Assembly (NCBI GenBank): GCA_029378245.1
Contig: JARKIF010000073.1
Span: 62,001-126,000 of the forward strand
Length of the DNA: 64,000 bases
Direction of reading: 5' to 3'
Origin: Roridomyces roridus
Lineage: Eukaryota > Basidiomycota > Agaricomycetes > Agaricales > Mycenaceae
Positions 1-64,000 of the stretch are shown here, in pieces (position 1 is the stretch's first letter; each line of letters starts with the position of its first letter). The notes below the pieces were generated by a model that saw nothing but the letters and a program-made list of their open reading frames with translations, made no database searches and was not told the DNA's origin. The position numbers were made by a program, and so were the translations under genes.

Positions 1-690
1 GGAATCCAGCGACATCAAAATAAGATCAGCGAGATCATAATGAAACCGCATCCGATCAAATTGAGTTTCGTGCGATCAGAATGAGAATCCATTTTTGATC
101 GATCGGATTATTGATTTTGCAGATTTTGATTGCCGCACTTTGAATTCCATCTCCCACATTCCATTTCCTTTTCACACTTTGAATTCCGCCTTGGACATCT
201 CATTTCCGCGTCCCACCCAGCATTTCCTTTGCACATCTTTCGAAACGGCCCATGATCATGTCCCAAGGTCCAGACCGTGACTTCTACGTCATCCTGCCCG
301 CCCAAGTCCCTCTACTCATCTACCACAATGTCTGACCACGGTGGAAGCCCTCCACTTGTACCCCTTCGCCTCGAAAGCATACGCATCGCAGGCCTTAGCG
401 ATCAGCCAGAGACATCGTGAGCACGGGTGGAAACAAGTTCGTGGTGAGCAGAACCAGAACTTCAGATGAGAAAGTCTTCAGGCAAAACAAAATCCAGACC
501 CAGAAAACAAGATCAAGAATGGGATGGGGCGGTGCAATTTGAAATCTTGTTTTGATGGAAGGCAATACATTTTGATGGGCCGCAATTTCATTCTGATGGT
601 CCACGATATCGATTTGATGGCGGGTGATCTCATTCTGATCAGGTCCATTCCCATTTCGATATGGCTGAATCTGTGTTTTTGAACAAAATT
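1..690. repeat. Degenerate 20-21 bp repeats in inverted arms
   Basis: Bases 1-95 carry about four imperfect 20-bp units ending in GATCAnAATGAG-like sequence. Bases 545-665 carry about five units of 20-21 bp built on TTTTGATGG/CATTCTGATC, which is the same motif in inverse orientation. Between them (125-245) lies another loose repeat built on CTTTGAATTCC and CATTTCC. Inverted arms of short repeats are typical of subterminal regions of DNA transposons, but no terminal repeat or target duplication is visible and the left end may lie outside the window. Bases 690-992 show nothing I can name apart from the likely promoter of the F-box gene. Confidence 0.4.
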
Positions 691-992
691 TGGTGATTTC
701 CGACCTCACAATAAAAATCTCATCCAAAGCATTTATAACGTGTCAGGCAGCCAGATTACAATCCTCACATTCCATTTTGGCGCATGATCACACTCAAATC
801 ACGGTGATCACGGTCCAGATTAAAATTGGAGGGCCTTTCAAAATCGATTCTGAGGCCCATCAAACTGGTTTATTTTTGTCCAAAGAGGACACCCATACGC
901 CGACTTGACGCCAAGTTGTTTGTTCAAGCATCTGTCACAAACCTGTCACGGATCTCTTTCCTGCCGTCCACTCTTTGCCTGCACCCTTGGCC

Positions 993-2105
993 ATGGCCAC
1001 CATGGATAGTCTCCCCAATGAACTCTTAATTTCCAGCCTCAAGCTAGCCGCCGATGCCCCCTTGCCATCCTCCAGCCTCGCGCCGGCAATCCCAATCTGC
1101 GCAACGCTCGTCAGTGCCCGTTGGTGCGCAGTGGCAGAACTCTCCATCCTCGGCCCGCATCTCGCACGCTGGCGCACGGTGGCATTCCTCGCCCTGCTGC
1201 ACGAGCTGGAGAAGTTCCGGAGCTTCATCGCCTCTGCACCTCGTTTTCCTTGCCTCGAGTCGCTCAATCTCTCCTGCACGGATGGCAATGATTTCCAGGA
1301 TCCCTATTATATAACAGCTATCGCGCAGCTCACCGCTCTGCGCTCCCTCAAATCAAACGGTCTTTCCGTATTGGGATTCGTGCCCCTTGCATCCATGCTC
1401 CAGGCGCTTGACATCAACCTCGACTATGCACGGTCCGTGGCAGCATACGTACATCTCCTTCGCGCAATACTTGAGAGCCCCGCTTGCCGCCTCACCACCC
1501 TCGTCCTCCGCAATTTCCGCACCAAATCAGGGCCCACCTGGCCCCCGCCCGCCCCCATCGCAGCCCACACCCTCCGCTCGTTCGCCGTCAACTTTGCCAA
1601 GTCATTTTATGGATATGTACAGTTGGACCCGTGGACGGCGACGCGCTACGAGTGTCTCGAGGTCCTCACCAACCTCATCACCATGCCCAACCTTGAGCGC
1701 CTCGAAATCCTCGGCGGATTCCGCGGTGGATTCAAAGACGCGTCGTACATCGAGAAGTCGGGCGAATGTCAATGGCCGAGAGAGGAAAGCAGCCCACCGC
1801 TCTTCCCACACCTCCGCGAGCTTTGTCTGGAGGACATGTGCTTCAGTCCAACGAACCTTGAGCTAATCCAGTCCATCAGCCCCGATATAACGCACCTCGA
1901 GCTGATATACACGTCGTGCAACCAACATCTACTAGACCCCGATCTCCAATGGTCTGCCGTACGCAACCTCACTATCGAGGCGCACGAAGGTCGTGGTACC
2001 CCCTGGTGGTTGCAGCGGTTCCTTCGAAGGTGCAGTCTGGATGTCCCATACGATGAGATGGTGCTGTCGGTTGTACCGCCCCGGCACCAAATGGCGTTGA
2101 ATCGC
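993..2105 (+). pseudogene. F-box/LRR-type protein gene, 5' part, disrupted by element 1
   Basis: The frame is open from ATG 993 (or the second ATG at 1002, which has the strong context GCCACCATGG) to base 2105, where the LTR supplies an immediate TGA. The protein starts MDSLPNELL, a typical F-box opening, followed by about 330 residues with leucine-rich stretches (for example LESLNLSC, LERLEILGG, LRELCLEDMC) like the many basidiomycete F-box proteins that recruit substrates to SCF ubiquitin ligases. The coding sequence is cut by the Ty3/gypsy element and resumes at 18597. The family call rests on the N-terminal motif and overall pattern; the substrate is unknown. A truncated product ending at the LTR could still be made. 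Confidence 0.7.
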
Positions 2106-3527
2106 TGATACGCCTGCAAAATGAACACGCTAGGAATACGTGAAATTTCGCGATTTCTCTTATAACCAACAGTGGTATCATCTCACGAGAGCGCTAGTGC
2201 TGAGCCCAGAAGCAGCTAGTAGGATTACGATGCATGGTGTACTGTACGGGTCGAAGGGGAACCTAAGATGACTGACGGACCCACTCCGAAACACGTAGGA
2301 GTTCGTGCTAGTCCTCTTACCAATGGGAATATCTTATAACCAAGCCGTTGAGCTCTGGTTCAATCCGATGGTTACAAGGGAATTAGCAGCAATTGGGAAT
2401 AAGCGGACGGTTGAGTCATTGATCACGATCGAGGCCTCAGCTGGAGTCATTACCAACCGGAATGATGGCGCCGGAAGATCGTGTGCCTGGTCCGTGATAT
2501 CGGAACACGGGAGCACTCTGGAATCACTACTTGCGAGCTTCGGAATGGTGTCTTTGATGACGGGATACCCAAGATATGGGTATCGAATTAAAGCTACGGA
2601 CCAGTACTATCCGGTCCTGGAACGATAGCGCAGAAGACGGAAGATGGGAATAATGGAACTCGACTTCCGACCCTTGGCATCAGCCTTACCAACCTGAAAC
2701 ATGATGGATCGACGGCTGACTGAGCTTGGGATGGTGCGAGGATGGCGCCATCCAACCTGTAGACCAATGAAATAGCAAGGATACCCTAATTGCGTTGCGA
2801 GGATCGCATTCCTGTATTATTTATTAGATTGCCGGACTTGTATATAACTAGGTAGAGTGTTCCCTTGGAGGCCGAACAATCACCCCCGTCTGTTGTACGC
2901 ATTAGCGTCTCTAAAGGGTTGTGCTTGGGCTTTCGAGGTGCACTGTGTTGGATAGTGGCTTCTTAAAGTTTGTACTAGTTGGAATCATATTATTTTGAAT
3001 CGGAATCGTCGTCATCGTTGAAACCAAATCGTCGTACTCGCCTCAATCAAGAATCTATTAAGCAATCAGTCAAGTCAAGTCGTTGGAACATCGTCGTATT
3101 TGGCTAGGGAATCTCAGTACCAGTCGGGAAGAAGAGTAGAATCGAGTTGCGAAGTTTCGGAATAAGGAATACGATCGGTGTTTGACCACCAACCCACCTA
3201 CTACATCAATCTTATCAACTACAGCTGAGAGGCTATACAATCTACCAAAAGGGTTGCTTGTTCCAGTCTCGACTGAACCTAAAACCCGTCCCTTGGAAAT
3301 ACCACTTTCCTTCGGAATAAACTTATTACTTTCTCCCTCCACAACCTACTACCTGTATAAGGACCTGTATTGGGACTTTTACTCGTCTGAACACTCGATT
3401 GAATACACTCGCTACGAGCTCGTGTCTGTGTTGGTTATCTAAATAAGCTACTTGCTTATTCCTGTGTACCACCGTATACGATACAGTGGTGTTGGGTTTC
3501 TCCCTTGGGTTTAGAGCACATTCGTCA
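2106..3527 (+). repeat. 5' LTR of element 1
   Basis: 1422 bp, bounded by TGATACG and GTCA. The likely promoter is the TATATAA around 2839. Frames of 60-107 aa inside it occur identically in the 3' LTR and do not look coding. Confidence 0.93.
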
Positions 3528-3529
3528 TC

Positions 3530-3549
3530 TGGAGCCCACCGCGAGGGGG
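3530..3549 (+). other. Primer-binding site of element 1
   Basis: TGGAGCCCACCGCGAGGGGG starts two bases after the LTR, as in most LTR elements that prime on a tRNA 3' end (the TGG pairs with CCA). The same sequence lies at 30978 in element 2. I do not recognise the tRNA. Confidence 0.75.
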
Positions 3550-3639
3550 AAGTTTTAAGCTACCTTCGGAGCTTAAATTGGGTTTTTATAACCAAGGCCT
3601 ATCGTTGTTGGGGGCATTCCCAATAATACATCCGAGTTT

Positions 3640-4489
3640 TCGCTATTCCGCCTAACGGCAAGGAACGTCAACTCAACAACAAAAACGCTGGTGAATTTCC
3701 GAATCTCCTTCGAGATCCGGGGCAGTTAAACGCAGGCCTGAATCGTTCTCATACGACGGCTACTACCGGTCGACAGACCAAAACCTCTCTCGCTGCAAAG
3801 GCAACTCTGGTTGCACCGCTTGAGAGCGCGCGTTTCCCTACAAAGAAGGGAACATCTACGAGACCAAGACCTTCTGGTGCATCTACTACGCAAGGAAACC
3901 CCGAAGCAGGGCCATCTAGGACCGAAGGGAATACCGAGCAACTGGACACCACATCTCAGTCTATTTCGACAATTGGCGGCGCAAGGGGGTTTCCAAAGAA
4001 AGTGCGGCGGCGTCTACAAGGACGTCGATACAAGCGTTCTATTTAGGAGGACCAGGAGGAGCAGGTGACCACCCTGATCAAGAGAATGATCGGATGGATC
4101 ACTTGTATAATACGAGAGAGGACGAAATACTATCCCAAAAGGTGCAGCAGATGTTAATGGGAAGAAACCAGTATCTCAGCCGCCCGTCTCAACCTACTTC
4201 GCCCTACATGTTCCAGCCGGTTGCTCAACCAAACCTGCCCATGCAAAACTTCGTCAATACAGGCGGTGTTCAACCACCGCCTGCCCAACCTCAACCCCAG
4301 TTTATACAAGCTTCTCCACCGGTGATACCATCCGTACCACTAGGGCAGGCTTGGGATCTGAACCAGATTATGCAGTTAGTTCAGATCTGCCGGGGTGAAG
4401 GAGCTGTAACGCCAGAGACACAGCAACAGTTTGTTTCCACTAGAACGGGGGCGTCGTCGGATCCGAATCCGCCGGCTCCGAAATTTTAG
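3640..4489 (+). pseudogene. gag: Remnant of gag, element 1
   Basis: Two pieces can be read. A basic, Ser/Thr-rich stretch lies in one frame from about 3640 to the TAG at 4044. A proline/glutamine-rich stretch lies in another frame, open from about 3980 and with its first ATG at 4094, to the TAG at 4487. Their style matches the N-terminal tail of element 2 Gag, but the alpha-helical capsid and the CCHC knuckle of element 2 have no counterpart: the LTR-to-pol distance is about 1 kb shorter. The second piece overlaps the protease frame (open from 4444) in the -1 direction, but no textbook slippery heptamer is seen in the overlap. I infer an internal deletion plus at least one frame break. Confidence 0.65.
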
Positions 4490-5802
4490 TTGGTTCAAGG
4501 AAAGAGGGCCGGAATAAGGAAAAGCCACCTATTCTACCAACGGTCACCCCTCCTGAGAACGGGAAAACGGCTGATACTGATGACAATTGGCGAAGGCGAA
4601 AGAAGAAAGTTACTTTTGTGGATGATGAGGAGAGCGGTGGAGAGGAAGCAAGGACAGAGGAAGTTCCACAGAGGAAAACCGCTGATCCTAAACCCTCAAC
4701 TCAGAGAAGGATGGTTACGTTGGAAGAAGTGACGGACGAGGAAGAGGAAACCTCGGTTCCGTTCGAGAAACTAAAAAGACCAGAGAAGAAGAAGCGTACT
4801 GATGATATCTCCAGGGATAAGGAGAATCAGCAAGTACACGAGAGAGCCTACAAGCTCGTTTCGAAATATGATGATCCTCACCTTATTTCGGACCTGTTGG
4901 ACCAGACGAAGGATACGGAATTAAGAGGCATTACAGTCGGGAAGCTCGCTGCTATGAATGGCGACTATGCAAAAAGGCTGAGAGACATCACGTTCAAAAT
5001 CAGGAGGCCAGTCAGGCCGGTTCTACTGAGCGCGAATCCTTTGGAAGAAACGTCGGACTTCCCGTTCATGGAAGACGATGATATTCCCGTGACACTCGAG
5101 CCAGATGCCATTCATATCGATGAGCTACCTGCGCTCGATTCATTCTATATTTCGACCGAGGAAGACAGAGGGACTATACCAGGGAGCTTAATTGCCACGG
5201 ACATAGTCTTGACGTACATTGCCTCGTTACCAGAAGGAGAGGTACCGAAACAAATCTTCGCTGCCTGTTCATCGGCGGCATTGAGAGTACTCTTCCCGGT
5301 GGTGAACGGATCGGAAAAGGTGGAGAGCGTACGAGATGGAGGGTCCCAGATCGTGTCCATGGCCTTGACGATTGCGGAAAGGTTGGGTCTGACATGGGAC
5401 CCGGATGTTCAAATATACATGCAAAGCGCGAACGGGCAGTTGAAAAAGTCAGCGGGACTGGCTAGGAACGTACCGTTTTTGTTTGGGGATATAACGGTAT
5501 ATCTCCAAGTGCACGTAATTGATCAACCGGCGTACGATGTACTGTTGGGAAGGCCGTTCGACATCCTTACAGAGGCGGCCACGAAGGACTTCAAAGATGG
5601 AAGACAGACAGTTACCATCTGCGATCCCAATAGCACTAGGAGAGCTACCCTGCCTACTTTTGCCAGGGGAGCACACTCGGTCGCTGGACGCGTGAAGCAG
5701 GCAGTACTGCCCGCGGCTACGGCTCGCGAGGGGAAGTCAAGCGGTCAGGAAGAAGAAGACGCTGCAAAGCAGGCAAATTTTCATGGCTCTTCGAGGAATT
5801 AG
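4444..5802 (+). CDS. Retroviral-type aspartic protease region of element 1
   Basis: The frame is open from 4444. The N-terminal third is charged and probably disordered. The protease domain has the DGGSQ active-site loop (around 5335-5350) in place of the usual DTGA/DSGA, then a hydrophobic LxVxVI...YDVLLGRPF segment, the second half of a retropepsin fold. It cleaves the Gag-Pol polyprotein in related elements. The next frame, pol, is one step back (-1). At 5775-5781 the heptamer A AAT TTT sits in the protease frame 18 bases before its stop, and the pol frame is open from that point, so a -1 ribosomal frameshift can join protease to pol. Element 2 has the same heptamer at the same joint. Confidence 0.8.
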   Translation, partial: NGGVVGSESAGSEILVGSRKEGRNKEKPPILPTVTPPENGKTADTDDNWRRRKKKVTFVDDEESGGEEARTEEVPQRKTADPKPSTQRRMVTLEEVTDEEEETSVPFEKLKRPEKKKRTDDISRDKENQQVHERAYKLVSKYDDPHLISDLLDQTKDTELRGITVGKLAAMNGDYAKRLRDITFKIRRPVRPVLLSANPLEETSDFPFMEDDDIPVTLEPDAIHIDELPALDSFYISTEEDRGTIPGSLIATDIVLTYIASLPEGEVPKQIFAACSSAALRVLFPVVNGSEKVESVRDGGSQIVSMALTIAERLGLTWDPDVQIYMQSANGQLKKSAGLARNVPFLFGDITVYLQVHVIDQPAYDVLLGRPFDILTEAATKDFKDGRQTVTICDPNSTRRATLPTFARGAHSVAGRVKQAVLPAATAREGKSSGQEEEDAAKQANFHGSSRN

Positions 5803-8800
5803 GTCTGGATACCGAAGGAGAAGAGTTAGCTGTGAAGTTTGGTTTAGACGAGAATGGGGAAGTACAGATAGAAGGCTACATGGGGCCTACGCAAGGTCAC
5901 AGATTTTCATCAGATGAGTTGAAATCGGCGTACCTTGTAGCGTCCATGGAGAAAGGTGCCTTGAATGGGGATCGAGCAGCTACACAACTCTTACAAGAGT
6001 ATGTTGGAGGCCTCGAAAAGAGCGAGACAGGAGAGTTTCAAGTCCTTACCTTCGAGGAACGTCTCCCGGAGATAAAGCGTAGCCGAAGCTCCATTAAAAA
6101 GCTGAATCGGAAGAAGAAGAGGCGCTTTCACGAAGCTGATTCGACGAAAGAATGCTTCAAGTGTGGAGTAGTGCCTTGCAAGGAAGATGTTCTGACCCAG
6201 GCGGCTGAAGTGCGGGATATTCCTGTTCTAGAGTCATTTGCGGGGAAGAAGTACAAACCGGTGGCGTTGAAAACAAAGCCTGTGTACGCGGAGTTACCCG
6301 AGAAGTACCGAATTAAACGGGAAATAATAGGGGACCCGTTGAAGGACATTCCCGAACTCTCCACTCGTCCGGGAGAGTTCATTCCGATAGGTCGGTACTC
6401 ACAGGAACGAAAGGAAGGAATAGACGCGATCCACTCGGAAGACTTCCTGTGGAAAGAGGAGCGCAAGCTGATGCATCATTTCATGAGCATTCAAAACGAC
6501 GCCTTCGCTTGGGATGACTCGGAAAGAGGCACCTGGAAATCAGAATTCTTCCCACCAATAGAAATTCCCACGGTTGAACACAAGGTTTGGGTGGAGAGAT
6601 CTATCCCGATACCAAGAGGTCAACTGAGTGAATTCTGTAAAGTGATAAAAAAGAAGATTGACGCGGGTGTCTATGAACCGTCGAATTCCTCGTATCGATC
6701 CAAGTTCTTCGGCGTCTTGAAGAAAGATGGGAAGAGTATACGCTTGGTACATGCCCTCGAGCCACTGAATGCTGTAACCATTGCACATTCGGGAATTCCT
6801 CCGGCAACGGATGAGCTCGCAAGTCACTGCTCAGGTAGAGCGTGTGGGGCGGTGTTCGATTTATACTCAGGCTACGACCATCGGGAGATAGCTGAAGGAT
6901 CGAGAGATTTCACAACTTTTCAGACACCTTTTGGTGCTCTGAGGCTGGTGAAGCTACCACAAGGCTGGACGAATTCAGTACCAATCTTCCATGATGATGT
7001 GACGTTCATACTGAAGGACGAGATCCCGCACATCACTGTTCCGTATATTGACGATGTGCCTGTAAGAGGGCCCGGTAGTAGATATCAGGACAAGGATGGG
7101 ACGTATGAGACTATCCCGGACAACCCTGGGATACGTCGTTTTGTCTGGGAGCACTTTGTGAACCTTAACCGGATCGCACAGAGATTGAAGTATTGCGGGG
7201 GCACGATTTCCGCTCTAAAAGTCATCTTGTGTAAATCGGAATTCACTGTTGTTGGTCACGTATGTTCCTTTGAAGGCAGGAAACCGTCGACAGAGAGGAT
7301 TGGGGTTATATCAAGGTGGCCACCTTTACAAGATGTGTCTCAAGTACGACAGTTCCTGGGTGTCGTTGGAGTACTGAGGATGTTCATCAAGAATTATTCG
7401 ATAAAAGCCAGCAGATTGAATAGGCTGCTACGCAAGGATATCGATTTCGAGTGGACGGACAAGGAGCAAGCTTCAATGGATATACTGAAGAGATCGGTGG
7501 AAAATTGTGAAGCGTTGAAGCCTCTAAACTACGATTGGGACTCGGACATTGTATTGGCTGTGGACACTTCGTGGATGGCCATAGGGATTGAAATATATCA
7601 GGTCGACCCGAACGACCCTCGAAAGAGGTACTATGCCAAGTTCGACTCTATCCCCTTGAATGAAAGAGAGGCCAGGTTCTCACAACCGAAGCGGGAATTG
7701 TACGGGCTGAAGCGGGCTTTAGAACATATGCAGTATTGGCTGCTAGGTTGCAGGAAGCTTGTGGTAGAGACGGATGCTCTATACATCAAAGGAATGCTGG
7801 ACAATCCTGGGATGGGACCCAACGCTACTATTAACCGCTGGATTGAGGAAATTCTGATGTTCCATTTTACGCTCAAACACGTAAAGGGGAGTACCTTCTC
7901 GCCTGATGGTCTCTCTAGAAGGAAGCGTCAAGAGGGTGATGAGGTCCATGGAAGCCCGGAGGATGGGTTTGATGACAACCCGCCCCCGGAAAAACACGAA
8001 GAGTGGGATTACTCTATAGATCAGCCCTTCGAGTTTGAAGATTTCAAGACCGGAATAGACACCCGAGGAGGCTACTTTGTGGAAATAAAAGACGAATCTC
8101 AACCGTCAGACACAGTCTTGATGAATATCTTCGAGCAGCAGTGTAGAGAAGCGTATATGGACGAACGGGAGGAAGCTAGGGTTCTTCGAACCAAATTCGA
8201 GGAGCTAGGTGAACCTATTCCGCAGTTCATAATGAGTCACATCCGGGAGGAAGAACCTTTACTGCCAGATGATGCGTTCAAGTTCGATCCTAAGAAGCGG
8301 GAAACCTACCCTGAGGATCAGCGCACTGATTCTGCGAAGCGGCAGGATGAGAGATTGGAAACCGTGCGAGAGTGGCTCGATAACTCGGGAAAGAATAGGC
8401 CGTCTGACTCTGGGAAGAAGGCATTTCATAAGCTTATGAAATACGCTAGGAACTTCTTCCTGGACCAACGAGGACACCTATTCAGGAAATCAGCGGATGG
8501 AGCACACAAGTTGGTGGTGAATAAGGAACACAGGATGTACATGATGAGAGGGTCTCATGACAGTCTGGGGCATAGGGGAGCGTATGCGACGAAATCACTG
8601 GTGGAACAGCGGTTTTGGTGGCCTGAGATGGAGCGAGATATCGCTTGGTATGTCAGGAGTTGCCATTTGTGCCAAACCAGACAAGAAGAGTTGCTACGCA
8701 TTCCGCCCGTTCCTACTTTTACACCGTGCCTATTCCAAAAGATTCACGTCGACGTTGCGGTCATGAGTGTGGTTTCAAATGGACACCGATATGTGGTTGC

Positions 8801-9884
8801 GGCCCGAGACGCACTTAGCCGGTATCTAGAAGCTAAAGGACTGAGAGCGGATAATGCGCCGGCGCTAGGCAGGTTCTTGTTAGAGAACATCATATGTCGA
8901 TGGGGTTGTCCAAAAGAGATTGTAACAGACAACGCACCGCAGTTCCTGGAGGCGATTGAATGGTTACACCAGAAGTACGGGATTACGGGAATAAGGATTT
9001 CACCGTATAATTCCCAGGCGAACGGACCGGTTGAGTCGGGGCATAAGCACATGAGACAAATGTTGTACAAAGCAACGGGAGGTGACGTACGGAAGTGGTT
9101 CTGGTTCTTACCCCAAGTGATATGGGCGGATAGAATTACTACCCGACGTGGTCTTGGGTGCTCACCTTACTATGCAGTAACGGGAAGTCACCCGAGTGTC
9201 CCGTTGGACTTGGTAGAGGCGACGTGGCTAGTGGAATACCCTGGGGAGATAATCTCTACGGCGGAATTAATTGGTCTACGAGCTAGGGCTCTGGCAAAGC
9301 ACCGTCAACATTTGGAAGAAATGAGGGACAGAGTGGACGCAGAAAAATTGGCTGCGGTGAGGAAGTACGAGCAAGAGTTCAAGCATTCCATCAGAGACTA
9401 CGACTTCCAGCCAGGGAGGCTAGTCTTAATCAGGAATACGCGTGTTGAAAAGTCGTTGAACGCGAAGTTTGAACCCAAATACCTTGGACCGATGGTTGTA
9501 CTACGTCGGACGAAGGGAGGATCGTACATAATGTGCGAAATGAATGGAGCAGTATACCCGGGTAAAGTGGGAGCTTTCAGGGTTATACCGTATATAGCTC
9601 GAAAATTCATAGGGCATCGAAAGAAGGTTGAAGAGCTTATTGACATGTCCAAGGAGGAATTGGACGCGTTAGTGATCAAGAAAGCGGGAGGAGAAGAGCC
9701 GCTGGATCGAGACCTACAGTTTGAGGATATGACCCTGAACCCAGGATGGGAAGAGGAAGAGTCCGAGGACGAGCAGGATGGTCCTGCGGCAGAGGAAGAA
9801 GTTGAAGAGATGGAAGAAGACCCAGATCCGTCACAAGTCAGACGCTCAAATAGGAAACGAATTCAGAGAGAACGTTCACATTGA
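5775..9884 (+). CDS. pol: Pol of element 1: reverse transcriptase, RNase H, integrase
   Basis: Open from the frameshift site to 9884 (about 1369 aa; the first convenient non-shift start is near 5832). The order RT, RNase H, integrase defines Ty3/gypsy. RT has the catalytic YIDD around base 7045 and the upstream SGYDHREIAEGS and FQTPFGALRLVKLPQG blocks. RNase H shows VDTS, KRELYG and VETDA with the acidic residues expected at the active site. Integrase has an HHCC zinc site (H..H..CHLC near 8660), a D,D,E triad (HVDVAV, VTDNAP, NGPVESGH) and a C-terminal GPY/F-like YLGPMVVL module. The tail is acidic, then basic, and no clear chromodomain is seen. The frame is intact, so an active enzyme is plausible. 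Confidence 0.92.
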   Translation, partial: KFSWLFEELGLDTEGEELAVKFGLDENGEVQIEGYMGPTQGHRFSSDELKSAYLVASMEKGALNGDRAATQLLQEYVGGLEKSETGEFQVLTFEERLPEIKRSRSSIKKLNRKKKRRFHEADSTKECFKCGVVPCKEDVLTQAAEVRDIPVLESFAGKKYKPVALKTKPVYAELPEKYRIKREIIGDPLKDIPELSTRPGEFIPIGRYSQERKEGIDAIHSEDFLWKEERKLMHHFMSIQNDAFAWDDSERGTWKSEFFPPIEIPTVEHKVWVERSIPIPRGQLSEFCKVIKKKIDAGVYEPSNSSYRSKFFGVLKKDGKSIRLVHALEPLNAVTIAHSGIPPATDELASHCSGRACGAVFDLYSGYDHREIAEGSRDFTTFQTPFGALRLVKLPQGWTNSVPIFHDDVTFILKDEIPHITVPYIDDVPVRGPGSRYQDKDGTYETIPDNPGIRRFVWEHFVNLNRIAQRLKYCGGTISALKVILCKSEFTVVGHVCSFEGRKPSTERIGVISRWPPLQDVSQVRQFLGVVGVLRMFIKNYSIKASRLNRLLRKDIDFEWTDKEQASMDILKRSVENCEALKPLNYDWDSDIVLAVDTSWMAIGIEIYQVDPNDPRKRYYAKFDSIPLNEREARFSQPKRELYGLKRALEHMQYWLLGCRKLVVETDALYIKGMLDNPGMGPNATINRWIEEILMFHFTLKHVKGSTFSPDGLSRRKRQEGDEVHGSPEDGFDDNPPPEKHEEWDYSIDQPFEFEDFKTGIDTRGGYFVEIKDESQPSDTVLMNIFEQQCREAYMDEREEARVLRTKFEELGEPIPQFIMSHIREEEPLLPDDAFKFDPKKRETYPEDQRTDSAKRQDERLETVREWLDNSGKNRPSDSGKKAFHKLMKYARNFFLDQRGHLFRKSADGAHKLVVNKEHRMYMMRGSHDSLGHRGAYATKSLVEQRFWWPEMERDIAWYVRSCHLCQTRQEELLRIPPVPTFTPCLFQKIHVDVAVMSVVSNGHRYVVAARDALSRYLEAKGLRADNAPALGRFLLENIICRWGCPKEIVTDNAPQFLEAIEWLHQKYGITGIRISPYNSQANGPVESGHKHMRQMLYKATGGDVRKWFWFLPQVIWADRITTRRGLGCSPYYAVTGSHPSVPLDLVEATWLVEYPGEIISTAELIGLRARALAKHRQHLEEMRDRVDAEKLAAVRKYEQEFKHSIRDYDFQPGRLVLIRNTRVEKSLNAKFEPKYLGPMVVLRRTKGGSYIMCEMNGAVYPGKVGAFRVIPYIARKFIGHRKKVEELIDMSKEELDALVIKKAGGEEPLDRDLQFEDMTLNPGWEEEESEDEQDGPAAEEEVEEMEEDPDPSQVRRSNRKRIQRERSH

Positions 9885-10017
9885 ACCTAGATACAAGTGC
9901 TAGAGCGGACACGGTACTGTACTATGACTACCCAAGCACGGGGGTGTGAACGTGGCTATAAAGGATTAAGCTCTTGTGAAATAAAAGAGTGAGGAAGGAA
10001 CGAACCTGGAAGAGCAC

Positions 10018-10454
10018 CTAGAAGCGTCTAACGCGGAAACACTCGCATCCAACGAGGAAAGTGTTCACGACGTCTGGAATACGGGTACCACGGTCATCCG
10101 TGCTATGCTTGCGGTTGAAGGCGATTTGAGCAACCTTAATCTCGACGGAGGCGAGCAGCGTAGCAACGCCTTCGGAACCGGCCACCAGCGTGAGCGTGGG
10201 TTCCTCAAGGAAAGGAATCTAAGGGGGTGACATGAATAAACTCGAAGTCGAGGGCCGAGGAATAGCCTATAACTCACCCAGAAGCGGGCGGTCCGAGCCA
10301 TGAGTCTGTTCACTTCCTTCGGTACGATCTCTTCAGCACGCAAGTCGAGGAAGTCGGAAGACGCGGAAAGCAGGTGAACCCAGTCACTAACGAGGTGCTG
10401 GGGCGGTTCGAAGTCGGGAATGGGAGTTATGCGGACGGTGCGTGCGACGAACAT
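10018..10454 (-). CDS. Antisense cargo gene E of element 1, 125 aa, unknown function
   Basis: Two exons (10454-10278, 10218-10018) joined by a 59-nt GT-AG intron with GTGAGT donor; the joint is in frame and the stop is TAG. A TATATAAG lies about 45 bases upstream of the ATG. The protein is mostly helical in appearance, with no motif I recognise. Gene D next door is a paralog: both break after a Trp (FW / SW), both second exons begin with xPFL, and both continue into a helix of the form IK(V/I)A(Q/R)IA. It converges on pol with 133 bp between stops. It lies on the minus strand of the retrotransposon and is probably transcribed from its own promoter. An untranslated or regulatory antisense role cannot be excluded. 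Confidence 0.72.
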
Positions 10455-10493
10455 GGTGTATAACGGGTGAGATGGGAACAGACCCGTCCCCGG

Positions 10494-10502
10494 CTTATAT
10501 AC
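10494..10502 (-). promoter_or_regulatory. TATA box of gene E
   Basis: TATATAAG on the minus strand, about 40-45 bases before the ATG at 10454. Confidence 0.6.
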
Positions 10503-10661
10503 ACTTGAGGTCAGCACCCGGAAACGCGACGCCCGGAGACGGATTGAAAGGAGCATGACAATGCGGAAGGAACGATCTCGCTAGGAAAAATAGTGGGACG
10601 GCCCTAATTCCGGATAATCTTTGAATCTTGCGCTTATAACTACTCTAATACACAGATAGTA

Positions 10662-11158
10662 TTACGGGGAAGAAGCGGGGTTGAAAGGGTTACGAGGGTT
10701 CGTAACTAGAGAGGGACTAATAAACGACCGGTGAAGCCAAGAAGCGAGCCAGAGACTTACACAAGTAGGCGTGGCGGGCGCGACGGTAGTCCTCACAGAG
10801 GTCGAGGAAAGCCTCGAGCTCGGTAGGAAGCTGACCTCCCGGCCAGGAGTCGCCGAAGTCGTGCGCGATAGCAATACGGGCGATCTTGATAGCCATGGCC
10901 GACACCATCAGACTAACGTCCTGGTCGAGGATAAGGCGCGAGCCTGTCAAATCGGAAAGGAAAGGAGTCTGGGAATAATTTAGCAGACGGCAATAAGAGC
11001 TCGGAATAACGCACCCAAGAGTCCGTAGCATGATCCCGGGCTGCTGAGTTATTGAGAGGGCCGAATAAATGGATAAGGCGTTGCTGCATGGACACAGCGC
11101 GCTGCCAAGGAAGAATATCGTTGGGTCGGGCGACGTAGGCAGTGTGAGGGTATGGCAT
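10662..11158 (-). CDS. Antisense cargo gene D of element 1, 131 aa, unknown function
   Basis: Three exons: 11158-11015, 10968-10761, 10705-10662. Introns are GTGCGT...CAG and GTAAGT...TAG, and all phases agree. ATG 11158 (MPYPHTAY) is chosen because it follows a TTTTAAAAAG TATA-like box by about 30 bases. The second exon is paralogous to gene E (TPFL..., IKIARIAI), with an acidic helix (ELEAFLDLCEDYRRA) and a short Pro/Asn tail. No known domain is recognised. Tandem paralogs with conserved intron position argue that these are real genes kept by selection inside the element, not chance frames. Confidence 0.72.
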
Positions 11159-11186
11159 TATTAGCAAGCAAAGCCCGGTCGATTCC

Positions 11187-11198
11187 CTTTTTAAAAGG
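11187..11198 (-). promoter_or_regulatory. TATA-like box of gene D
   Basis: CCTTTTAAAAAGG on the minus strand about 30-40 bases upstream of ATG 11158. Confidence 0.45.
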
Positions 11199-11637
11199 GA
11201 GCGGCGGGTGTAGTTTCAAGAGTGGTGCAATTGTCGGAATAAGGTCCCTCGAGAAGATCACTCGGAAGACTGTTTCAAGGAGAGCTGAAATGCATCACTA
11301 TGATTTTGAAATACAGGGGCTTCGCTTACCGAGATTGGAACACGACAGTAGGTCCATTGATGGTAAGGAAGCACGTCGGCAACAAGCAGCCGCCTGGGAG
11401 ATCGCTTATACCGATCTTCGGGAAACCGGGTTGGGTTATTCCAAAACAGCAGCGATATATTCAGGGTGCTAAGGAACTACTTTTCACAAGAGGTATTCTA
11501 AGGAGCGTATTGAGTTGGTCAACGGAATAGAGTCTAAAGAGCGTATGAAAGTTGGACAAAGAGATCAAGTAAGGACAGGAAGCGTCGGGAACGACGACGA
11601 AGTTTGTTACGGAAAGAACGGAGCAGGAGTATTGGAA

Positions 11638-13122
11638 TTAGTTGCGAGAGTTGCGGGAACGAGTTTGCATAGCCTGCGACTTGGCCGAATCATGGGCTCC
11701 GGAAACCTGAATCCCACCACGCATGAACGTGGTGCGACGAGGAATCTGGCCTCCCACGAGTGGGGCAGCGCTACCCGAGGGTTCCGACCTGGGAATAACG
11801 TTAGCAAAACGAGTCTTAGGAAAGGAATGGAGGTATACCTACTGGAAAGTGAAATCCACGGGAACGAGCTGGCGATCGTTCATAGTGCGACGAACAGCCT
11901 CGTACTCGATAAAGACCGCATCGTACTGGCGGACTTCCATGGCGATACGGGTGGCGAGCTCGGCGAGGCGAGTACGGCATGCGCAGTCAGCGCGGAGGAT
12001 GCCGTCGTTGGACGCGAGTATGCCGCGATGCTGAGAGGGAATGCGGTTGGCACTCTCGAGGATGCGCTGGACCTCTTCGTAAGAGAGGGCTAGAACGGTT
12101 ATAAGCGAAACGACGCCGTGGAATAAGGAGTACACGAACGGGAGGGACCGTTATGGGCGTTAGAGGCTGGAGTCGGGGGTTTCGAGGGCGCCTTGTTGTT
12201 AGCTCTGAAATTCGCGGGTTGCGTGGGAGTACTGGAACGTTTCTTGAAGTGGAGTTGATCCTGCTCTGAGTAAACAACGAAGGATAATAGACAAGATGGA
12301 TGCTACTCACGGCTTTCTTGCGGGAAGGCTGGGAGTCGCCCTCACCCTCGGAATCGGAAACGATGGCGGTCGCGGTAGGGGTTGCATGAGGCTCGATAGC
12401 AGGGACCTGCTTCTCCTTGCCTTTCTGAGGATAGTTATAAGAAACAATCAGAAAATAGGGGAGAAGTAGGACGCACGCTAGCCACGGCAGGCTTGTCAAC
12501 ATCCATCACCGAGTCGTCCTTGAGCTCGTCTTCTCCAAGGTCAATGGAGCTGACAGAGTCGACGCTAGGAGAACGCGCGCGACGCTGGACAGACCCGTAA
12601 GCAGAATGTGACCGGAATAACCTAAGGGCGTACCTTCGAGGACGACTTGGATGCCGCAGGCTTGGCGAACGGGTTCTTGAGGAACGCCTCGATGGCAGGA
12701 CGACCTGCGCCTCCAGCGATCTTCTGACGAGCAAGGCGGAAGACCTCAAAACGGTCAAGGAATTGACTGACGGCAACTGGTGCCTCAGGTTCCTTGTTGC
12801 CGTCTTGGGCGAACTTCTCTGCACACTGCCGCATCTTGTTGACGACATTGGAGAGAAGTCCGTTCACGCCATCGTGACAGGCGAAGTCGAAGAGGACGGA
12901 GTCGGCAAGGATTGGCTCCTGCGGGTTTATTAGACACAGGACACGGAAACAAAGGAAGCAACGTACCAAGCACTCGGCAGTACGAGTCATGGCCTTGAGG
13001 AAGGCCTTGGAGCTGGTGTTTTTGGCACCGAGGAGATGCTCAGCTTCGTCACGAGCTTCTTCCCACTCCTCCCGAACACTAGCGGGAGCAACGAAGGAGG
13101 CGGCGTCGGATGAGGGACTCAT
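11638..13122 (-). CDS. Antisense cargo gene C of element 1, intact seven-exon gene, 393 aa
   Basis: Seven exons (13122-12967, 12918-12634, 12584-12477, 12424-12311, 12260-12140, 12089-11843, 11788-11638), six short GT-AG introns of 46-54 nt, all phases consistent, ending in TAA. The N-terminal 150 residues look helical (EEARDEAEHLL, DRFEVFRLARQKIAGG). The middle is a low-complexity Ser/Pro/Lys linker with acidic runs, suggesting a nuclear protein. A second helical block follows (LSYEEVQRILESANRI ... RADCACRTRLAELATRIAMEV), then a basic tail. No catalytic motif is seen. An in-frame ATG at 13215 is possible, but it lies right next to the TATAAAG at 13217-13225, so 13122 is preferred. This unbroken model is the strongest evidence that the antisense cargo is coding. 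Confidence 0.78.
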
Positions 13123-13215
13123 AGTCGAAGGATGGTAGAGACGGAGAACAAATGCAAAGGTAGCAGGGTAGAGGTCGCGGAGTAATTCGTAGGGAGAGTA
13201 AATGGAGGCGTCCAT

Positions 13216-13226
13216 GTCTTTATACC
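13216..13226 (-). promoter_or_regulatory. TATA box of gene C
   Basis: GGTATAAAGAC on the minus strand about 95 bases upstream of ATG 13122. Confidence 0.5.
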
Positions 13227-14598
13227 AAGATACCCGAAACCTGGACGCTTTACTGGGGACAGTAAAGATCTGAAAAATAGGGGAGGGGATCTGGACGCAC
13301 ATGGATGGATAAATTTATGCCGCCAAGCGAAGAACGAACCAGCAGTTTCAAGGGTGTGGAATGGAAGCATCTTCCATTCCCAGAATTAAGATTGCAGGAA
13401 CAAGACGATCTTCCCATCCGGGCCTGAGCATTCGAGTTAGCCGGGTATCCGTTCGACGTACGGGCAAAATTCCAATAAAGAAGTTCCGGAACAAGGATCT
13501 GCAAGGATGAAGGTTTAGGAACGCCGAAAGAAGGGTCCGAACCAGAAAAAGGACAGGAAGTACGGATGATACACTCCTCAGGAATAACACCTGAAGCCTA
13601 AGCCAGTACCTAAAAAGACATGGCCAGGCGCGATTGTGGACGTACTCGAGAGAGCGATAGAAGACACCACGACTAGTGATAGTCGAGGTGCACTGCTTCA
13701 CTCGGCTCGATAGTCGAAGGGTTGGCAGCGGTTAGATATTACGGGAGGATGACGATGGGAATAACGAGAACGTTTCATTTACAAGCCGAGGACCGGACGT
13801 CCCTGTCAAGATCTAATCATCTTGGCGATGGGAATAAGGGGTTTCTCTAACTTGGATGCTATTTCTCGCTTATTCCCGTAACCAAAATTCGCAGTAATAA
13901 GGGCCCTGTAATATCCGTGCCGGAGGGTAAGGACAAAGGGGCCGGAACCTGAGGTCGGAGGCCGGAGGTCGGAGGTCGGAGGGACGTAGACCGAGGGTGA
14001 TCCGGATGAGGCGAACGCTACTCGGAGGGAGAGCGCACCAGCCACTTGACTTCCGAGAGAGGAGTACTCGGAGACTAGATTGGCACAGAGGAATTGCGGA
14101 GGCAACACACGTTAATTAACTACTGACGTACATCACAATCGTATGTCCTATTTATACTAAGTAAGTATGACACGATCAAATGGAGTCAGAAGCGCGAAAG
14201 ACAATAAGCTCTATGTTAAACAATAAGAAAGAAGATGATAAAGATAATCACAATAAGGGAAACGCTCAGAACGACTTCATTGCGTGAAAACCCTATCGGA
14301 TTGTGCAATACGATGAATCGGATGCATCATTGGTCGGAGCGTCCGGAACAGTCGGAGACGGTCCGGACCGGAGGTGGTCGGAGGATGTCGGAAGGACGGA
14401 GTTGATGACATGGATATAACAGGCCCGAAGGCCATTTCCATTCCGACTATTTTACAAGGCTAGTAGGGATTTCTACACGACCGACTATCTAAAATACGCG
14501 TAAGATAGTGGTGTGTGTGGGTGCGAGCGAGTAAGTATTTTTGAGCGTCCGAGCGCCGGAGTCAGAACATATGAAAACGAAACAAAGGCGAGAAGCGC

Positions 14599-16673
14599 CT
14601 ACACCGAAGCACCAGAAGGAGTGGGGGCGGGAACACCCTCCTCCTCCATGTCAATGTCACCCTCGTGAACCACGACAGGCTCGTCCTCGGACTCCTCAGG
14701 CTCATCAGCGTCGGCAACCACGCCCTCGTTGTACTCCTCGATGAGCGCGTTGATGGCGTCGAACATGGGACGCTTCCCATGAGGCGTGGTGGGGTACGAG
14801 CTCCAGAGGGACTCGAGGCCCTCAGTGCCGAAAGTGTCGTTGGCAGTCTTGAAGCGGACGAACATGGCGCCAAGGTCTTCGATGAGGAAGCCGCGGCACA
14901 AGTCGAAATTGTCCCGAGCGGACTGGACAGCTTCGACCTGGCGACGGATGTGGCTCATGTCGAAGGCGTGAGCTGGATTTTTAGTCAGTAGAGCAGGAGA
15001 CGAAGAAAAGGAAATATGTACTGGTGCCGTGGAGAAACTCCCAGGAGGCGAGAGCAGTGTCGACGAGCGCGAGTACGTTCTGCGAGTCGCCGTAGTGGTC
15101 GCAGTAGGCGTCGCGTTTTTTTGACGACGCACTCCTGGCAGGCGATGCCGAGCGGGTGAGCAATGCACTTCTTCCGCAACAGGAAGCAGAGGAGGCACGA
15201 CTTGTGGGGCTGTAAGGAGAGTTAGATGAAGAAGGAAGAAAAGGGCACGGGCACTCGCCTTTACAGCGTCGCCGACGCTGATGTCCGTCACCTCTTGAGA
15301 CGGGAGAGGCTCGAACTGAGGACCGAGGTGACGGGTCTGGCTGGTATCGCGTGAGTGGGGCTCGTTGCCTTGATAGTTCCGCGGGCGGATGATACGAGTC
15401 TGGGCGACGTTGGACACGGACACCGTGACGACGCGATTGAGGCCTGGAATAGGAATAGACACTGCACAAAGGAGTCGGCGCGCAGAAATGTGGTGAAGCC
15501 AGAGACTCATACCATGGTGCTTTTTGCGGTCGCTTAAGATATCCTTGAGGCCTTCGAGGACGTCGGCGGTGACGGTTGCGTTGCGAGACTCCTCCTCCTG
15601 AGCAAGGGTGCGTTAGCAACAGAAGGGTGGAAAGGAAGACGAGCGGTTTACCTCCTTCTTCCCTTTTTCCTTCTTCACGGTCGTGGGTTTGGAAGACGAC
15701 GCGACGGGAGCGGACGACGAGGTCTTCGCGCGAGAAGTAGTGGAAGAACGAAGAACGCGGCCAGCCTACGAGTGAGTAAGGGCAGAATATATACGCATGC
15801 GTATTGTTACGCACCTTGGCTCCCACCGAAGCGTCATCCGCGACGGTGTCCATCTCGTCGTCCTCGTCAACCTCGGGCTCCGGCTTGGGTGTGTGACTGA
15901 CTTTCGCCTTCTTGGAAGCGGGGATCTCGACAACGGGCCGCGAACTGGAAGCCATTATCAGCAAAGCTGGGCTAAGGGAATGAAGTAACGAGACGTACGG
16001 GGAAGTCTTGGATGGAGTAGGAAGAGGACCGGCGGCGCGCTTTTTGGACTTGAAAGTTGTGGCGAAGGTGCTGGCCAAAGCCAGTGTCACGGCAGACACA
16101 GAGGTAGTGACCTTGGGAAAGGTAGCCGTCTTGGCAATGAACGAGTTCTGAAAAAGGTGTCAGAAAGCTCTTGTACGAACGAGAGGAGCCTGGCGTACCG
16201 TTTTACGAGGAAGGGGAATCGCGGTCCAATCTTCGTCCCTGTCGGAAGCAGCGGCGACGAGCTTGCGGATGCCACAAAGGAACGCGGTGACGTTCTCGGG
16301 TAGCATCTCCCCGTGCTTCAGAAGAGCACAAGCGACGCGCTGAGGAAGATGTGAGACGAAGTTAGGAAGCGAGAAAAAGGAGAGGGCGTACCATATGAGC
16401 CAGCCCCTTTCTCAGCATCTTCTCCGCGTGAGGCTGCTCGCAAGCGACGCCAGGGTTGGTCGCAGCAATCACGTATTTGAAGAAAGAAGACATGGCCGGG
16501 TCGAGGACGACTTTGAAAAACGGGGAAACCGAGACCTTGGTGATGGCAGAAACGAGGGGCGCTGGGAAAGAGAAAAAGTTGTTCCGTTCGTAGATGGGTG
16601 GAGGAGAAGGAGAGCGTGCAGGGGAGTTGGGACGTTCGTCCTCGCTGTCGGTGGGCGCCTCGACGAAGTTCAT
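14599..16673 (-). pseudogene. Antisense zinc-cluster gene A of element 1, one-base frameshift
   Basis: Eight exons can be joined: 16673-16392, 16339-16199, 16147-15815, 15765-15652, 15597-15513, 15443-15265, 15209-15022, 14972-14599 (about 558 aa). All splice phases agree except inside the seventh exon, where a run of seven A (plus-strand T at 15116-15122) needs to be six. The break falls in a cysteine cluster CLLC...C...C..C...C spaced CX2CX6CX8CX2CX8C, the spacing of fungal Zn2Cys6 DNA-binding domains. Ahead of it lie a Lys/Ser/Pro-rich linker and acidic runs; after it a helical domain and an acidic tail. A TATAAG lies about 40 bases upstream of the ATG. Gene A' of element 2 has the same layout and is intact. 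The extra base could be real decay or a homopolymer sequencing error. Confidence 0.75.
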
Positions 16674-16713
16674 GATGGTGAAAGATAAGGAGGGGACGAC
16701 TTGGCCATGAAAG

Positions 16714-16722
16714 TCTTATAAA
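16714..16722 (-). promoter_or_regulatory. TATA box of gene A
   Basis: TTTATAAGAC on the minus strand, about 40 bases before ATG 16673. Bases 16725-17158 between this and the purine tract show no gene. Confidence 0.5.
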
Positions 16723-17158
16723 CTGAAAAATTTTCAATTCAGTCCATAGGAGCCAATGGCCAGCGTACCAGGGTTTTGGACAGAGAATGGTCATGGCCGT
16801 TTAAGAGAAGGAGAAGTGAGTCGCCGTAGTGATGACTCTATTTCAATACAAAAGGCTATTATAAGCTGCGAAATAGAGTTTGATAAAAGACCCACGAGTC
16901 CGAGTCATGGTCTAGAAGCCGGAACGAGGCGGTTCCGCAACGGCATTCTTCATTTAGCATGGGAACGCATCGGCGGAGGGCAAACTCGAGGCAAGAAGTG
17001 ATAATGAAGTGACGTAAGGATTGGCGGTTCGGGAATAAGCCGAGCAGGTCAATTCCTCGGCATCACAACATTCAATGATCAACCGGAAGACGCTGAAATA
17101 CCTCCGTTGCTGCTATGATCCGGGAACTAAGGATTGACCGGGGGCGGTCAAGATTAGA

Positions 17159-17170
17159 AAATAGGGGAGA
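17159..17170 (+). other. Polypurine tract of element 1
   Basis: AAATAGGGGAGA lies directly before the 3' LTR, the place of plus-strand priming. Element 2 has GTGAAGGGGAGA in the same place. Confidence 0.7.
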
Positions 17171-18592
17171 TGATACGCCTGCAAAATGAACACGCTAGGA
17201 ATACGTGAAATTTCGCGATTTCTCTTATAACCAACAGTGGTATCATCTCACGAGAGCGCTAGTGCTGAGCCCAGAAGCAGCTAGTAGGATTACGATGCAT
17301 GGTGTACTGTACGGGTCGAAGGGGAACCTAAGATGACTGACGGACCCACTCCGAAACACGTAGGAGTTCGTGCTAGTCCTCTTACCAATGGGAATATCTT
17401 ATAACCAAGCCGTTGAGCTCTGGTTCAATCCGATGGTTACAAGGGAATTAGCAGCAATTGGGAATAAGCGGACGGTTGAGTCATTGATCACGATCGAGGC
17501 CTCAGCTGGAGTCATTACCAACCGGAATGATGGCGCCGGAAGATCGTGTGCCTGGTCCGTGATATCGGAACACGGGAGCACTCTGGAATCACTACTTGCG
17601 AGCTTCGGAATGGTGTCTTTGATGACGGGATACCCAAGATATGGGTATCGAATTAAAGCTACGGACCAGTACTATCCGGTCCTGGAACGATAGCGCAGAA
17701 GACGGAAGATGGGAATAATGGAACTCGACTTCCGACCCTTGGCATCAGCCTTACCAACCTGAAACATGATGGATCGACGGCTGACTGAGCTTGGGATGGT
17801 GCGAGGATGGCGCCATCCAACCTGTAGACCAATGAAATAGCAAGGATACCCTAATTGCGTTGCGAGGATCGCATTCCTGTATTATTTATTAGATTGCCGG
17901 ACTTGTATATAACTAGGTAGAGTGTTCCCTTGGAGGCCGAACAATCACCCCCGTCTGTTGTACGCATTAGCGTCTCTAAAGGGTTGTGCTTGGGCTTTCG
18001 AGGTGCACTGTGTTGGATAGTGGCTTCTTAAAGTTTGTACTAGTTGGAATCATATTATTTTGAATCGGAATCGTCGTCATCGTTGAAACCAAATCGTCGT
18101 ACTCGCCTCAATCAAGAATCTATTAAGCAATCAGTCAAGTCAAGTCGTTGGAACATCGTCGTATTTGGCTAGGGAATCTCAGTACCAGTCGGGAAGAAGA
18201 GTAGAATCGAGTTGCGAAGTTTCGGAATAAGGAATACGATCGGTGTTTGACCACCAACCCACCTACTACATCAATCTTATCAACTACAGCTGAGAGGCTA
18301 TACAATCTACCAAAAGGGTTGCTTGTTCCAGTCTCGACTGAACCTAAAACCCGTCCCTTGGAAATACCACTTTCCTTCGGAATAAACTTATTACTTTCTC
18401 CCTCCACAACCTACTACCTGTATAAGGACCTGTATTGGGACTTTTACTCGTCTGAACACTCGATTGAATACACTCGCTACGAGCTCGTGTCTGTGTTGGT
18501 TATCTAAATAAGCTACTTGCTTATTCCTGTGTACCACCGTATACGATACAGTGGTGTTGGGTTTCTCCCTTGGGTTTAGAGCACATTCGTCA
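17171..18592 (+). repeat. 3' LTR of element 1
   Basis: Direct repeat of 2106-3527; no difference noticed by eye. The right target duplication TCGC follows at 18593. Confidence 0.93.
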
Positions 18593-18596
18593 TCGC

Positions 18597-18904
18597 TCTT
18601 ACGCGCCGCCGATCCGATACCTTTTCGACGGTCCCTCGAACTCGCTTTTGACAGCATCGCACCGTCTATGCAGGGATTCTACCTCTACCCCACTCAAACG
18701 TGTCTTACGGAATTCGAGTCTGTAGATCCAGGTTGCTGGAAGGATTCAAAGGTGGTTCCCAACGCTCGCTCGGACGAGCGGTTCGCGATGGATGATGATG
18801 AGCGGTTGGATGCGGAAATCACGGAGGCGTTCAAGAGCAAGGGTGATCTTCGCCGGAACAGGGCGCGCAAGATTGGGAAACGTGTTCACACTAGTAAGGT
18901 TTAA
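18597..18904 (+). pseudogene. F-box gene, 3' part, downstream of element 1
   Basis: If the element and one TCGC copy are removed, the reading frame of 993-2105 runs on through 18597-18663. A plausible 62-nt intron 18664-18725 (GTCTAT...TGTAG) then brings it in frame with a charged tail (GCWKDSKVVPN, MDDDERLDAEI) ending at TAA 18902. Without that intron the upstream frame would stop at 18723-18725 and the tail would be out of frame. This ties both fragments to one gene split by the insertion. Confidence 0.6.
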
Positions 18905-18999
18905 AGGGGGGTTTTCTTGTTAACGTTGGTTTGAATGTTTTGTAATTGCGTTCCGCTTGGTCTGTATTTCGAATTCCGTGATCCCAAGCATGCCTTCCC

Positions 19000-19370
19000 T
19001 CACACATCGCTCTTGGTCTCGAACCAGTTCCCAGGGTCGGTACGCCACTGAGAGCCAGGGATGGAGTATACCCCTCCCTACACCGCGTCAATAGCATGAA
19101 GGCGAGGGAAAACTGGGAAATGTCAGAATTTAAATACCTGTTTCTCCATCCCAATGTTACATTCTTGAGCGGCTGTTCGAAGTTGTAGATGAAAAGGTCA
19201 ACCGTAGGGATGTTGAACGAGCAGCTGCAGAAATGATATGTCAAAGTAGACAGGGGGAGGGGAGAAACGGTTATAATTACTCAGAATGCGGTGACGGACA
19301 TGAGGACGGACATGCCGTTTTTAACCTGACAGTGCTTCGGGCGTTTGTGGGTGAGCAGAACACCTGGACA
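19000..19370 (-). pseudogene. Decayed copy of the small gene at 21964-22522
   Basis: About 500 bp (18871-19370) match 21817-22320 at high identity, including the tail of the F-box gene and a convergent minus-strand gene. The exons for the C-terminal part can be aligned, but this copy lacks one G after CAAG (around 19172), so the frame breaks just before the exon joint that is open in the other copy. It also lacks three bases near the end of another exon. Confidence 0.65.
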
Positions 19371-19547
19371 GACGGATAAAGCCGAGCTTAAGAATAATTT
19401 TCTCAAGTCTGCCCGAGCAAGCTTGATTCTTCAATTTTATTTTATTTCCATTCCCTCATAGCCTTGTCGCGTTCGATGCGCTAGTTTTGCTTGGAGGCCA
19501 ATCACCACACGGTATTGAAATTTTTTCGACGAAAGTTTGAAGCTAGA

Positions 19548-21402
19548 TTACCCTGGTCCTAATTTACCCAAGCAACCCAATCCCCACGAATAAAATACCG
19601 ATCCACAAATGGGGCATACCTCCCCATTCTTCTTCCCTGTAGGCGCTGAATTGGCATTGGCAGTCCCAGTTCCCGTTGCGATCCCACCCCGAGTCTGCGT
19701 CTGCGTCGACGTCGGCGCCTGCGTGGCCACTTTCTGCGCAGGCGCAATTTGGGCCAACAGCGAAGCACGCACTTTCACAGCGTCCTGACTGGCCGACTGT
19801 GCGTTCGTCTGCGCCAGGAGTTGGACGGAAGGTGCATCGGCCACACTCTGTGGGTTCTCGACGCCAAAGTTGAACCTGCGGCATTAGGTACCGTGAGGAG
19901 CCAAGTGAGTATGGGAGAGAAACGTACACGGAGTAAAAATTCCGCATGAACGAGTCGCCTGCAAAGATATCCATCCCGAACGCTGGAGTAAACGTGGCGA
20001 AGGGAGTCACGCATAGAGGGAGATTCATGGACGGGTCCACGACAACCTCGGAGAGATCCAAGGGATGGATCGGGAATTCTTGTCCCCTGTAGTTCGCATC
20101 ACCATTGTGAGTAATCCGCGAGAAGATTCTAGGTGTGGACGTACCCAATCTGCAGCGATAAGATCGCCGTCGTATTACACGGGACCGTCCAAACCTTATT
20201 CGGACCGAAGAAGTGCAGCTGTTGGTTCTGCGCACCCGGAATGAGGGAGTAGATCCCATCGATGAGAGCCTGGGGCATAAACGTGAACGGTGTGCCCGTG
20301 TCAAGTCTCAACACCATCTGACCCGGAGGCACACCATCCACATTGGACGGGGGCAACTTCACCGGTTTGCCGTCGACAGTAAATCCGCCGAAAATGAAAC
20401 CCCACTCGCCGATATTGCCGGGAAACAAAGGTAAGATCGGCGCGTTCTGCACGGCAGCGTACTTGGGATCCACATCGTTGATCGTGAATGACGCATCGGA
20501 TGTGCCTTCCTGGTCGTCCGTCCGCGAGAGGGAGAAAGCGATGAAGCTGTTCTGAGTGGGCGTCTGGTCGACTACATTCAAGATGAAGGCCCGGCCGGCG
20601 TCTTCGGGAAAGTTGGGATTTCCCTGTAGCGTGTCGCCTGTGCTGGAGATGTCGCCTTGGCCGGCAAAGGACATCCCGATGAGACCGTCTAGCCCGAGGT
20701 CGAGAACCAACGCGAGGGTTACCTGCGATGAATGCGAGACGATTTAGCATGGTTTGGTTCCAGGGATGCCCACTGATTTGGCGTTGTTGAAGGCTTTGCA
20801 TCGCAATTGAGTCAGTCCTTTCCGACAGCATGGTTGATTGTGTTAACACATACCCTGTTGAGCAACGCTGTATGGCCCAAGTTGCACGGTTGCCAACCCG
20901 ATAATACCATTGACGAAACCTCCGCTGTATCCGTTCGATACGGGGATCCCGGTGTCCTGGAACTCAAAGTCGGGTGGAGTAACCAGCCTAGGAACGATGG
21001 ATTTAGCGTCGCAGATATTAAGATCCAGAGAGTTGATGGTACCAAAGATCCACGCCTCCAGTATCAACCATGACCCTGAAATCTGCAAGAAATGTGAGAC
21101 GGGAGGAAGCCGCAGAGAACGACACCCGCCTCTCCCGTTGACCGTTATATTTGTAGCATACTGAGTAAATTGAGAACAAGAGTTGAAGATAGGCATGCGG
21201 CACTCACTCGGAGATCCACAGCATCCGCCGACACCGACACGGTCGTGTTCGCCACCGCCTCGAACGTGATTCCAGCGCCTTGGGCTCGAGCGAGAACGGG
21301 CGGTAACGGCGTTGACGTGCGCTGCACGACAAGTCCGATGGAGTAAGGAATGACATTCGCAAAGAAGAAAAGGGCCATTGCCAGCAGGGAGGGCCACATC
21401 AT
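19548..21402 (-). CDS. Secreted pepsin-like aspartic protease (family A1)
   Basis: Eight exons: 21402-21208, about 21160-21124, 21082-21043, 20987-20854, 20794-20774, 20722-20145, 20086-19928, 19875-19548. The N-terminus is a signal peptide (hydrophobic run after MMWPSL). The first catalytic motif is VMVDTGGVDLW, the second LRLDTGTPFTF, as in two-lobed pepsins; LGLDGLIGMSF and EFPIHPLDL also match family landmarks. Exon 2 to exon 3 only gives the best fit (NGR-DFRVMVDTG) with a rare GC donor; a GT donor with a later acceptor also stays in frame but shortens the motif. The first motif has Gly-Val where Ser-Ser is usual after DTG. The last exon is Ser/Thr/Ala-rich, possibly a cell-surface tail. 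It lies between the two copies of a segmental duplication. Confidence 0.82.
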
Positions 21403-21534
21403 GGTCGAATGAAAGGGGAGAAAGCCGGAAGGGAAGAAAAGAAATGCGGGAGAACAGGATGCCGAGCAGGGGTACTGCAGATACCTATTTTATCTCTAGC
21501 TGGACGAGGCACGGCAACCGCTTGGAGTCTTGGA

Positions 21535-21797
21535 CAACATCCGATCATTTGCCGATCACCCCTTGAAAGTGAGCAGATGGACGGTCTTGCGTGGGATAGA
21601 AGCGGGTGTATCGAACGAATATGCCAGTGACCAATCTCGGATAGCTCCGGAAGATTGAAGAGCGCTGGAAGGTCGGCAGAGAGCGTAAGCAGGTAAGTAG
21701 TTGGACCAGGGATGGCAGCCGCTGGGACAACATCCGATCATTTGCATCACCCCTTGAAAATGAGCAGATGGGCTGTCTTGCGTGGGATAGACGGCGA
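21535..21797. repeat. Spaced 70-bp direct repeat
   Basis: About 70 bp containing CAACATCCGATCATTTGC and CTTGCGTGGGATAGA occur at 21535-21605 and again at 21727-21797 with few changes. They lie between the protease gene and the duplicated small gene. Confidence 0.7.
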
Positions 21798-21963
21798 CTT
21801 TGTCAGAAGCGGGTGATTGGGAAACGCGTTCATAGTAGTAAGGCCTCGGTCCAGGGGACAGGTGTACAACCTTGAAGGGGTGTTTTCTTGTTGGTTTGAA
21901 CGCTTGTAATTTTGTTCGACTTAGTCTGTACTTCGAAATCCATAATCCCACGCATGCCTTGCC

Positions 21964-22522
21964 TCACACATCGGTCTTGTTCCCGAACCAGCTCCCAGGG
22001 TCGGTACGCCACTGAGAGCCAGGGATGGAGTATACCCCTCCCTACAACGGGTCAGTAGAATGAAAACGAGGGATATGTCAGAAATCAGATACCTGTTTCT
22101 CCATCCCAATATTACATTCCTTGATCGGCTGTTCGAAGTTGTAGATGCAAATATCAGCCGTAGAGATGTTGAACGAGCAGCTGCAGGAATGATTATAATC
22201 GGGAGACGACGGGAGAAGACGGTGTTACCCAGAATCTGCGGTGACGGACATGAGGACGGACATGCCGTCTTTCACCTGGCAGTGCATCTGGCGTTGGTGG
22301 GTGAGTAGAGCACATGGACAGATGACCAGCCGACGCACAGAGAGATCGCCTCCGCCGATGACTTGCACGCCTTGAATCGTTCTAATGAGAAGAGAAAATG
22401 TAGCGGTCGGCATGGACAAGAATCATGGCGAAAACCGGCACGCACCCACAGTAGTCCTCCACACACCCATCGGCCCACACCTGGTCGACCTGCGGGTGGG
22501 TCAACGTTCTTGGATCAACAGT
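21964..22522 (-). CDS. Small cysteine-containing protein, C-terminal exons (N-terminus unresolved)
   Basis: Five exons join without a frame error: 22522-22446, 22381-22327, 22287-22229, 22180-22093, 22041-21964, with short GT-AG introns. They give 118 residues with six cysteines and ending in WFGNKTDV. The protein before 22522 is unclear. A strong signal peptide reading (MMFFAKPRSRFLVPMLLSW) starts at 22917, and a competing frame starts at 23089; neither joins cleanly to the exon at 22522. I do not recognise the family. The signal peptide and cysteines would fit a small secreted protein. A frame-broken duplicate lies at 19000-19370. Confidence 0.55.
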
Positions 22523-23409
22523 CTAGAGAGGCACAACTCGCACCGCCGTCCCAGAATCATAGCAATAAATTTCAGACCCTGACGAGTCCCAGCATGTGAG
22601 ATCGAACGAAAACCGCGGCAAAGCCTCGCTCACACTGCCTCTCCACCAGCTCTCTAGTGTTGCTAGTCAAGTGCTGTCGCGGCGGCGGAGCAGGACCGAC
22701 GGCGACGTGGAACCGTTGGGCCAGTAAGCCGCCCCCGATCCGGCTGCGAACAAGGTGAGTGGGTTTGAGTGAAGCGCGATGAGCGCCAATGCTCACTGTA
22801 AAATACCTGGGAAGGGCGAGCCACGGAGCCGGACGGCATTCCAACACTCCCAGCCGTCAGCCACGACAGCAGCATGGGGACTAGAAATCGGGATCGAGGT
22901 TTCGCGAAGAACATCATGGGTACCGATGTAGTTGAGGCGGACTCGTACCGCTTTAAAAGGCACTGTCAGTATGAGCGGCGGTGATGGGGCCATCGAGTCG
23001 GTGAAAGCTTGTATGTATCCGACTCGGAAATTGAGCATCTTACTTCCATTACGCGTGTAGACTCCTGTGGGGCTTTGATTTGAGCTCAAGCTCAGCGCTC
23101 AATCGTGGCTCGATAAGATCCGCGTTGTACACTTCGGACGCCAGCGTGCATTCCATGCATCCTGCACATACTGTCAGAGGCTAGGAAATGGGAGCATAGC
23201 GGACGCCTCTGCGAGGGCGTTGATTTTGCGGCATTGCGCCCAAAATCCACGGTGATTCGCCGCAGCGTTGGCCGCTGTGTGTGCGGCGATTTCTTGCTTG
23301 AGATTCAGATGGTGGTGCGAAAGCGAGAAACGTGGCGACTGTTGATCCAATGATTTGTGTAGCCCGCTTCGCGGCAGTGCCCGCTATGTCACATTGGCAG
23401 GTCTCGCGG
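22523..23409. other. Unresolved 5' exons, then no clear gene
   Basis: 22523-23089 probably contains the missing first exons of the small minus-strand gene. An intron-like GTATTTTAC...TTCGCAG lies at about 22745-22806. From 23090 to 23409 I see nothing I can name. Confidence 0.3.
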
Positions 23410-23789
23410 TAGTGCTGGGGATGGGTTCGATTTGGCTCTGTATGGTATGTATCAAAGCCCCCGGGCCTCCCGTATCGTATATATCGTATGTATTGATCGC
23501 GTATTGATGGCGTACAGCCACCGCCTAATATGGTAATTTTCGCTCTGCCGGCGCTCGGCGTGATTTTTTTCCGTCTCAAACGCCCAGATTCGGAGCGGAA
23601 TACATGCCAAATGATCCAGCTCCCGATGATTTCTCCCTGTTCTCTTCTCTCTGCATGGTCGAACCGGAACCCAGAGGTATCTGATACATTTGATACACGG
23701 CAGTCCTTCATCCTGGCCATGTATCGTATGTATCGAATCGTGTATCATACCACTTGGTATCATACGTAATCAATACATCCCCAGCACTA
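23410..23789. mobile_element. MITE, hAT-type, 380 bp
   Basis: Perfect 14-bp terminal inverted repeats TAGTGCTGGGGATG / CATCCCCAGCACTA are flanked by a perfect 8-bp target duplication TCTCGCGG (23402-23409 and 23790-23797). An 8-bp duplication with TA..G-type ends is the hAT signature. Inside are several subterminal TATCGTATGTAT-like motifs in both directions, which could bind a transposase. No transposase frame is present. Confidence 0.88.
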
Positions 23790-24125
23790 TCTCGCGGCTA
23801 CTTACTGTAGCTTGATTTTTTTTCCCCCCACTATTGGTATTCCGAGCGGCGTGAAAATGTAAACCCGCCTGTTTACATTACATCATCGATCACATAATCA
23901 GTAGCTCCTTGTCGTTCTCCACGTCTGTTGTACCTCCTCGCTTCGTTCGTCGAATATATCGTGGTCTTATTGATCTCGGTGCGAGTTTCTCACTTAGTGT
24001 TTCCTATCCGGCCGATAGGCTTCCAGAAAAATAGAACCAAAGGTACTACGACAAGAGCATCGAGATTTACTTATTATGTATATATGACTGGGGTCGGCCT
24101 AAAGCTTCACTGCTCGACGCGCACG

Positions 24126-24760
24126 TAGTGTTGTCAAAGTCCGGTTCGAGTAAATGGTTCGAACCCGAACCGAACCGAACTGAATGCGAAGTTCAGGTTC
24201 AAAGGTCAGCGCATGGTCGAACCGAACCTGAAGTTCAGGTTCGAAGTTCAGCCATCGCAGGGAAGTTTGAACCCGAACCGAACTTGAACCCGAAACCCAC
24301 TGTTATTGATCATTTTCTCACGATTTTGCCAACTTTTTGAATAGATTTTGATTGTACTGACCCTCAGAGTAGAGAAAATAAAACAGCATCTTGCCTGAGA
24401 CTGTTGGTCCCAGTGCAAATGGGGCCATCAACAATTGATGGGCTTGTGATCCCATTGTTGTCCCATTGATTCAACCAAGTTGGGGCTTGTAACTGGCTCA
24501 GAAGGCGTGCAGGCATTTCGTGAAGCTAGATATACTTACCATATGCTTTCTTGAACAATATTTGACCGCCAAACTTGCTTTGAACCTTGGTTGAAGTTGG
24601 TGAAACGCAGGAGGTTCGAACTCGGTCCGAACCTGAAATGAACCTGAACCCAAGTTCAGGTTCGGAGTTCATGATCTTGCCGAACCGAACCCGAAGTTCA
24701 GGTTCAGAGTTCAGAGGAAGGGCCTCCGAACTCGAACCGAACCGAACTTTGACATCACTA
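24126..24760. mobile_element. MITE, hAT-type, 635 bp, with GAACCGAAC/TTCAGGTTC arrays
   Basis: Ends are TAGTGTTGTCAAAGTCCGG and its near-inverse CTTTGACATCACTA, flanked by a perfect 8-bp target duplication CGCGCACG (24118-24125 and 24761-24768). Each arm (about 24140-24300 and 24600-24745) is packed with GAACCGAAC units and TGAACTTCAGGTTC palindromes. The core (24305-24590) is AT-rich with no gene. It is non-autonomous and a different family from the 380-bp MITE. Confidence 0.88.
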
Positions 24761-24768
24761 CGCGCACG

Positions 24769-26126
24769 CGCCGACCAGTTCGCATTAGGCCTCCTGCTTC
24801 GCTCCACTCAGGAGCTATGTGTGGCAAATAGTGCAATGGCGAGCGCTTTTGGCAGACTTGTCCAACAGATCTTGCGAACACCCTGGCTGCGAAGATGCCT
24901 CTGCATAGTCCCAAAGCGCCGTCATCATGGTCTTCCCCGGACCGAATCAGTGCCTCCTTGCAGCTGCAACACAGTTCTTCATCTGAATCGCGTCCGTAAC
25001 TTATCCGCTGATTTCGTTAGCATCCCCAATGCGGAATTCAGCTTACCATGTGTCCTTGCGCGAGTACCTCACTATTTTGGTGTTGCGGCTTTTCGCCAAC
25101 CTCGCCGATTGCGCTCCGGACCTCCGACCAGGAGACAAAGTGGCAAACCCTTGATGGGGGATACGGACATTATGTTCATGCTCCAGGTCCTCTCAGCGGG
25201 GCTCGGACAGGGAACGCGAGGATCTGGAGTTGCCGGACGGCGGAGGCTGGTCGGTGTCTGAAGCGCAGGTTTCTAGCAGAAGGTCTTTCTTGGTTTTATG
25301 TTTTATGGGCGTTGAACTTGTATACCTTGAGAGCATGATGCAGAGGCCCGCAAACAGCGCGGCAGGACCTCAGGCTGGAGGCGGCGCCGTGAATGTCACC
25401 CACGTTGGGGATGTTCATATCGAGGTGTGTGGACACAGCACGTAGCCCCTTGCAGCAGCAGCAAAGAACAGCCAAGTCGTCAAGTCGGCCCGGCATGAAA
25501 CAGCCCTGCCTTGACAGTCGGACAGTCCACGGAACTCCAGGGAAGAATCTGGAAGCGATGGAATTGGGACGTGACAAACCCAACGGAAGACACCAGGAAG
25601 AAGTAGCATTCGGAAGAGTAAGGAGAGAACTGGATAAATAGGCAGGAGCGAATATGTAGGAGAGAGGGAAAAGAGGGTTTGGAGAGGGTGGCAACCTCGA
25701 TCGAAAGGAGTCAAATGAATCAGTGGATCAATCAGATGGTAGTAAGCTGACATAAGAAAATGCATCACCCCGCCAATTTTCGAAAGTAGTGTTTTTTAGG
25801 GTCACTGTACGACAAAACCCCACTATATTCATCGCGGGAATCAGCCCGGTCGATCCGTCTCCCGAGCCTCTTGATCATATCACTTTCCCTTCAGGTTTAC
25901 CGTTTTGTCAGCCGTATTGAACCTAGTTGCGGCATTTGGAAGTAGTCCCAGTGCGTCCGGACCTAGCGAGGTAGAGAGTCCCATTCGATTCGGAGCCAGC
26001 TCATGCATTGGGTCCAAATTGGTGGCCAGTTGGGTCATTTTTCTTCCTGCTGTTAGCACGCTGCGCCGTTCAACTTCGCCTATCCCGTGTTTCAAGACTT
26101 TCAGTCTAGCTGAGAGACAATGTAAC
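24769..26126. other. No gene recognised
   Basis: Frames of up to 130 aa occur on both strands, but none has convincing composition, splice signals or a known motif. Nothing is called. Confidence 0.3.
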
Positions 26127-26225
26127 ACTTGGTGGCACTCGGAGCGCGTCCACAAACAGTACTATCTCGTGCTCATAACCCATTGACGGTGGAGAATCGA
26201 CTCCTGGTCCCTCCAGGGCCAAGAA
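26127..26225 (+). repeat. tRNA-like repeat, copy 1
   Basis: Starts ACTTGGT and ends GCCAAGA (acceptor-like), with D arm GGCACTCGGAGCGC, and TCCAC pairing with GTGGA as the anticodon-stem equivalent around a long insert. The T arm is damaged (CCTGG TCCCT CCAGG). Confidence 0.6.
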
Positions 26226-26611
26226 TATATCATTATGTCGTCATCGGAGATCATTTTTCCCGTTGTTTTTTCCCTTAGAAGTCGCGGGAACTCGTAATTA
26301 AGCAGATCGGTGCGCAACAGCCAGTCTATAAAATCAGTGCCCAAGATGTGCCCGACGTTCAGTGATGAACTGTCATTTTCTCTACTTCATCAGATCGCAC
26401 GGCACTTGCTAGCTACAGCAGAGCAGTGGGATTCCAAAGGTATGCATTGAATGAAGCCCGATGTGTTGTGCCAGACCAGGATGTCGTTCGACTCGAGGCT
26501 TGGTCATGGATATGAGGTTGGCAGATTGTCTTTTGCTGCTGAGAGTTTGCGGCTACTAGCTTCGTTCAACATGGTACCACCGGCAGTGAGTTCACTACCA
26601 GTGGTTCAAAA

Positions 26612-26650
26612 TTTCCGGTGGAGAACCTGGTTCGACTCCAGGCCCGACAC
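26612..26650 (+). repeat. tRNA-like repeat, 3' half only
   Basis: GTGGAGAACCTGGTTCGACTCCAGG: the end of the stem-loop, the T arm and the B box, without a convincing 5' half. Confidence 0.5.
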
Positions 26651-27048
26651 TTGTAGCTCCGCCCTTGACAGACTGTTTTTCTTTGTTCTTGTGTTCAGAC
26701 AGTATTTCGTTCATTCACACTCTCAAAACCGACTCACACCTGGCGGCACAACGACTCTACAAGTACTTGCTGCACAGTACATCTTGATGACGGATCTGAC
26801 GGATCCGATTCAAGTTCGATGTCTGGCGGATGGCAATTCCCATTTCACTAGCCCTACACAACTTGAGATGCAGAGTACTGGGAACCAGTGCGTCCGCGAG
26901 AAGTGGAAGCCGCAAATCTACTATGCCGCATTGCGCAAGATCCTGTTCGATTCGGCAGCATGCAATAGTAAAGCTACTAGCTTGAGCTTTTGCTCCCGTG
27001 TGCATCTCTCATCTGTGGTTCAACGGGCTAACGGGCAGGCAATACGAC

Positions 27049-27134
27049 ACTTGGTAGCACTCGGAGTGCGTCCGCGAACTATGACTCGGCTCTTGGTATT
27101 CAGCGGAAAACCTGGTTCGACTCCAGGGCCAAGC
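27049..27134 (+). repeat. tRNA-like repeat, copy 2 (well preserved)
   Basis: 86 nt. The acceptor is ACTTGGT against GCCAAGC (one mismatch). The D arm is GCAC-TCGGA-GTGC. TCCGC pairs with GCGGA around a 27-nt loop. The T arm is CCTGG-TTCGACT-CCAGG with a perfect B box (GGTTCGACTCC). There is no 7-nt anticodon loop and no U33. The 110 bases after it resemble the flank of the copy at 57871 on the other strand, so gene, spacer and tRNA-like unit were duplicated together. Confidence 0.7.
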
Positions 27135-27283
27135 AATGCCAATGTTCCGTACGCGGTCGTTTTTGTTTCTTTGCTCCACATATCGTCCATCATACAGAGG
27201 GCGTAGATTATTTCTCTGGTACAAGAATTTACATATGGATACATTCACGTCTCAACGCAAGTCACCGCTGGATACACGCCCAC

Positions 27284-28217
27284 TCACTGTACAGTCCTCC
27301 CCTCAAACTCCCGCTCCCCAGCCGGCCTCGCACCGAGCTGCGTCGGGTGGGTATTACCCATCCCCGTGCGCGTCCCGTAATCCGGCGGCGGCCCTCCAGA
27401 CGTCGGGTATTCGACATCAGCGGTTCCACCGCCACTGTAAGCAGTCGGACCTCGTCCCAGATCTGTCGGTGCGCCGCGACTTGTGGTGGAATCTTGGGGA
27501 ATATATGAGTGTGGAGGTGCGGTGAGAGGAATGAGGGCTGACTTTGAGCGTACTCCTGTCCTGGAGGAGCAGAGAACCCAGCAGGGTTCGCGGCGGCGGA
27601 TGGGTTTGTGCCGGTTATTCCTGAGCCCCAGCCTATACGACCCGGTTAAATCTGAGTGAAGGAAGATGAGCGGTTTGCGCGCACCGTCGTTCCCTGCAGC
27701 ATAAGTGTTTGCATTGTTTGTGGAATCTAAGCGGAACATCTCAGTATCACATCGAAGAGAATCTTGGCAAGACGCACTCTGTTCGTACTCTCTGCCCGGC
27801 GGCGCAGCGAACCCCGCCGCGTGAGTGGCACCATCCGGATTGATTCCACCGCCATATCCTGACATCATCAAAATATGCGAGCAGGAATACACGTTAGCAC
27901 TCACCAGCTCCGGTAGACTGCGCATTCGCCGCCGCAGAACCCAGCGTCTTGCCCTTAATCATGGCTATCCCCTCCTCGATCTCCCTCCGTCCCCGATTGG
28001 CAATCTCATTGTTCATGCTCGAGTCCCGTTTCTCCACGCTGTCGATTGCACCTCGCGTCTCGCCGATGACGACGTCGCCGAGTCCGTGCGCGACTTTCAC
28101 GCCGCCTCTGCAAGCAAATTGAGTGAATCGGCAAACGAAGATCGAGAAGGCACCCACTTGACTTTGTTGCCGATTCCGCTGTTGCTAGTGTTGTTGGTGT
28201 TGTTGGTGGAAGTCATG
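27284..28217 (-). CDS. Hydrophilic repeat protein paralog P1
   Basis: Six exons with five short introns; ATG 28217, TGA at 27286. TATAAATCC lies about 40 bases upstream of the ATG. The protein starts MTSTNNTNN, then a conserved block GGVKVAHGLGDVVIGETRGA and an EIANRGRREIEEGIAMIKGKT helix. Two repeat units of the form AGFxAPPGxEYxQ-(N)STxx follow, then a Gly/Pro-rich tail ending TGMGNTHPTQL...EGRTVQ. It is very hydrophilic, without signal peptide or membrane span. Proteins with such an N-terminal block are common in Agaricomycetes; function is unknown, and LEA- or CsbD-like stress roles are only a guess. Paralogs lie at 57071 (broken) and 61046 (four repeat units). Confidence 0.82.
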
Positions 28218-29421
28218 GTATTGTGGGGAAGCCTGGTAGCTCGAGCAAGAAGAGGATTTATAGGAGTCGAACGATGACGCCCATGAGATCACTGTGGAGA
28301 AGGAGCCTATCGGTGGTGATCCGAGCCTGTCGGGGACATCGGCCGAAACGCACAGAGTGAAAATTTGACTCGTAGCTTGCGAATCGTCCACGAGCATGAA
28401 CGATCGACGTGACAGTCGGATGCAGGAAACTGCAATTATTGATCAAGTACTCATAGAACTGAGAAACCAAGATCAGGGCCAGTCCGGGGAGCCAAAGTCG
28501 ATCCCCCACACTGACGTCTTACCTTGCCTGTCCTGGCAAGGCATCCACATCCAGCTCCGCCACTTGCCGCGATAGGATGAACGCTGGTAGTTATCGCGTC
28601 CGGAAAGTTTCCTTTGATAAAAGCATGGACTGGAAAATGAATGAGAGCGGGAATCTCTGGGGATTGTGCCGATATTTGAATAGGAAGCTTGCGTCCTAGG
28701 GGCAGACATGTGCTGTGCAGCAATACAAGGGTTCGGATAGAGCGCCAGAAAATTAAGAGTCAGACGAATTGAAGATGAAGATATCTTCCTTGAATCTTGC
28801 TGCGGTGATCCTTGACTTACCAAAGAGAACTCCCGTATGGCACATATAGTGTACAATAAATAAAAAGTGACACAACCCAGTGAAAAACACCAAAAACGAC
28901 ACAACTTGAGGGACTTTCGGCAAAAAACGACACAACCTGCTATCAATTGAAATTAAAACACGCACATCGAAAATCTAACCCAAAAAAACAACACACCTCG
29001 GTTGTGGTGACATAAAATCACAAGACATAAATCAGAGCCCTACAAAAAAAAACACACACCACCCTGGTTCGCATTTTTCAACCCCACCAGAAAAGTACAT
29101 GTCTTCCGTAGCATGAACCAAAGGAAAGCGGCATCACACCGGGTGATAATGCCAAGAGATGCGATCTCGGGCGCATCAGCTTCATCAAAATACCTGCTGA
29201 TGTGCCAAAAATATCTTTCCCCTGAACCATCATCATGATCATGAGCAATGGCTATGATATCCACAACTTCTTCATGGAGGCCACCGCATCACTCAGGAGA
29301 CCCAATTTGTGGTTGATTCCCTTCCCAATGCTGGACCAGCTTCCGTGGAATGCTATCTGCACCAGCTCACTGCAATTCGAACCATTCTCTCAAATCTTGA
29401 TGATCCCCATACCACTTCCGG
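28218..29421. other. Intergenic DNA; ends in a sequence split by element 2
   Basis: 28218-28850 shows no recognised gene. 28850-29060 is A-rich with loose GACACAAC and ACACAC repeats. 29040-29421 reads on the minus strand as a possible coding remnant (YFDEADAPEIASLGIITRCD) that runs into the left target duplication CCGG and would continue at 45548 beyond element 2. Confidence 0.35.
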
Positions 29422-30975
29422 TGATACGACTGCGTATTTCGCACGCGTGAAATCTGGCTAATTAGCTGTTTTGGTGCGCACACCAATGCCTCTGTCAGGT
29501 GATATACAATAAGGGATAGGACCGAGCTCCGTGTCGCTATTCGTGTATTAATGAGACAAGTACAAGTCGTCAGTACACTACGCTTGGCTATTCGTTCAAG
29601 TGGTCGGTTGTAGTGACTCCAATAGGCGGTTCGCGGGGACTACTACTTGTGGAGATACCATACCCAAGGAGATATACCAAGCCCAGGTGTATTCAGAAAT
29701 GAGCTAGACTAGCTATAGAGCAAAGACGAAGGTTGCGCGGACGCGCAGTACTATCATGACAAGGTTCGCGGAGTACCTCGCGGACCGGTATAAGTCTATA
29801 TATATGTATACAAACAGAGTGGCTCGCGTAGGCGAGTTGGAGGAAATACTACCATTCGTTCCGGTATTGCAGAGACACCCAGAAAAGAGATGACAAGTGG
29901 GCGAGTCGAACTCGCGCAGGCACACTAGTATGATCGAGAACTGATCCGAGTACGATCATGATCATGAAAAGCGGCGGAGTCGCGGCAGACGATCAGAGCG
30001 ATGATCGCGTCTGACAGAATATGCCAGGAGTAAGCTCTGGATGGCGAAGATGGCGGACCGAGGTTATTTATGGACCTGGGTCGAGGGCTGTAGTCATAAT
30101 GGGAGCTGGCTCAGCAAGAGAGTGTAATGAAACGACGGAATCAAATTACCAGGCCAATCGGCTCGAATGCCAAGGCGGCATGACCACCGATCAGACGGGC
30201 CAAGCAGCAACATAAGCAACAGGACCACGCGAAGCGGTTCGAGGGGATGTAATATAGGTGACAGGGCACCTAGGGTTATAGGGAAAGTACGGAAATAGGG
30301 ATGGCAGGCGCGTAATAGTAGTTATATCATCAGACCAGTAGGGAGTAGTATATAAGGCCCGTAGATCCCGCCCTTGCAGCATTGCATTGTACGCCTTCTT
30401 GCCTAGACATTGGGTCGAAGCTTGATCTGTGGTTATAGTGCAGTCTTGTGACTTCCGCGGAGATCTCTTAGCTTAGACGCAATATCAAAGGCACCCGAGC
30501 TCTGGTTCAACTTGGGTCAGCTATAGTAACATACTTAAGGGGTAGTGGGTTGCCCTCTGTGCTATAGTTCCTCTTCGTGTTGTATCAAAGTTGTATTGGT
30601 GTTTGGATATTGTGTGTTTCGGTCAATAAAATATAAAACCTTTTAACATCGTAACCTCGTGTTCGTTGTGAGCAGTCTACAAACCAGTCAAGAGATTCCT
30701 CTTAGTTCAAAAGACATTGAACTTGGTGTGAAACCTCGAGAGCCAACCTACAAGCTTCCGAGAACCAAACCGCGGAGTATCAGTCTTATCTGTATACTTC
30801 AGACGACCCCGAACTCAACCGTTAGGTGTCAGCGTGCTAGTCAAGGAGTTGTGTGTGTGTTGTGTGTGTTTTGTGGTTAGTGTGTTGTGGAGTTGTATCG
30901 CTTCGCGGTCTACTTCTAGGACATTACCTACTCGAGCTATCTACTATACACTAGTGCGCGTGACGCTGCGTATCA
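29422..30975 (+). repeat. 5' LTR of element 2
   Basis: 1554 bp. TATATAAGG at about 30350 is the likely promoter. The short inverted ends TGATACG...CGTATCA are perfect. Confidence 0.93.
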
Positions 30976-30977
30976 TC

Positions 30978-30995
30978 TGGAGCCCACCGCGAGGG
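30978..30995 (+). other. Primer-binding site of element 2
   Basis: TGGAGCCCACCGCGAGGG, two bases after the LTR and the same as in element 1. Confidence 0.75.
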
Positions 30996-31489
30996 GTCAA
31001 TTTTGATATTTCGCATCAACGAAGCTTAACAAAGTCGAATCTTGAGATTCCAACAAGTCTACTTTTTAGATCCGAGAAGAAAACCGAAGCCGGTTTAACA
31101 AAGCAAATCATTTCGAGCATACCTTAGGCAAACTGTCTTTCGGAGTACCCTCTCAGAAACAGTCCGCCGCGCAGAAAAGCCTTGTACCCGAGGCATCTGC
31201 AACCCAGTCCCAGAACAAGATCACTAGGACTACCAAAAACTCTCAAGCAGCAGCCGCAGGCTCAGCTAGAGGAACCCCTTCGCAGCGAAACGCTACACCC
31301 GTGGTCAGAGGAAGAGCAGCAGCTTCAACCCGAGCCCAAGAACGAGTATCAGCCAACGCCGCGGACCAACAAAAGAAAGTCGCTCAAAGAACGAGAAGTC
31401 TTTCAAACAGTGCAATCGAGCTTGTCGCGAATTCGAACCCGCAGCTTCAAACTCAAACTCCGTTTAATCCAGTAAACAGACAAACAACC

Positions 31490-33013
31490 ATGTCGATGGA
31501 TAAAACAAAATTTCCGTCGCCTTTTGGTGGCAGAGCATTGCATTTCAAGGCAGATGAACCCCATATGTTGGGGTGGTATTTAGACAATGTCGAGGAGCTT
31601 TGCACGGCGTACCATGCAAAGACAGATGATGAAAAGAAATGGGTGGCGATCCGATATGCAGCCCCAGAACTTCAACGAGAATGGGTCAACTTGGAAAGAT
31701 ACAAGGATGGCACCTACGAAGAGTTCGTGAAGGAGTTGTACATGAATTATCCCGAAGCCAAGAAGGCTGAGAAGGGATCCGTCATGCTACTAGACAAAGT
31801 AGTAAGGAAGCAAGCCGCGGATAAACTCCACTTGGGAGAAGTGACAGAGTATATGTCGTTCTTCAGGAGTTTCCGTGGGCAAGCGACCAAACTAGGGAAT
31901 GTAGTATCCAATCGCGAGTTGGTGTCCAAAATTCTACCGTGTCTGAGTGCAGACTTCGAGCAAGCTCTGAAGGCCAGACTAAGGAACACGCCCATGGACC
32001 AACTACCCAGTATCAAAGCGGCTCTGGAAGGGCATGCGATTTTGGTGGAACGAGCCAAGGTGCAAGGAACTCCGCCACCGTTGCCTCTAGAGTTGGACAG
32101 ACCCGCGGAGGACAGATACCTCTGGACGGATGTACTCAAAATTGGTCAGGACTTGACTGAGGAAGAGTCGACCACGTTCTATGGCATCAGCAGTGGCTTT
32201 AGACCGTCGCGACAGGACAAAGAAAAGGACAAACGCACCCAGAACCAATTCCTAGGGGGACTCTATGACCCCGCGGAAGAAGGAGCAGGGCCAGCGACTC
32301 AGGGCGCAGATGGAAGTCTACGCACCGAGATGTTTGAAAAATTCCACGAGTTGGAAAAAGTCATGGCAGAAGCCGCCGACAAACAGAATGTCGAAGAGCA
32401 TAAGCGCCATGTGGAGACCGCGGAGCTACTCAAGGGAATTGCCTCGGCCTTACAGCAGAGCACCCCGCAGCAGCCCCCACCCAGGCCAAACTGGGGACCG
32501 CCTCAGCAACAACAGAGGCAGTCACAAGGCAATTATGGTGGACAATCTTACGGGGCCGCCAGAGACGATAGGTGCTTCTATTGTCTTGGACCACATTACC
32601 AAGAAGACTGCGAGGTTAAACGCAAGCATTTGCTATTGGGAATGATTAGAGTTCAGGATAGGAAGATATTCCAGTACAACGGTCATAGTATTCCGTCAGA
32701 ACCAAGGAACAAATCCAAAGCCCAGAAGGTCGAGGAGTTCTACATGAGTCGGAATGGGGGGAAGATGCCCCAGGAACCTCTGAAGCAAGCATACATGACA
32801 GAAGAGGAGCCGGACTATGATTCGCGTGGGGATGAAATCCTTACCTTACAAGTCGAAGCTCTGCAGTTGCGTCAGATGATCCAGTTGTACGAGATTCGAC
32901 ATGGATCGTTGAAGGATACCGGAGCTGGCGAGGAAGAGCCAGTACCAGAAGCGTCGCAGAACTTGCAAACCAGGGCCGCAGCTGGGCAAGCTAATGGTCA
33001 GGGTTTTCGGTAA
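31490..33013 (+). CDS. gag: Gag of element 2 (capsid, nucleocapsid)
   Basis: ATG 31490 (MSMDKTKFPSPF) is the first ATG before the capsid. The frame is open from about 31070, so a longer basic Ser/Gln-rich N-terminus is possible without an ATG. Residues 1-200 form a helical capsid-like domain (WVAIRYAAPELQREW, YEEFVKELYMNYP). A Pro/Gln-rich linker follows, then one zinc knuckle C-F-Y-C-LGP-H-YQED-C near 32573, spaced CX2CX3HX4C, one residue shorter than the usual CX4H. A coiled segment ends the protein. At 33001-33007 the heptamer G GGT TTT lies in frame one codon before the stop TAA, a textbook -1 slippery site leading into the protease frame. Confidence 0.88.
   Translation: MSMDKTKFPSPFGGRALHFKADEPHMLGWYLDNVEELCTAYHAKTDDEKKWVAIRYAAPELQREWVNLERYKDGTYEEFVKELYMNYPEAKKAEKGSVMLLDKVVRKQAADKLHLGEVTEYMSFFRSFRGQATKLGNVVSNRELVSKILPCLSADFEQALKARLRNTPMDQLPSIKAALEGHAILVERAKVQGTPPPLPLELDRPAEDRYLWTDVLKIGQDLTEEESTTFYGISSGFRPSRQDKEKDKRTQNQFLGGLYDPAEEGAGPATQGADGSLRTEMFEKFHELEKVMAEAADKQNVEEHKRHVETAELLKGIASALQQSTPQQPPPRPNWGPPQQQQRQSQGNYGGQSYGAARDDRCFYCLGPHYQEDCEVKRKHLLLGMIRVQDRKIFQYNGHSIPSEPRNKSKAQKVEEFYMSRNGGKMPQEPLKQAYMTEEEPDYDSRGDEILTLQVEALQLRQMIQLYEIRHGSLKDTGAGEEEPVPEASQNLQTRAAAGQANGQGFR
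33001..33007 (+). promoter_or_regulatory. -1 frameshift site, gag to protease
   Basis: GGGTTTT in the phase G GGT TTT, followed by CGG TAA in the gag frame. The protease frame is open through and beyond it. Confidence 0.65.
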
Positions 33014-34350
33014 GTCCGAGGAAGGATCTGCCGCGTGGCCCTCCGGGTAGACGCGACGTTCCCGAGGACGCCCAGAAACCGAAAAAGACGCCGGCCAAGA
33101 AGAAGACTGAGAAAATAGAAAAACCTAAAAAGATAGTGATGGATGCAGTTGTGGTGCCTCCTCGGAAGAGAGATCCGAAGCCCACGGTTGAAGAGGTCGA
33201 GGATGAAGACGGTCCTCCGCCCACCAGTACTCGAGCAGAAGAGTTGCCCTATCGGGATGTACCACCGGTAGTGGATGCTAAGAGAGAGCCAGCCCTTCCG
33301 CGAAAACCGAACCCACAGAAGACTGAGATGCCGAAGGCGACCTCCAATGACACGGAGCGGGCGTACAAGGTAACCTCGGAAGTCGATGATGGAGCAGCGG
33401 TCAAAGCATTGAAGAAAAGGATCTTAGATATGGAAATTCCAGTGACAATCCGGCATCTAATGGCAGCCAGCAACCCTCTGCAGAAAGAAATGAATAAGGT
33501 CACGGCCAAACGTCGGCGACCTATCTTCCAAGCCCTCCAAGGCTCTGAGTCGTCCAACTTTGTAGTAAGAGTGGTAGACAGGGAAACTGGAGAGGTGATG
33601 GTAGAAAGCGAGCTGGACGCCGAGGAATCTCAGAGCGAGACAGGGTCCGAGACCCAGTCCGAGGAGTCATCCGCGGAGGTCCAGGGAGATCAGGTTCCGG
33701 AAGGGGCGGTGCACATTGACGATTTACCATTCGATCAGTATGTATTCGTAACCACGGAAGCAAGTGGGGCTGTACCAGAAGGATCCATCGTAATTGAGGA
33801 TGCTTTTGTACAGTATCACGATAGCTTAGGCTCAGGGAAATCAGGAAAGGATATCTACGTTGGCACGTCTTCCGCAGCATTGCGAAGTCTGTATCCGTTG
33901 ATTAATGGCATTGGGACTGTCGAAACACTACTAGATGGTGGTTCGCAGATATGTTCGATAACCGAGGCAGAGGCCATTCATTTTGGGCTCGCGTGGGATA
34001 CTTCCGCGACCGTGTTGATGCAAGGATCCACGGGCAAGGTTGAGAGAATGATGGGGCTAGCACGAAATGTAGCTTTCACGTTCCCAGGTATCACTGTGTT
34101 CCTACAGATCCATGTGCTCAGGACAGCGCCCTACAAAGCGCTCCTGGGTAGACCTTTCGAAATCGTTACCAGTGCTGTGATTCAAAACAAACCGGATGGA
34201 ACTCAGACAATAACCATGACGGATCCTGTGACACAACGTACAATGACCATTCCTACCAGCGAACGTGGCAAACAGCGCGTAGTTGGGAGAGCAGAGAAAG
34301 AGCACCCGGTATTATCAGCCGACAGCGAGTCGCCTAAAAGAAATTTTTAA
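33008..34350 (+). CDS. Retroviral-type aspartic protease region of element 2
   Basis: Open from the frameshift site; the first ATG is at 33139. A Lys/Pro-rich basic start, then a charged linker, lead to the protease domain with LLDGGSQI (around 33935) as active-site loop and an IHVLRTAPYKALLGRPFEI second half. It resembles the element 1 protease along the whole domain. At 34341-34347 the heptamer A AAT TTT is followed directly by the stop TAA, a second -1 slippery site leading into pol. Confidence 0.85.
34341..34347 (+). promoter_or_regulatory. -1 frameshift site, protease to pol
   Basis: AAATTTT in the phase A AAT TTT with TAA as next codon. The shifted frame reads into ...LFEEL, the same start seen after the element 1 heptamer at 5775. 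Confidence 0.7.
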
Positions 34351-37300
34351 GTTTGTTCGAGGAACTCGAGGATGGGGGAGAACTCATGACTTCTTGGGAT
34401 TACGATGAGCGTGGACAACTGATATGTACGGGGTATGCAAAACCCAAGGACAAAGTTGCTACTGAGGAGGATATCACACAAGCGTATCTATGTGCCTCGA
34501 GACAGGTAGTGGACGATGACGAAGCAGCAGCTGAGCTGCTGGATCAGTACCTAGGTCTTAGTAAGACTGAGGAAGGGATGGAAGTGTTTACCTTCAAAGA
34601 AGCAGGCGAGACTGGCGTAGCCCAGAAACGCAACCGTGAGAAGCGTCGGATCAGATGCGGGAAGAATACCCGAAAGATGACGTTGATGCAACTCCGCGGG
34701 GAAACTGAGCGATCAGCGCCAAAGTCAATTAGGAAGATGTTTCGCAAGAAAGTGCCTACCATACCCGAGATATTGAGGGATTGTACAGAGGAGGTAGCTA
34801 ACTTCCTCGGGAAAAAGTACAAGAAAGTCGCGGACAAGGTCACGCCGATACTGGCCACCTTGCCCGAGAAATATCGGATCGAGAGGAAGATCACGGGTGA
34901 CCCCTTGCAGGACATGCCAACTCTAAACCCGAATCCACCTGAATTCGAGGCAGTGGGAAGTTATACTGAGGAGCGCCGTGATATGGTTGACGCAATACAT
35001 GATGATGGACTCTTAGAACCCGAGGAGCGCAAGTTGATGCACCATTTTATGATGCAACATGAGAAGAGCTTCGCCTGGGAAGAAAATGAGAGAGGGAGAT
35101 TGAAGCACGAGTTCTTTCCTCCCGTGGAAATTCCGGTTGCAGAACATACCCCGTGGGTGTGTTCGCAGATTCCGATTCCGCCTGGTCATTATGAAGAATT
35201 TTGCAAGAACATCAAGGCGAAGATTGATGCAGGTGTGTACGAGCCTTCGAACTCCTCGTATCGCACTCCGATCTTTGCGGTAATCAAGAAAGATGGCAAG
35301 TCACTACGGATTGTGCACTCCTTGGAGAGGTTGAACGAAGTTACCATCCAGCATTCCGGAGTCACACCAGGTACAGAGGCCATCGCAGAGCAATTTGCAG
35401 GACGCGCTTGTGGAGGAGCATTAGATATGTTCGTAGGATATGACAATCGAGACCTCGCAGAAGGTTCGCGGGACTATACAACGTTTCAGACTCCCTTTGG
35501 GGCCATGAGATTAGTGAAGCTACCCATGGGTTGGACCAATTCGGTTCCCATTTTCCATGATGATGTTACCTATATTCTCAGAGATGAAGTCCCCCATGTC
35601 ACCATTCCCTACATTGATGATGTACCTATCCGCGGACCTAAGACTCGATACGAGACTAAGGACGGAGACTATGAGCGCATAGCCGAAAACAAAGGCATCA
35701 GACGATTCGTGTGGGAACACTTTCAAAATTTGAACAGGGTTGTTGCTAGAATGATCTATGCTGGAGGAACGTTTTCAGGAAAGAAAGCAGTACTTTGCAA
35801 AGGCACATTTGAAGTTGTTGGTCATATGTGTACTTATGAAGGCAGGATCGCGGATCCTAAACGGATTGATGTCATCATGAAATGGGGAAAATTGGCGAAC
35901 TTTACACAAGTCAAGTCATACCTCGGAACAGTTGGCGTCCTCCGGTCCTACATAAAAGACTTTGCGAAAATCCTAGGTCCAATAAATGACCTAACGAAGA
36001 AAGAAATACCCTTTGAATGGGGAGAAGCCCATGATAAGGCACAAGCAGATGTTCGAGAAGCGCTCAAAGATTGTAAGGCACTCAAGCCTCTGGATTACGA
36101 GCTGGATTCGGACATAGTATTGCAAGTGGACACGTCTTGGAGGGCGGTAGGGTTGATTATCTATCAGGTAGACCCCGAGGACCCGACCAAGAGGTGGTAC
36201 GCGAGGTTCGCGTCAATTACACTAACGGAGAGGGAAGCCAATTACTCACAGCCAAAGCGCGAATTGTTCGGGCTCATGAGGGCCCTGGATGCAATGTCGT
36301 ATTGGTTGTTGGGATGTAGGCGGCTGGTAGTTGAGACAGATGCCTTGTACATCCGTGGAATGTTGAAGAATCCTGGAATGGGACCAAATGCGACTATTAA
36401 CCGGTGGATTGAGAAGATTCTCATGTTCCATTTTAAGTTGAAGCACGTACCTGGTGCGACTTTCGCGCCGGATGGTCTGTCAAGAAGGGATCCGCATCCC
36501 GGGGATGAAGTCTTTAAGAATCCAGAGGATGGTTTCGATGACAATGATCCGCCTGAGGACCATGAGGAGATTGATCCAAATGGGCCGCAACCGCTGGAAT
36601 TCGAGGAATTTAAAGACAAGATAGATACAAGGGGCGGCTATTTACAGACGACTGAGTGCGCGGGGAGCCCCGCGGACTTCGAGACTGACTGGGCTTGGGC
36701 CAGATCTTTGGAGGAGCAAGTCAGGACTTCTGTAAAGAGAGCGTATGAGAAAGAAGGGGAACCTGTACCACAGTTTGTGCAGGCCGCGGAACCGCTAATT
36801 CCAGACTTGGAGTTGAAATGGGATCCGAACAAGCGAGAGCCGTATGACGAGAGTGGGCGCTCTAACTTGGCAAAGATGCAGGATAACAGACTGGCCGGTT
36901 TAAGGACTTGGCTGGAGAATCCACTGAAAAGGCCGAAGAGTGTTCAGAAGAAAGATTACAGACACTTCGTTCGGTGGGCCTCACATTTCTTTTTGAAAGA
37001 GGGGAGGATGTATCGAAAAGGAATCGGTACAGCACACCAATTGGTGGTAGATAAAGAGCACAGGATGTACATGATGCATGCAGCACACGATAGTCTAGGA
37101 CATCGAGGATTTTGGGCAACCAAAGAATTGATCAGCCTACGATTCTGGTGGCCGGAGTTGGATAGGGATGTCAGTTGGTATATTAAAACGTGCCATAGCT
37201 GTCAAGTACGGCAAACGACACTCTTGAAAATCCCGCCTGTCATCACGCACACGCCGAGTCTGTTTCAGCAAGTTCACATTGACGTGATGAAAATGGGAGC

Positions 37301-38438
37301 AACTTCGAATGGATATTCAATGGTTGTAGACGCCCGCGATTCACTATCGAGTTGGTTGGAAGCACGACCAATTAAGAACGAGAATGCTGAGACGCTTGGG
37401 ATGTTCATTCTGGAGGATATTATCTGCAGATGGGGCTGTCCGCGGGTGATCGTAACAGATAATGCGGGCGCGTTCAGAAAGGCTTTAGCGTGGTTGGAAA
37501 AGAAATATGGCATTATTGGAATCAATATATCACCTTACAACTCGCAAGGTAACGGCAAGGTCGAGCAGGGGCACTTCCCGCTTCGACAGTCGCTAACCAA
37601 AGCTACGGGTGGAAACCCGGGGAAGTGGTTCTACTTCTTCCATCAGGTGTTGTGGGCAGACAGGATTACCATTAGGAAAGGCAAGGGGTGTTCTCCCTTC
37701 TTCCTAGTCACCGGAGCGCATCCGATCCTACCTTTGGATTTGGAGGAAGCGACCTGGTTGGTAGAACTGCCTGGCAGGGTTTTGACCAACTCAGAATTAG
37801 TGGGATTCCGGGCACAGGCCTTGGCCAAGCATCATCAGCATGTAGAAGCCATGAGGTCGCGCGTCACCCATGAGAAAAGGATGGCATTACGGAAGTACGA
37901 GAGGTACTTCGAGAACACCATCCAACAGTACGATTTCCAACCAGGAGAGTTGGTGCTGGTCAGACATACCAGTGTAGAAAAGAGTTTGAATTCAAAAATG
38001 GAGAACCGATACCTAGGACCTATGATAGTGGTTCGACGAACCAAAGGAGGAGCGTACTTGGTCGCGGAAATGAACGGTGCAATGTTCCAAGACAAAATTG
38101 GAGCGTTTAGGGTTATCCCTTATTTTGCACGACAATCTATTCCGTTACCAGAGAACATCCATAGGGTCATCGACATCTCGAAGGAAACTCTGGAGAAGCT
38201 AGCAAACGACGAGGAATCTGTGGAGCCGAAAACAAAGAAATCTAAGGTGTACCAAGGAAAGGACATTCAATTCAAGGATGTTCGCCTGCGGGTAACAGCA
38301 GAAGACTTTGAAGAGCCAGAGACGGAAGACGAAGAACAGTCCGAGGACTCCTCCGCGGAAGATTCGAACGATGATGCAGCAGCCAGAATTCGCAAGTCCA
38401 AACGTTTATCGAAATTGGTAGACAAACTACGGACATGA
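34341..38438 (+). CDS. pol: Pol of element 2: reverse transcriptase, RNase H, integrase
   Basis: About 1365 aa and intact. RT has YIDD (IPYIDDVPIRGP, near base 35615) and FQTPFGAMRLVKLPMG. RNase H has VDTS, KRELFG and VETDA. Integrase has an HHCC site ending CHSC (near 37195), the D,D,E residues in HIDVMK, VTDNAG and NGKVEQGH, and the GPY/F-like YLGPMIVVRR module. The tail is acidic with a basic end (RKSKRLSKL). It is collinear with element 1 pol, so the two elements are one clade. The stop lies 24 bp from the stop of the convergent antisense gene B'. Confidence 0.93.
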   Translation, partial: KFLSLFEELEDGGELMTSWDYDERGQLICTGYAKPKDKVATEEDITQAYLCASRQVVDDDEAAAELLDQYLGLSKTEEGMEVFTFKEAGETGVAQKRNREKRRIRCGKNTRKMTLMQLRGETERSAPKSIRKMFRKKVPTIPEILRDCTEEVANFLGKKYKKVADKVTPILATLPEKYRIERKITGDPLQDMPTLNPNPPEFEAVGSYTEERRDMVDAIHDDGLLEPEERKLMHHFMMQHEKSFAWEENERGRLKHEFFPPVEIPVAEHTPWVCSQIPIPPGHYEEFCKNIKAKIDAGVYEPSNSSYRTPIFAVIKKDGKSLRIVHSLERLNEVTIQHSGVTPGTEAIAEQFAGRACGGALDMFVGYDNRDLAEGSRDYTTFQTPFGAMRLVKLPMGWTNSVPIFHDDVTYILRDEVPHVTIPYIDDVPIRGPKTRYETKDGDYERIAENKGIRRFVWEHFQNLNRVVARMIYAGGTFSGKKAVLCKGTFEVVGHMCTYEGRIADPKRIDVIMKWGKLANFTQVKSYLGTVGVLRSYIKDFAKILGPINDLTKKEIPFEWGEAHDKAQADVREALKDCKALKPLDYELDSDIVLQVDTSWRAVGLIIYQVDPEDPTKRWYARFASITLTEREANYSQPKRELFGLMRALDAMSYWLLGCRRLVVETDALYIRGMLKNPGMGPNATINRWIEKILMFHFKLKHVPGATFAPDGLSRRDPHPGDEVFKNPEDGFDDNDPPEDHEEIDPNGPQPLEFEEFKDKIDTRGGYLQTTECAGSPADFETDWAWARSLEEQVRTSVKRAYEKEGEPVPQFVQAAEPLIPDLELKWDPNKREPYDESGRSNLAKMQDNRLAGLRTWLENPLKRPKSVQKKDYRHFVRWASHFFLKEGRMYRKGIGTAHQLVVDKEHRMYMMHAAHDSLGHRGFWATKELISLRFWWPELDRDVSWYIKTCHSCQVRQTTLLKIPPVITHTPSLFQQVHIDVMKMGATSNGYSMVVDARDSLSSWLEARPIKNENAETLGMFILEDIICRWGCPRVIVTDNAGAFRKALAWLEKKYGIIGINISPYNSQGNGKVEQGHFPLRQSLTKATGGNPGKWFYFFHQVLWADRITIRKGKGCSPFFLVTGAHPILPLDLEEATWLVELPGRVLTNSELVGFRAQALAKHHQHVEAMRSRVTHEKRMALRKYERYFENTIQQYDFQPGELVLVRHTSVEKSLNSKMENRYLGPMIVVRRTKGGAYLVAEMNGAMFQDKIGAFRVIPYFARQSIPLPENIHRVIDISKETLEKLANDEESVEPKTKKSKVYQGKDIQFKDVRLRVTAEDFEEPETEDEEQSEDSSAEDSNDDAAARIRKSKRLSKLVDKLRT

Positions 38439-38462
38439 ACGGCGAAGCTATAAAAGCGTACT

Positions 38463-38934
38463 CTAAGGCGTACGAACAGGGCGAGCAGTCGCGGTGAAAG
38501 TCAAGGTACCGGACTGGCGAATAGCAAAGAGGGCGTTGAGGCTGTCAGGGTGGCCGCGCTCAATAAGAACCTGGAGGGCGAGGGCGCATTCCTTCATGGC
38601 AGCAGCAGGAGGCTCGAAACCGCACTCCTTCTTGGCTTCGAGGGCGTCATCGCGGACGTGGAAGAGCGCTTCCTTGGCAGGGGTCATCTCGACCAAGTGA
38701 AGGGCTTCTTTGAACGCGTAGAGGTGACCCTGGGAATGAGTTAGCAAAGGTGTTGAGCAATAGAAAATATAGCAGACGCACTCCGAGATTCACTGCCTGA
38801 GCAAGTAAGGTCTTGCGGGTAGGGACAAGAACGGTCATCGTTTTGTCGATGGAGCGATAGGCGGCAACGGCTTCAACGAGTTGGGCGCCGGCCTTCATGG
38901 CGGCAGAGTCGGGAGAAAGAGGCTCAGGTGCCAT
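38463..38934 (-). CDS. Antisense cargo gene B' of element 2, 139 aa
   Basis: Two exons (38934-38782 and 38729-38463), intron GTGCGT...CCCAG of 52 nt, in frame, stop TAG. ATATATAAA lies about 50 bases upstream. The protein is helical (KAGAQLVEAVAAYRSIDKTM, EALFHVRDDALEAKKECGF) with no recognised domain. In size, exon number and position next to pol it mirrors genes D and E of element 1, though sequence likeness is weak by eye. The 24-bp gap to pol means the two transcripts must overlap at their 3' ends. Confidence 0.72.
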
Positions 38935-38980
38935 GAGAAGTAGAGAGCAGAATGGGTTGTCTAGGACCAATTGAGTGCCG

Positions 38981-38990
38981 TTTATATATT
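38981..38990 (-). promoter_or_regulatory. TATA box of gene B'
   Basis: AATATATAAA on the minus strand about 50 bases before ATG 38934. The stretch 38991-39829 holds no gene I can support. Confidence 0.55.
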
Positions 38991-39829
38991 GCACGGTGGT
39001 GAAATTGGTGAAGTGCGGGTAACGGTCGAAAAAGGATGAGTCTGTAACGTTGAAATGTTGGTATCCGTTCATGACAGGAATAATATGACAAGTTCGCGGG
39101 GCACGCCCGAGGACGGTCGTGTTATTTTTGTGAGGGGGAGAGAGCCAAGATGGCGCCAAGCTTTTCAAAGATAAAGTTTCAGACTTGCAAATAGACCACC
39201 GACAAATCACTATGGCGTTAGACAAAGCAATTTGCAAATATGTTACATGCGGGCACCGATCGGCAGAACTATAGTTAGAAGCAGAGTTCGAGGAAACGTG
39301 CGCGGGTGAGCAGATAAGAGTTGGCCAAGGATTAGTCGGGTCAGAAATAAGGAATGGTCAATAAGAACCCGTGTGGGGTTCGAGGATGATGAGGGATCAA
39401 GAAGTTGTGATCCGGGAAGCGGTCCTAGAAGCAGTCCGAGAAGTGGTCAAAGCTATGATACAAGGTCGCATGACAAGAGTGTCAGACTACAAACATACTA
39501 GGACTAGAGAAGACTCAATGCGCAATACAGTAGACAACGCTTACTTGAAAGAAAAGACAAAGATATTTGTATTATCTTAAAGAGTGGAAGTTCGTTCGTC
39601 ACACTATAAAGGCGGGAGTCAAAAGCAATGATATTTGAGGCCACGATTGGGCCGACTACTAGATGTACAAAGGGAGAGCACTCTACTACTGCTACTCTAA
39701 GTAGATAGAGACGACATATGTGACGTCGGTTGTAGTCCGCGGGGTGAAAAACAAATACACAAAAAGCGATTGGCCGTATCGGCTCGCAACAAGATGCCCG
39801 CATTCCCAAACCCATCCAGCACAGTCCAC

Positions 39830-41159
39830 CTAATCCGTCGGTTCAGCAGCCGTGAGATGAGGAGCGGGCGAGGAGTTCGGCGAGCCCATCAGCTCGTCCT
39901 CCGGCGCGTGATCCGTCATCGGCGTATCGGTGGCGTTGAGGGTCGCGATGGCAGGCGTCGACGGAGAAGTCAGACGAGACTCGTCCAAAGCTAGACTCGA
40001 ATATCAGCCAAACACGGAAAAGAATAAGGAAGAAAGTTAGACGTACCACCACCCAGAGTACTAAAGCGCGAGATCGGCGTTGGAGGGTGAGATGGATGCG
40101 CCGAGGTCGAAGCCACAGGGGCCATTGGAGGAGCCGTCTCCACGGGTGCCGGGCGCGAGAAATCGGGCGCAGAGTTGAGGCGCAATAGTCCGCTGGTCGA
40201 CGCTTGGGCAGGGACGTGAGGCAAAGCGATCAACTACAACGCATAGAATCAGGGAAGAAAGAATAAAGGAACGTTACGACGTACGCGGGTAGGCTCCATG
40301 TGTGCAAAAGCGAACTGGTGACGTTCCTCGAGGTCCTCCACGAAAGCAGTCGCCGAATCCATGTCGATGTTGTGGAAACGGAAGAGTGAGAGGAGTACGT
40401 CGAGGTCGTCACGACCGTTCTGGAACTTCTTGAAGAGCTCGGCCTCGGGAAGGGACTTGCGGAGCGAGAAGATGTACAACGCCAACTCCTGCAACTGCAT
40501 CCGATAGAAGGAGCGCTGGTTGAGGAAGACGGCGAGCGACGACTCGAGGTTATGGCGTGCGAAAGCCAAACCTTCCAAGCGATGGATCAAGCCTATGAAA
40601 AGAAGTTAGGGATAAAAAAAAAAAAAAAAGTGCAGAAAGGGAAAAGACGCACTGAAGTTGGACATCTCGATGGCAGGCCGAAGGGACTCGAACATCGCGC
40701 TCTGTTCGTATTCGTCAATAGAGTTCGAGCAAGTCCCGTGGCCGACGCCACAGCCAAGGCACGCGTGTTTCGGTCCCAAAGACCCACAGACGTGGTTGCG
40801 CTTGGCGCAGTTCGAGCACGGAGCAGGCGCCTAGCACAAAACAGGTTGAGCTAGGGCCGCACCAGAAGAGAAAGACAGAGAAACGACGACTCACTTTGAA
40901 GTAGTTCTTGCCCGGGATGCGCGAGGCAATGATCAGATCCGGATCGAGGGTCGGATCGTCGGGCGAATCCGTGTCTTTGAACAACGATGGGGCGGGGGCA
41001 GGAATCGAATCCTGGTCGATTGAATACTGAGGATTGCTGAAATAATCGACGACATCCATGGTCTCGGGGATGGGCGTGGCTTTGACGATGAAGTCGTGCG
41101 GGATGACGCGAGGAATAACGCCGGGCATTGAACGCTCTAAGTTTCAAACGTCAGAACGT

Positions 41160-41198
<39 letters not shown>

Positions 41199-42687
41199 AG
41201 AAAAAGAACATACTGGGGCCCGAAGTTTTCGAATGCATCGAGTTGGCGTACCACTCGTGGGTTTGAAGACCGTCCGGAGGGTTGGTCGGGACCTCGGGCT
41301 TGGGGTCGTCAAGGATGTAGCTTTTGTAGCCACCGTCGGGGTTGGCAGCGTAAGGATGCAGAAACGGACGTTTCTGGTCAGGGGCCTCGGACGGTTCGCT
41401 CTTCTGTTTGCGTTTGCGCGAGGTTTTCGGAACCTCGACAGGCGGAAGGTCGGGAGGTGGTGACTCGGGGGGACGAGCAGCCACGGTCGACGGGCGCATC
41501 GAACGACGGTTGGAGGGTGCCGGCGACTCGACACGAGTTTTGGGCGGAAGACCTTTGATGATCAAGGCCTCGTCCTAAAAAACAGTTAGCATAAAAAGAA
41601 GAGATGAGAAGATCGAGGGACGCACCTCAGAAGGGACCTCCTCAGACTCGACTCCACCCAAAGAAGGACCCGGCGTAACGTCGCTCGAACGACGACGACT
41701 CTTGGCCTTGGAGTTCTTGTTGCCCTTCTTCTTGGACGGAGCTTGGAAGAATGGGGCGGCTGCCGACTTGGGGTGGGTAAAGAGGTTGATGGAAGGAACG
41801 GCCTTGTTTTTGGACTTTGTGGACGAATAGCCGAAAGGCGGAGGCGAAGGCTCCAGTTGGTCCTCGGGCATCTGAAAAGAATTCAAAAAAAACAGCGCAA
41901 AGAAAGCGGAGAGGATGGACGTACGCGGTCGTCCTCGTTAAAATACAAGTTAGGGGTCGCGAGCCGCGGAGCGGGAGCCTTGGCAGAAGACTTCGCTGGC
42001 GTAGGAGTGAGGGCCTTGGCGGAAGATTTCGCTGTCGTGGGAGCGAGGGCCTTGGCGGCAGACTTCGATGGCGGAGGGACGGGAGCGACATCGGAGCCCT
42101 CATCGTCGTCATCGTCCATGGCCATAGCGAAGCGATCGTCCAGCGACAACGGCACAGGAGGTGCAGGAGGCGCAGGTGGTGCCGGAGGTGCCGGAATGTC
42201 GAACGAAGGAGGAAGGACGGGCTGTAAAAGGCGTCAATAAAACAAGCGAGGAGACGAAGCGTATTGAGACGCACGCGAGAAGGATCATCGGAAGGAATCA
42301 TGGGTCGATAGGCAGCTGTGCCTTTCAGGTTCTTGTTGCCAAGACCGGAGACGTCGTTGAGACGGGTAAGCACATCAAAGCACTGGGCAAAGAACGCCTC
42401 GATCTCGGGGATGACTTCCCCTTGCGCGTGATCGCGATAGCGTTCCTAAGAAGGAGTTAGCCGTTTCAAAAAGAGAAAAGAACGAGACGTACCAAGAACT
42501 GAAAATAGTGTTGGGTCTCGCGGACGAGAACAGACAAAGTAACCGGTTCCAACGGACGAGTGGTGTCGAAACGATCGGTGAAGAAGACGAAAGCACGGTC
42601 ACCACCGTCGCGGATGGGTTTCCACGGGTCCGAGAGGAAGCGAGCCTTGGCCGAGGCAGAGTCGAGAGGTCGAGGCCTCGGAGCCAT
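39830..42687 (-). CDS. Antisense zinc-cluster gene A' of element 2, intact, 781 aa
   Basis: Ten exons: 42687-42493, 42445-42275, 42221-41925, 41871-41626, 41574-41214, 41136-40895, 40830-40653, 40592-40285, 40233-40047, 39990-39830. Nine introns of about 47-77 nt, every phase consistent, stop TAG. Exon 7 encodes CSNCAKRNHVC...CLGC...C with spacing CX2CX6CX8CX2CX6C, the pattern of fungal Zn2Cys6 DNA-binding domains, here in mid-protein, not at the N-terminus. Before it are a helical start, Ala/Pro/Lys-rich linkers and a basic stretch (SRKRKQKSE) fit for a nuclear signal. After it is a helical domain (LALYIFSLRKSLPEAELFKKF) and a Ser/Pro tail. It could regulate the element, bind nucleic acid, or be unrelated cargo; no evidence decides. 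Confidence 0.82.
41161..41196. repeat. Poly-A (36) tract inside an intron of gene A'
   Basis: A run of 36 A on the plus strand, which is poly-T in the 77-nt intron between exons 5 and 6 of the antisense gene. A shorter run (12-13 A) lies in the intron at 40600-40640. Confidence 0.9.
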
Positions 42688-43408
42688 AAGTCGGTACGGA
42701 CTTGGTGGGACCGCCACGTAGTCGAGAATGAGAGGAGGCGTGGTGGAGATACGAGTCGAAGACGAGTAACCAGAAGAGCCCGCCAGGCGAATGCGGGAGG
42801 ACGACAAGCAGAGTAGAGGAAAAGAAAACGAGAAGGGCGAAAGTCTTGATGAGTCGACTCTTAAAAAGGGGCTCATGGAAGGAGATTCCTGGGAAAAGAT
42901 CAGGAATAGACTTGCAATAGAAATGACTCGAGACCAGGACCCTGAGTTGAAAAGAAGCCAAGACAACCGGGCAGCCGGTACGGCGCTAAAATTGAATGGC
43001 TGGGAAAAACAAGTATAGATAGCACGAACCTCGAGGACTATGGTCTCGCTGGTTCGTGGGTGGTCTACCAGCATGATACAAGCACGGAACGAATAAGATA
43101 ATGCAGAAGACGCGTGTCTTCAATAGTTGGAGCGAAAATCGCAAGAGGGGCGCGTGAGACTCCGGTGAAATAAAAAATTAGCGGAAAATCCAGCACAGCC
43201 TTTTCAATTAAGGGTGGATCAAAGATCCGCGGAAGCTACCTCGTGGAGCACGGGAGCTATCGGTGAATGAACGAAGACAATTTGGGCTCAAAATAAAACA
43301 ATTGAAACAGACGTTCGAGGGGGCTATCAGTCCTCGAACCTCTAAATCGATGAATTATGATCGCGCATGTTCACGACCGGGGACGGTCGAGATTTAGTGA
43401 AGGGGAGA

Positions 43409-45543
43409 TGATACGACTGCGTATTTCGCACGCGTGAAATCTGGCTAATTAGCTGTTTTGGTGCGCACACCAATGCCTCTGTCAGGTGATATACAATAAG
43501 GGATAGGACCGAGCTCCGTGTCGCTATTCGTGTATTAATGAGACAAGTACAAGTCGTCAGTACACTATGCTTGGCTATTCGTTCAAGTGGTCGGTTGTAG
43601 TGACTCCAATAGGCGGTTCGCGGGGACTACTACTTGTGGAGATACCATACCCAAGGAGATATACCAAGCCCAGGTGTATTCAGAAATGAGCTAGACTAGC
43701 TATAGAGCAAAGACGAAGGTTGCGCGGACGCGCAGTACTATCATGACAAGGTTCGCGGAGTACCTCGCGGACCGGTATAAGTCTATATATATGTATACAA
43801 ACAGAGTGGCTCGCGTAGGCGAGTTGGAGGAAATACTACCATTCGTTCCGGTATTGCAGAGACACCCAGAAAAGAGATGACAAGTGGGCGAGTCGAACTC
43901 GCGCAGGCACACTAGTATGATCGAGAACTGATCCGAGTACGATCATGATCATGAAAAGCGGCGGAGTCGCGGCAGACGATCAGAGCGATGATCGCGTCTG
44001 ACAGAATATGCCAGGAGTAAGCTCTGGATGGCGAAGATGGCGGACCGAGGTTATTTATGGACCTGGGTCGAGGGCTGTAGTCATAATGGGAGCTGGCTCA
44101 GCAAGAGAGTGTAATGAAACGACGGAATCAAATTACCAGGCCAATCGGCTCGAATGCCAAGGCGGCATGACCACCGATCAGACGGGCCAAGCAGCAACAT
44201 AAGCAACAGGACCACGCGAAGCGGTTCGAGGGGATGTAATATAGGTGACAGGGCACCTAGGGTTATAGGGAAAGTACGGAAATAGGGATGGCAGGCGCGT
44301 AATAGTAGTTATATCATCAGACCAGTAGGGAGTAGTATATAAGGCCCGTAGATCCCGCCCTTGCAGCATTGCATTGTACGCCTTCTTGCCTAGACATTGG
44401 GTCGAAGCTTGATCTGTGGTTATACAGTAGAGTTGCTCATATGGAATATTGTCGGGAGGGGTCTGAAGGCTATTCCATATGACGGTTATTCCACATGGAA
44501 TATATGTATTATTTTTTGAATTATTTAGTTTAATTTTCATAAGGTCAAAAGTAGTCTCGAAATAGGGAACAGCGTCCAGTCCCGTGCCATTCTGATGCTG
44601 AGACTGACCCAAGCACATACCACATTTGCAATACAGCCTTATACGGGCCCACGGTCTTCCCATCAACAGGATCAGTATGTGATGGGGTCGCGGAACTGGG
44701 ATCAAACGAGCTATTAGCGAGAGACAATGGCCACAATGAGCCTCAGGAGTGACAAAGTTGATTGTTATCAGTGAACAATACTGGATTTCAACCTCCGGAT
44801 CACTCAAACACGCTTATTTTGCCATTTTCGGCGACCGCAACGTGGAATAATGGGACCGGCAGCTTATTCCATATTCCAGAAGGCGGTGAGTGGAATATTT
44901 GGCTGCTCTCGACCCGGGAGCACCCCAAATCCTATTCCATACCACGGATATTCCACATGATATTATTCCACAAGACCGACTCTACTGTAGTGCAGTCTTG
45001 TGACTTCCGCGGAGATTTGTTGTATCATTTCTCTTAGCTTAGACGCAATATCAAAGGCACCCGAGCTCTGGTTCAACTTGGGTCAGCTATAGTAACATAC
45101 TTAAGGGGTAGTGGGTTGCCCTCTGTGCTATAGTTCCTCTTCGTGTTGTATCGAAGTTGTATTGGTGTTTGGATATTGTGTGTTTCGGTCAATAAAATAT
45201 AAAACCTTTTAACATCGTAACCTCGTGTTCGTTGTGAGCAGTCTACAAACCAGTCAAGAGATTCCTCTTAGTTCAAAAGACATTGAACTTGGTGTGAAAC
45301 CTCGAGAGTCAACCTACAAGCTTCCGAGAACCAAACCGCGGAGTATCAGTCTTATCTGTATACTTCAGACGACCCCGAACTCAACCGTTAGGTGTCAGCG
45401 TGCTAGTCAAGGAATTGTGTGTGTGTGTTGTGTGTGTTTTGTGGTTAGTGTGTTGTGGAGTTGTATCGCTTCGCGGTCTACTTCTAGGACATTACCTACT
45501 CGAGCTATCTACTATACACTAGTGCGCGTGACGCTGCGTATCA
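43409..45543 (+). repeat. 3' LTR of element 2 with a MITE inside
   Basis: Same as 29422-30975 apart from a handful of substitutions, a 563-bp MITE (44425-44987) and a 14-bp insertion near 45018. The purine tract GTGAAGGGGAGA precedes it; bases 42688-43396 between gene A' and this tract show only its likely 5' leader. Confidence 0.92.
44425..44987. mobile_element. MITE, Tc1/mariner-pogo type, 563 bp
   Basis: The 5' LTR reads GGTTATAGTGCAG. The 3' LTR has an insert after GGTTATA, starting CAGTAGAGTTG and ending CGACTCTACTG, followed by TAGTGCAG. The duplicated TA (44423-44424, 44988-44989) and CAGT ends are typical of Tc1/mariner/pogo elements. Several ATGGAATA/TATTCCAT motifs lie near both ends. 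No transposase is present. Comparison with the empty 5' LTR defines the borders exactly. Confidence 0.9.
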
Positions 45544-45547
45544 CCGG

Positions 45548-46779
45548 CCTCCTCAGGGACTCAGAATCATCAAATCAAGAAATCAGTAAAATAATCCTCC
45601 CGCGTGCCCAGGATCCCCTACCTGTATGGTATAACTTGTCAGTGGGAGCTCATGGATGCCAGAAAAGCTTAGTTGACCTCAAAAAGTGGAAATTCAATGT
45701 GCAGAGTCCTCCATTCAATTTTCATTGCCAAGCTGAACATTGGGTTGAAAGTTCGGCACTTGTTCTCAGGTGTTGTGAGTGTCAATGCCATACAGAAAGT
45801 CACCAGGATGAGGCCTAGGATATTCTACTCCATTAATCCAATCCCCCAAGTACAGGAACAGAACTACATATATGCCCCGAGACCAGACAGTGTTGTTTGT
45901 CAGGATTGATCTGTGGCCGAATTTCCCCATAGGGTCAACCATCACACCACCAAGTCTGTGCATCTTCTAGGCATCTCATAGGATCCCAAAGGGGACAACT
46001 GATCAATCAAGACCCAGAAATATGGCTTATTGGGGCTGTTGGGAGGCTCCTTGCTGAGGCCGCATACACAGATCATGCAAAAATCAACATCAGGCAACCA
46101 TCCACCATGCACGTCTGCATGAGTTGCCTTTCTTACACTCCAGGTGTGACTCAGTGACCCACATCTACTGTATACAGCCGGATTTTTACACCATGCAAGG
46201 CCCTATTTCAACATCGAGGCTGCCAAAGAGCCGTGGCCAAATGGTGGTTGAAGTTCTTTGACCCTGATAGGGTGTAAGGCGGTCACAGTTACCTCGCCTG
46301 TGTAATTGGGGCACTCCTTAGAATTGGAAGAGTTGCCCTATACATGCTTGAGACCTCTCATTAAAGACTACTGGCAGGCCATGAGCACCTTTGCCGTGTT
46401 AGTGGTCACCACTTCATTGACCAAGGGCTTCACAACCAAGCCACTTGAGACCGGATCTTTGGGCCCAGAATTGCTCAACAGACATCAAACTATCATCCAG
46501 TCCAATTCCCAGTTGCACCTGCAGCATTAAGTCCGGATAAAAGATCAAACACGCGGATTTGACGGAAACCAGATTTTAAAATGGATCACTTTCATTTTTG
46601 TGATCACTCTGCTACAGCAAGGAGAGGGTCAGGCAACTCAATATTTTACGGGTATATACTAGACCCTATAAGCCTCCTTCGAAGACCTTAACATTGCCCA
46701 GAAGTGGCATGGCTGTGAAGCAATGCATCAAAGAATTTCGAACCACGCATGATCCATTACATTTTCCGAGTCAGTATAT
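45548..46779. other. Host DNA right of element 2, with decayed coding sequence
   Basis: A minus-strand frame at 45766-45963 (HRLGGVMVDPMGKFGHRS, hydrophobic VVLFLYLGDW) may be a remnant of the same locus as 29040-29421. The region looks decayed and I cannot name it. Confidence 0.3.
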
Positions 46780-46877
46780 ACTCAGTAGCACTCGGAGTGT
46801 GTCTCGCCGACTCGGAACATACTTGAGTGGGTGAGTGAAGGAGGTTGGAAGGAAGGCCCGTTCGACTCGAGCTCAGT
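46780..46877 (+). repeat. tRNA-like repeat, diverged
   Basis: ACTCAGTAGCACTCGGAGTGTGTC at the 5' end and CCCGTTCGACTCGAGC at the 3' end; the acceptor stem no longer pairs well. Confidence 0.5.
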
Positions 46878-46987
46878 TCTTGAACAGGCAGCAATGATGT
46901 AACTTTTGCTAGGGGCTCTCTCAACCAACTGCATGTCTAATTGGAAAAAGAATTCATCATCGTTCAACCAGCGGGCATCGAGCGCAT

Positions 46988-47950
46988 GAGCTTGGTACAT
47001 TCGGCTGATTCAATTACCACGCTTCCAGAGGGTTCCCGTTCGATACGGGCCCGCGGATCATCAAAGAGTGACAGAAGACTCTTTTTTGTGCCAGCTTCAC
47101 CTCACTTACCCTGCACTTCGGCTGGTAATTTCGCCGAGCTGGGACACTTTCCGGGAGACAGATTGTATAGTATCCTCACCTTGTCGCTCCCGAGATAAAA
47201 TACGTGGCACAAAGGGATGTAACTTGTGACATGTCGGTATCACATGGAGTTTGTTTCAAACCATTGTTCACTGTCTGCTGCCTGAGGCGACTCTATATGC
47301 CTGGCCAGTGCATCCCCCTTGCTTTCTACTCGGGTAGGGGCAGTGCCCGTTCGATTCGGGGGCAAGGGATGGCAATGGAGTACACTGGTTTTTTTAAGCT
47401 GAAGCACTGATCCTTGCAACACTCTCGTTCTTCAATCATGGGATCTTCGGAGACAAGTCCTCAGCGGTCGCGAGTCAAAGGAAAATGTGGTTTATTTACC
47501 TATTTACGTGAATCGGTAGAGGTTCAATCAAGAGGCGACAGACCCTGTTCGATTTGGGACCGCGTCATGCTGGGAATTCCATCGTGTATTTTTTTGATCA
47601 AGGTTTCATTGGTACTACTGGCTCCATTCTGAAGAGTAGCCGGTATCCGAAGGAGAGCTAATAGGAAACCCTGGATGAGTAAAGGCTCTTCAATCAGGAG
47701 GCCGTAGACCCAGTTCGACTCGGGACCGCGTCATGATCATGCAGAGGTCGAAATCTACGGTGTTTTTTTCTTCCTTTGAAACTCTAGGGTTTCATTTGCG
47801 ATTCGTTGGTATATGCAGTTCTCAAGATCTCAAGAGTAGCTGGTATCCAAAGCAGAGATGATAGGAAACTCTGGGTTGCACTCGAGATTGCATTCATGAT
47901 CCCCTCCGAGATTGGAGAATGATCCCGTTCGATTCGGGGCCCGGCAATTG
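46988..47950 (+). repeat. Cluster of decayed tRNA-like 3' halves
   Basis: T-arm and B-box-like sequences recur at about 47030-47050 (CCCGTTCGATACGGG), 47343-47362 (CCCGTTCGATTCGGGG), 47539-47558 (CCTGTTCGATTTGGGACC), 47718-47737 (CAGTTCGACTCGGGACC) and 47922-47941 (CCCGTTCGATTCGGGG). Most lack a good 5' half. AGAGTAGC(C/T)GGTATCC-AGGAAACTCTGG-type segments also repeat around 47635 and 47832. Confidence 0.55.
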
Positions 47951-48072
47951 TGGTCCTCTACGTACGTCACTTTTTGAATCTTTTCAATCTAAGTAAAACC
48001 GAGAGATGAATCACTGAGACTCTGCTAACTTTATTTGTTTAGAGTCTAGACAATGGCCGCTTGTACCTCAAA

Positions 48073-48142
48073 ACTTGGTAGCACTTGGAGAGTGCGTCCG
48101 CCCGCAAATGGGTGACGAAAGCCCGTTCGATTCCGGCCGAGT
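48073..48142 (+). repeat. tRNA-like repeat, short copy
   Basis: ACTTGGTAGCACTTGGAGAGTGCGTCCGC opens it and CCGTTCGATTCCGGCCGAGT closes it; 70 nt. The middle stem-loop is mostly missing and the T stem is imperfect. Bases 48143-48491 hold nothing else except the leader of the next gene. Confidence 0.55.
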
Positions 48143-48491
48143 CCTTCAGAAGGCGAGAGTGAAATCTTTTTCGCGAACTAGTATTAAGACACCAAGACCA
48201 GTGAATCCTGCCAGTGAAGCGCTTATCCTTGGAACAAGTTAGAAGGACCGGGGATGTTGCAACTCTCTGGTTCGTGAATGAATCAGAATGTCTTCTTGAG
48301 CTCTATCCCAGCATTTGGCGGTACTTGGCGAATCGCGAGTCGAAAGCAGGCGTTCGGTATGAGGAGCTTCCCTGACCGCGAGAAAAAGTGACGATATTTG
48401 CTCTTGTTTGGTCACCAGCACCCACCACTCCTCCTCAGTGCCGCGTGCGTCGCTGCCCGTCCATTCCCAACTTGTACATACATTTCACAGA

Positions 48492-50991
48492 ATGCCCCGC
48501 GGTGGCACACCCTCTCAGCGACGGGGTGACAAAACCGATGGGAAGCGACAACGATCCGCCAACGGCCGGATGAGCGCCAGCGCGCGGGCTGCCCCAGGCG
48601 TGCGCACGGCTGCCAGCGTCCGAAAGGCCACCCAATCGCAGTCAGAATCCATCTCTGCGCCGCCCGTCGTCGTCAAAGTCAAGACGGAGCCCGTTCCCAC
48701 GCTGATTCCCCCTCCCGCTGGCAAGAAATCGTCACCAGGATGGCGCCATCCGGACGAGCTCAAGTTCATTCGGAGTGCAGGGAAGGAATGGTCCGACCTC
48801 TCCATCCTCCGATTCCTTGTCGACAATGCCTTCACTGTCCCTGGGCGCCCACCGTCCGTCGCAGAGCATTGGGTGCACATTGGGATACACAGCGACGGGA
48901 CGGAAGTTATCCTCCCGCGAGCGTATCGCGTGCCTTTACTTTGGGTTGCAAAGTACATGTGGGCCTCCCTCCAACTCGTCCTCACCGCCGCACCCGCCAT
49001 CCGAGACGAAGAGTGGGCCAACTCGCGGTTTGAGATCCTCCACATCGGAAGGTTGTGTGCGGCTCTCATCGACGCTGCGAGGTCACAGATGGACGAAGCT
49101 GGGACGATGGAGCGTGGATGGCGGCATGCGGGGTTCGACAGGGCTCTGAGACGATATACACGCGAGTGGCTGCTCTCTGGAGACGAGTTCATCCGCGGGT
49201 TTTGGAAGGAGTTTGGTGAGGGCGAGTATGAGGATGGGGATATTCTCAAATTTCGTGCGTCGAATTCAGTTCTGGCTGTTTTCTGCGTCGCTGATTGAGG
49301 ACAGCGTGGCCGACACGAGTACTCAAGGGGTTCAAGGGCTTTCGGCTGCTGCAGCCGGAAATCTCGGAGGGCATTACGGCTGAGCGATTCATGCAGGGAC
49401 TCGTCATCGACGACGGTGCGGGTACCTTTCATTGGATTGAAGCAGAGGCGAGTCTCGTTTCTCCCATCGTGGCAACCGGCCCGACACCGCCGCCGCTTCC
49501 CAAGAGACGCAGGGCAAAGGTGTGTGGTGTTTGATCCATTGCATATTCGGAATGAACATTGCTGCAGAAACCAGAACAACAACCTCCAGCACCACTCGTA
49601 CTGGCTGCACCAACTGCACCACCCGTACCACCCGCTCCTCCGGCTACTGCAGTTCGGTTGCCTGCCCCGCCGGCGACGCAATCCCTGTCCTTCCGTGCCC
49701 GTCCAGAAGTGTTCCTCGCTGTTCGTGCTTCCTCTTCATCCTGCCTCATCGCTCATTCTTATTCGTACCCAGAAACGCGCTGCGCCCTCCGACCCCGATC
49801 AATCCGACGCAGACGTTCCCCCTCGGCCGCGGTCTTATTATCGGGAAGAGATCGAGAAACCGAATCCTGCGCAAGTCGAGGATTCACTTCCGCCCAAGGT
49901 GCGTGTGTGCCTTTGATTCACGCTTTTTTTTTGTATTCCTGTCATGTGTCGACTGGAGATTCTAACGGTTTATCTTATCCCCACAGGCGCGGAAAACGCT
50001 TGCTCGAAAACGACGACGCACAGAGGATGTCGAGGAAGCGGAGGTCGTTGCTGGATCACAGCTGCAGGTGGGTGTTATATATATTCTTTCATTACTTGGA
50101 TATTGACATGTATAGGCTGCTGCGACTCCGAGTCCCGATATGGACGTCGACTCGACACGAGGTAAATCAGGCACGTCGAATACCCCTCCTGCACCACCGT
50201 CAGCGACGTCCAACCTTAACCTCGTCCCGATTCCCGTCCAAACGCAGCCTTTCGCTGCGATTCCCGACGTGGAGGTCGACTCTACGCAAGGCGAATCAGC
50301 CACGTCGAATCCCTCTCCCAGTCTTGTCCCACCGCCAACCACGTCCAACCTCCCCCCGATTCCCCAAATCCAAATTCAAATTCAAACGCAACCCCTCCCC
50401 CTCCCTCTCCCTTTACCAGGTATCAAGACAGAGCACTTTGACACCTGGCCACCACCCCTCCCACCTCTCCCACCGCTCCCTCCCCTCCCAGAGGCGGTGA
50501 ATACGACGACGGGCCTCGTGTATACGCTCGTTGATGTGGGCGAGGGGGAGCTTGATGAGGGGATGGAGCTTTTGTATCCGGATATGGAGATGGAGGTTGA
50601 GGTTGGGGCTGAGGTGGGGGAGAGGAGTTCGAGTTCGAGTTCGAGTTCAAGTTCATCCACGCCTACGCCTACACCTACGCCGAAGTTGGATGGCGAATTA
50701 CCGCTGTCGCGTGCACGGTTTGATTTGGATTTGGATGCCAGCCGAAATGGGAATGGGAATGAGGACGAGGGTATGGTGGTGCCGGTGCCAGTGCTGCTAG
50801 CGAGAGTGAATGCACTCGAGGCCGAGGTTGGTCAGCTGAGGCTTGAGATGGGGGCAGTCAAGGCGTTGGAGGGGAGGTTGGGCGTGTTGGAGGCTGCTTC
50901 TACTTTGAGGGCAGGTGGGAGTGGAAGTCACCCGCTCGGGCATCTGATTTCTGTGGATGGGGAGGAGGAAGAGGGAGGGAGGATGGCGTAG
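48492..50991 (+). CDS. Pro/Ser-rich nuclear-type protein, unknown function
   Basis: Seven exons can be joined: 48492 to about 49252, about 49303-49519, then exons starting near 49567, 49745, 49988 and 50118, the last ending with TGA at 50989. All phases agree. The product is about 730 aa. Residues 1-80 are basic and Ser/Ala-rich. Residues 80-330 form a folded domain with no match I know (WRHPDELKFIRSAGKEWSD, RVPLLWVAKYMWASL, FHWIEAEASLV). Then come Pro/Ala-rich linkers, a basic cluster RKTLARKRRR (likely nuclear signal), Pro-rich and Ser-rich runs, and a C-terminal coiled coil (LLARVNALEAEVGQLRLEMGAV). A chromatin or transcription role is a guess. The ATG at 48492 is the first in frame after a pyrimidine-rich leader. 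Confidence 0.7.
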
Positions 50992-51224
50992 GTATATGGA
51001 GCTCCGGAGTGTGGACGCGGAGTGCGGCGGTCGGGGGAGTCGTACGTTTATGTACGTAGATGGGATGAAGGAAGGAGGGTAGAGCGGCGGGAGCTCGAGT
51101 GTGAAGGATCCTGGATGATTAATTGCTTCTGTGAATGTGAGTTAGTGTTTGAGTGTAAGAAAGCGCGGTTCAAACTAACCTGGTCGCCGATAGGTTGGCG
51201 GAGTCGCCGCAGTCAAGCGGCAGG

Positions 51225-52462
51225 GCAGAAACGGTAAGAAGGAAGTTCCACAGACAGTTCGTTCAACTTCGTATGGGAAGCTACTCAATTACACACTCGT
51301 TGGCAAGGCCTCTGGGGTGCCTCGTTGTATCACATTCCGGCGACGTGATGTTTTTCGAGGTGGGCGGCAGTATTCGCGAGCAAAAGGTGACCAGCGCCAA
51401 TTACTCAGAGTGAGTGAGTTCCCGGCGCATACCACCTGTTGCCATTCTCACCCCTGGCTGTATTTAGTCTGCATTTGAGGCGGTGCGTCTATGTTGAATT
51501 CCACTTTTCATTTGAATTTGGTTGCTATTATTCAATTTGATTGCGGTGCTAAATGCCGATTGCAACTATAGACCGCTTCGGGGCTGCAAGCCTCTGTTTT
51601 CGCCTGCGTTCGCTATTCTCAGTGGATTCGTCGTGGACGGGCAGATATTGAGGCCGTTGTGGGATCGGAGAGGATTCTAACTTTCAAGGATGGGCCGCAC
51701 CTTCCGTATATTGAAGCGGTGGTCCGAGGTACGTCGGCTGGCCGTATTATTAACCAGGTACATTGATTCATATTGCACTCAGAGACGCTCCGGTAGCGGC
51801 CTGCAGGTGCGCCAATCACAGGGATCATAATTCCTTCAGTAATTTACATAGTTCGGTTCGGCATCCCACACCAATGCACGGCGGACGACATTGTGCAATA
51901 CCAAGGAGGGAGTATATCATCCGCTGTTATATGGTTGGTTCCTTGTTTCAATTTGAATTCAACTCTCATCGCCTCCCAGGGCAATTGAACACGATCCCAA
52001 GTACGAGAAACCCGATGAGTTTCGTCCGCCAGTTGTTGGGCGAAAGTGGATAGCTAAAGGATGGATATGACACCGGTGCATTTGGTTTCGGGAGGCGTGG
52101 TGAGTGGCCGCATTTCTTCATTTGATGCGAATGATGGAATTTTCCTCAGTGTGTCCCGGCACGCCCTTTGCCGAGCGGTCCCTGTGGATCAATATGATGC
52201 TGTGGAGATTCAACATTCGCGAGTTAAACAAACCCGAGTCCAGGACAGAGTATGGCGACAACGATGATCGGTTCAAAGGGAGGTGAGTCTTCTTCGAGTC
52301 GGGGATTTCTTTTCGGTCAACGACTTTTGACAGTTTACTGACCCGGCGCTTCCGTTCCCGCCGTTTTCGAGCCTCAGTCAGTTCACCGTGGACCTAATGA
52401 GACAAGAACGGTCAGATTTCGAGAGGGACTTGAGTCTTTTGCTTCCCCAGCGCAGGGAGTAG
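51225..52462 (+). pseudogene. Cytochrome P450 pseudogene
   Basis: Landmarks of a fungal P450 appear in order across short exons: an RRKFHRQF segment (near 51238); from 51572 TASGLQ (end of helix I), then GSERILTFKDGPHLPYIEAVVRETLR with the ExxR motif; LGIPHQCTADD; AIEHDPKYEKPDEFRP; the heme loop FGFGRR/VCPGTPFAER with its Cys ligand, split by an intron; and the C-terminal FTDPALPFPPFSSL. It is broken: TAG follows ETLR where Trp is usual, and a TGA and frame change lie just before the heme loop. Functional P450s insert oxygen into small molecules; this copy cannot. Sequence before 51225 (50992-51224) shows nothing clear. Confidence 0.8.
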
Positions 52463-53641
52463 TGCATTCGGGGGACGAATATATGACCAGGCTCAATGTA
52501 CCGTTTTAGGAAGTTGAATAGTCGTGATTGATCAGCGCTGCCGTATGTTGCCGTGGTTACTGGCATGTCTCACGAGTCACACCTAGTCACGCTGCGTCAC
52601 AAGACTGCTGACTCACATTTTTGTTTTTCCTCAATGCCTTCATCCGTTTTTGCGCCAGGCTCCGGAGGCTGTGGGCTCTGCGGAGGGCTGCGGAGGGTCG
52701 CGTCTATCCGCACACAGCAAAACTTATACTCCCTGTCGCTCGTGGTCTCCAGATTCCGGCTCCGAGTATCCGACGAGGCTCAGGCTCGTCTCGATTCTCC
52801 CACTGGTCGCCCTCGTAACCTGGTCCAAACCCGATCTTTCCGGCTGTCTGGCGCTAGCTCCAGGGCGTCTTTAATCTCTCTGATAAATGGCTCATATACA
52901 CCTCTCTCGGTCAAGTCTCTTGAGGCACCCAATGCAGTGTAGGGCTTCAATTGCTCCGTCATTACGGGGCTCTAGAGATAACTGGGGCCTTGGACTCTCA
53001 TTTGCCTCCGTCCACTGTTTCAGGTTGGTGGCGAAATGCTGATGGCCTGCTAGTCTCGATTCTCGACATTCTCCTCCCTTGTATTCCTTCGGTTCTGGGA
53101 CTGCGGGATGACAACGATGTCTTTCAGGTACGCGCTACTGTGAACCGCTGTGGATGATTCCTGACGCGCTTTGAGTCGCTACCGATGTCTGACATGTGTT
53201 TTAATGCCGACTTCTGTCGACACCGAGCTGTGCATTGCAGATCCCAATCTGACAGTGACATTGACAGCAACTACCTATTTACACCAGACGTCGTATACAC
53301 AATATGCGGACAGGTACATACGCTTCTTAAATTGACTCGACACCCACATTCACCGCACGTCTAGGCAAATTTTCAGGGATATTCCCATCGGGTTTCCAGC
53401 GCTGTATCGAGTCAATTCGATACATTCGACATTCCGCTGCGCAAAGTGCAGACCTGAAACCACGGAATTATTCCTTCATCCTCCATGGGAAATGTCCCAG
53501 TGATAGGCCCCGCAGGAGTCAAAGTTAAGCAGCCGCTCTCTGTTACTGTACATCGAGCACGAATGACTCCTCCCGTAACGATTTAAAGACTGCGTCGTCC
53601 TCTGGGTCCTCCATCACCGACCCACCAATCACCCAACCTCG
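52463..53641. other. No gene recognised; promoter of the GATA gene at the end
   Basis: Small frames of up to 129 aa occur but none is convincing. The last 150 bases before 53642 probably include the GATA gene leader. Confidence 0.3.
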
Positions 53642-54537
53642 ATGTACAACTCGTTTCAAAGCTCTCCCGACGACCAGTACTACCCATCGTGGTCTTACGG
53701 TACAGCATCTCAAATTCACCGCTCCTCTGTCTGACAAACATTCGACCAGCTTCCACGACTCCAATGCCAGCACAACATTCCAGCGGCCAATATGGCGCCA
53801 TGCCCTCGGGCCACGGATACCCATATCCTGGCCACGCTCCGGCAGGAGCTCCATATCCCCCTTACGATCCCCGGGCTGATTCGTTGGCCATGGCCAACGA
53901 TATGAACTATTCTCATCAATACAACTCCTCCATGGGCAATTACGGAGATACCGTACCAAATTCATATCCGCACAAGGCCCCGTGGAGTGCGTCGCCCCCA
54001 CATGCCCATGCACATGCCCACGGCCCTGCTACGATGCCAGGTTCACCCCCGGCTTCATCCCGCCATCGCCCCGGGCCCAGTCACCACCACAACAACAACA
54101 ACCATACGCAAATCCACATCCCCGAATGCTCACCCGACGACGATCCCATCCCGCGCGATCGCTCAGCCAAGAAGGTCTGCTCGCACTGCCGGACGACGGA
54201 CACTCCACTATGGCGGCGCGATCCCCGGACCCACAAACCGCTGTGCAACGCATGCGGGATTTACATGTATCAGCGGAATGAGGCGAGGCCAGAGGCGCTT
54301 ATTGCTGTAGACCGAGCGGGGCCTGAGATTGGTGGTGCATTTAGTGGCGGGCACGTCGGTGCAGATGAGGAGAATGAGTGTACCAATTGTGGGACACACA
54401 AGACGTCTTCGTGGAGGAGGAATCGGTCGGGGGCGCAGGTGTGTAATGCGTGTGGTGTGTATGAACGGATGAATGGACGACCGAGGCCGTTAGCCTTGAG
54501 GAATGACAAGATTAGACCGAGGACGAAGCCGCGGTAG
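53642..54537 (+). CDS. GATA-type transcription factor with two zinc fingers
   Basis: Exon 1 53642-53699 and exon 2 53750-54537, joined by a 50-nt intron (GTACAG...CCAG) in phase 1; 281 aa. The N-terminal half is Tyr/Pro/Ser/His-rich (QYYPSWSY, HAHAHAHG, HHHNNNNH). The first finger CSHC...CNAC has spacing CX2CX18CX2C, the second CTNC...CNAC has CX2CX17CX2C; both keep the W-R-R after the first pair and are followed by basic residues. They sit about 50 residues apart, near the C-terminus, which ends in a basic RNDKIRPRTKPR. Such proteins bind (A/T)GATA(A/G) sites in the nucleus; two-finger fungal members control iron or nitrogen genes. The Cys-rich linker of iron regulators such as URBS1 is not seen, so the target is open. 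Confidence 0.9.
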
Positions 54538-57070
54538 CAGTAGAAGAAGAACAAAAAAGACTGTATAGATTGGACAGACTTGTAGTTTAGTTTTTCGACC
54601 AGTAATTGAGACGGTTCTTTCCCGTGCATCCTGTCCGACTCGTTCTCCAGGGTTCTGGGATACTATGGAGTGAGTCACAGAAGACGACTCGCTTTCCCCT
54701 ACGGCAGCAGTCGCTGCCGTACATGATGTCGCAACCAAATTCCAAGTTCCGTCCTGATTCTCCGTCTTTTTCATTGCCATCCGGCTTGAAACTCTGTTTC
54801 TTTTCACTCAATACCAGAACTGCGGTCCGTGACTAGCCGAGATAAGTAAGAGCCAGTCAACTGAATGGGTTTTAGAGTTTGCAAAGAATCTGCGACCCGG
54901 AAGGAAGCCCGGGACGCGCTCCAGTTGGACAGTTGTCTTGCCATCTTAGATTGGAAAGAAGATGGATGTAAAAGGGAAGCGATGGCCTCACGGATGGTTC
55001 CAATGGCGAAACGCGCGGAGGGCCTTGAATAGCCTGAGGAAGAGCCGGCAGGCATTCTGACCCCTGCAGGTCAGTGGTGTTCCAAAGGGTCGTGGGTCAA
55101 GGGTTCAACACATGGTTGCAGATCACCCACACCCAGCCGAATCTGCGGCCGGTCAATATCAATTTTCATTGTGGAGCCCTGGGAGCGAATTGAAAGCCGT
55201 GCGCCGGCTATCGCGGATTGGCTCGGTCCCAGTGTCGGCCTATCTTGTGATCCATTTGCGAACCTGGTTGGGTAATGACTCTTCTTGATTAGGAATTGCG
55301 GGGAGTGCACGACATGCGAGTGGCAGAATCGCCATGGTTTTTCCAACGGGAACAAGAAAGAATTAGATTTCCCCTTCCGTGAACGGTTTACACATGCAGC
55401 TCCGTCTTTCACTGGACTAATATGTACACTGGCATCAATGTAATGACTTCTTCCTGATGGTTCAGATAAGCAAATCATTGTGTGGAGCAGGCGGGACATC
55501 GGAGCCCGGGGGTACCGGCGGCGCTTGAGTTGATGGTTGAGCGACGAATCAACGTCGAGTGAATGGTAAATTAGTTGAGCGGGTCGACGTCATCGACGCT
55601 TGAGCGGCGGGCGAGTGCACCGTCGAACGGTAACCCTTGCGGCCGCCACGACACAGAAGAGCGAAACCCCGACCAGCGGATGGCAAGCAGGGGCAGGCTC
55701 ATCCTGTGTATGTGGAGCGCAGAGGGTTACCGTTGAACGATGCAGACAGCCGATGCTCAGCGGCGAAGTGGGGGGAATTGGGGGAAGTGAATGAGGCGTA
55801 TCGTTACCATGGGTTCGCCTCGTCTTTTATAGATCAAGCTAGTGGATATGCCGGATTGGGAATGTCCGCATCCAAACGATATCTCGTCATTGTCCGCGTG
55901 AACGACGGAAGATAGCGACAGCCGTTCTCACAAAACTCGGCCCGACGATGTTGAGGGGCCGTAGCATTTAGACTAGACAGCGAGCATACTGCTGGCACGG
56001 CGGGTTTTCGTACTGATACGTATTCATCGCTGGTTGAGAGGCCTGCAGGCCATTCAACCTGTGAGACACCCCATAAGGCCGTCGATTTCAGTTGGAGCGC
56101 GGTCCGCATGCTTCTCATTTATCACAGAAGCAGTTAGATTCGACTTTGGGCGGGAACTTGGATTATTATTTCGTTACCCCTATCTTATACCCTGATGCCC
56201 CTGTCATGAGCACCTTTTTAGGAATTTTTACTGTCCTTTTCCGTGAGCGACTCCAACTGCTTGCGAGAGTGGATTCAAGTGTATTTCCGACGCTCCTCTT
56301 TCCACACGTCCCGGAAGAGAATCGGAATGCCGCTGTGCCGGCGTGAAGATCCTGACATTCATACCCTAAGGGCACTCAAGGGCCGCTCCGTGACGGGTGG
56401 ACTCCTCGGGATCATATCGATGCCGGGGCGGAAAATAAACGTTAACAGGAAAGTCAGAGAAGCAGCTTGAGCGGCGAAGTTCTATTCTAATCTTGCAAAC
56501 ATTCAATCGTGGAGACGGCGTCTGTTTGGAATCTGGCAGTTTTCGAGGTCATGGGAGCTCGATGCCGTGCTTCGAAATGCGCCACATCATGAGGCTTGAA
56601 CGGTTCGGTCCGGAAGAAGATGGCAGATTCATACCTTTCGTGCTATAGACGGCTGTGGGTGCCAGATAATCGCGCGGGTGAGAGAGCTCAACGGCACTGA
56701 CTTGGCTCACTAAAACAGGGTTACATTCGCGGCCAAGTCGGCCGCCGGACGTCTGATAGTTGTGGGATACTTGGCCAGGAAAAGATTCAGAGCTCGGAGC
56801 CCGGCGATAAGACTCCGTCTGCCGATTGTGGGGACTGCTTCCTGCTTGCGAACCCTTGTAGAGTCTAGACTGCACCCATAAGTATTTCAACCGTGTCCAT
56901 CTCGTCGACGCAGAGTCTAGACCCCGGCAGTATCGGATCAACGATCACCGGCACCGAGCAAGTAACTCTCACGCCTTCTCCACACTGATCTCATCGACGT
57001 CATACTTCCGAAGCCTCGTTGTCGACCAGGCATATAAATCTTCATCTTGCTCTAGGCTTCTCCACATACC
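54538..57070. other. No gene recognised
   Basis: 2.5 kb with only scattered frames (the longest, 142 aa on the minus strand at 55071-55499, has no family feature). CGTCGAACGGTAACCCTTGCG at 55621 recurs in inverted form near 55725 (GGGTTACCGTTGAACGA), a spaced inverted repeat of about 17 bp. A TATA-like ATATAAATC lies at about 57032, before the P2 gene. Confidence 0.3.
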
Positions 57071-57746
57071 ATGACTTCGACCACGAATAACACCAACACC
57101 AGCGGAATCGGCAACAAAATCAAGTTTGTGTCCCGTCGGTCTTTGTTTCAAATTCACTCAACTTCCACACACAGGGGCGGCGTGAAAGTAGCACACGGGA
57201 TGATTAAAGGCAAGACGGTTGATTCTGCGGTAGCGAATGCGCAGTCTACCGAAGCTGGAGATGGAATGGATCCGGATGGTGCGGGGAGAGAGCACGAACA
57301 GAGTGAGTTGCACAAATTTCATTCGATTTGATACTGAGACATTCAACCTCAGATTCCACAAACAACTCGAACACATACGCTGCAGGCAATTACGGTGCGA
57401 GCAAATTGATTGTCTTCCTCCACTTGAAATTAATTAGTGCGGAATGTGGATAGGTTGGGGCTTAGGTCTAGCGGGCATCAACCCCTTCTCGAAGGATAAC
57501 CAAAGTCTGTCCTATCTTTACCTCCCGAGGCCTCCAACAGTATTGATGTATGTCTCAAGCATCCACCGCAAATCCAGGAGTGCCGCCGCCGACCAACCCG
57601 GGACGGGGTCCGAGCGCCTAGGGCGGTGGTGGAAACGACATCTGGTGGGCTTCCACCCATCGGACGGCGCGCGGATGGGCAATGCTCACCCAACGCAACG
57701 AGGTCGGTTGGGTAACAGGAGTTTGAGAGGAATGCGCGGTGAATGA
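57071..57746 (+). pseudogene. Hydrophilic repeat protein paralog P2, truncated
   Basis: Starts MTSTTNNTNTSGIGNKIK with the same first intron as P1 and P3, then GGVKVAHG joins directly to MIKGKTVDSA. The VGDxVxGETRGA and NRGRREIEEGI block (about 90 bp) is deleted. Later parts of the repeat unit and the GGPPPDYG-like end can be traced, but the frame is broken by stops (for example around 57436 and 57468). The 3' flank, including a tRNA-like copy at 57871, matches that of P1. Confidence 0.75.
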
Positions 57747-57870
57747 GTGGGCTGGTTAGCTTGCGTTGAATGTATCCATATGTATTTTTTGGTACCAAAG
57801 AAGCGCCTTCGTGTATCCCGAAAGAGACGCTGTTCTGCAACGACACAAAAAAGGATATTGCCACCATAAC

Positions 57871-57957
57871 ACTTGGCCCCGGAGTCGAACCAGGTTATTC
57901 AACCATCTTCAAGTCGGCCAACAACATTTCTTGGACGCACTCCGAGTGCAACCAAGT
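57871..57957 (-). repeat. tRNA-like repeat, copy 3 (perfect acceptor)
   Basis: 87 nt on the minus strand. Acceptor ACTTGGT/GCCAAGT pairs over 7 bp with one G-T. D arm GCACTCGGAGTGC, T arm CCTGG-TTCGACT-CCGGG, B box GGTTCGACTCC. The middle stem is weak. Confidence 0.7.
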
Positions 57958-58123
57958 GTTTTATATATACATACCTCTGCAACGGAGGGACTATGCAAGG
58001 GCCCGGGTGCAGCGGCGCTGAGCACTTAAGTAGTTCGATGAATCTCCAATCACACGATCGACAGTTATCAGCATCCTCCAGCAGGCGAGGTAATAAAAAC
58101 GGGCGGAATTCGCAATTATAAGT

Positions 58124-58210
58124 ACTTGATCCTGGAGTCGAACCAGGCTCTCCACGGAATTTCTAAACACCCACGTATTGCTCGCGGACGCACGCCGAGT
58201 GCCACCAAGT
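58124..58210 (-). repeat. tRNA-like repeat, copy 4
   Basis: Minus strand, 87 nt: acceptor ACTTGGT/ATCAAGT, D arm GGCACTCGGCGTGC, TCCGC/GTGGA stem with a 28-nt loop, T arm CCTGG-TTCGACT-CCAGG. Confidence 0.7.
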
Positions 58211-58601
58211 TTCCTTTGGCTTTCGTTCGGCCCTGTTTCTACAGCCATGCACCCTGGAAAAACATCGACCGATCGCATTGGCATACCCCGAGTCGAGCTG
58301 GTACCTGTAGGCCGTGGCTTCAGGCCTCCGGCGGCTTGTTGCGGACACAGGTCGCGTCAATGCTACTGAGTACTTGCCAGCTTTCCAGACAAATTGCAAT
58401 TGCCCTGCTCGCTGTTTTCCATATTTTGATCAAGCATCTCTACCGGAGTCTGTGTTGGGCTCCGCGATCAAACCGACGGATTCGTGTCCGAAGCAAGACA
58501 GTGTTGCATGTAGGGAAATGAATGGAAGAATGGCTCACTGTATAGGTGTTCGTCTTGGACAAAAAGTGCACTATAGGATGGACATTAGAGAAAAACATAA
58601 T

Positions 58602-58694
58602 ACTTGATCCTGGAGTCGAACCAGGTGTTCCGCTGAAAGATTAACGTCAAGTTCTCCATTGTCCGGGGACGCACGCCGAGCTGTGCTACCAAGT
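58602..58694 (-). repeat. tRNA-like repeat, copy 5 (normal D-loop size)
   Basis: Minus strand, 93 nt: acceptor ACTTGGT/ATCAAGT; D arm GCAC-AGCTCGGC-GTGC with an 8-nt loop as in true tRNAs; TCCCC/GCGGA stem with one mismatch and a 31-nt loop; T arm CCTGG-TTCGACT-CCAGG. Confidence 0.72.
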
Positions 58695-59729
58695 GTCGCA
58701 AGTATTTTCTTCTCAGTAGGCCATTTCACGACCTTATGCACACGGGGGAAATGGTCAATACCTGCCGACCCCGCCGTGGGCATCTGATCTGTGTTAAATG
58801 GCCGCTGCGGCCAACAGATTTGATTTGATCAATTTGATTTTCGACGTTTGATCATCATATCGTCACGTTTTCTCTGGCTCCTGACCACCACCACCTCAGA
58901 AGCGCCACGAGTCACCCGCCATTTACCCAGCTTTGGATCTTGTCGCGACTACTGGCAGTTTCCGAGTCGTTGTGGCCGCTTTTCCATCTCTACCTCGTCC
59001 ATGCGAGTGTACCTATCGGTTGTTTGGTCTCCGACGCCTGAAGCCCGCACCTATTCTACCTGGGACTCGCTGCGGGGATCCGAGTCCCCCCTCTTTGATT
59101 GACCGACACGCAGAGGGAATAAAATCCTCAATAGATCCGAGTCTTGTCACCATCTCCCTACCCGAATCTCACATTCCCCACAGTTTCCACTCTCGTCCCA
59201 GTCTCATCCGATCCGGTTCATGCTTGATATGAGTTGATATACAATGCTACTATCACGGCTTCGTCATGTCGCCCTTCAGCAGCTTCAGCTGCATGTACTC
59301 TTGTCTTTTCCCAGTCGACAGGCTCACCTGCCGTCCACCCGTAGTGCTCACGTCGGCCATGTCAGATGCTCAGCCGCTTTTGAATGGAAGGAAGCCGGTT
59401 TTTGGTTGATCCAATTCTCACCTTGCTCGGCTGCCCACGCAGCCACGCTCTCCGTGCGATCTCCATTCAAGGGCGGGACACTGCCTTCGAGCGCCCGTCC
59501 GATTTCTGATGCGACCGATCAGAAGATCCTGTTTGTTCTCGTCTGCGTTTCAATTATATATCTCTCTGGAAGCTCCACACCTTCTCCCCCCACCTCTGCC
59601 GCTCCTTATCTCTGACCTCACTCGTTTTTTCTCTGGATTGTGGGGGGCATTCATACACTTCTCTTGGGAGAACGGTGCGTGTCGCTCAGTATATGACACA
59701 TTTGTCTGCTGAGGCCAAATACCATTAGG
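58695..59729. other. No firm gene; possible 5' exons of the membrane protein
   Basis: 59244-59615 has a frame of 123 aa with a hydrophobic end that might belong to the next gene, but no start or splice joint could be fixed. The rest shows nothing I can name. Confidence 0.3.
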
Positions 59730-60812
59730 ATGCCGCTGAAGCCCATCCCAATGACGCAGTTTGCGACATTGGTGGCCCATTCGTCCACCCTCAGCTCGGA
59801 GTCGGGCCCTCTTCGAGCGGTGGTCATGGGGCATGCGAGGCGAACATATCCTTTCAGATATCACCGCCGTCTCGCTGCCCGAGACAACATAGCATTGACA
59901 GGCATCCCTCCATCCACTGACACTGCATCTCCATTGCAGTCCATCTCCCTGCCTTTCTTCTCACCGGACCCTACAACCTCTGCTCCGCCTCCGCCGCCTC
60001 CTCCTCCTTTGACTACGTCCAGTAGCGCACCACCACCACCACCACCTGGAACCACTATCCTTGATTCTTTCCCGCCGATAAAGGCCAGCTCTGCGCCCCC
60101 ACCACCCCCTCCGCCTAGTCACTCTAGCTCTCCTTCTCCGTCGCCCTCGAGTTTTGCGCCCGTGTCGTCGTCGTCACGATTCAGCCAGAGTCGGGTGTCG
60201 GCCTCGAGTAGCACGGACGTCGGTACTAGTGGGAATACCGTCCTTTTCGTCCCGTCCGTTGCCTTGTCGTCCACAATCCCTTCTTCGACATCTCCTCCGA
60301 CCGTACAGGGACCAGTCGATCCGTCCACCCACGTACCTGTGATCGTAGTCGGCACGATTGTCCCCATATTCCTCCTGCTGCTCCTCGGGAGCATTCTCAT
60401 CACGCTTTATCGCAGGCGCCGCCGTGGTGGGCCGGAAACGGACAACACGTTCGCGATCACGCAATGCAGGCGTCAGCACCGCCGGGATGGAGTCGGCCCA
60501 TCTGTCCCCACGGCAGACGCTGCCCCGACTACACCCATCTTCCTTCTACCCCCGGCGCAGGAGCCCACTCTTTCTCCCAGGCGCCTCCACGATCCAGAAA
60601 AAGCGCAGCTAACTACGAGGGATGTAGATGAGGAGTGTCCCGTGACCGCCGGAATCACGCCGACCGAGGTACAAACTGGGACGATGGGTGAGACCCGCGT
60701 ACGCACAGTGTCCCGGGCACCCACCTTCCGATCGTTGGCTTCCTTGGCCGAGCCGCTCCCCGAGTACTCCGAGCACCCGCTGCCGCAGATACCCGTTTTA
60801 CCCGCTGTTTGA
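59730..60812 (+). CDS. Single-pass membrane protein with Pro/Ser-rich ectodomain
   Basis: 360 aa in one open exon; the ATG at 59730 may be internal if upstream exons exist. Residues about 80-205 are Pro/Ser/Thr-rich with several poly-Pro runs (APPPPPPPP), typical of an O-glycosylated wall-facing region. One membrane span follows (VPVIVVGTIVPIFLLLLLGSI), then the stop-transfer cluster YRRRRRGG and a cytoplasmic tail of about 120 residues with a PLPEYSEHP end, a common PPxY-like signature of such basidiomycete proteins. No signal peptide is seen at the given ATG, which supports missing upstream sequence. A wall-stress-sensor-like role is a guess from the layout. Confidence 0.65.
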   Translation: MPLKPIPMTQFATLVAHSSTLSSESGPLRAVVMGHARRTYPFRYHRRLAARDNIALTGIPPSTDTASPLQSISLPFFSPDPTTSAPPPPPPPPLTTSSSAPPPPPPGTTILDSFPPIKASSAPPPPPPPSHSSSPSPSPSSFAPVSSSSRFSQSRVSASSSTDVGTSGNTVLFVPSVALSSTIPSSTSPPTVQGPVDPSTHVPVIVVGTIVPIFLLLLLGSILITLYRRRRRGGPETDNTFAITQCRRQHRRDGVGPSVPTADAAPTTPIFLLPPAQEPTLSPRRLHDPEKAQLTTRDVDEECPVTAGITPTEVQTGTMGETRVRTVSRAPTFRSLASLAEPLPEYSEHPLPQIPVLPAV

Positions 60813-61045
60813 TTTTTCATGTAAGTAGGACCCTTGGCGCTGTACATATGCTCCGAGTTCCCGTCGAATCAATCCAATTATACCGCTCCTCGGCAGTTGA
60901 AAGTTTCGAAGCACCGTTGGCCTGGGATCAAGCTCACCCACGTCACTCCACAGTGATCTCATCGGCAACGCATAGGCGTCATGCCTTGTTCGAGCCCTCC
61001 TATATATTCTTTGCTCACTCGCGCTACCAAGCTTCTCCACATACC

Positions 61046-62305
61046 ATGACTTCCACGAACAATACCAACAGCAGCGGGATCGGCAGCAAAGTCAAGTAAG
61101 TGATCTTTTTGTTCTTGTGCTTGAATTCCCTCAACTTGCATTCACAGAGGCGGCGCAAAAGTAGCACACGGTGTAGGCGACCTCGTCGTCGGCGAGACAC
61201 GGGGTGCGCTCGGCAGCGTGGAGAAACGGGACTCGAGCGCCCATGATGAGATTGCGAATCGGGGGCGGAGGGAGATCGAGGAGGGGATAGCGATGATCAA
61301 GGGCAAGACGGTTGATTCTACGGCGGCGACTGCGCAGTCCACAGGAGCTGGTGAGCACGGCTGTATATTCCTCCTTGCATGTTTTGATCATGTCAGGACG
61401 GGGCGGCGGAATCAATACACATGGTGCCACTCACGCGGCGGGGTTCGCTGCGCCCCCGGGGAGCGAGTACGAACAGAGTGCGTCTTGTCAAGATTCTCTT
61501 CAATGTGATACTGAGATGGTCCACTTAAGATTCCACAAACAACGCAAACACTTATGGTGCAGGGAATGACGGTGCGGATGGTTTCCTCCTTCAATTCCAA
61601 CTTACTCACCGTTCGAACAGGCTGGGGATCGGGGATAAACAGCGCCAACCCCTCCGCGACTACCAACCCCACCGGATTCTCTGCGCCACCGGGCCAGGAA
61701 TACGCACAAAGTCGGTCTTCCTCCTCTTTCTCCCCCAATATCTTCGAACTAATGTATCCCTCAAGATTCCACCACAAATCGAGGAGCGCCCACGGATCTG
61801 CGACAGGTTCCAGAGCACGACGCTGCAACTGCCAACCCTACTGGGCTCCCTGGCCCTCCCCAGGCGCATGAGTACGCACAAGGTCGGTTCTCCCTCCTCT
61901 CCGAGCTTCTCCGAATTAATATTAATCTGCTTCTTAAGATTCCACCACACATCGAGGAGCGCCGACAGACGCTCACAGCGGTACAACCGCCAACCCTACC
62001 GGGATCCCTGCTCCTCCTCGGGTACACGATTACGCACAAGGTCGGTTCTTTCTTTCTCTCAAGCTCCCCGGAATTAATGTATTCCCGAAGATTCCACCGC
62101 AAATCAAGGAGCGCCGACGGATCTGGGACGCGGTCCCAATGCTTACAGCGGTCACGGTGGTGGAAACGCTGATGTTGAATATCCTACGTCTGGAGGGCCG
62201 CCGCCGGATTATGGCACAAGCACGGGGATGGGGAATACTCACCCGACGCAGCTTGGGACGAGGCCGGTTGGAGGGCGGGAGTTTGAGGGGCGGAGTGTGC
62301 AGTGA
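61046..62305 (+). CDS. Hydrophilic repeat protein paralog P3, four repeat exons
   Basis: Eight exons can be joined. ATG 61046, exon 1 to 61095, intron GTAAGT...ACAG, then the conserved block GGAKVAHGVGDLVVGETRGA and NRGRREIEEGIAMIKGKT. Repeat exons follow, each carrying a unit of the form (T/A)GxxxPPxxxEYxQ-STxxxGAPTD and separated by introns that all begin near GTCGGTTCT or GTGCG and end in AAG or CAG. P3 has four such units where P1 has two, so exon-intron units were duplicated in tandem. The tail GGPPPDYGTSTGMGNTHP...EGRSVQ matches P1. CTATATATTC upstream (about 61009) is a possible TATA box. Hydrophilic; function unknown. Confidence 0.8.
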
Positions 62306-62463
62306 GTGCTTCCGAGTAAAACTGCGGATGTTTTACATACAATAACTGTATTCATAACTCTTGTACAATAAGCTGGCATCCTTGACCCACCCTGCGACGA
62401 GGTGTTGAAGAAAAGGGAAAAAAGGAAAATAGAAAACTAAATAAAAAACATCACGGCAGCCAG

Positions 62464-62560
62464 ACTTGGTCCCGGAGACGAACCAGGGCCTCCGCGACAA
62501 AGCTCCGGGACAGTAGCCGGAATTCCAATGTTCGCGGACGCACTCCAAGTGCTACCAAGT
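62464..62560 (-). repeat. tRNA-like repeat, copy 6 (best preserved)
   Basis: Minus strand, 97 nt: acceptor ACTTGGT/ACCAAGT perfect; D arm GCAC-TTGGA-GTGC; TCCGCGA/TCGCGGA a perfect 7-bp stem around a 34-nt loop; T arm CCTGG-TTCGTCT-CCGGG. It lies 160 bp after P3. Confidence 0.75.
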
Positions 62561-62820
62561 GTAATTTCGCAGGCATATCCCCCGCAATGGGCCAAACTCA
62601 CGAGCGATTAGCTTCTAGTTTGTCGAGACTCGAGAGAGGATGATGCAAAAAGACCTCTAATGAACGGCAACAGCCACCCGTCCCGAATCGAACGGACTCA
62701 TCTTCTGCGCGTGGAAATTGACTGGATGGTGTTCTCTTCTCTTGAGTTCTCGTTCAGGTACCTGTAACATGCCAATGAAATGGGGAAAAAAAAAACCCCT
62801 TTCTTGGAGAAGCACTAATC

Positions 62821-62912
62821 ACTCGGTCCCCGAATCGAACGGGGCCATCCGCATCCTGATACATGTAGCGGACGAACCACTGGGGACGGACGCACTGCAA
62901 GTGCTACCGAGT
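62821..62912 (-). repeat. tRNA-like repeat, copy 7 (ACTCGGT subtype)
   Basis: Minus strand, 92 nt: acceptor ACTCGGT/ACCGAGT perfect; D arm GCAC-TTGCA-GTGC; TCCGT/GCGGA stem; T arm CCCCG-TTCGATT-CGGGG perfect. Acceptor and T stem both differ from the ACTTGGT subtype by paired changes. A partial 3' half lies at about 62669-62692. Confidence 0.75.
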
Positions 62913-63126
62913 GTCAAGTGTCATTCGAAAGTTCGCAGACCATAGATGGCTGAAGGGGGGCGTCAGCTTGAAGGAGTATCCGAGTCGAACTCTCTGGGAA
63001 AGTCGCCGTGGAATGCTCAAGATTCAACCATTAGGAATTGCCTCTCAGAGGCGCAAGGGAGCTCAAATGGGAAATCACAAGGTCACAAGAAAAACAAGAA
63101 AAACATCCATGAAGCAGCACTGCAGT

Positions 63127-63222
63127 ACTCGGTCCCCGAATCGAACAGGGCATTCCGCAGCCTACTTGACTCCTTCAAGATCCACGGACTAATCAAGGCG
63201 GACGCACCAAGTGCTACCGAGT
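63127..63222 (-). repeat. tRNA-like repeat, copy 8 (ACTCGGT subtype)
   Basis: Minus strand, 96 nt: acceptor ACTCGGT/ACCGAGT perfect; D loop cut to 3 nt (GCAC-TTG-GTGC); TCCGC/GCGGA perfect; T arm CCCTG-TTCGATT-CGGGG. This copy has T at the U33 place, and TGA would be the anticodon if the large loop were an intron. Confidence 0.72.
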
Positions 63223-63316
63223 TCTTTTCTCTCCCCCAATCCTTCAACGGGACATTAACTTGAACCGGAATCGGGGCTGCAATAAATGGAAAAATGGTTC
63301 ACAACGTGTGCGCATC

Positions 63317-63332
63317 ACTCGGTCCCCGAATC
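63317..63332 (-). repeat. tRNA-like repeat cut by the copia LTR
   Basis: ACTCGGTCCCCGAATC, the 3' end of another ACTCGGT-type copy, stops in the T loop exactly where the LTR begins. The other half should lie beyond the window. Confidence 0.65.
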
Positions 63333-63591
63333 TGTTGTAGGAGACCCGGCTCCTCGGACAACGTGACCGTGTTCGAGTCCTAATCCAACTGCCTGAACAT
63401 TCAACCTTTATTTTCTTATGTTTCATATTGCTAAAACCATGTGGACAAATCTCCAACAGCACATGGAAACTGCTGGCTGACTCAGTCTGAGCACATGCAC
63501 TTTTTACTTGCCTTACCAATCCTAGATACGCAGCCTGTATAAATACCAGCCCTGCTTGTTGAATACAGTATCTGTTCTTCCTCTCACAAAA

Positions 63592-63604
63592 GGTTATGGG
63601 CCCC
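63592..63604 (+). other. Primer site matching the initiator tRNA-Met anticodon arm
   Basis: GGTTATGGGCCCC is complementary to GGGGCCCATAACC, the anticodon arm of eukaryotic initiator tRNA-Met (CAT anticodon). Drosophila copia and relatives prime on a half-molecule of this tRNA, so the site supports a copia-type element. Confidence 0.7.
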
Positions 63605-63764
63605 GAAGCCTTCTAAACCAGAGAACAGATAAAACCACTCTCATCTTGCGCTCTCACTCTCATCCTCACACTCTACACACCGGCACACTCACACCACACA
63701 CCCTCACACCTTACATCGACACTTCATCGATACACCCTTACGATCATACATCCCAGTCAATCCA

Positions 63765-64000
63765 ATGGCTTCCCAAATGATCACCTTACCAACGTTGTTG
63801 GGCTCGGAAAAGCTCCAAGGCAACAAGTCGAACTACCCAACGTTCAAAGTACTTATCGAAGAGCATGCTGCAAGCAAGGGCTTGGCAGGCTATCTCGGTG
63901 GTACCATCACAAAACCGGCACTCATCACCCTTCCCACCGGCACTGCGCCCCCCGATCCAACTCCCATCTTCTCGACTGCACCGTCGCGCGACGAGTTCAT
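63765..64000 (+). CDS. gag: Ty1/copia Gag, N-terminus (runs off the window)
   Basis: ATG 63765; the frame stays open to the window end. It starts MASQMITLPTLLGSEKLQGN and continues NYPTFKVLIEEHAASKGLAGYLGG, the L-x-G-x-N-Y-xx-(W/F) start and G-Y-L-x-G pattern of copia Gag proteins, where a Phe stands in place of the more usual Trp. Confidence 0.75.
   Translation, partial: MASQMITLPTLLGSEKLQGNKSNYPTFKVLIEEHAASKGLAGYLGGTITKPALITLPTGTAPPDPTPIFSTAPSRDEF

Follow-up and report, generated by a model that had tools for sequence, protein, structure and literature searches.

We analysed a window of 64,000 nucleotides of Roridomyces roridus DNA (C473:62001-126000); the genome searched comprised 90.8 Mb in 501 contigs. 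Element 2 in this window is a Ty3/gypsy LTR element, with an LTR pair and target duplication (4 bp, CCGG) and with protease, RT, RNase H and integrase in gypsy order. An intron-rich gene, here called A', lies between its pol and its 3' LTR on the opposite strand, bearing out an earlier note that had described an intact multi-exon gene carried antisense by a retrotransposon. The features of element 2, in window coordinates, are:

29422..30975 (+): 5' LTR, 1554 bp, TGATACG...CGTATCA
31301..33013 (+): gag-like ORF, 570 codons
33136..34350 (+): aspartic-protease-like ORF, DUF4100 match (E 4e-11)
34353..38438 (+): pol ORF with RT, RNase H and integrase H2C2 (Ty3/gypsy)
38463..38934 (-): antisense gene candidate B, two exons (38934-38782, 38729-38463), about 139 aa
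39830..42687 (-): antisense gene A', ten exons, nine introns, 781 aa
40729..40818 (-): six-cysteine cluster CX2CX6CX8CX2CX6C of A', exon 7, residues 509-538
42688..43408 (-): stretch between the A' ATG and the 3' LTR, 721 bp
43409..45543 (+): 3' LTR, broken by an insert at about 44425-44987

Between the two LTRs of element 2 there is 1 mismatch over 1016 bp, and a 556-bp piece shows 3 mismatches and 2 gaps; this near-identity indicates that the insertion is young. The ~560 bp insert in the 3' LTR (44425-44987), missing from the 5' LTR, has inverted ends like TACAGTAGAGT...ACTCTACTGTA and is itself a small terminal-inverted-repeat element. Among the 5' stretches of seven other element copies, five showed no 5' LTR and two a partial one. 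Pfam matches above cut-off were RT_RNaseH, RT_RNaseH_2 and Integrase_H2C2; the RVT_1 and protease matches fell under their cut-offs, and rve gave no match in this copy. Through the DUF4100 match, the gag-protease region of these elements is linked to this Pfam domain. One knuckle-like motif (CX2CX3HX4C) was seen by eye in the translation of the gag-like ORF, in which a test for the pattern CX2CX4HX4C gave no match.

The space between pol and the 3' LTR measures 4.97 kb and holds two antisense genes, candidate B and A'. Candidate B stops 25 bp from the end of pol, with TATATAAA 54 nt upstream of its ATG; its exon 1, the part compared, was found in 5 of 7 other copies, where it has hardly changed.

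Elsewhere in the window, an inverted pair (27281-28299 / 60946-62308, about 78% identical and separated by 33-35 kb), together with further pieces at 56974-57959, represents a local dispersed gene or repeat family. A tRNA-Leu (caa) is predicted at 58122-58210 on the minus strand, and this stretch matches 27046-27133 at 78% in reverse.

Structure of gene A'

A' runs from an ATG at 42687 to a TAG finishing at 39830 on the minus strand. All of its introns are GT-AG: 42492-42446, 42274-42222, 41924-41872, 41625-41575 and 41213-41137 (introns 1-5), and 40894-40831, 40652-40593, 40284-40234 and 40046-39991 (introns 6-9), with sizes in that order of 47, 53, 53, 51, 77, 64, 60, 51 and 56 nt. Their removal leaves 781 codons with zero internal stops, although six of the nine have lengths that are not multiples of three; the claim that nine introns keep the frame over 781 codons thus held, with exact coordinates. 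With the seven other introns fixed, four frame-keeping options exist for introns 3 and 6 (778, 781, 784 and 787 aa), and we judged the 781-aa model to have the best splice sites of the four. A deposited protein model, P0001, matched six of the nine junctions exactly.

The N-terminal part of the protein is conserved. A long low-complexity middle follows, in which basic stretches occur (residues 268, 280 and 356), then the cysteine cluster and a last part that looks helical as judged by eye. The cluster in exon 7 was found as claimed: CSNCAKRNHVCGSLGPKHACLGCGVGHGTC occupies residues 509-538 and contains six of the seven cysteines in the whole protein. Shuffling the residues of A' reproduced the pattern in 0 of 200,000 shuffles, and the cluster residues were identical in all 13 copies compared. 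Upstream, the 721-bp stretch is the likely antisense promoter region; a clear TATA-like site was absent 25-110 nt before the ATG (1500 of 2000 shuffles scored as high).

Copies of A', their introns and selection on the protein

A DNA search of the genome gave at least 17 matches to A' at no fewer than 16 loci, window included, and at all 15 other loci the element's LTR adjoined A', at ~0.7 kb from the ATG in full copies. One contig carries a pol 99% identical to that of element 2 (C13:1532015-1536097), yet the DNA search found no A' match on it; this element is perhaps truncated or an A'-less variant. We aligned 14 sequences, leaving out the partial copies C90:1-496 and C456, and for dN/dS also omitted C438, so that 13 of the 16 loci were compared.

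The frame of A' was open throughout in 6 of the 14 copies (window, C135, C455, C224, C82 and C68), with TAA read at the intron-7 acceptor in C224 and C82. Of the eight copies without a complete open frame, C464a has an open frame with no stop at the aligned position, and the remaining seven show frame breaks or truncation. In two near-identical copies, L018 (C257) and L019 (C464:152759, here C464b), a deletion has removed exon 1 together with the start of intron 1, and other DNA stands in their place; in L020 (C26) exon 7 is split by about 1 kb of other DNA.

Across copies we counted 39 distinct exon indels, of which 4 were multiples of three (36, 18, 9 and 6 nt) and 35 were not; 23 of these 35 fell in C438, a ragged copy at a contig end, and the other 12 were single bases in C211, C90b, C26 and C467. 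Outside C438, all four exon indels above one base therefore kept the frame. Introns held 36 indels, 5 of them multiples of three and 31 not. Copies L015 (C211) and L016 (C90, here C90b) had 0 substitutions between them in the compared codons and introns but different single-base indels, which are probably faults of the assembly and not signs of decay; copies in this genome may accordingly have been labelled 'pseudogene' falsely in some cases.

All nine introns were present in 11 of the 14 aligned copies, C257 and C464b kept introns 2-9 and the tail of intron 1, and C438 kept five before its contig ends. Intron loss was thus observed at 0 of 120 intron positions, and none of the aligned copies had the clean exon-exon joint expected of a processed copy. 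Introns are expected to be lost from anything copied through RNA. When an LTR element is copied, it is the sense RNA that is reverse-transcribed, and antisense introns read CT...AC in that RNA and are ignored by the spliceosome; they are therefore not lost, and no special device is needed. A' would be transcribed from its own promoter, or from the 3' LTR, towards pol, and host machinery would splice this antisense transcript; the sense genomic RNA serving as reverse-transcription template would carry the A' introns as their reverse complement, and the need for the A' protein would preserve the splice sites. The earlier suggestion that antisense placement explains intron survival fits these data.

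Pairwise dN/dS of A' was 0.05-0.43 in all 77 defined pairs (13 copies, 78 pairs, one without differences), and 0.06-0.18 in four key pairs, including the window copy with C224 (0.18, bootstrap 0.12-0.24) and with C464a (0.06, bootstrap 0.03-0.10). Ratios were highest in very close pairs (up to 0.43) and for C257 and C464b, which gave 0.25-0.37 against other clades; the latter values are inflated because exon 1 of these two copies is misaligned in this set. Between the window copy and C224, differences by codon position numbered 39/31/103. Introns of A' diverged at about the rate of synonymous sites (0.191 vs a dS of 0.219 for that pair). A six-frame control on the four pairs gave 0.06-0.18 for the gene frame, 0.13-0.27 with 20-21 stops for the mirror frame on the opposite strand, and 0.94-5.22 for the other four. 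Values for pol, protease and gag were 0.05-0.09 (window vs C224 or C82; pol from five listed pairs), and constraint on A' is therefore weaker but clear. Within A', comparing the window copy with C224 and C68, dN/dS was 0.09-0.10 in the N-terminal part, 0.07-0.09 in the helical part and 0.25-0.26 in the middle, and the 45-codon cluster part had only one change of each kind. These results show that the A' protein is under strong purifying selection, with near-neutral introns; the proposed comparison of related copies could have given ratios near 1, and the ratios lay far below it.

Selection of this kind bears on whether the antisense RNA alone matters, through dsRNA or silencing control, with the A' frame incidental. 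Parts of PMC7264820 suggest that antisense transcripts of plant elements feed siRNA pathways; in A', amino acids are selected and third positions and introns are free, and these dN/dS values disfavour such a reading, which we regard as most improbable.

Synonymous divergence was uneven along the gene. Between the window copy and C224 it was dense in the N-terminal part and low in the cluster and helical parts, and between the window copy and C464a the opposite was seen, with a pol dS of 0.033, far below the A' value of 0.154. This unevenness suggests recombination between elements.

Antisense genes in element 1 and related elements

The window holds a second LTR element, element 1, which also carries antisense genes:

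2106-3529 and 17171-18594: LTRs of element 1, 1424 bp, identical, TCGC duplication
10018..11158 (-): antisense candidates G3 (about 11158-10662) and G4 (about 10454-10018), automatic models only
11640..13215 (-): antisense gene G2, multi-exon, hand-read model, about 424 aa
14599..16673 (-): antisense gene A, nine exons
15022..15209 (-): cysteine-cluster exon of gene A, CX2CX6CX8CX2CX8C in unbroken copies

Because automatic gene finding predicted too many introns (10 for A'), the models of A, B and G2 were curated by hand. For gene A, five other loci were fetched, three of which were compared and two of which are partial, with splicing projected from the alignment. The frame is open over 554 aa in three other genomic copies, and the window copy is broken in the cluster exon. 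Against the diverged copy L026, gene A gave dN/dS 0.19-0.20, with intron divergence of 0.137-0.146 and dS of 0.180-0.190; close copies gave 0.18-0.53 on only 7-11 changes, the highest being L024 with the window copy (0.53 on 8 changes). One gene A intron may use a GC donor. The deposited models P0002 or P0003 matched seven of the eight gene A junctions, and P0002 reads the cluster exon outside the cluster frame. Just after gene A, about 515 bp (13906-14421) are missing in L024, L025 and L026 and represent another young insert.

Relatives of G2 were found on C460, C190, C90 and C357, in antisense orientation and 3.0-4.9 kb past pol; outside the gene A family they were antisense in 4 of 4 places where pol was listed, and C451 and C472 had no pol among the matches listed. 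The pol search of the genome gave at least 38 matches (best 34 of 379 candidates scored), many of them 54-60% identical to the pol of element 2. On C2, an antisense three-exon gene lies behind pol and encodes 225 aa with CX2CX4CX8CX2CX7C; the deposited model P0004 contains its whole spliced sequence, with both junctions kept. P0005, a relative of the C2 protein, was placed on C301 and C79, whereas C35, C257, C46 and C122 matched it less well, and the copy on C35 has the cluster CX2CX4CX8CX2CX6C. This type of gene was antisense and downstream of pol in 3 of 3 places with pol listed (C2, C301 and C35).

No significant sequence similarity was found among A, A' and the C2-type protein by BLAST or by hhalign (P 0.13-0.42). 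Homology of these proteins is thus unsupported by either method; spacing and place alone agree.

Before G4, TATATAAG lies at 47 nt; TATA-like sites of other antisense genes were weaker. The summed score of TATA-like sites before seven antisense genes was reached by 3 of 5000 mononucleotide shuffles, for genes picked by eye and with A' adding nothing to the excess; such sites make it plausible that the antisense genes have their own promoters.

Antisense genes thus recur across the lineage, cysteine-cluster genes in diverged elements among them, and probably predate the split of these pols. The earlier note had under-called the extent of the phenomenon, of which gene A and the antisense genes of other pol-related elements are also part.

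These data also bear on whether A' is a captured host gene travelling as passive cargo. Its multi-exon build with ordinary fungal introns does resemble a host gene, but purifying selection between copies, the LTR beside A' at every other locus and the antisense genes of pol-diverged elements all speak against this. Furthermore, genome protein searches with P0001 and gene A returned only loci already known from the DNA searches, and word-based protein searches (shared five-residue words; best 7995 candidates scored in one of them), which may miss distant relatives, found none outside R. roridus. We consider passive cargo very unlikely. Among viral contigs, no relative was found.

Taken together, the frame, the selection, the copies and the sister genes argue for real antisense accessory genes, and we put at about 70% the probability that in A' a Ty3/gypsy LTR retrotransposon lineage of Roridomyces roridus has a genuine accessory gene.

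Cysteine cluster, possible function and known systems

Fungal Zn2Cys6 clusters have the spacing CX2CX6CX5-16CX2CX6-8C, and transcription factors of this class (Zn_clus, PF00172) usually carry the cluster near the N-terminus. The spacing fits A' and A, and does not fit C2, P0005 or the C35 copy, where CX4 stands in place of the CX6 that the pattern needs; in A', unlike typical factors, the cluster starts at residue 509 of 781. Searching A' against Pfam gave no family at E<=1, Zn_clus and PF04195 included, and the Zn_clus profile gave no match for A, P0001, P0004 or P0005 at E<=10. The earlier label 'Zn2Cys6-like' therefore stands for the cysteine spacing and finds no counterpart in Pfam, and classical Zn2Cys6 membership was not accepted for want of a profile match. 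Fold models were of low confidence for both exon 7 of A' (pLDDT 54.9) and P0005 (31.2); among solved structures, the A' cluster region had no match and P0005 two chance-level matches.

The earlier note had also proposed looking for binding sites of the protein in the LTRs. CGG/CCG pairs were not enriched there (4 in each of the two element 2 LTRs vs shuffled means of 4.5 and 4.7), nor was this site type in the stretch before A' (3 vs a shuffled mean of 3.4).

Extra antisense genes are known from other retroelements. As described in parts of PMC7264820 and PMC11963269, the plant aORF-3R genes (maize Grande gene23, rice RIRE2, Silene Retand and bean PvRetro13) are kept in most copies and resemble A' in lying antisense between pol and the 3' LTR and in their proposed nuclear or regulatory role. 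Neither paper uses the word 'intron' in its main text, whereas A' has nine introns; Retand proteins carry TRP28 (PF04195), whereas A' has no match to it; and A' stands further apart in its six-cysteine cluster and fungal host. In a fungus, Boty of Botrytis cinerea has the antisense gene brtn (Zhao et al. 2011, as cited in passages of PMC7264820 and PMC8365987), and thus resembles element 2, compared by description only, as a fungal LTR element with an extra antisense gene.

HTLV-1 to -4 have the spliced antisense genes HBZ/APH, and the relevant sections of PMC10186651 describe HBZ as a nuclear bZIP-type factor and APH-3 and APH-4 as suppressors of 5' LTR-driven transcription. A' likewise has the build of a spliced antisense gene in a retroelement, and its product may be a regulator as theirs is. 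According to the same sections, HBZ is a deltaretrovirus bZIP gene that starts in the 3' LTR, whereas A' has nine introns, a cysteine cluster and 721 bp before the LTR. Antisense extra ORFs of LTR elements and spliced HTLV antisense genes are thus already known from the parts of these sources cited; for fungal LTR elements, our literature search, in which subscription literature was thinly covered, turned up no description of an antisense gene with several introns.

By analogy with these systems, we tentatively rank first, at a little short of even odds, the reading that the A' protein may be a nuclear, cluster-bearing, partly disordered regulator acting in trans on element transcription, followed by a role against silencing and one in handling RNA.

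In plants, the VANC proteins of VANDAL elements are anti-silencing factors, and the A' protein might similarly shield the element from host silencing instead of switching its LTR. Such a role would suit an accessory protein that is under selection and has basic stretches and a cluster, as well as LTRs in which the CGG/CCG sites that a classical Zn2Cys6 factor should bind are not enriched; no known anti-silencing protein was among the Pfam or protein-search matches, however, and we think this role unlikely. Still less probable in our estimate is that the protein handles genomic RNA (export, packaging or a nucleocapsid-like function) through a zinc-knuckle-like cluster. Six cysteines may bind metal and RNA, and a spacing that differs between elements (CX4 or CX6) suits a loose knuckle, but the gag-like ORF has its own knuckle-like motif and the antisense position sets A' apart from the gag-pol RNA.

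Beyond the trans-acting regulator proposed for A' itself, this mushroom Ty3/gypsy lineage might be one of 'complex' retrotransposons, with several host-spliced antisense genes that have promoters of their own and include a cysteine-cluster DNA-binding regulator that diverges fast, and with an antisense layout that lets intron-rich genes last long; we offer this wider picture as a possibility, and a somewhat doubtful one.

For annotators, these elements are a warning that intron-bearing 'hypothetical proteins' can be transposon genes. Genes with nine and eight introns survive in these retroelements, apparently because they lie on the opposite strand, and selection indicates that the antisense proteins matter. 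The part of PMC7264820 that treats antisense and spliced transcripts urges their study, and R. roridus offers a many-copy natural system for asking what antisense retroelement genes do, the question raised by the plant aORFs.
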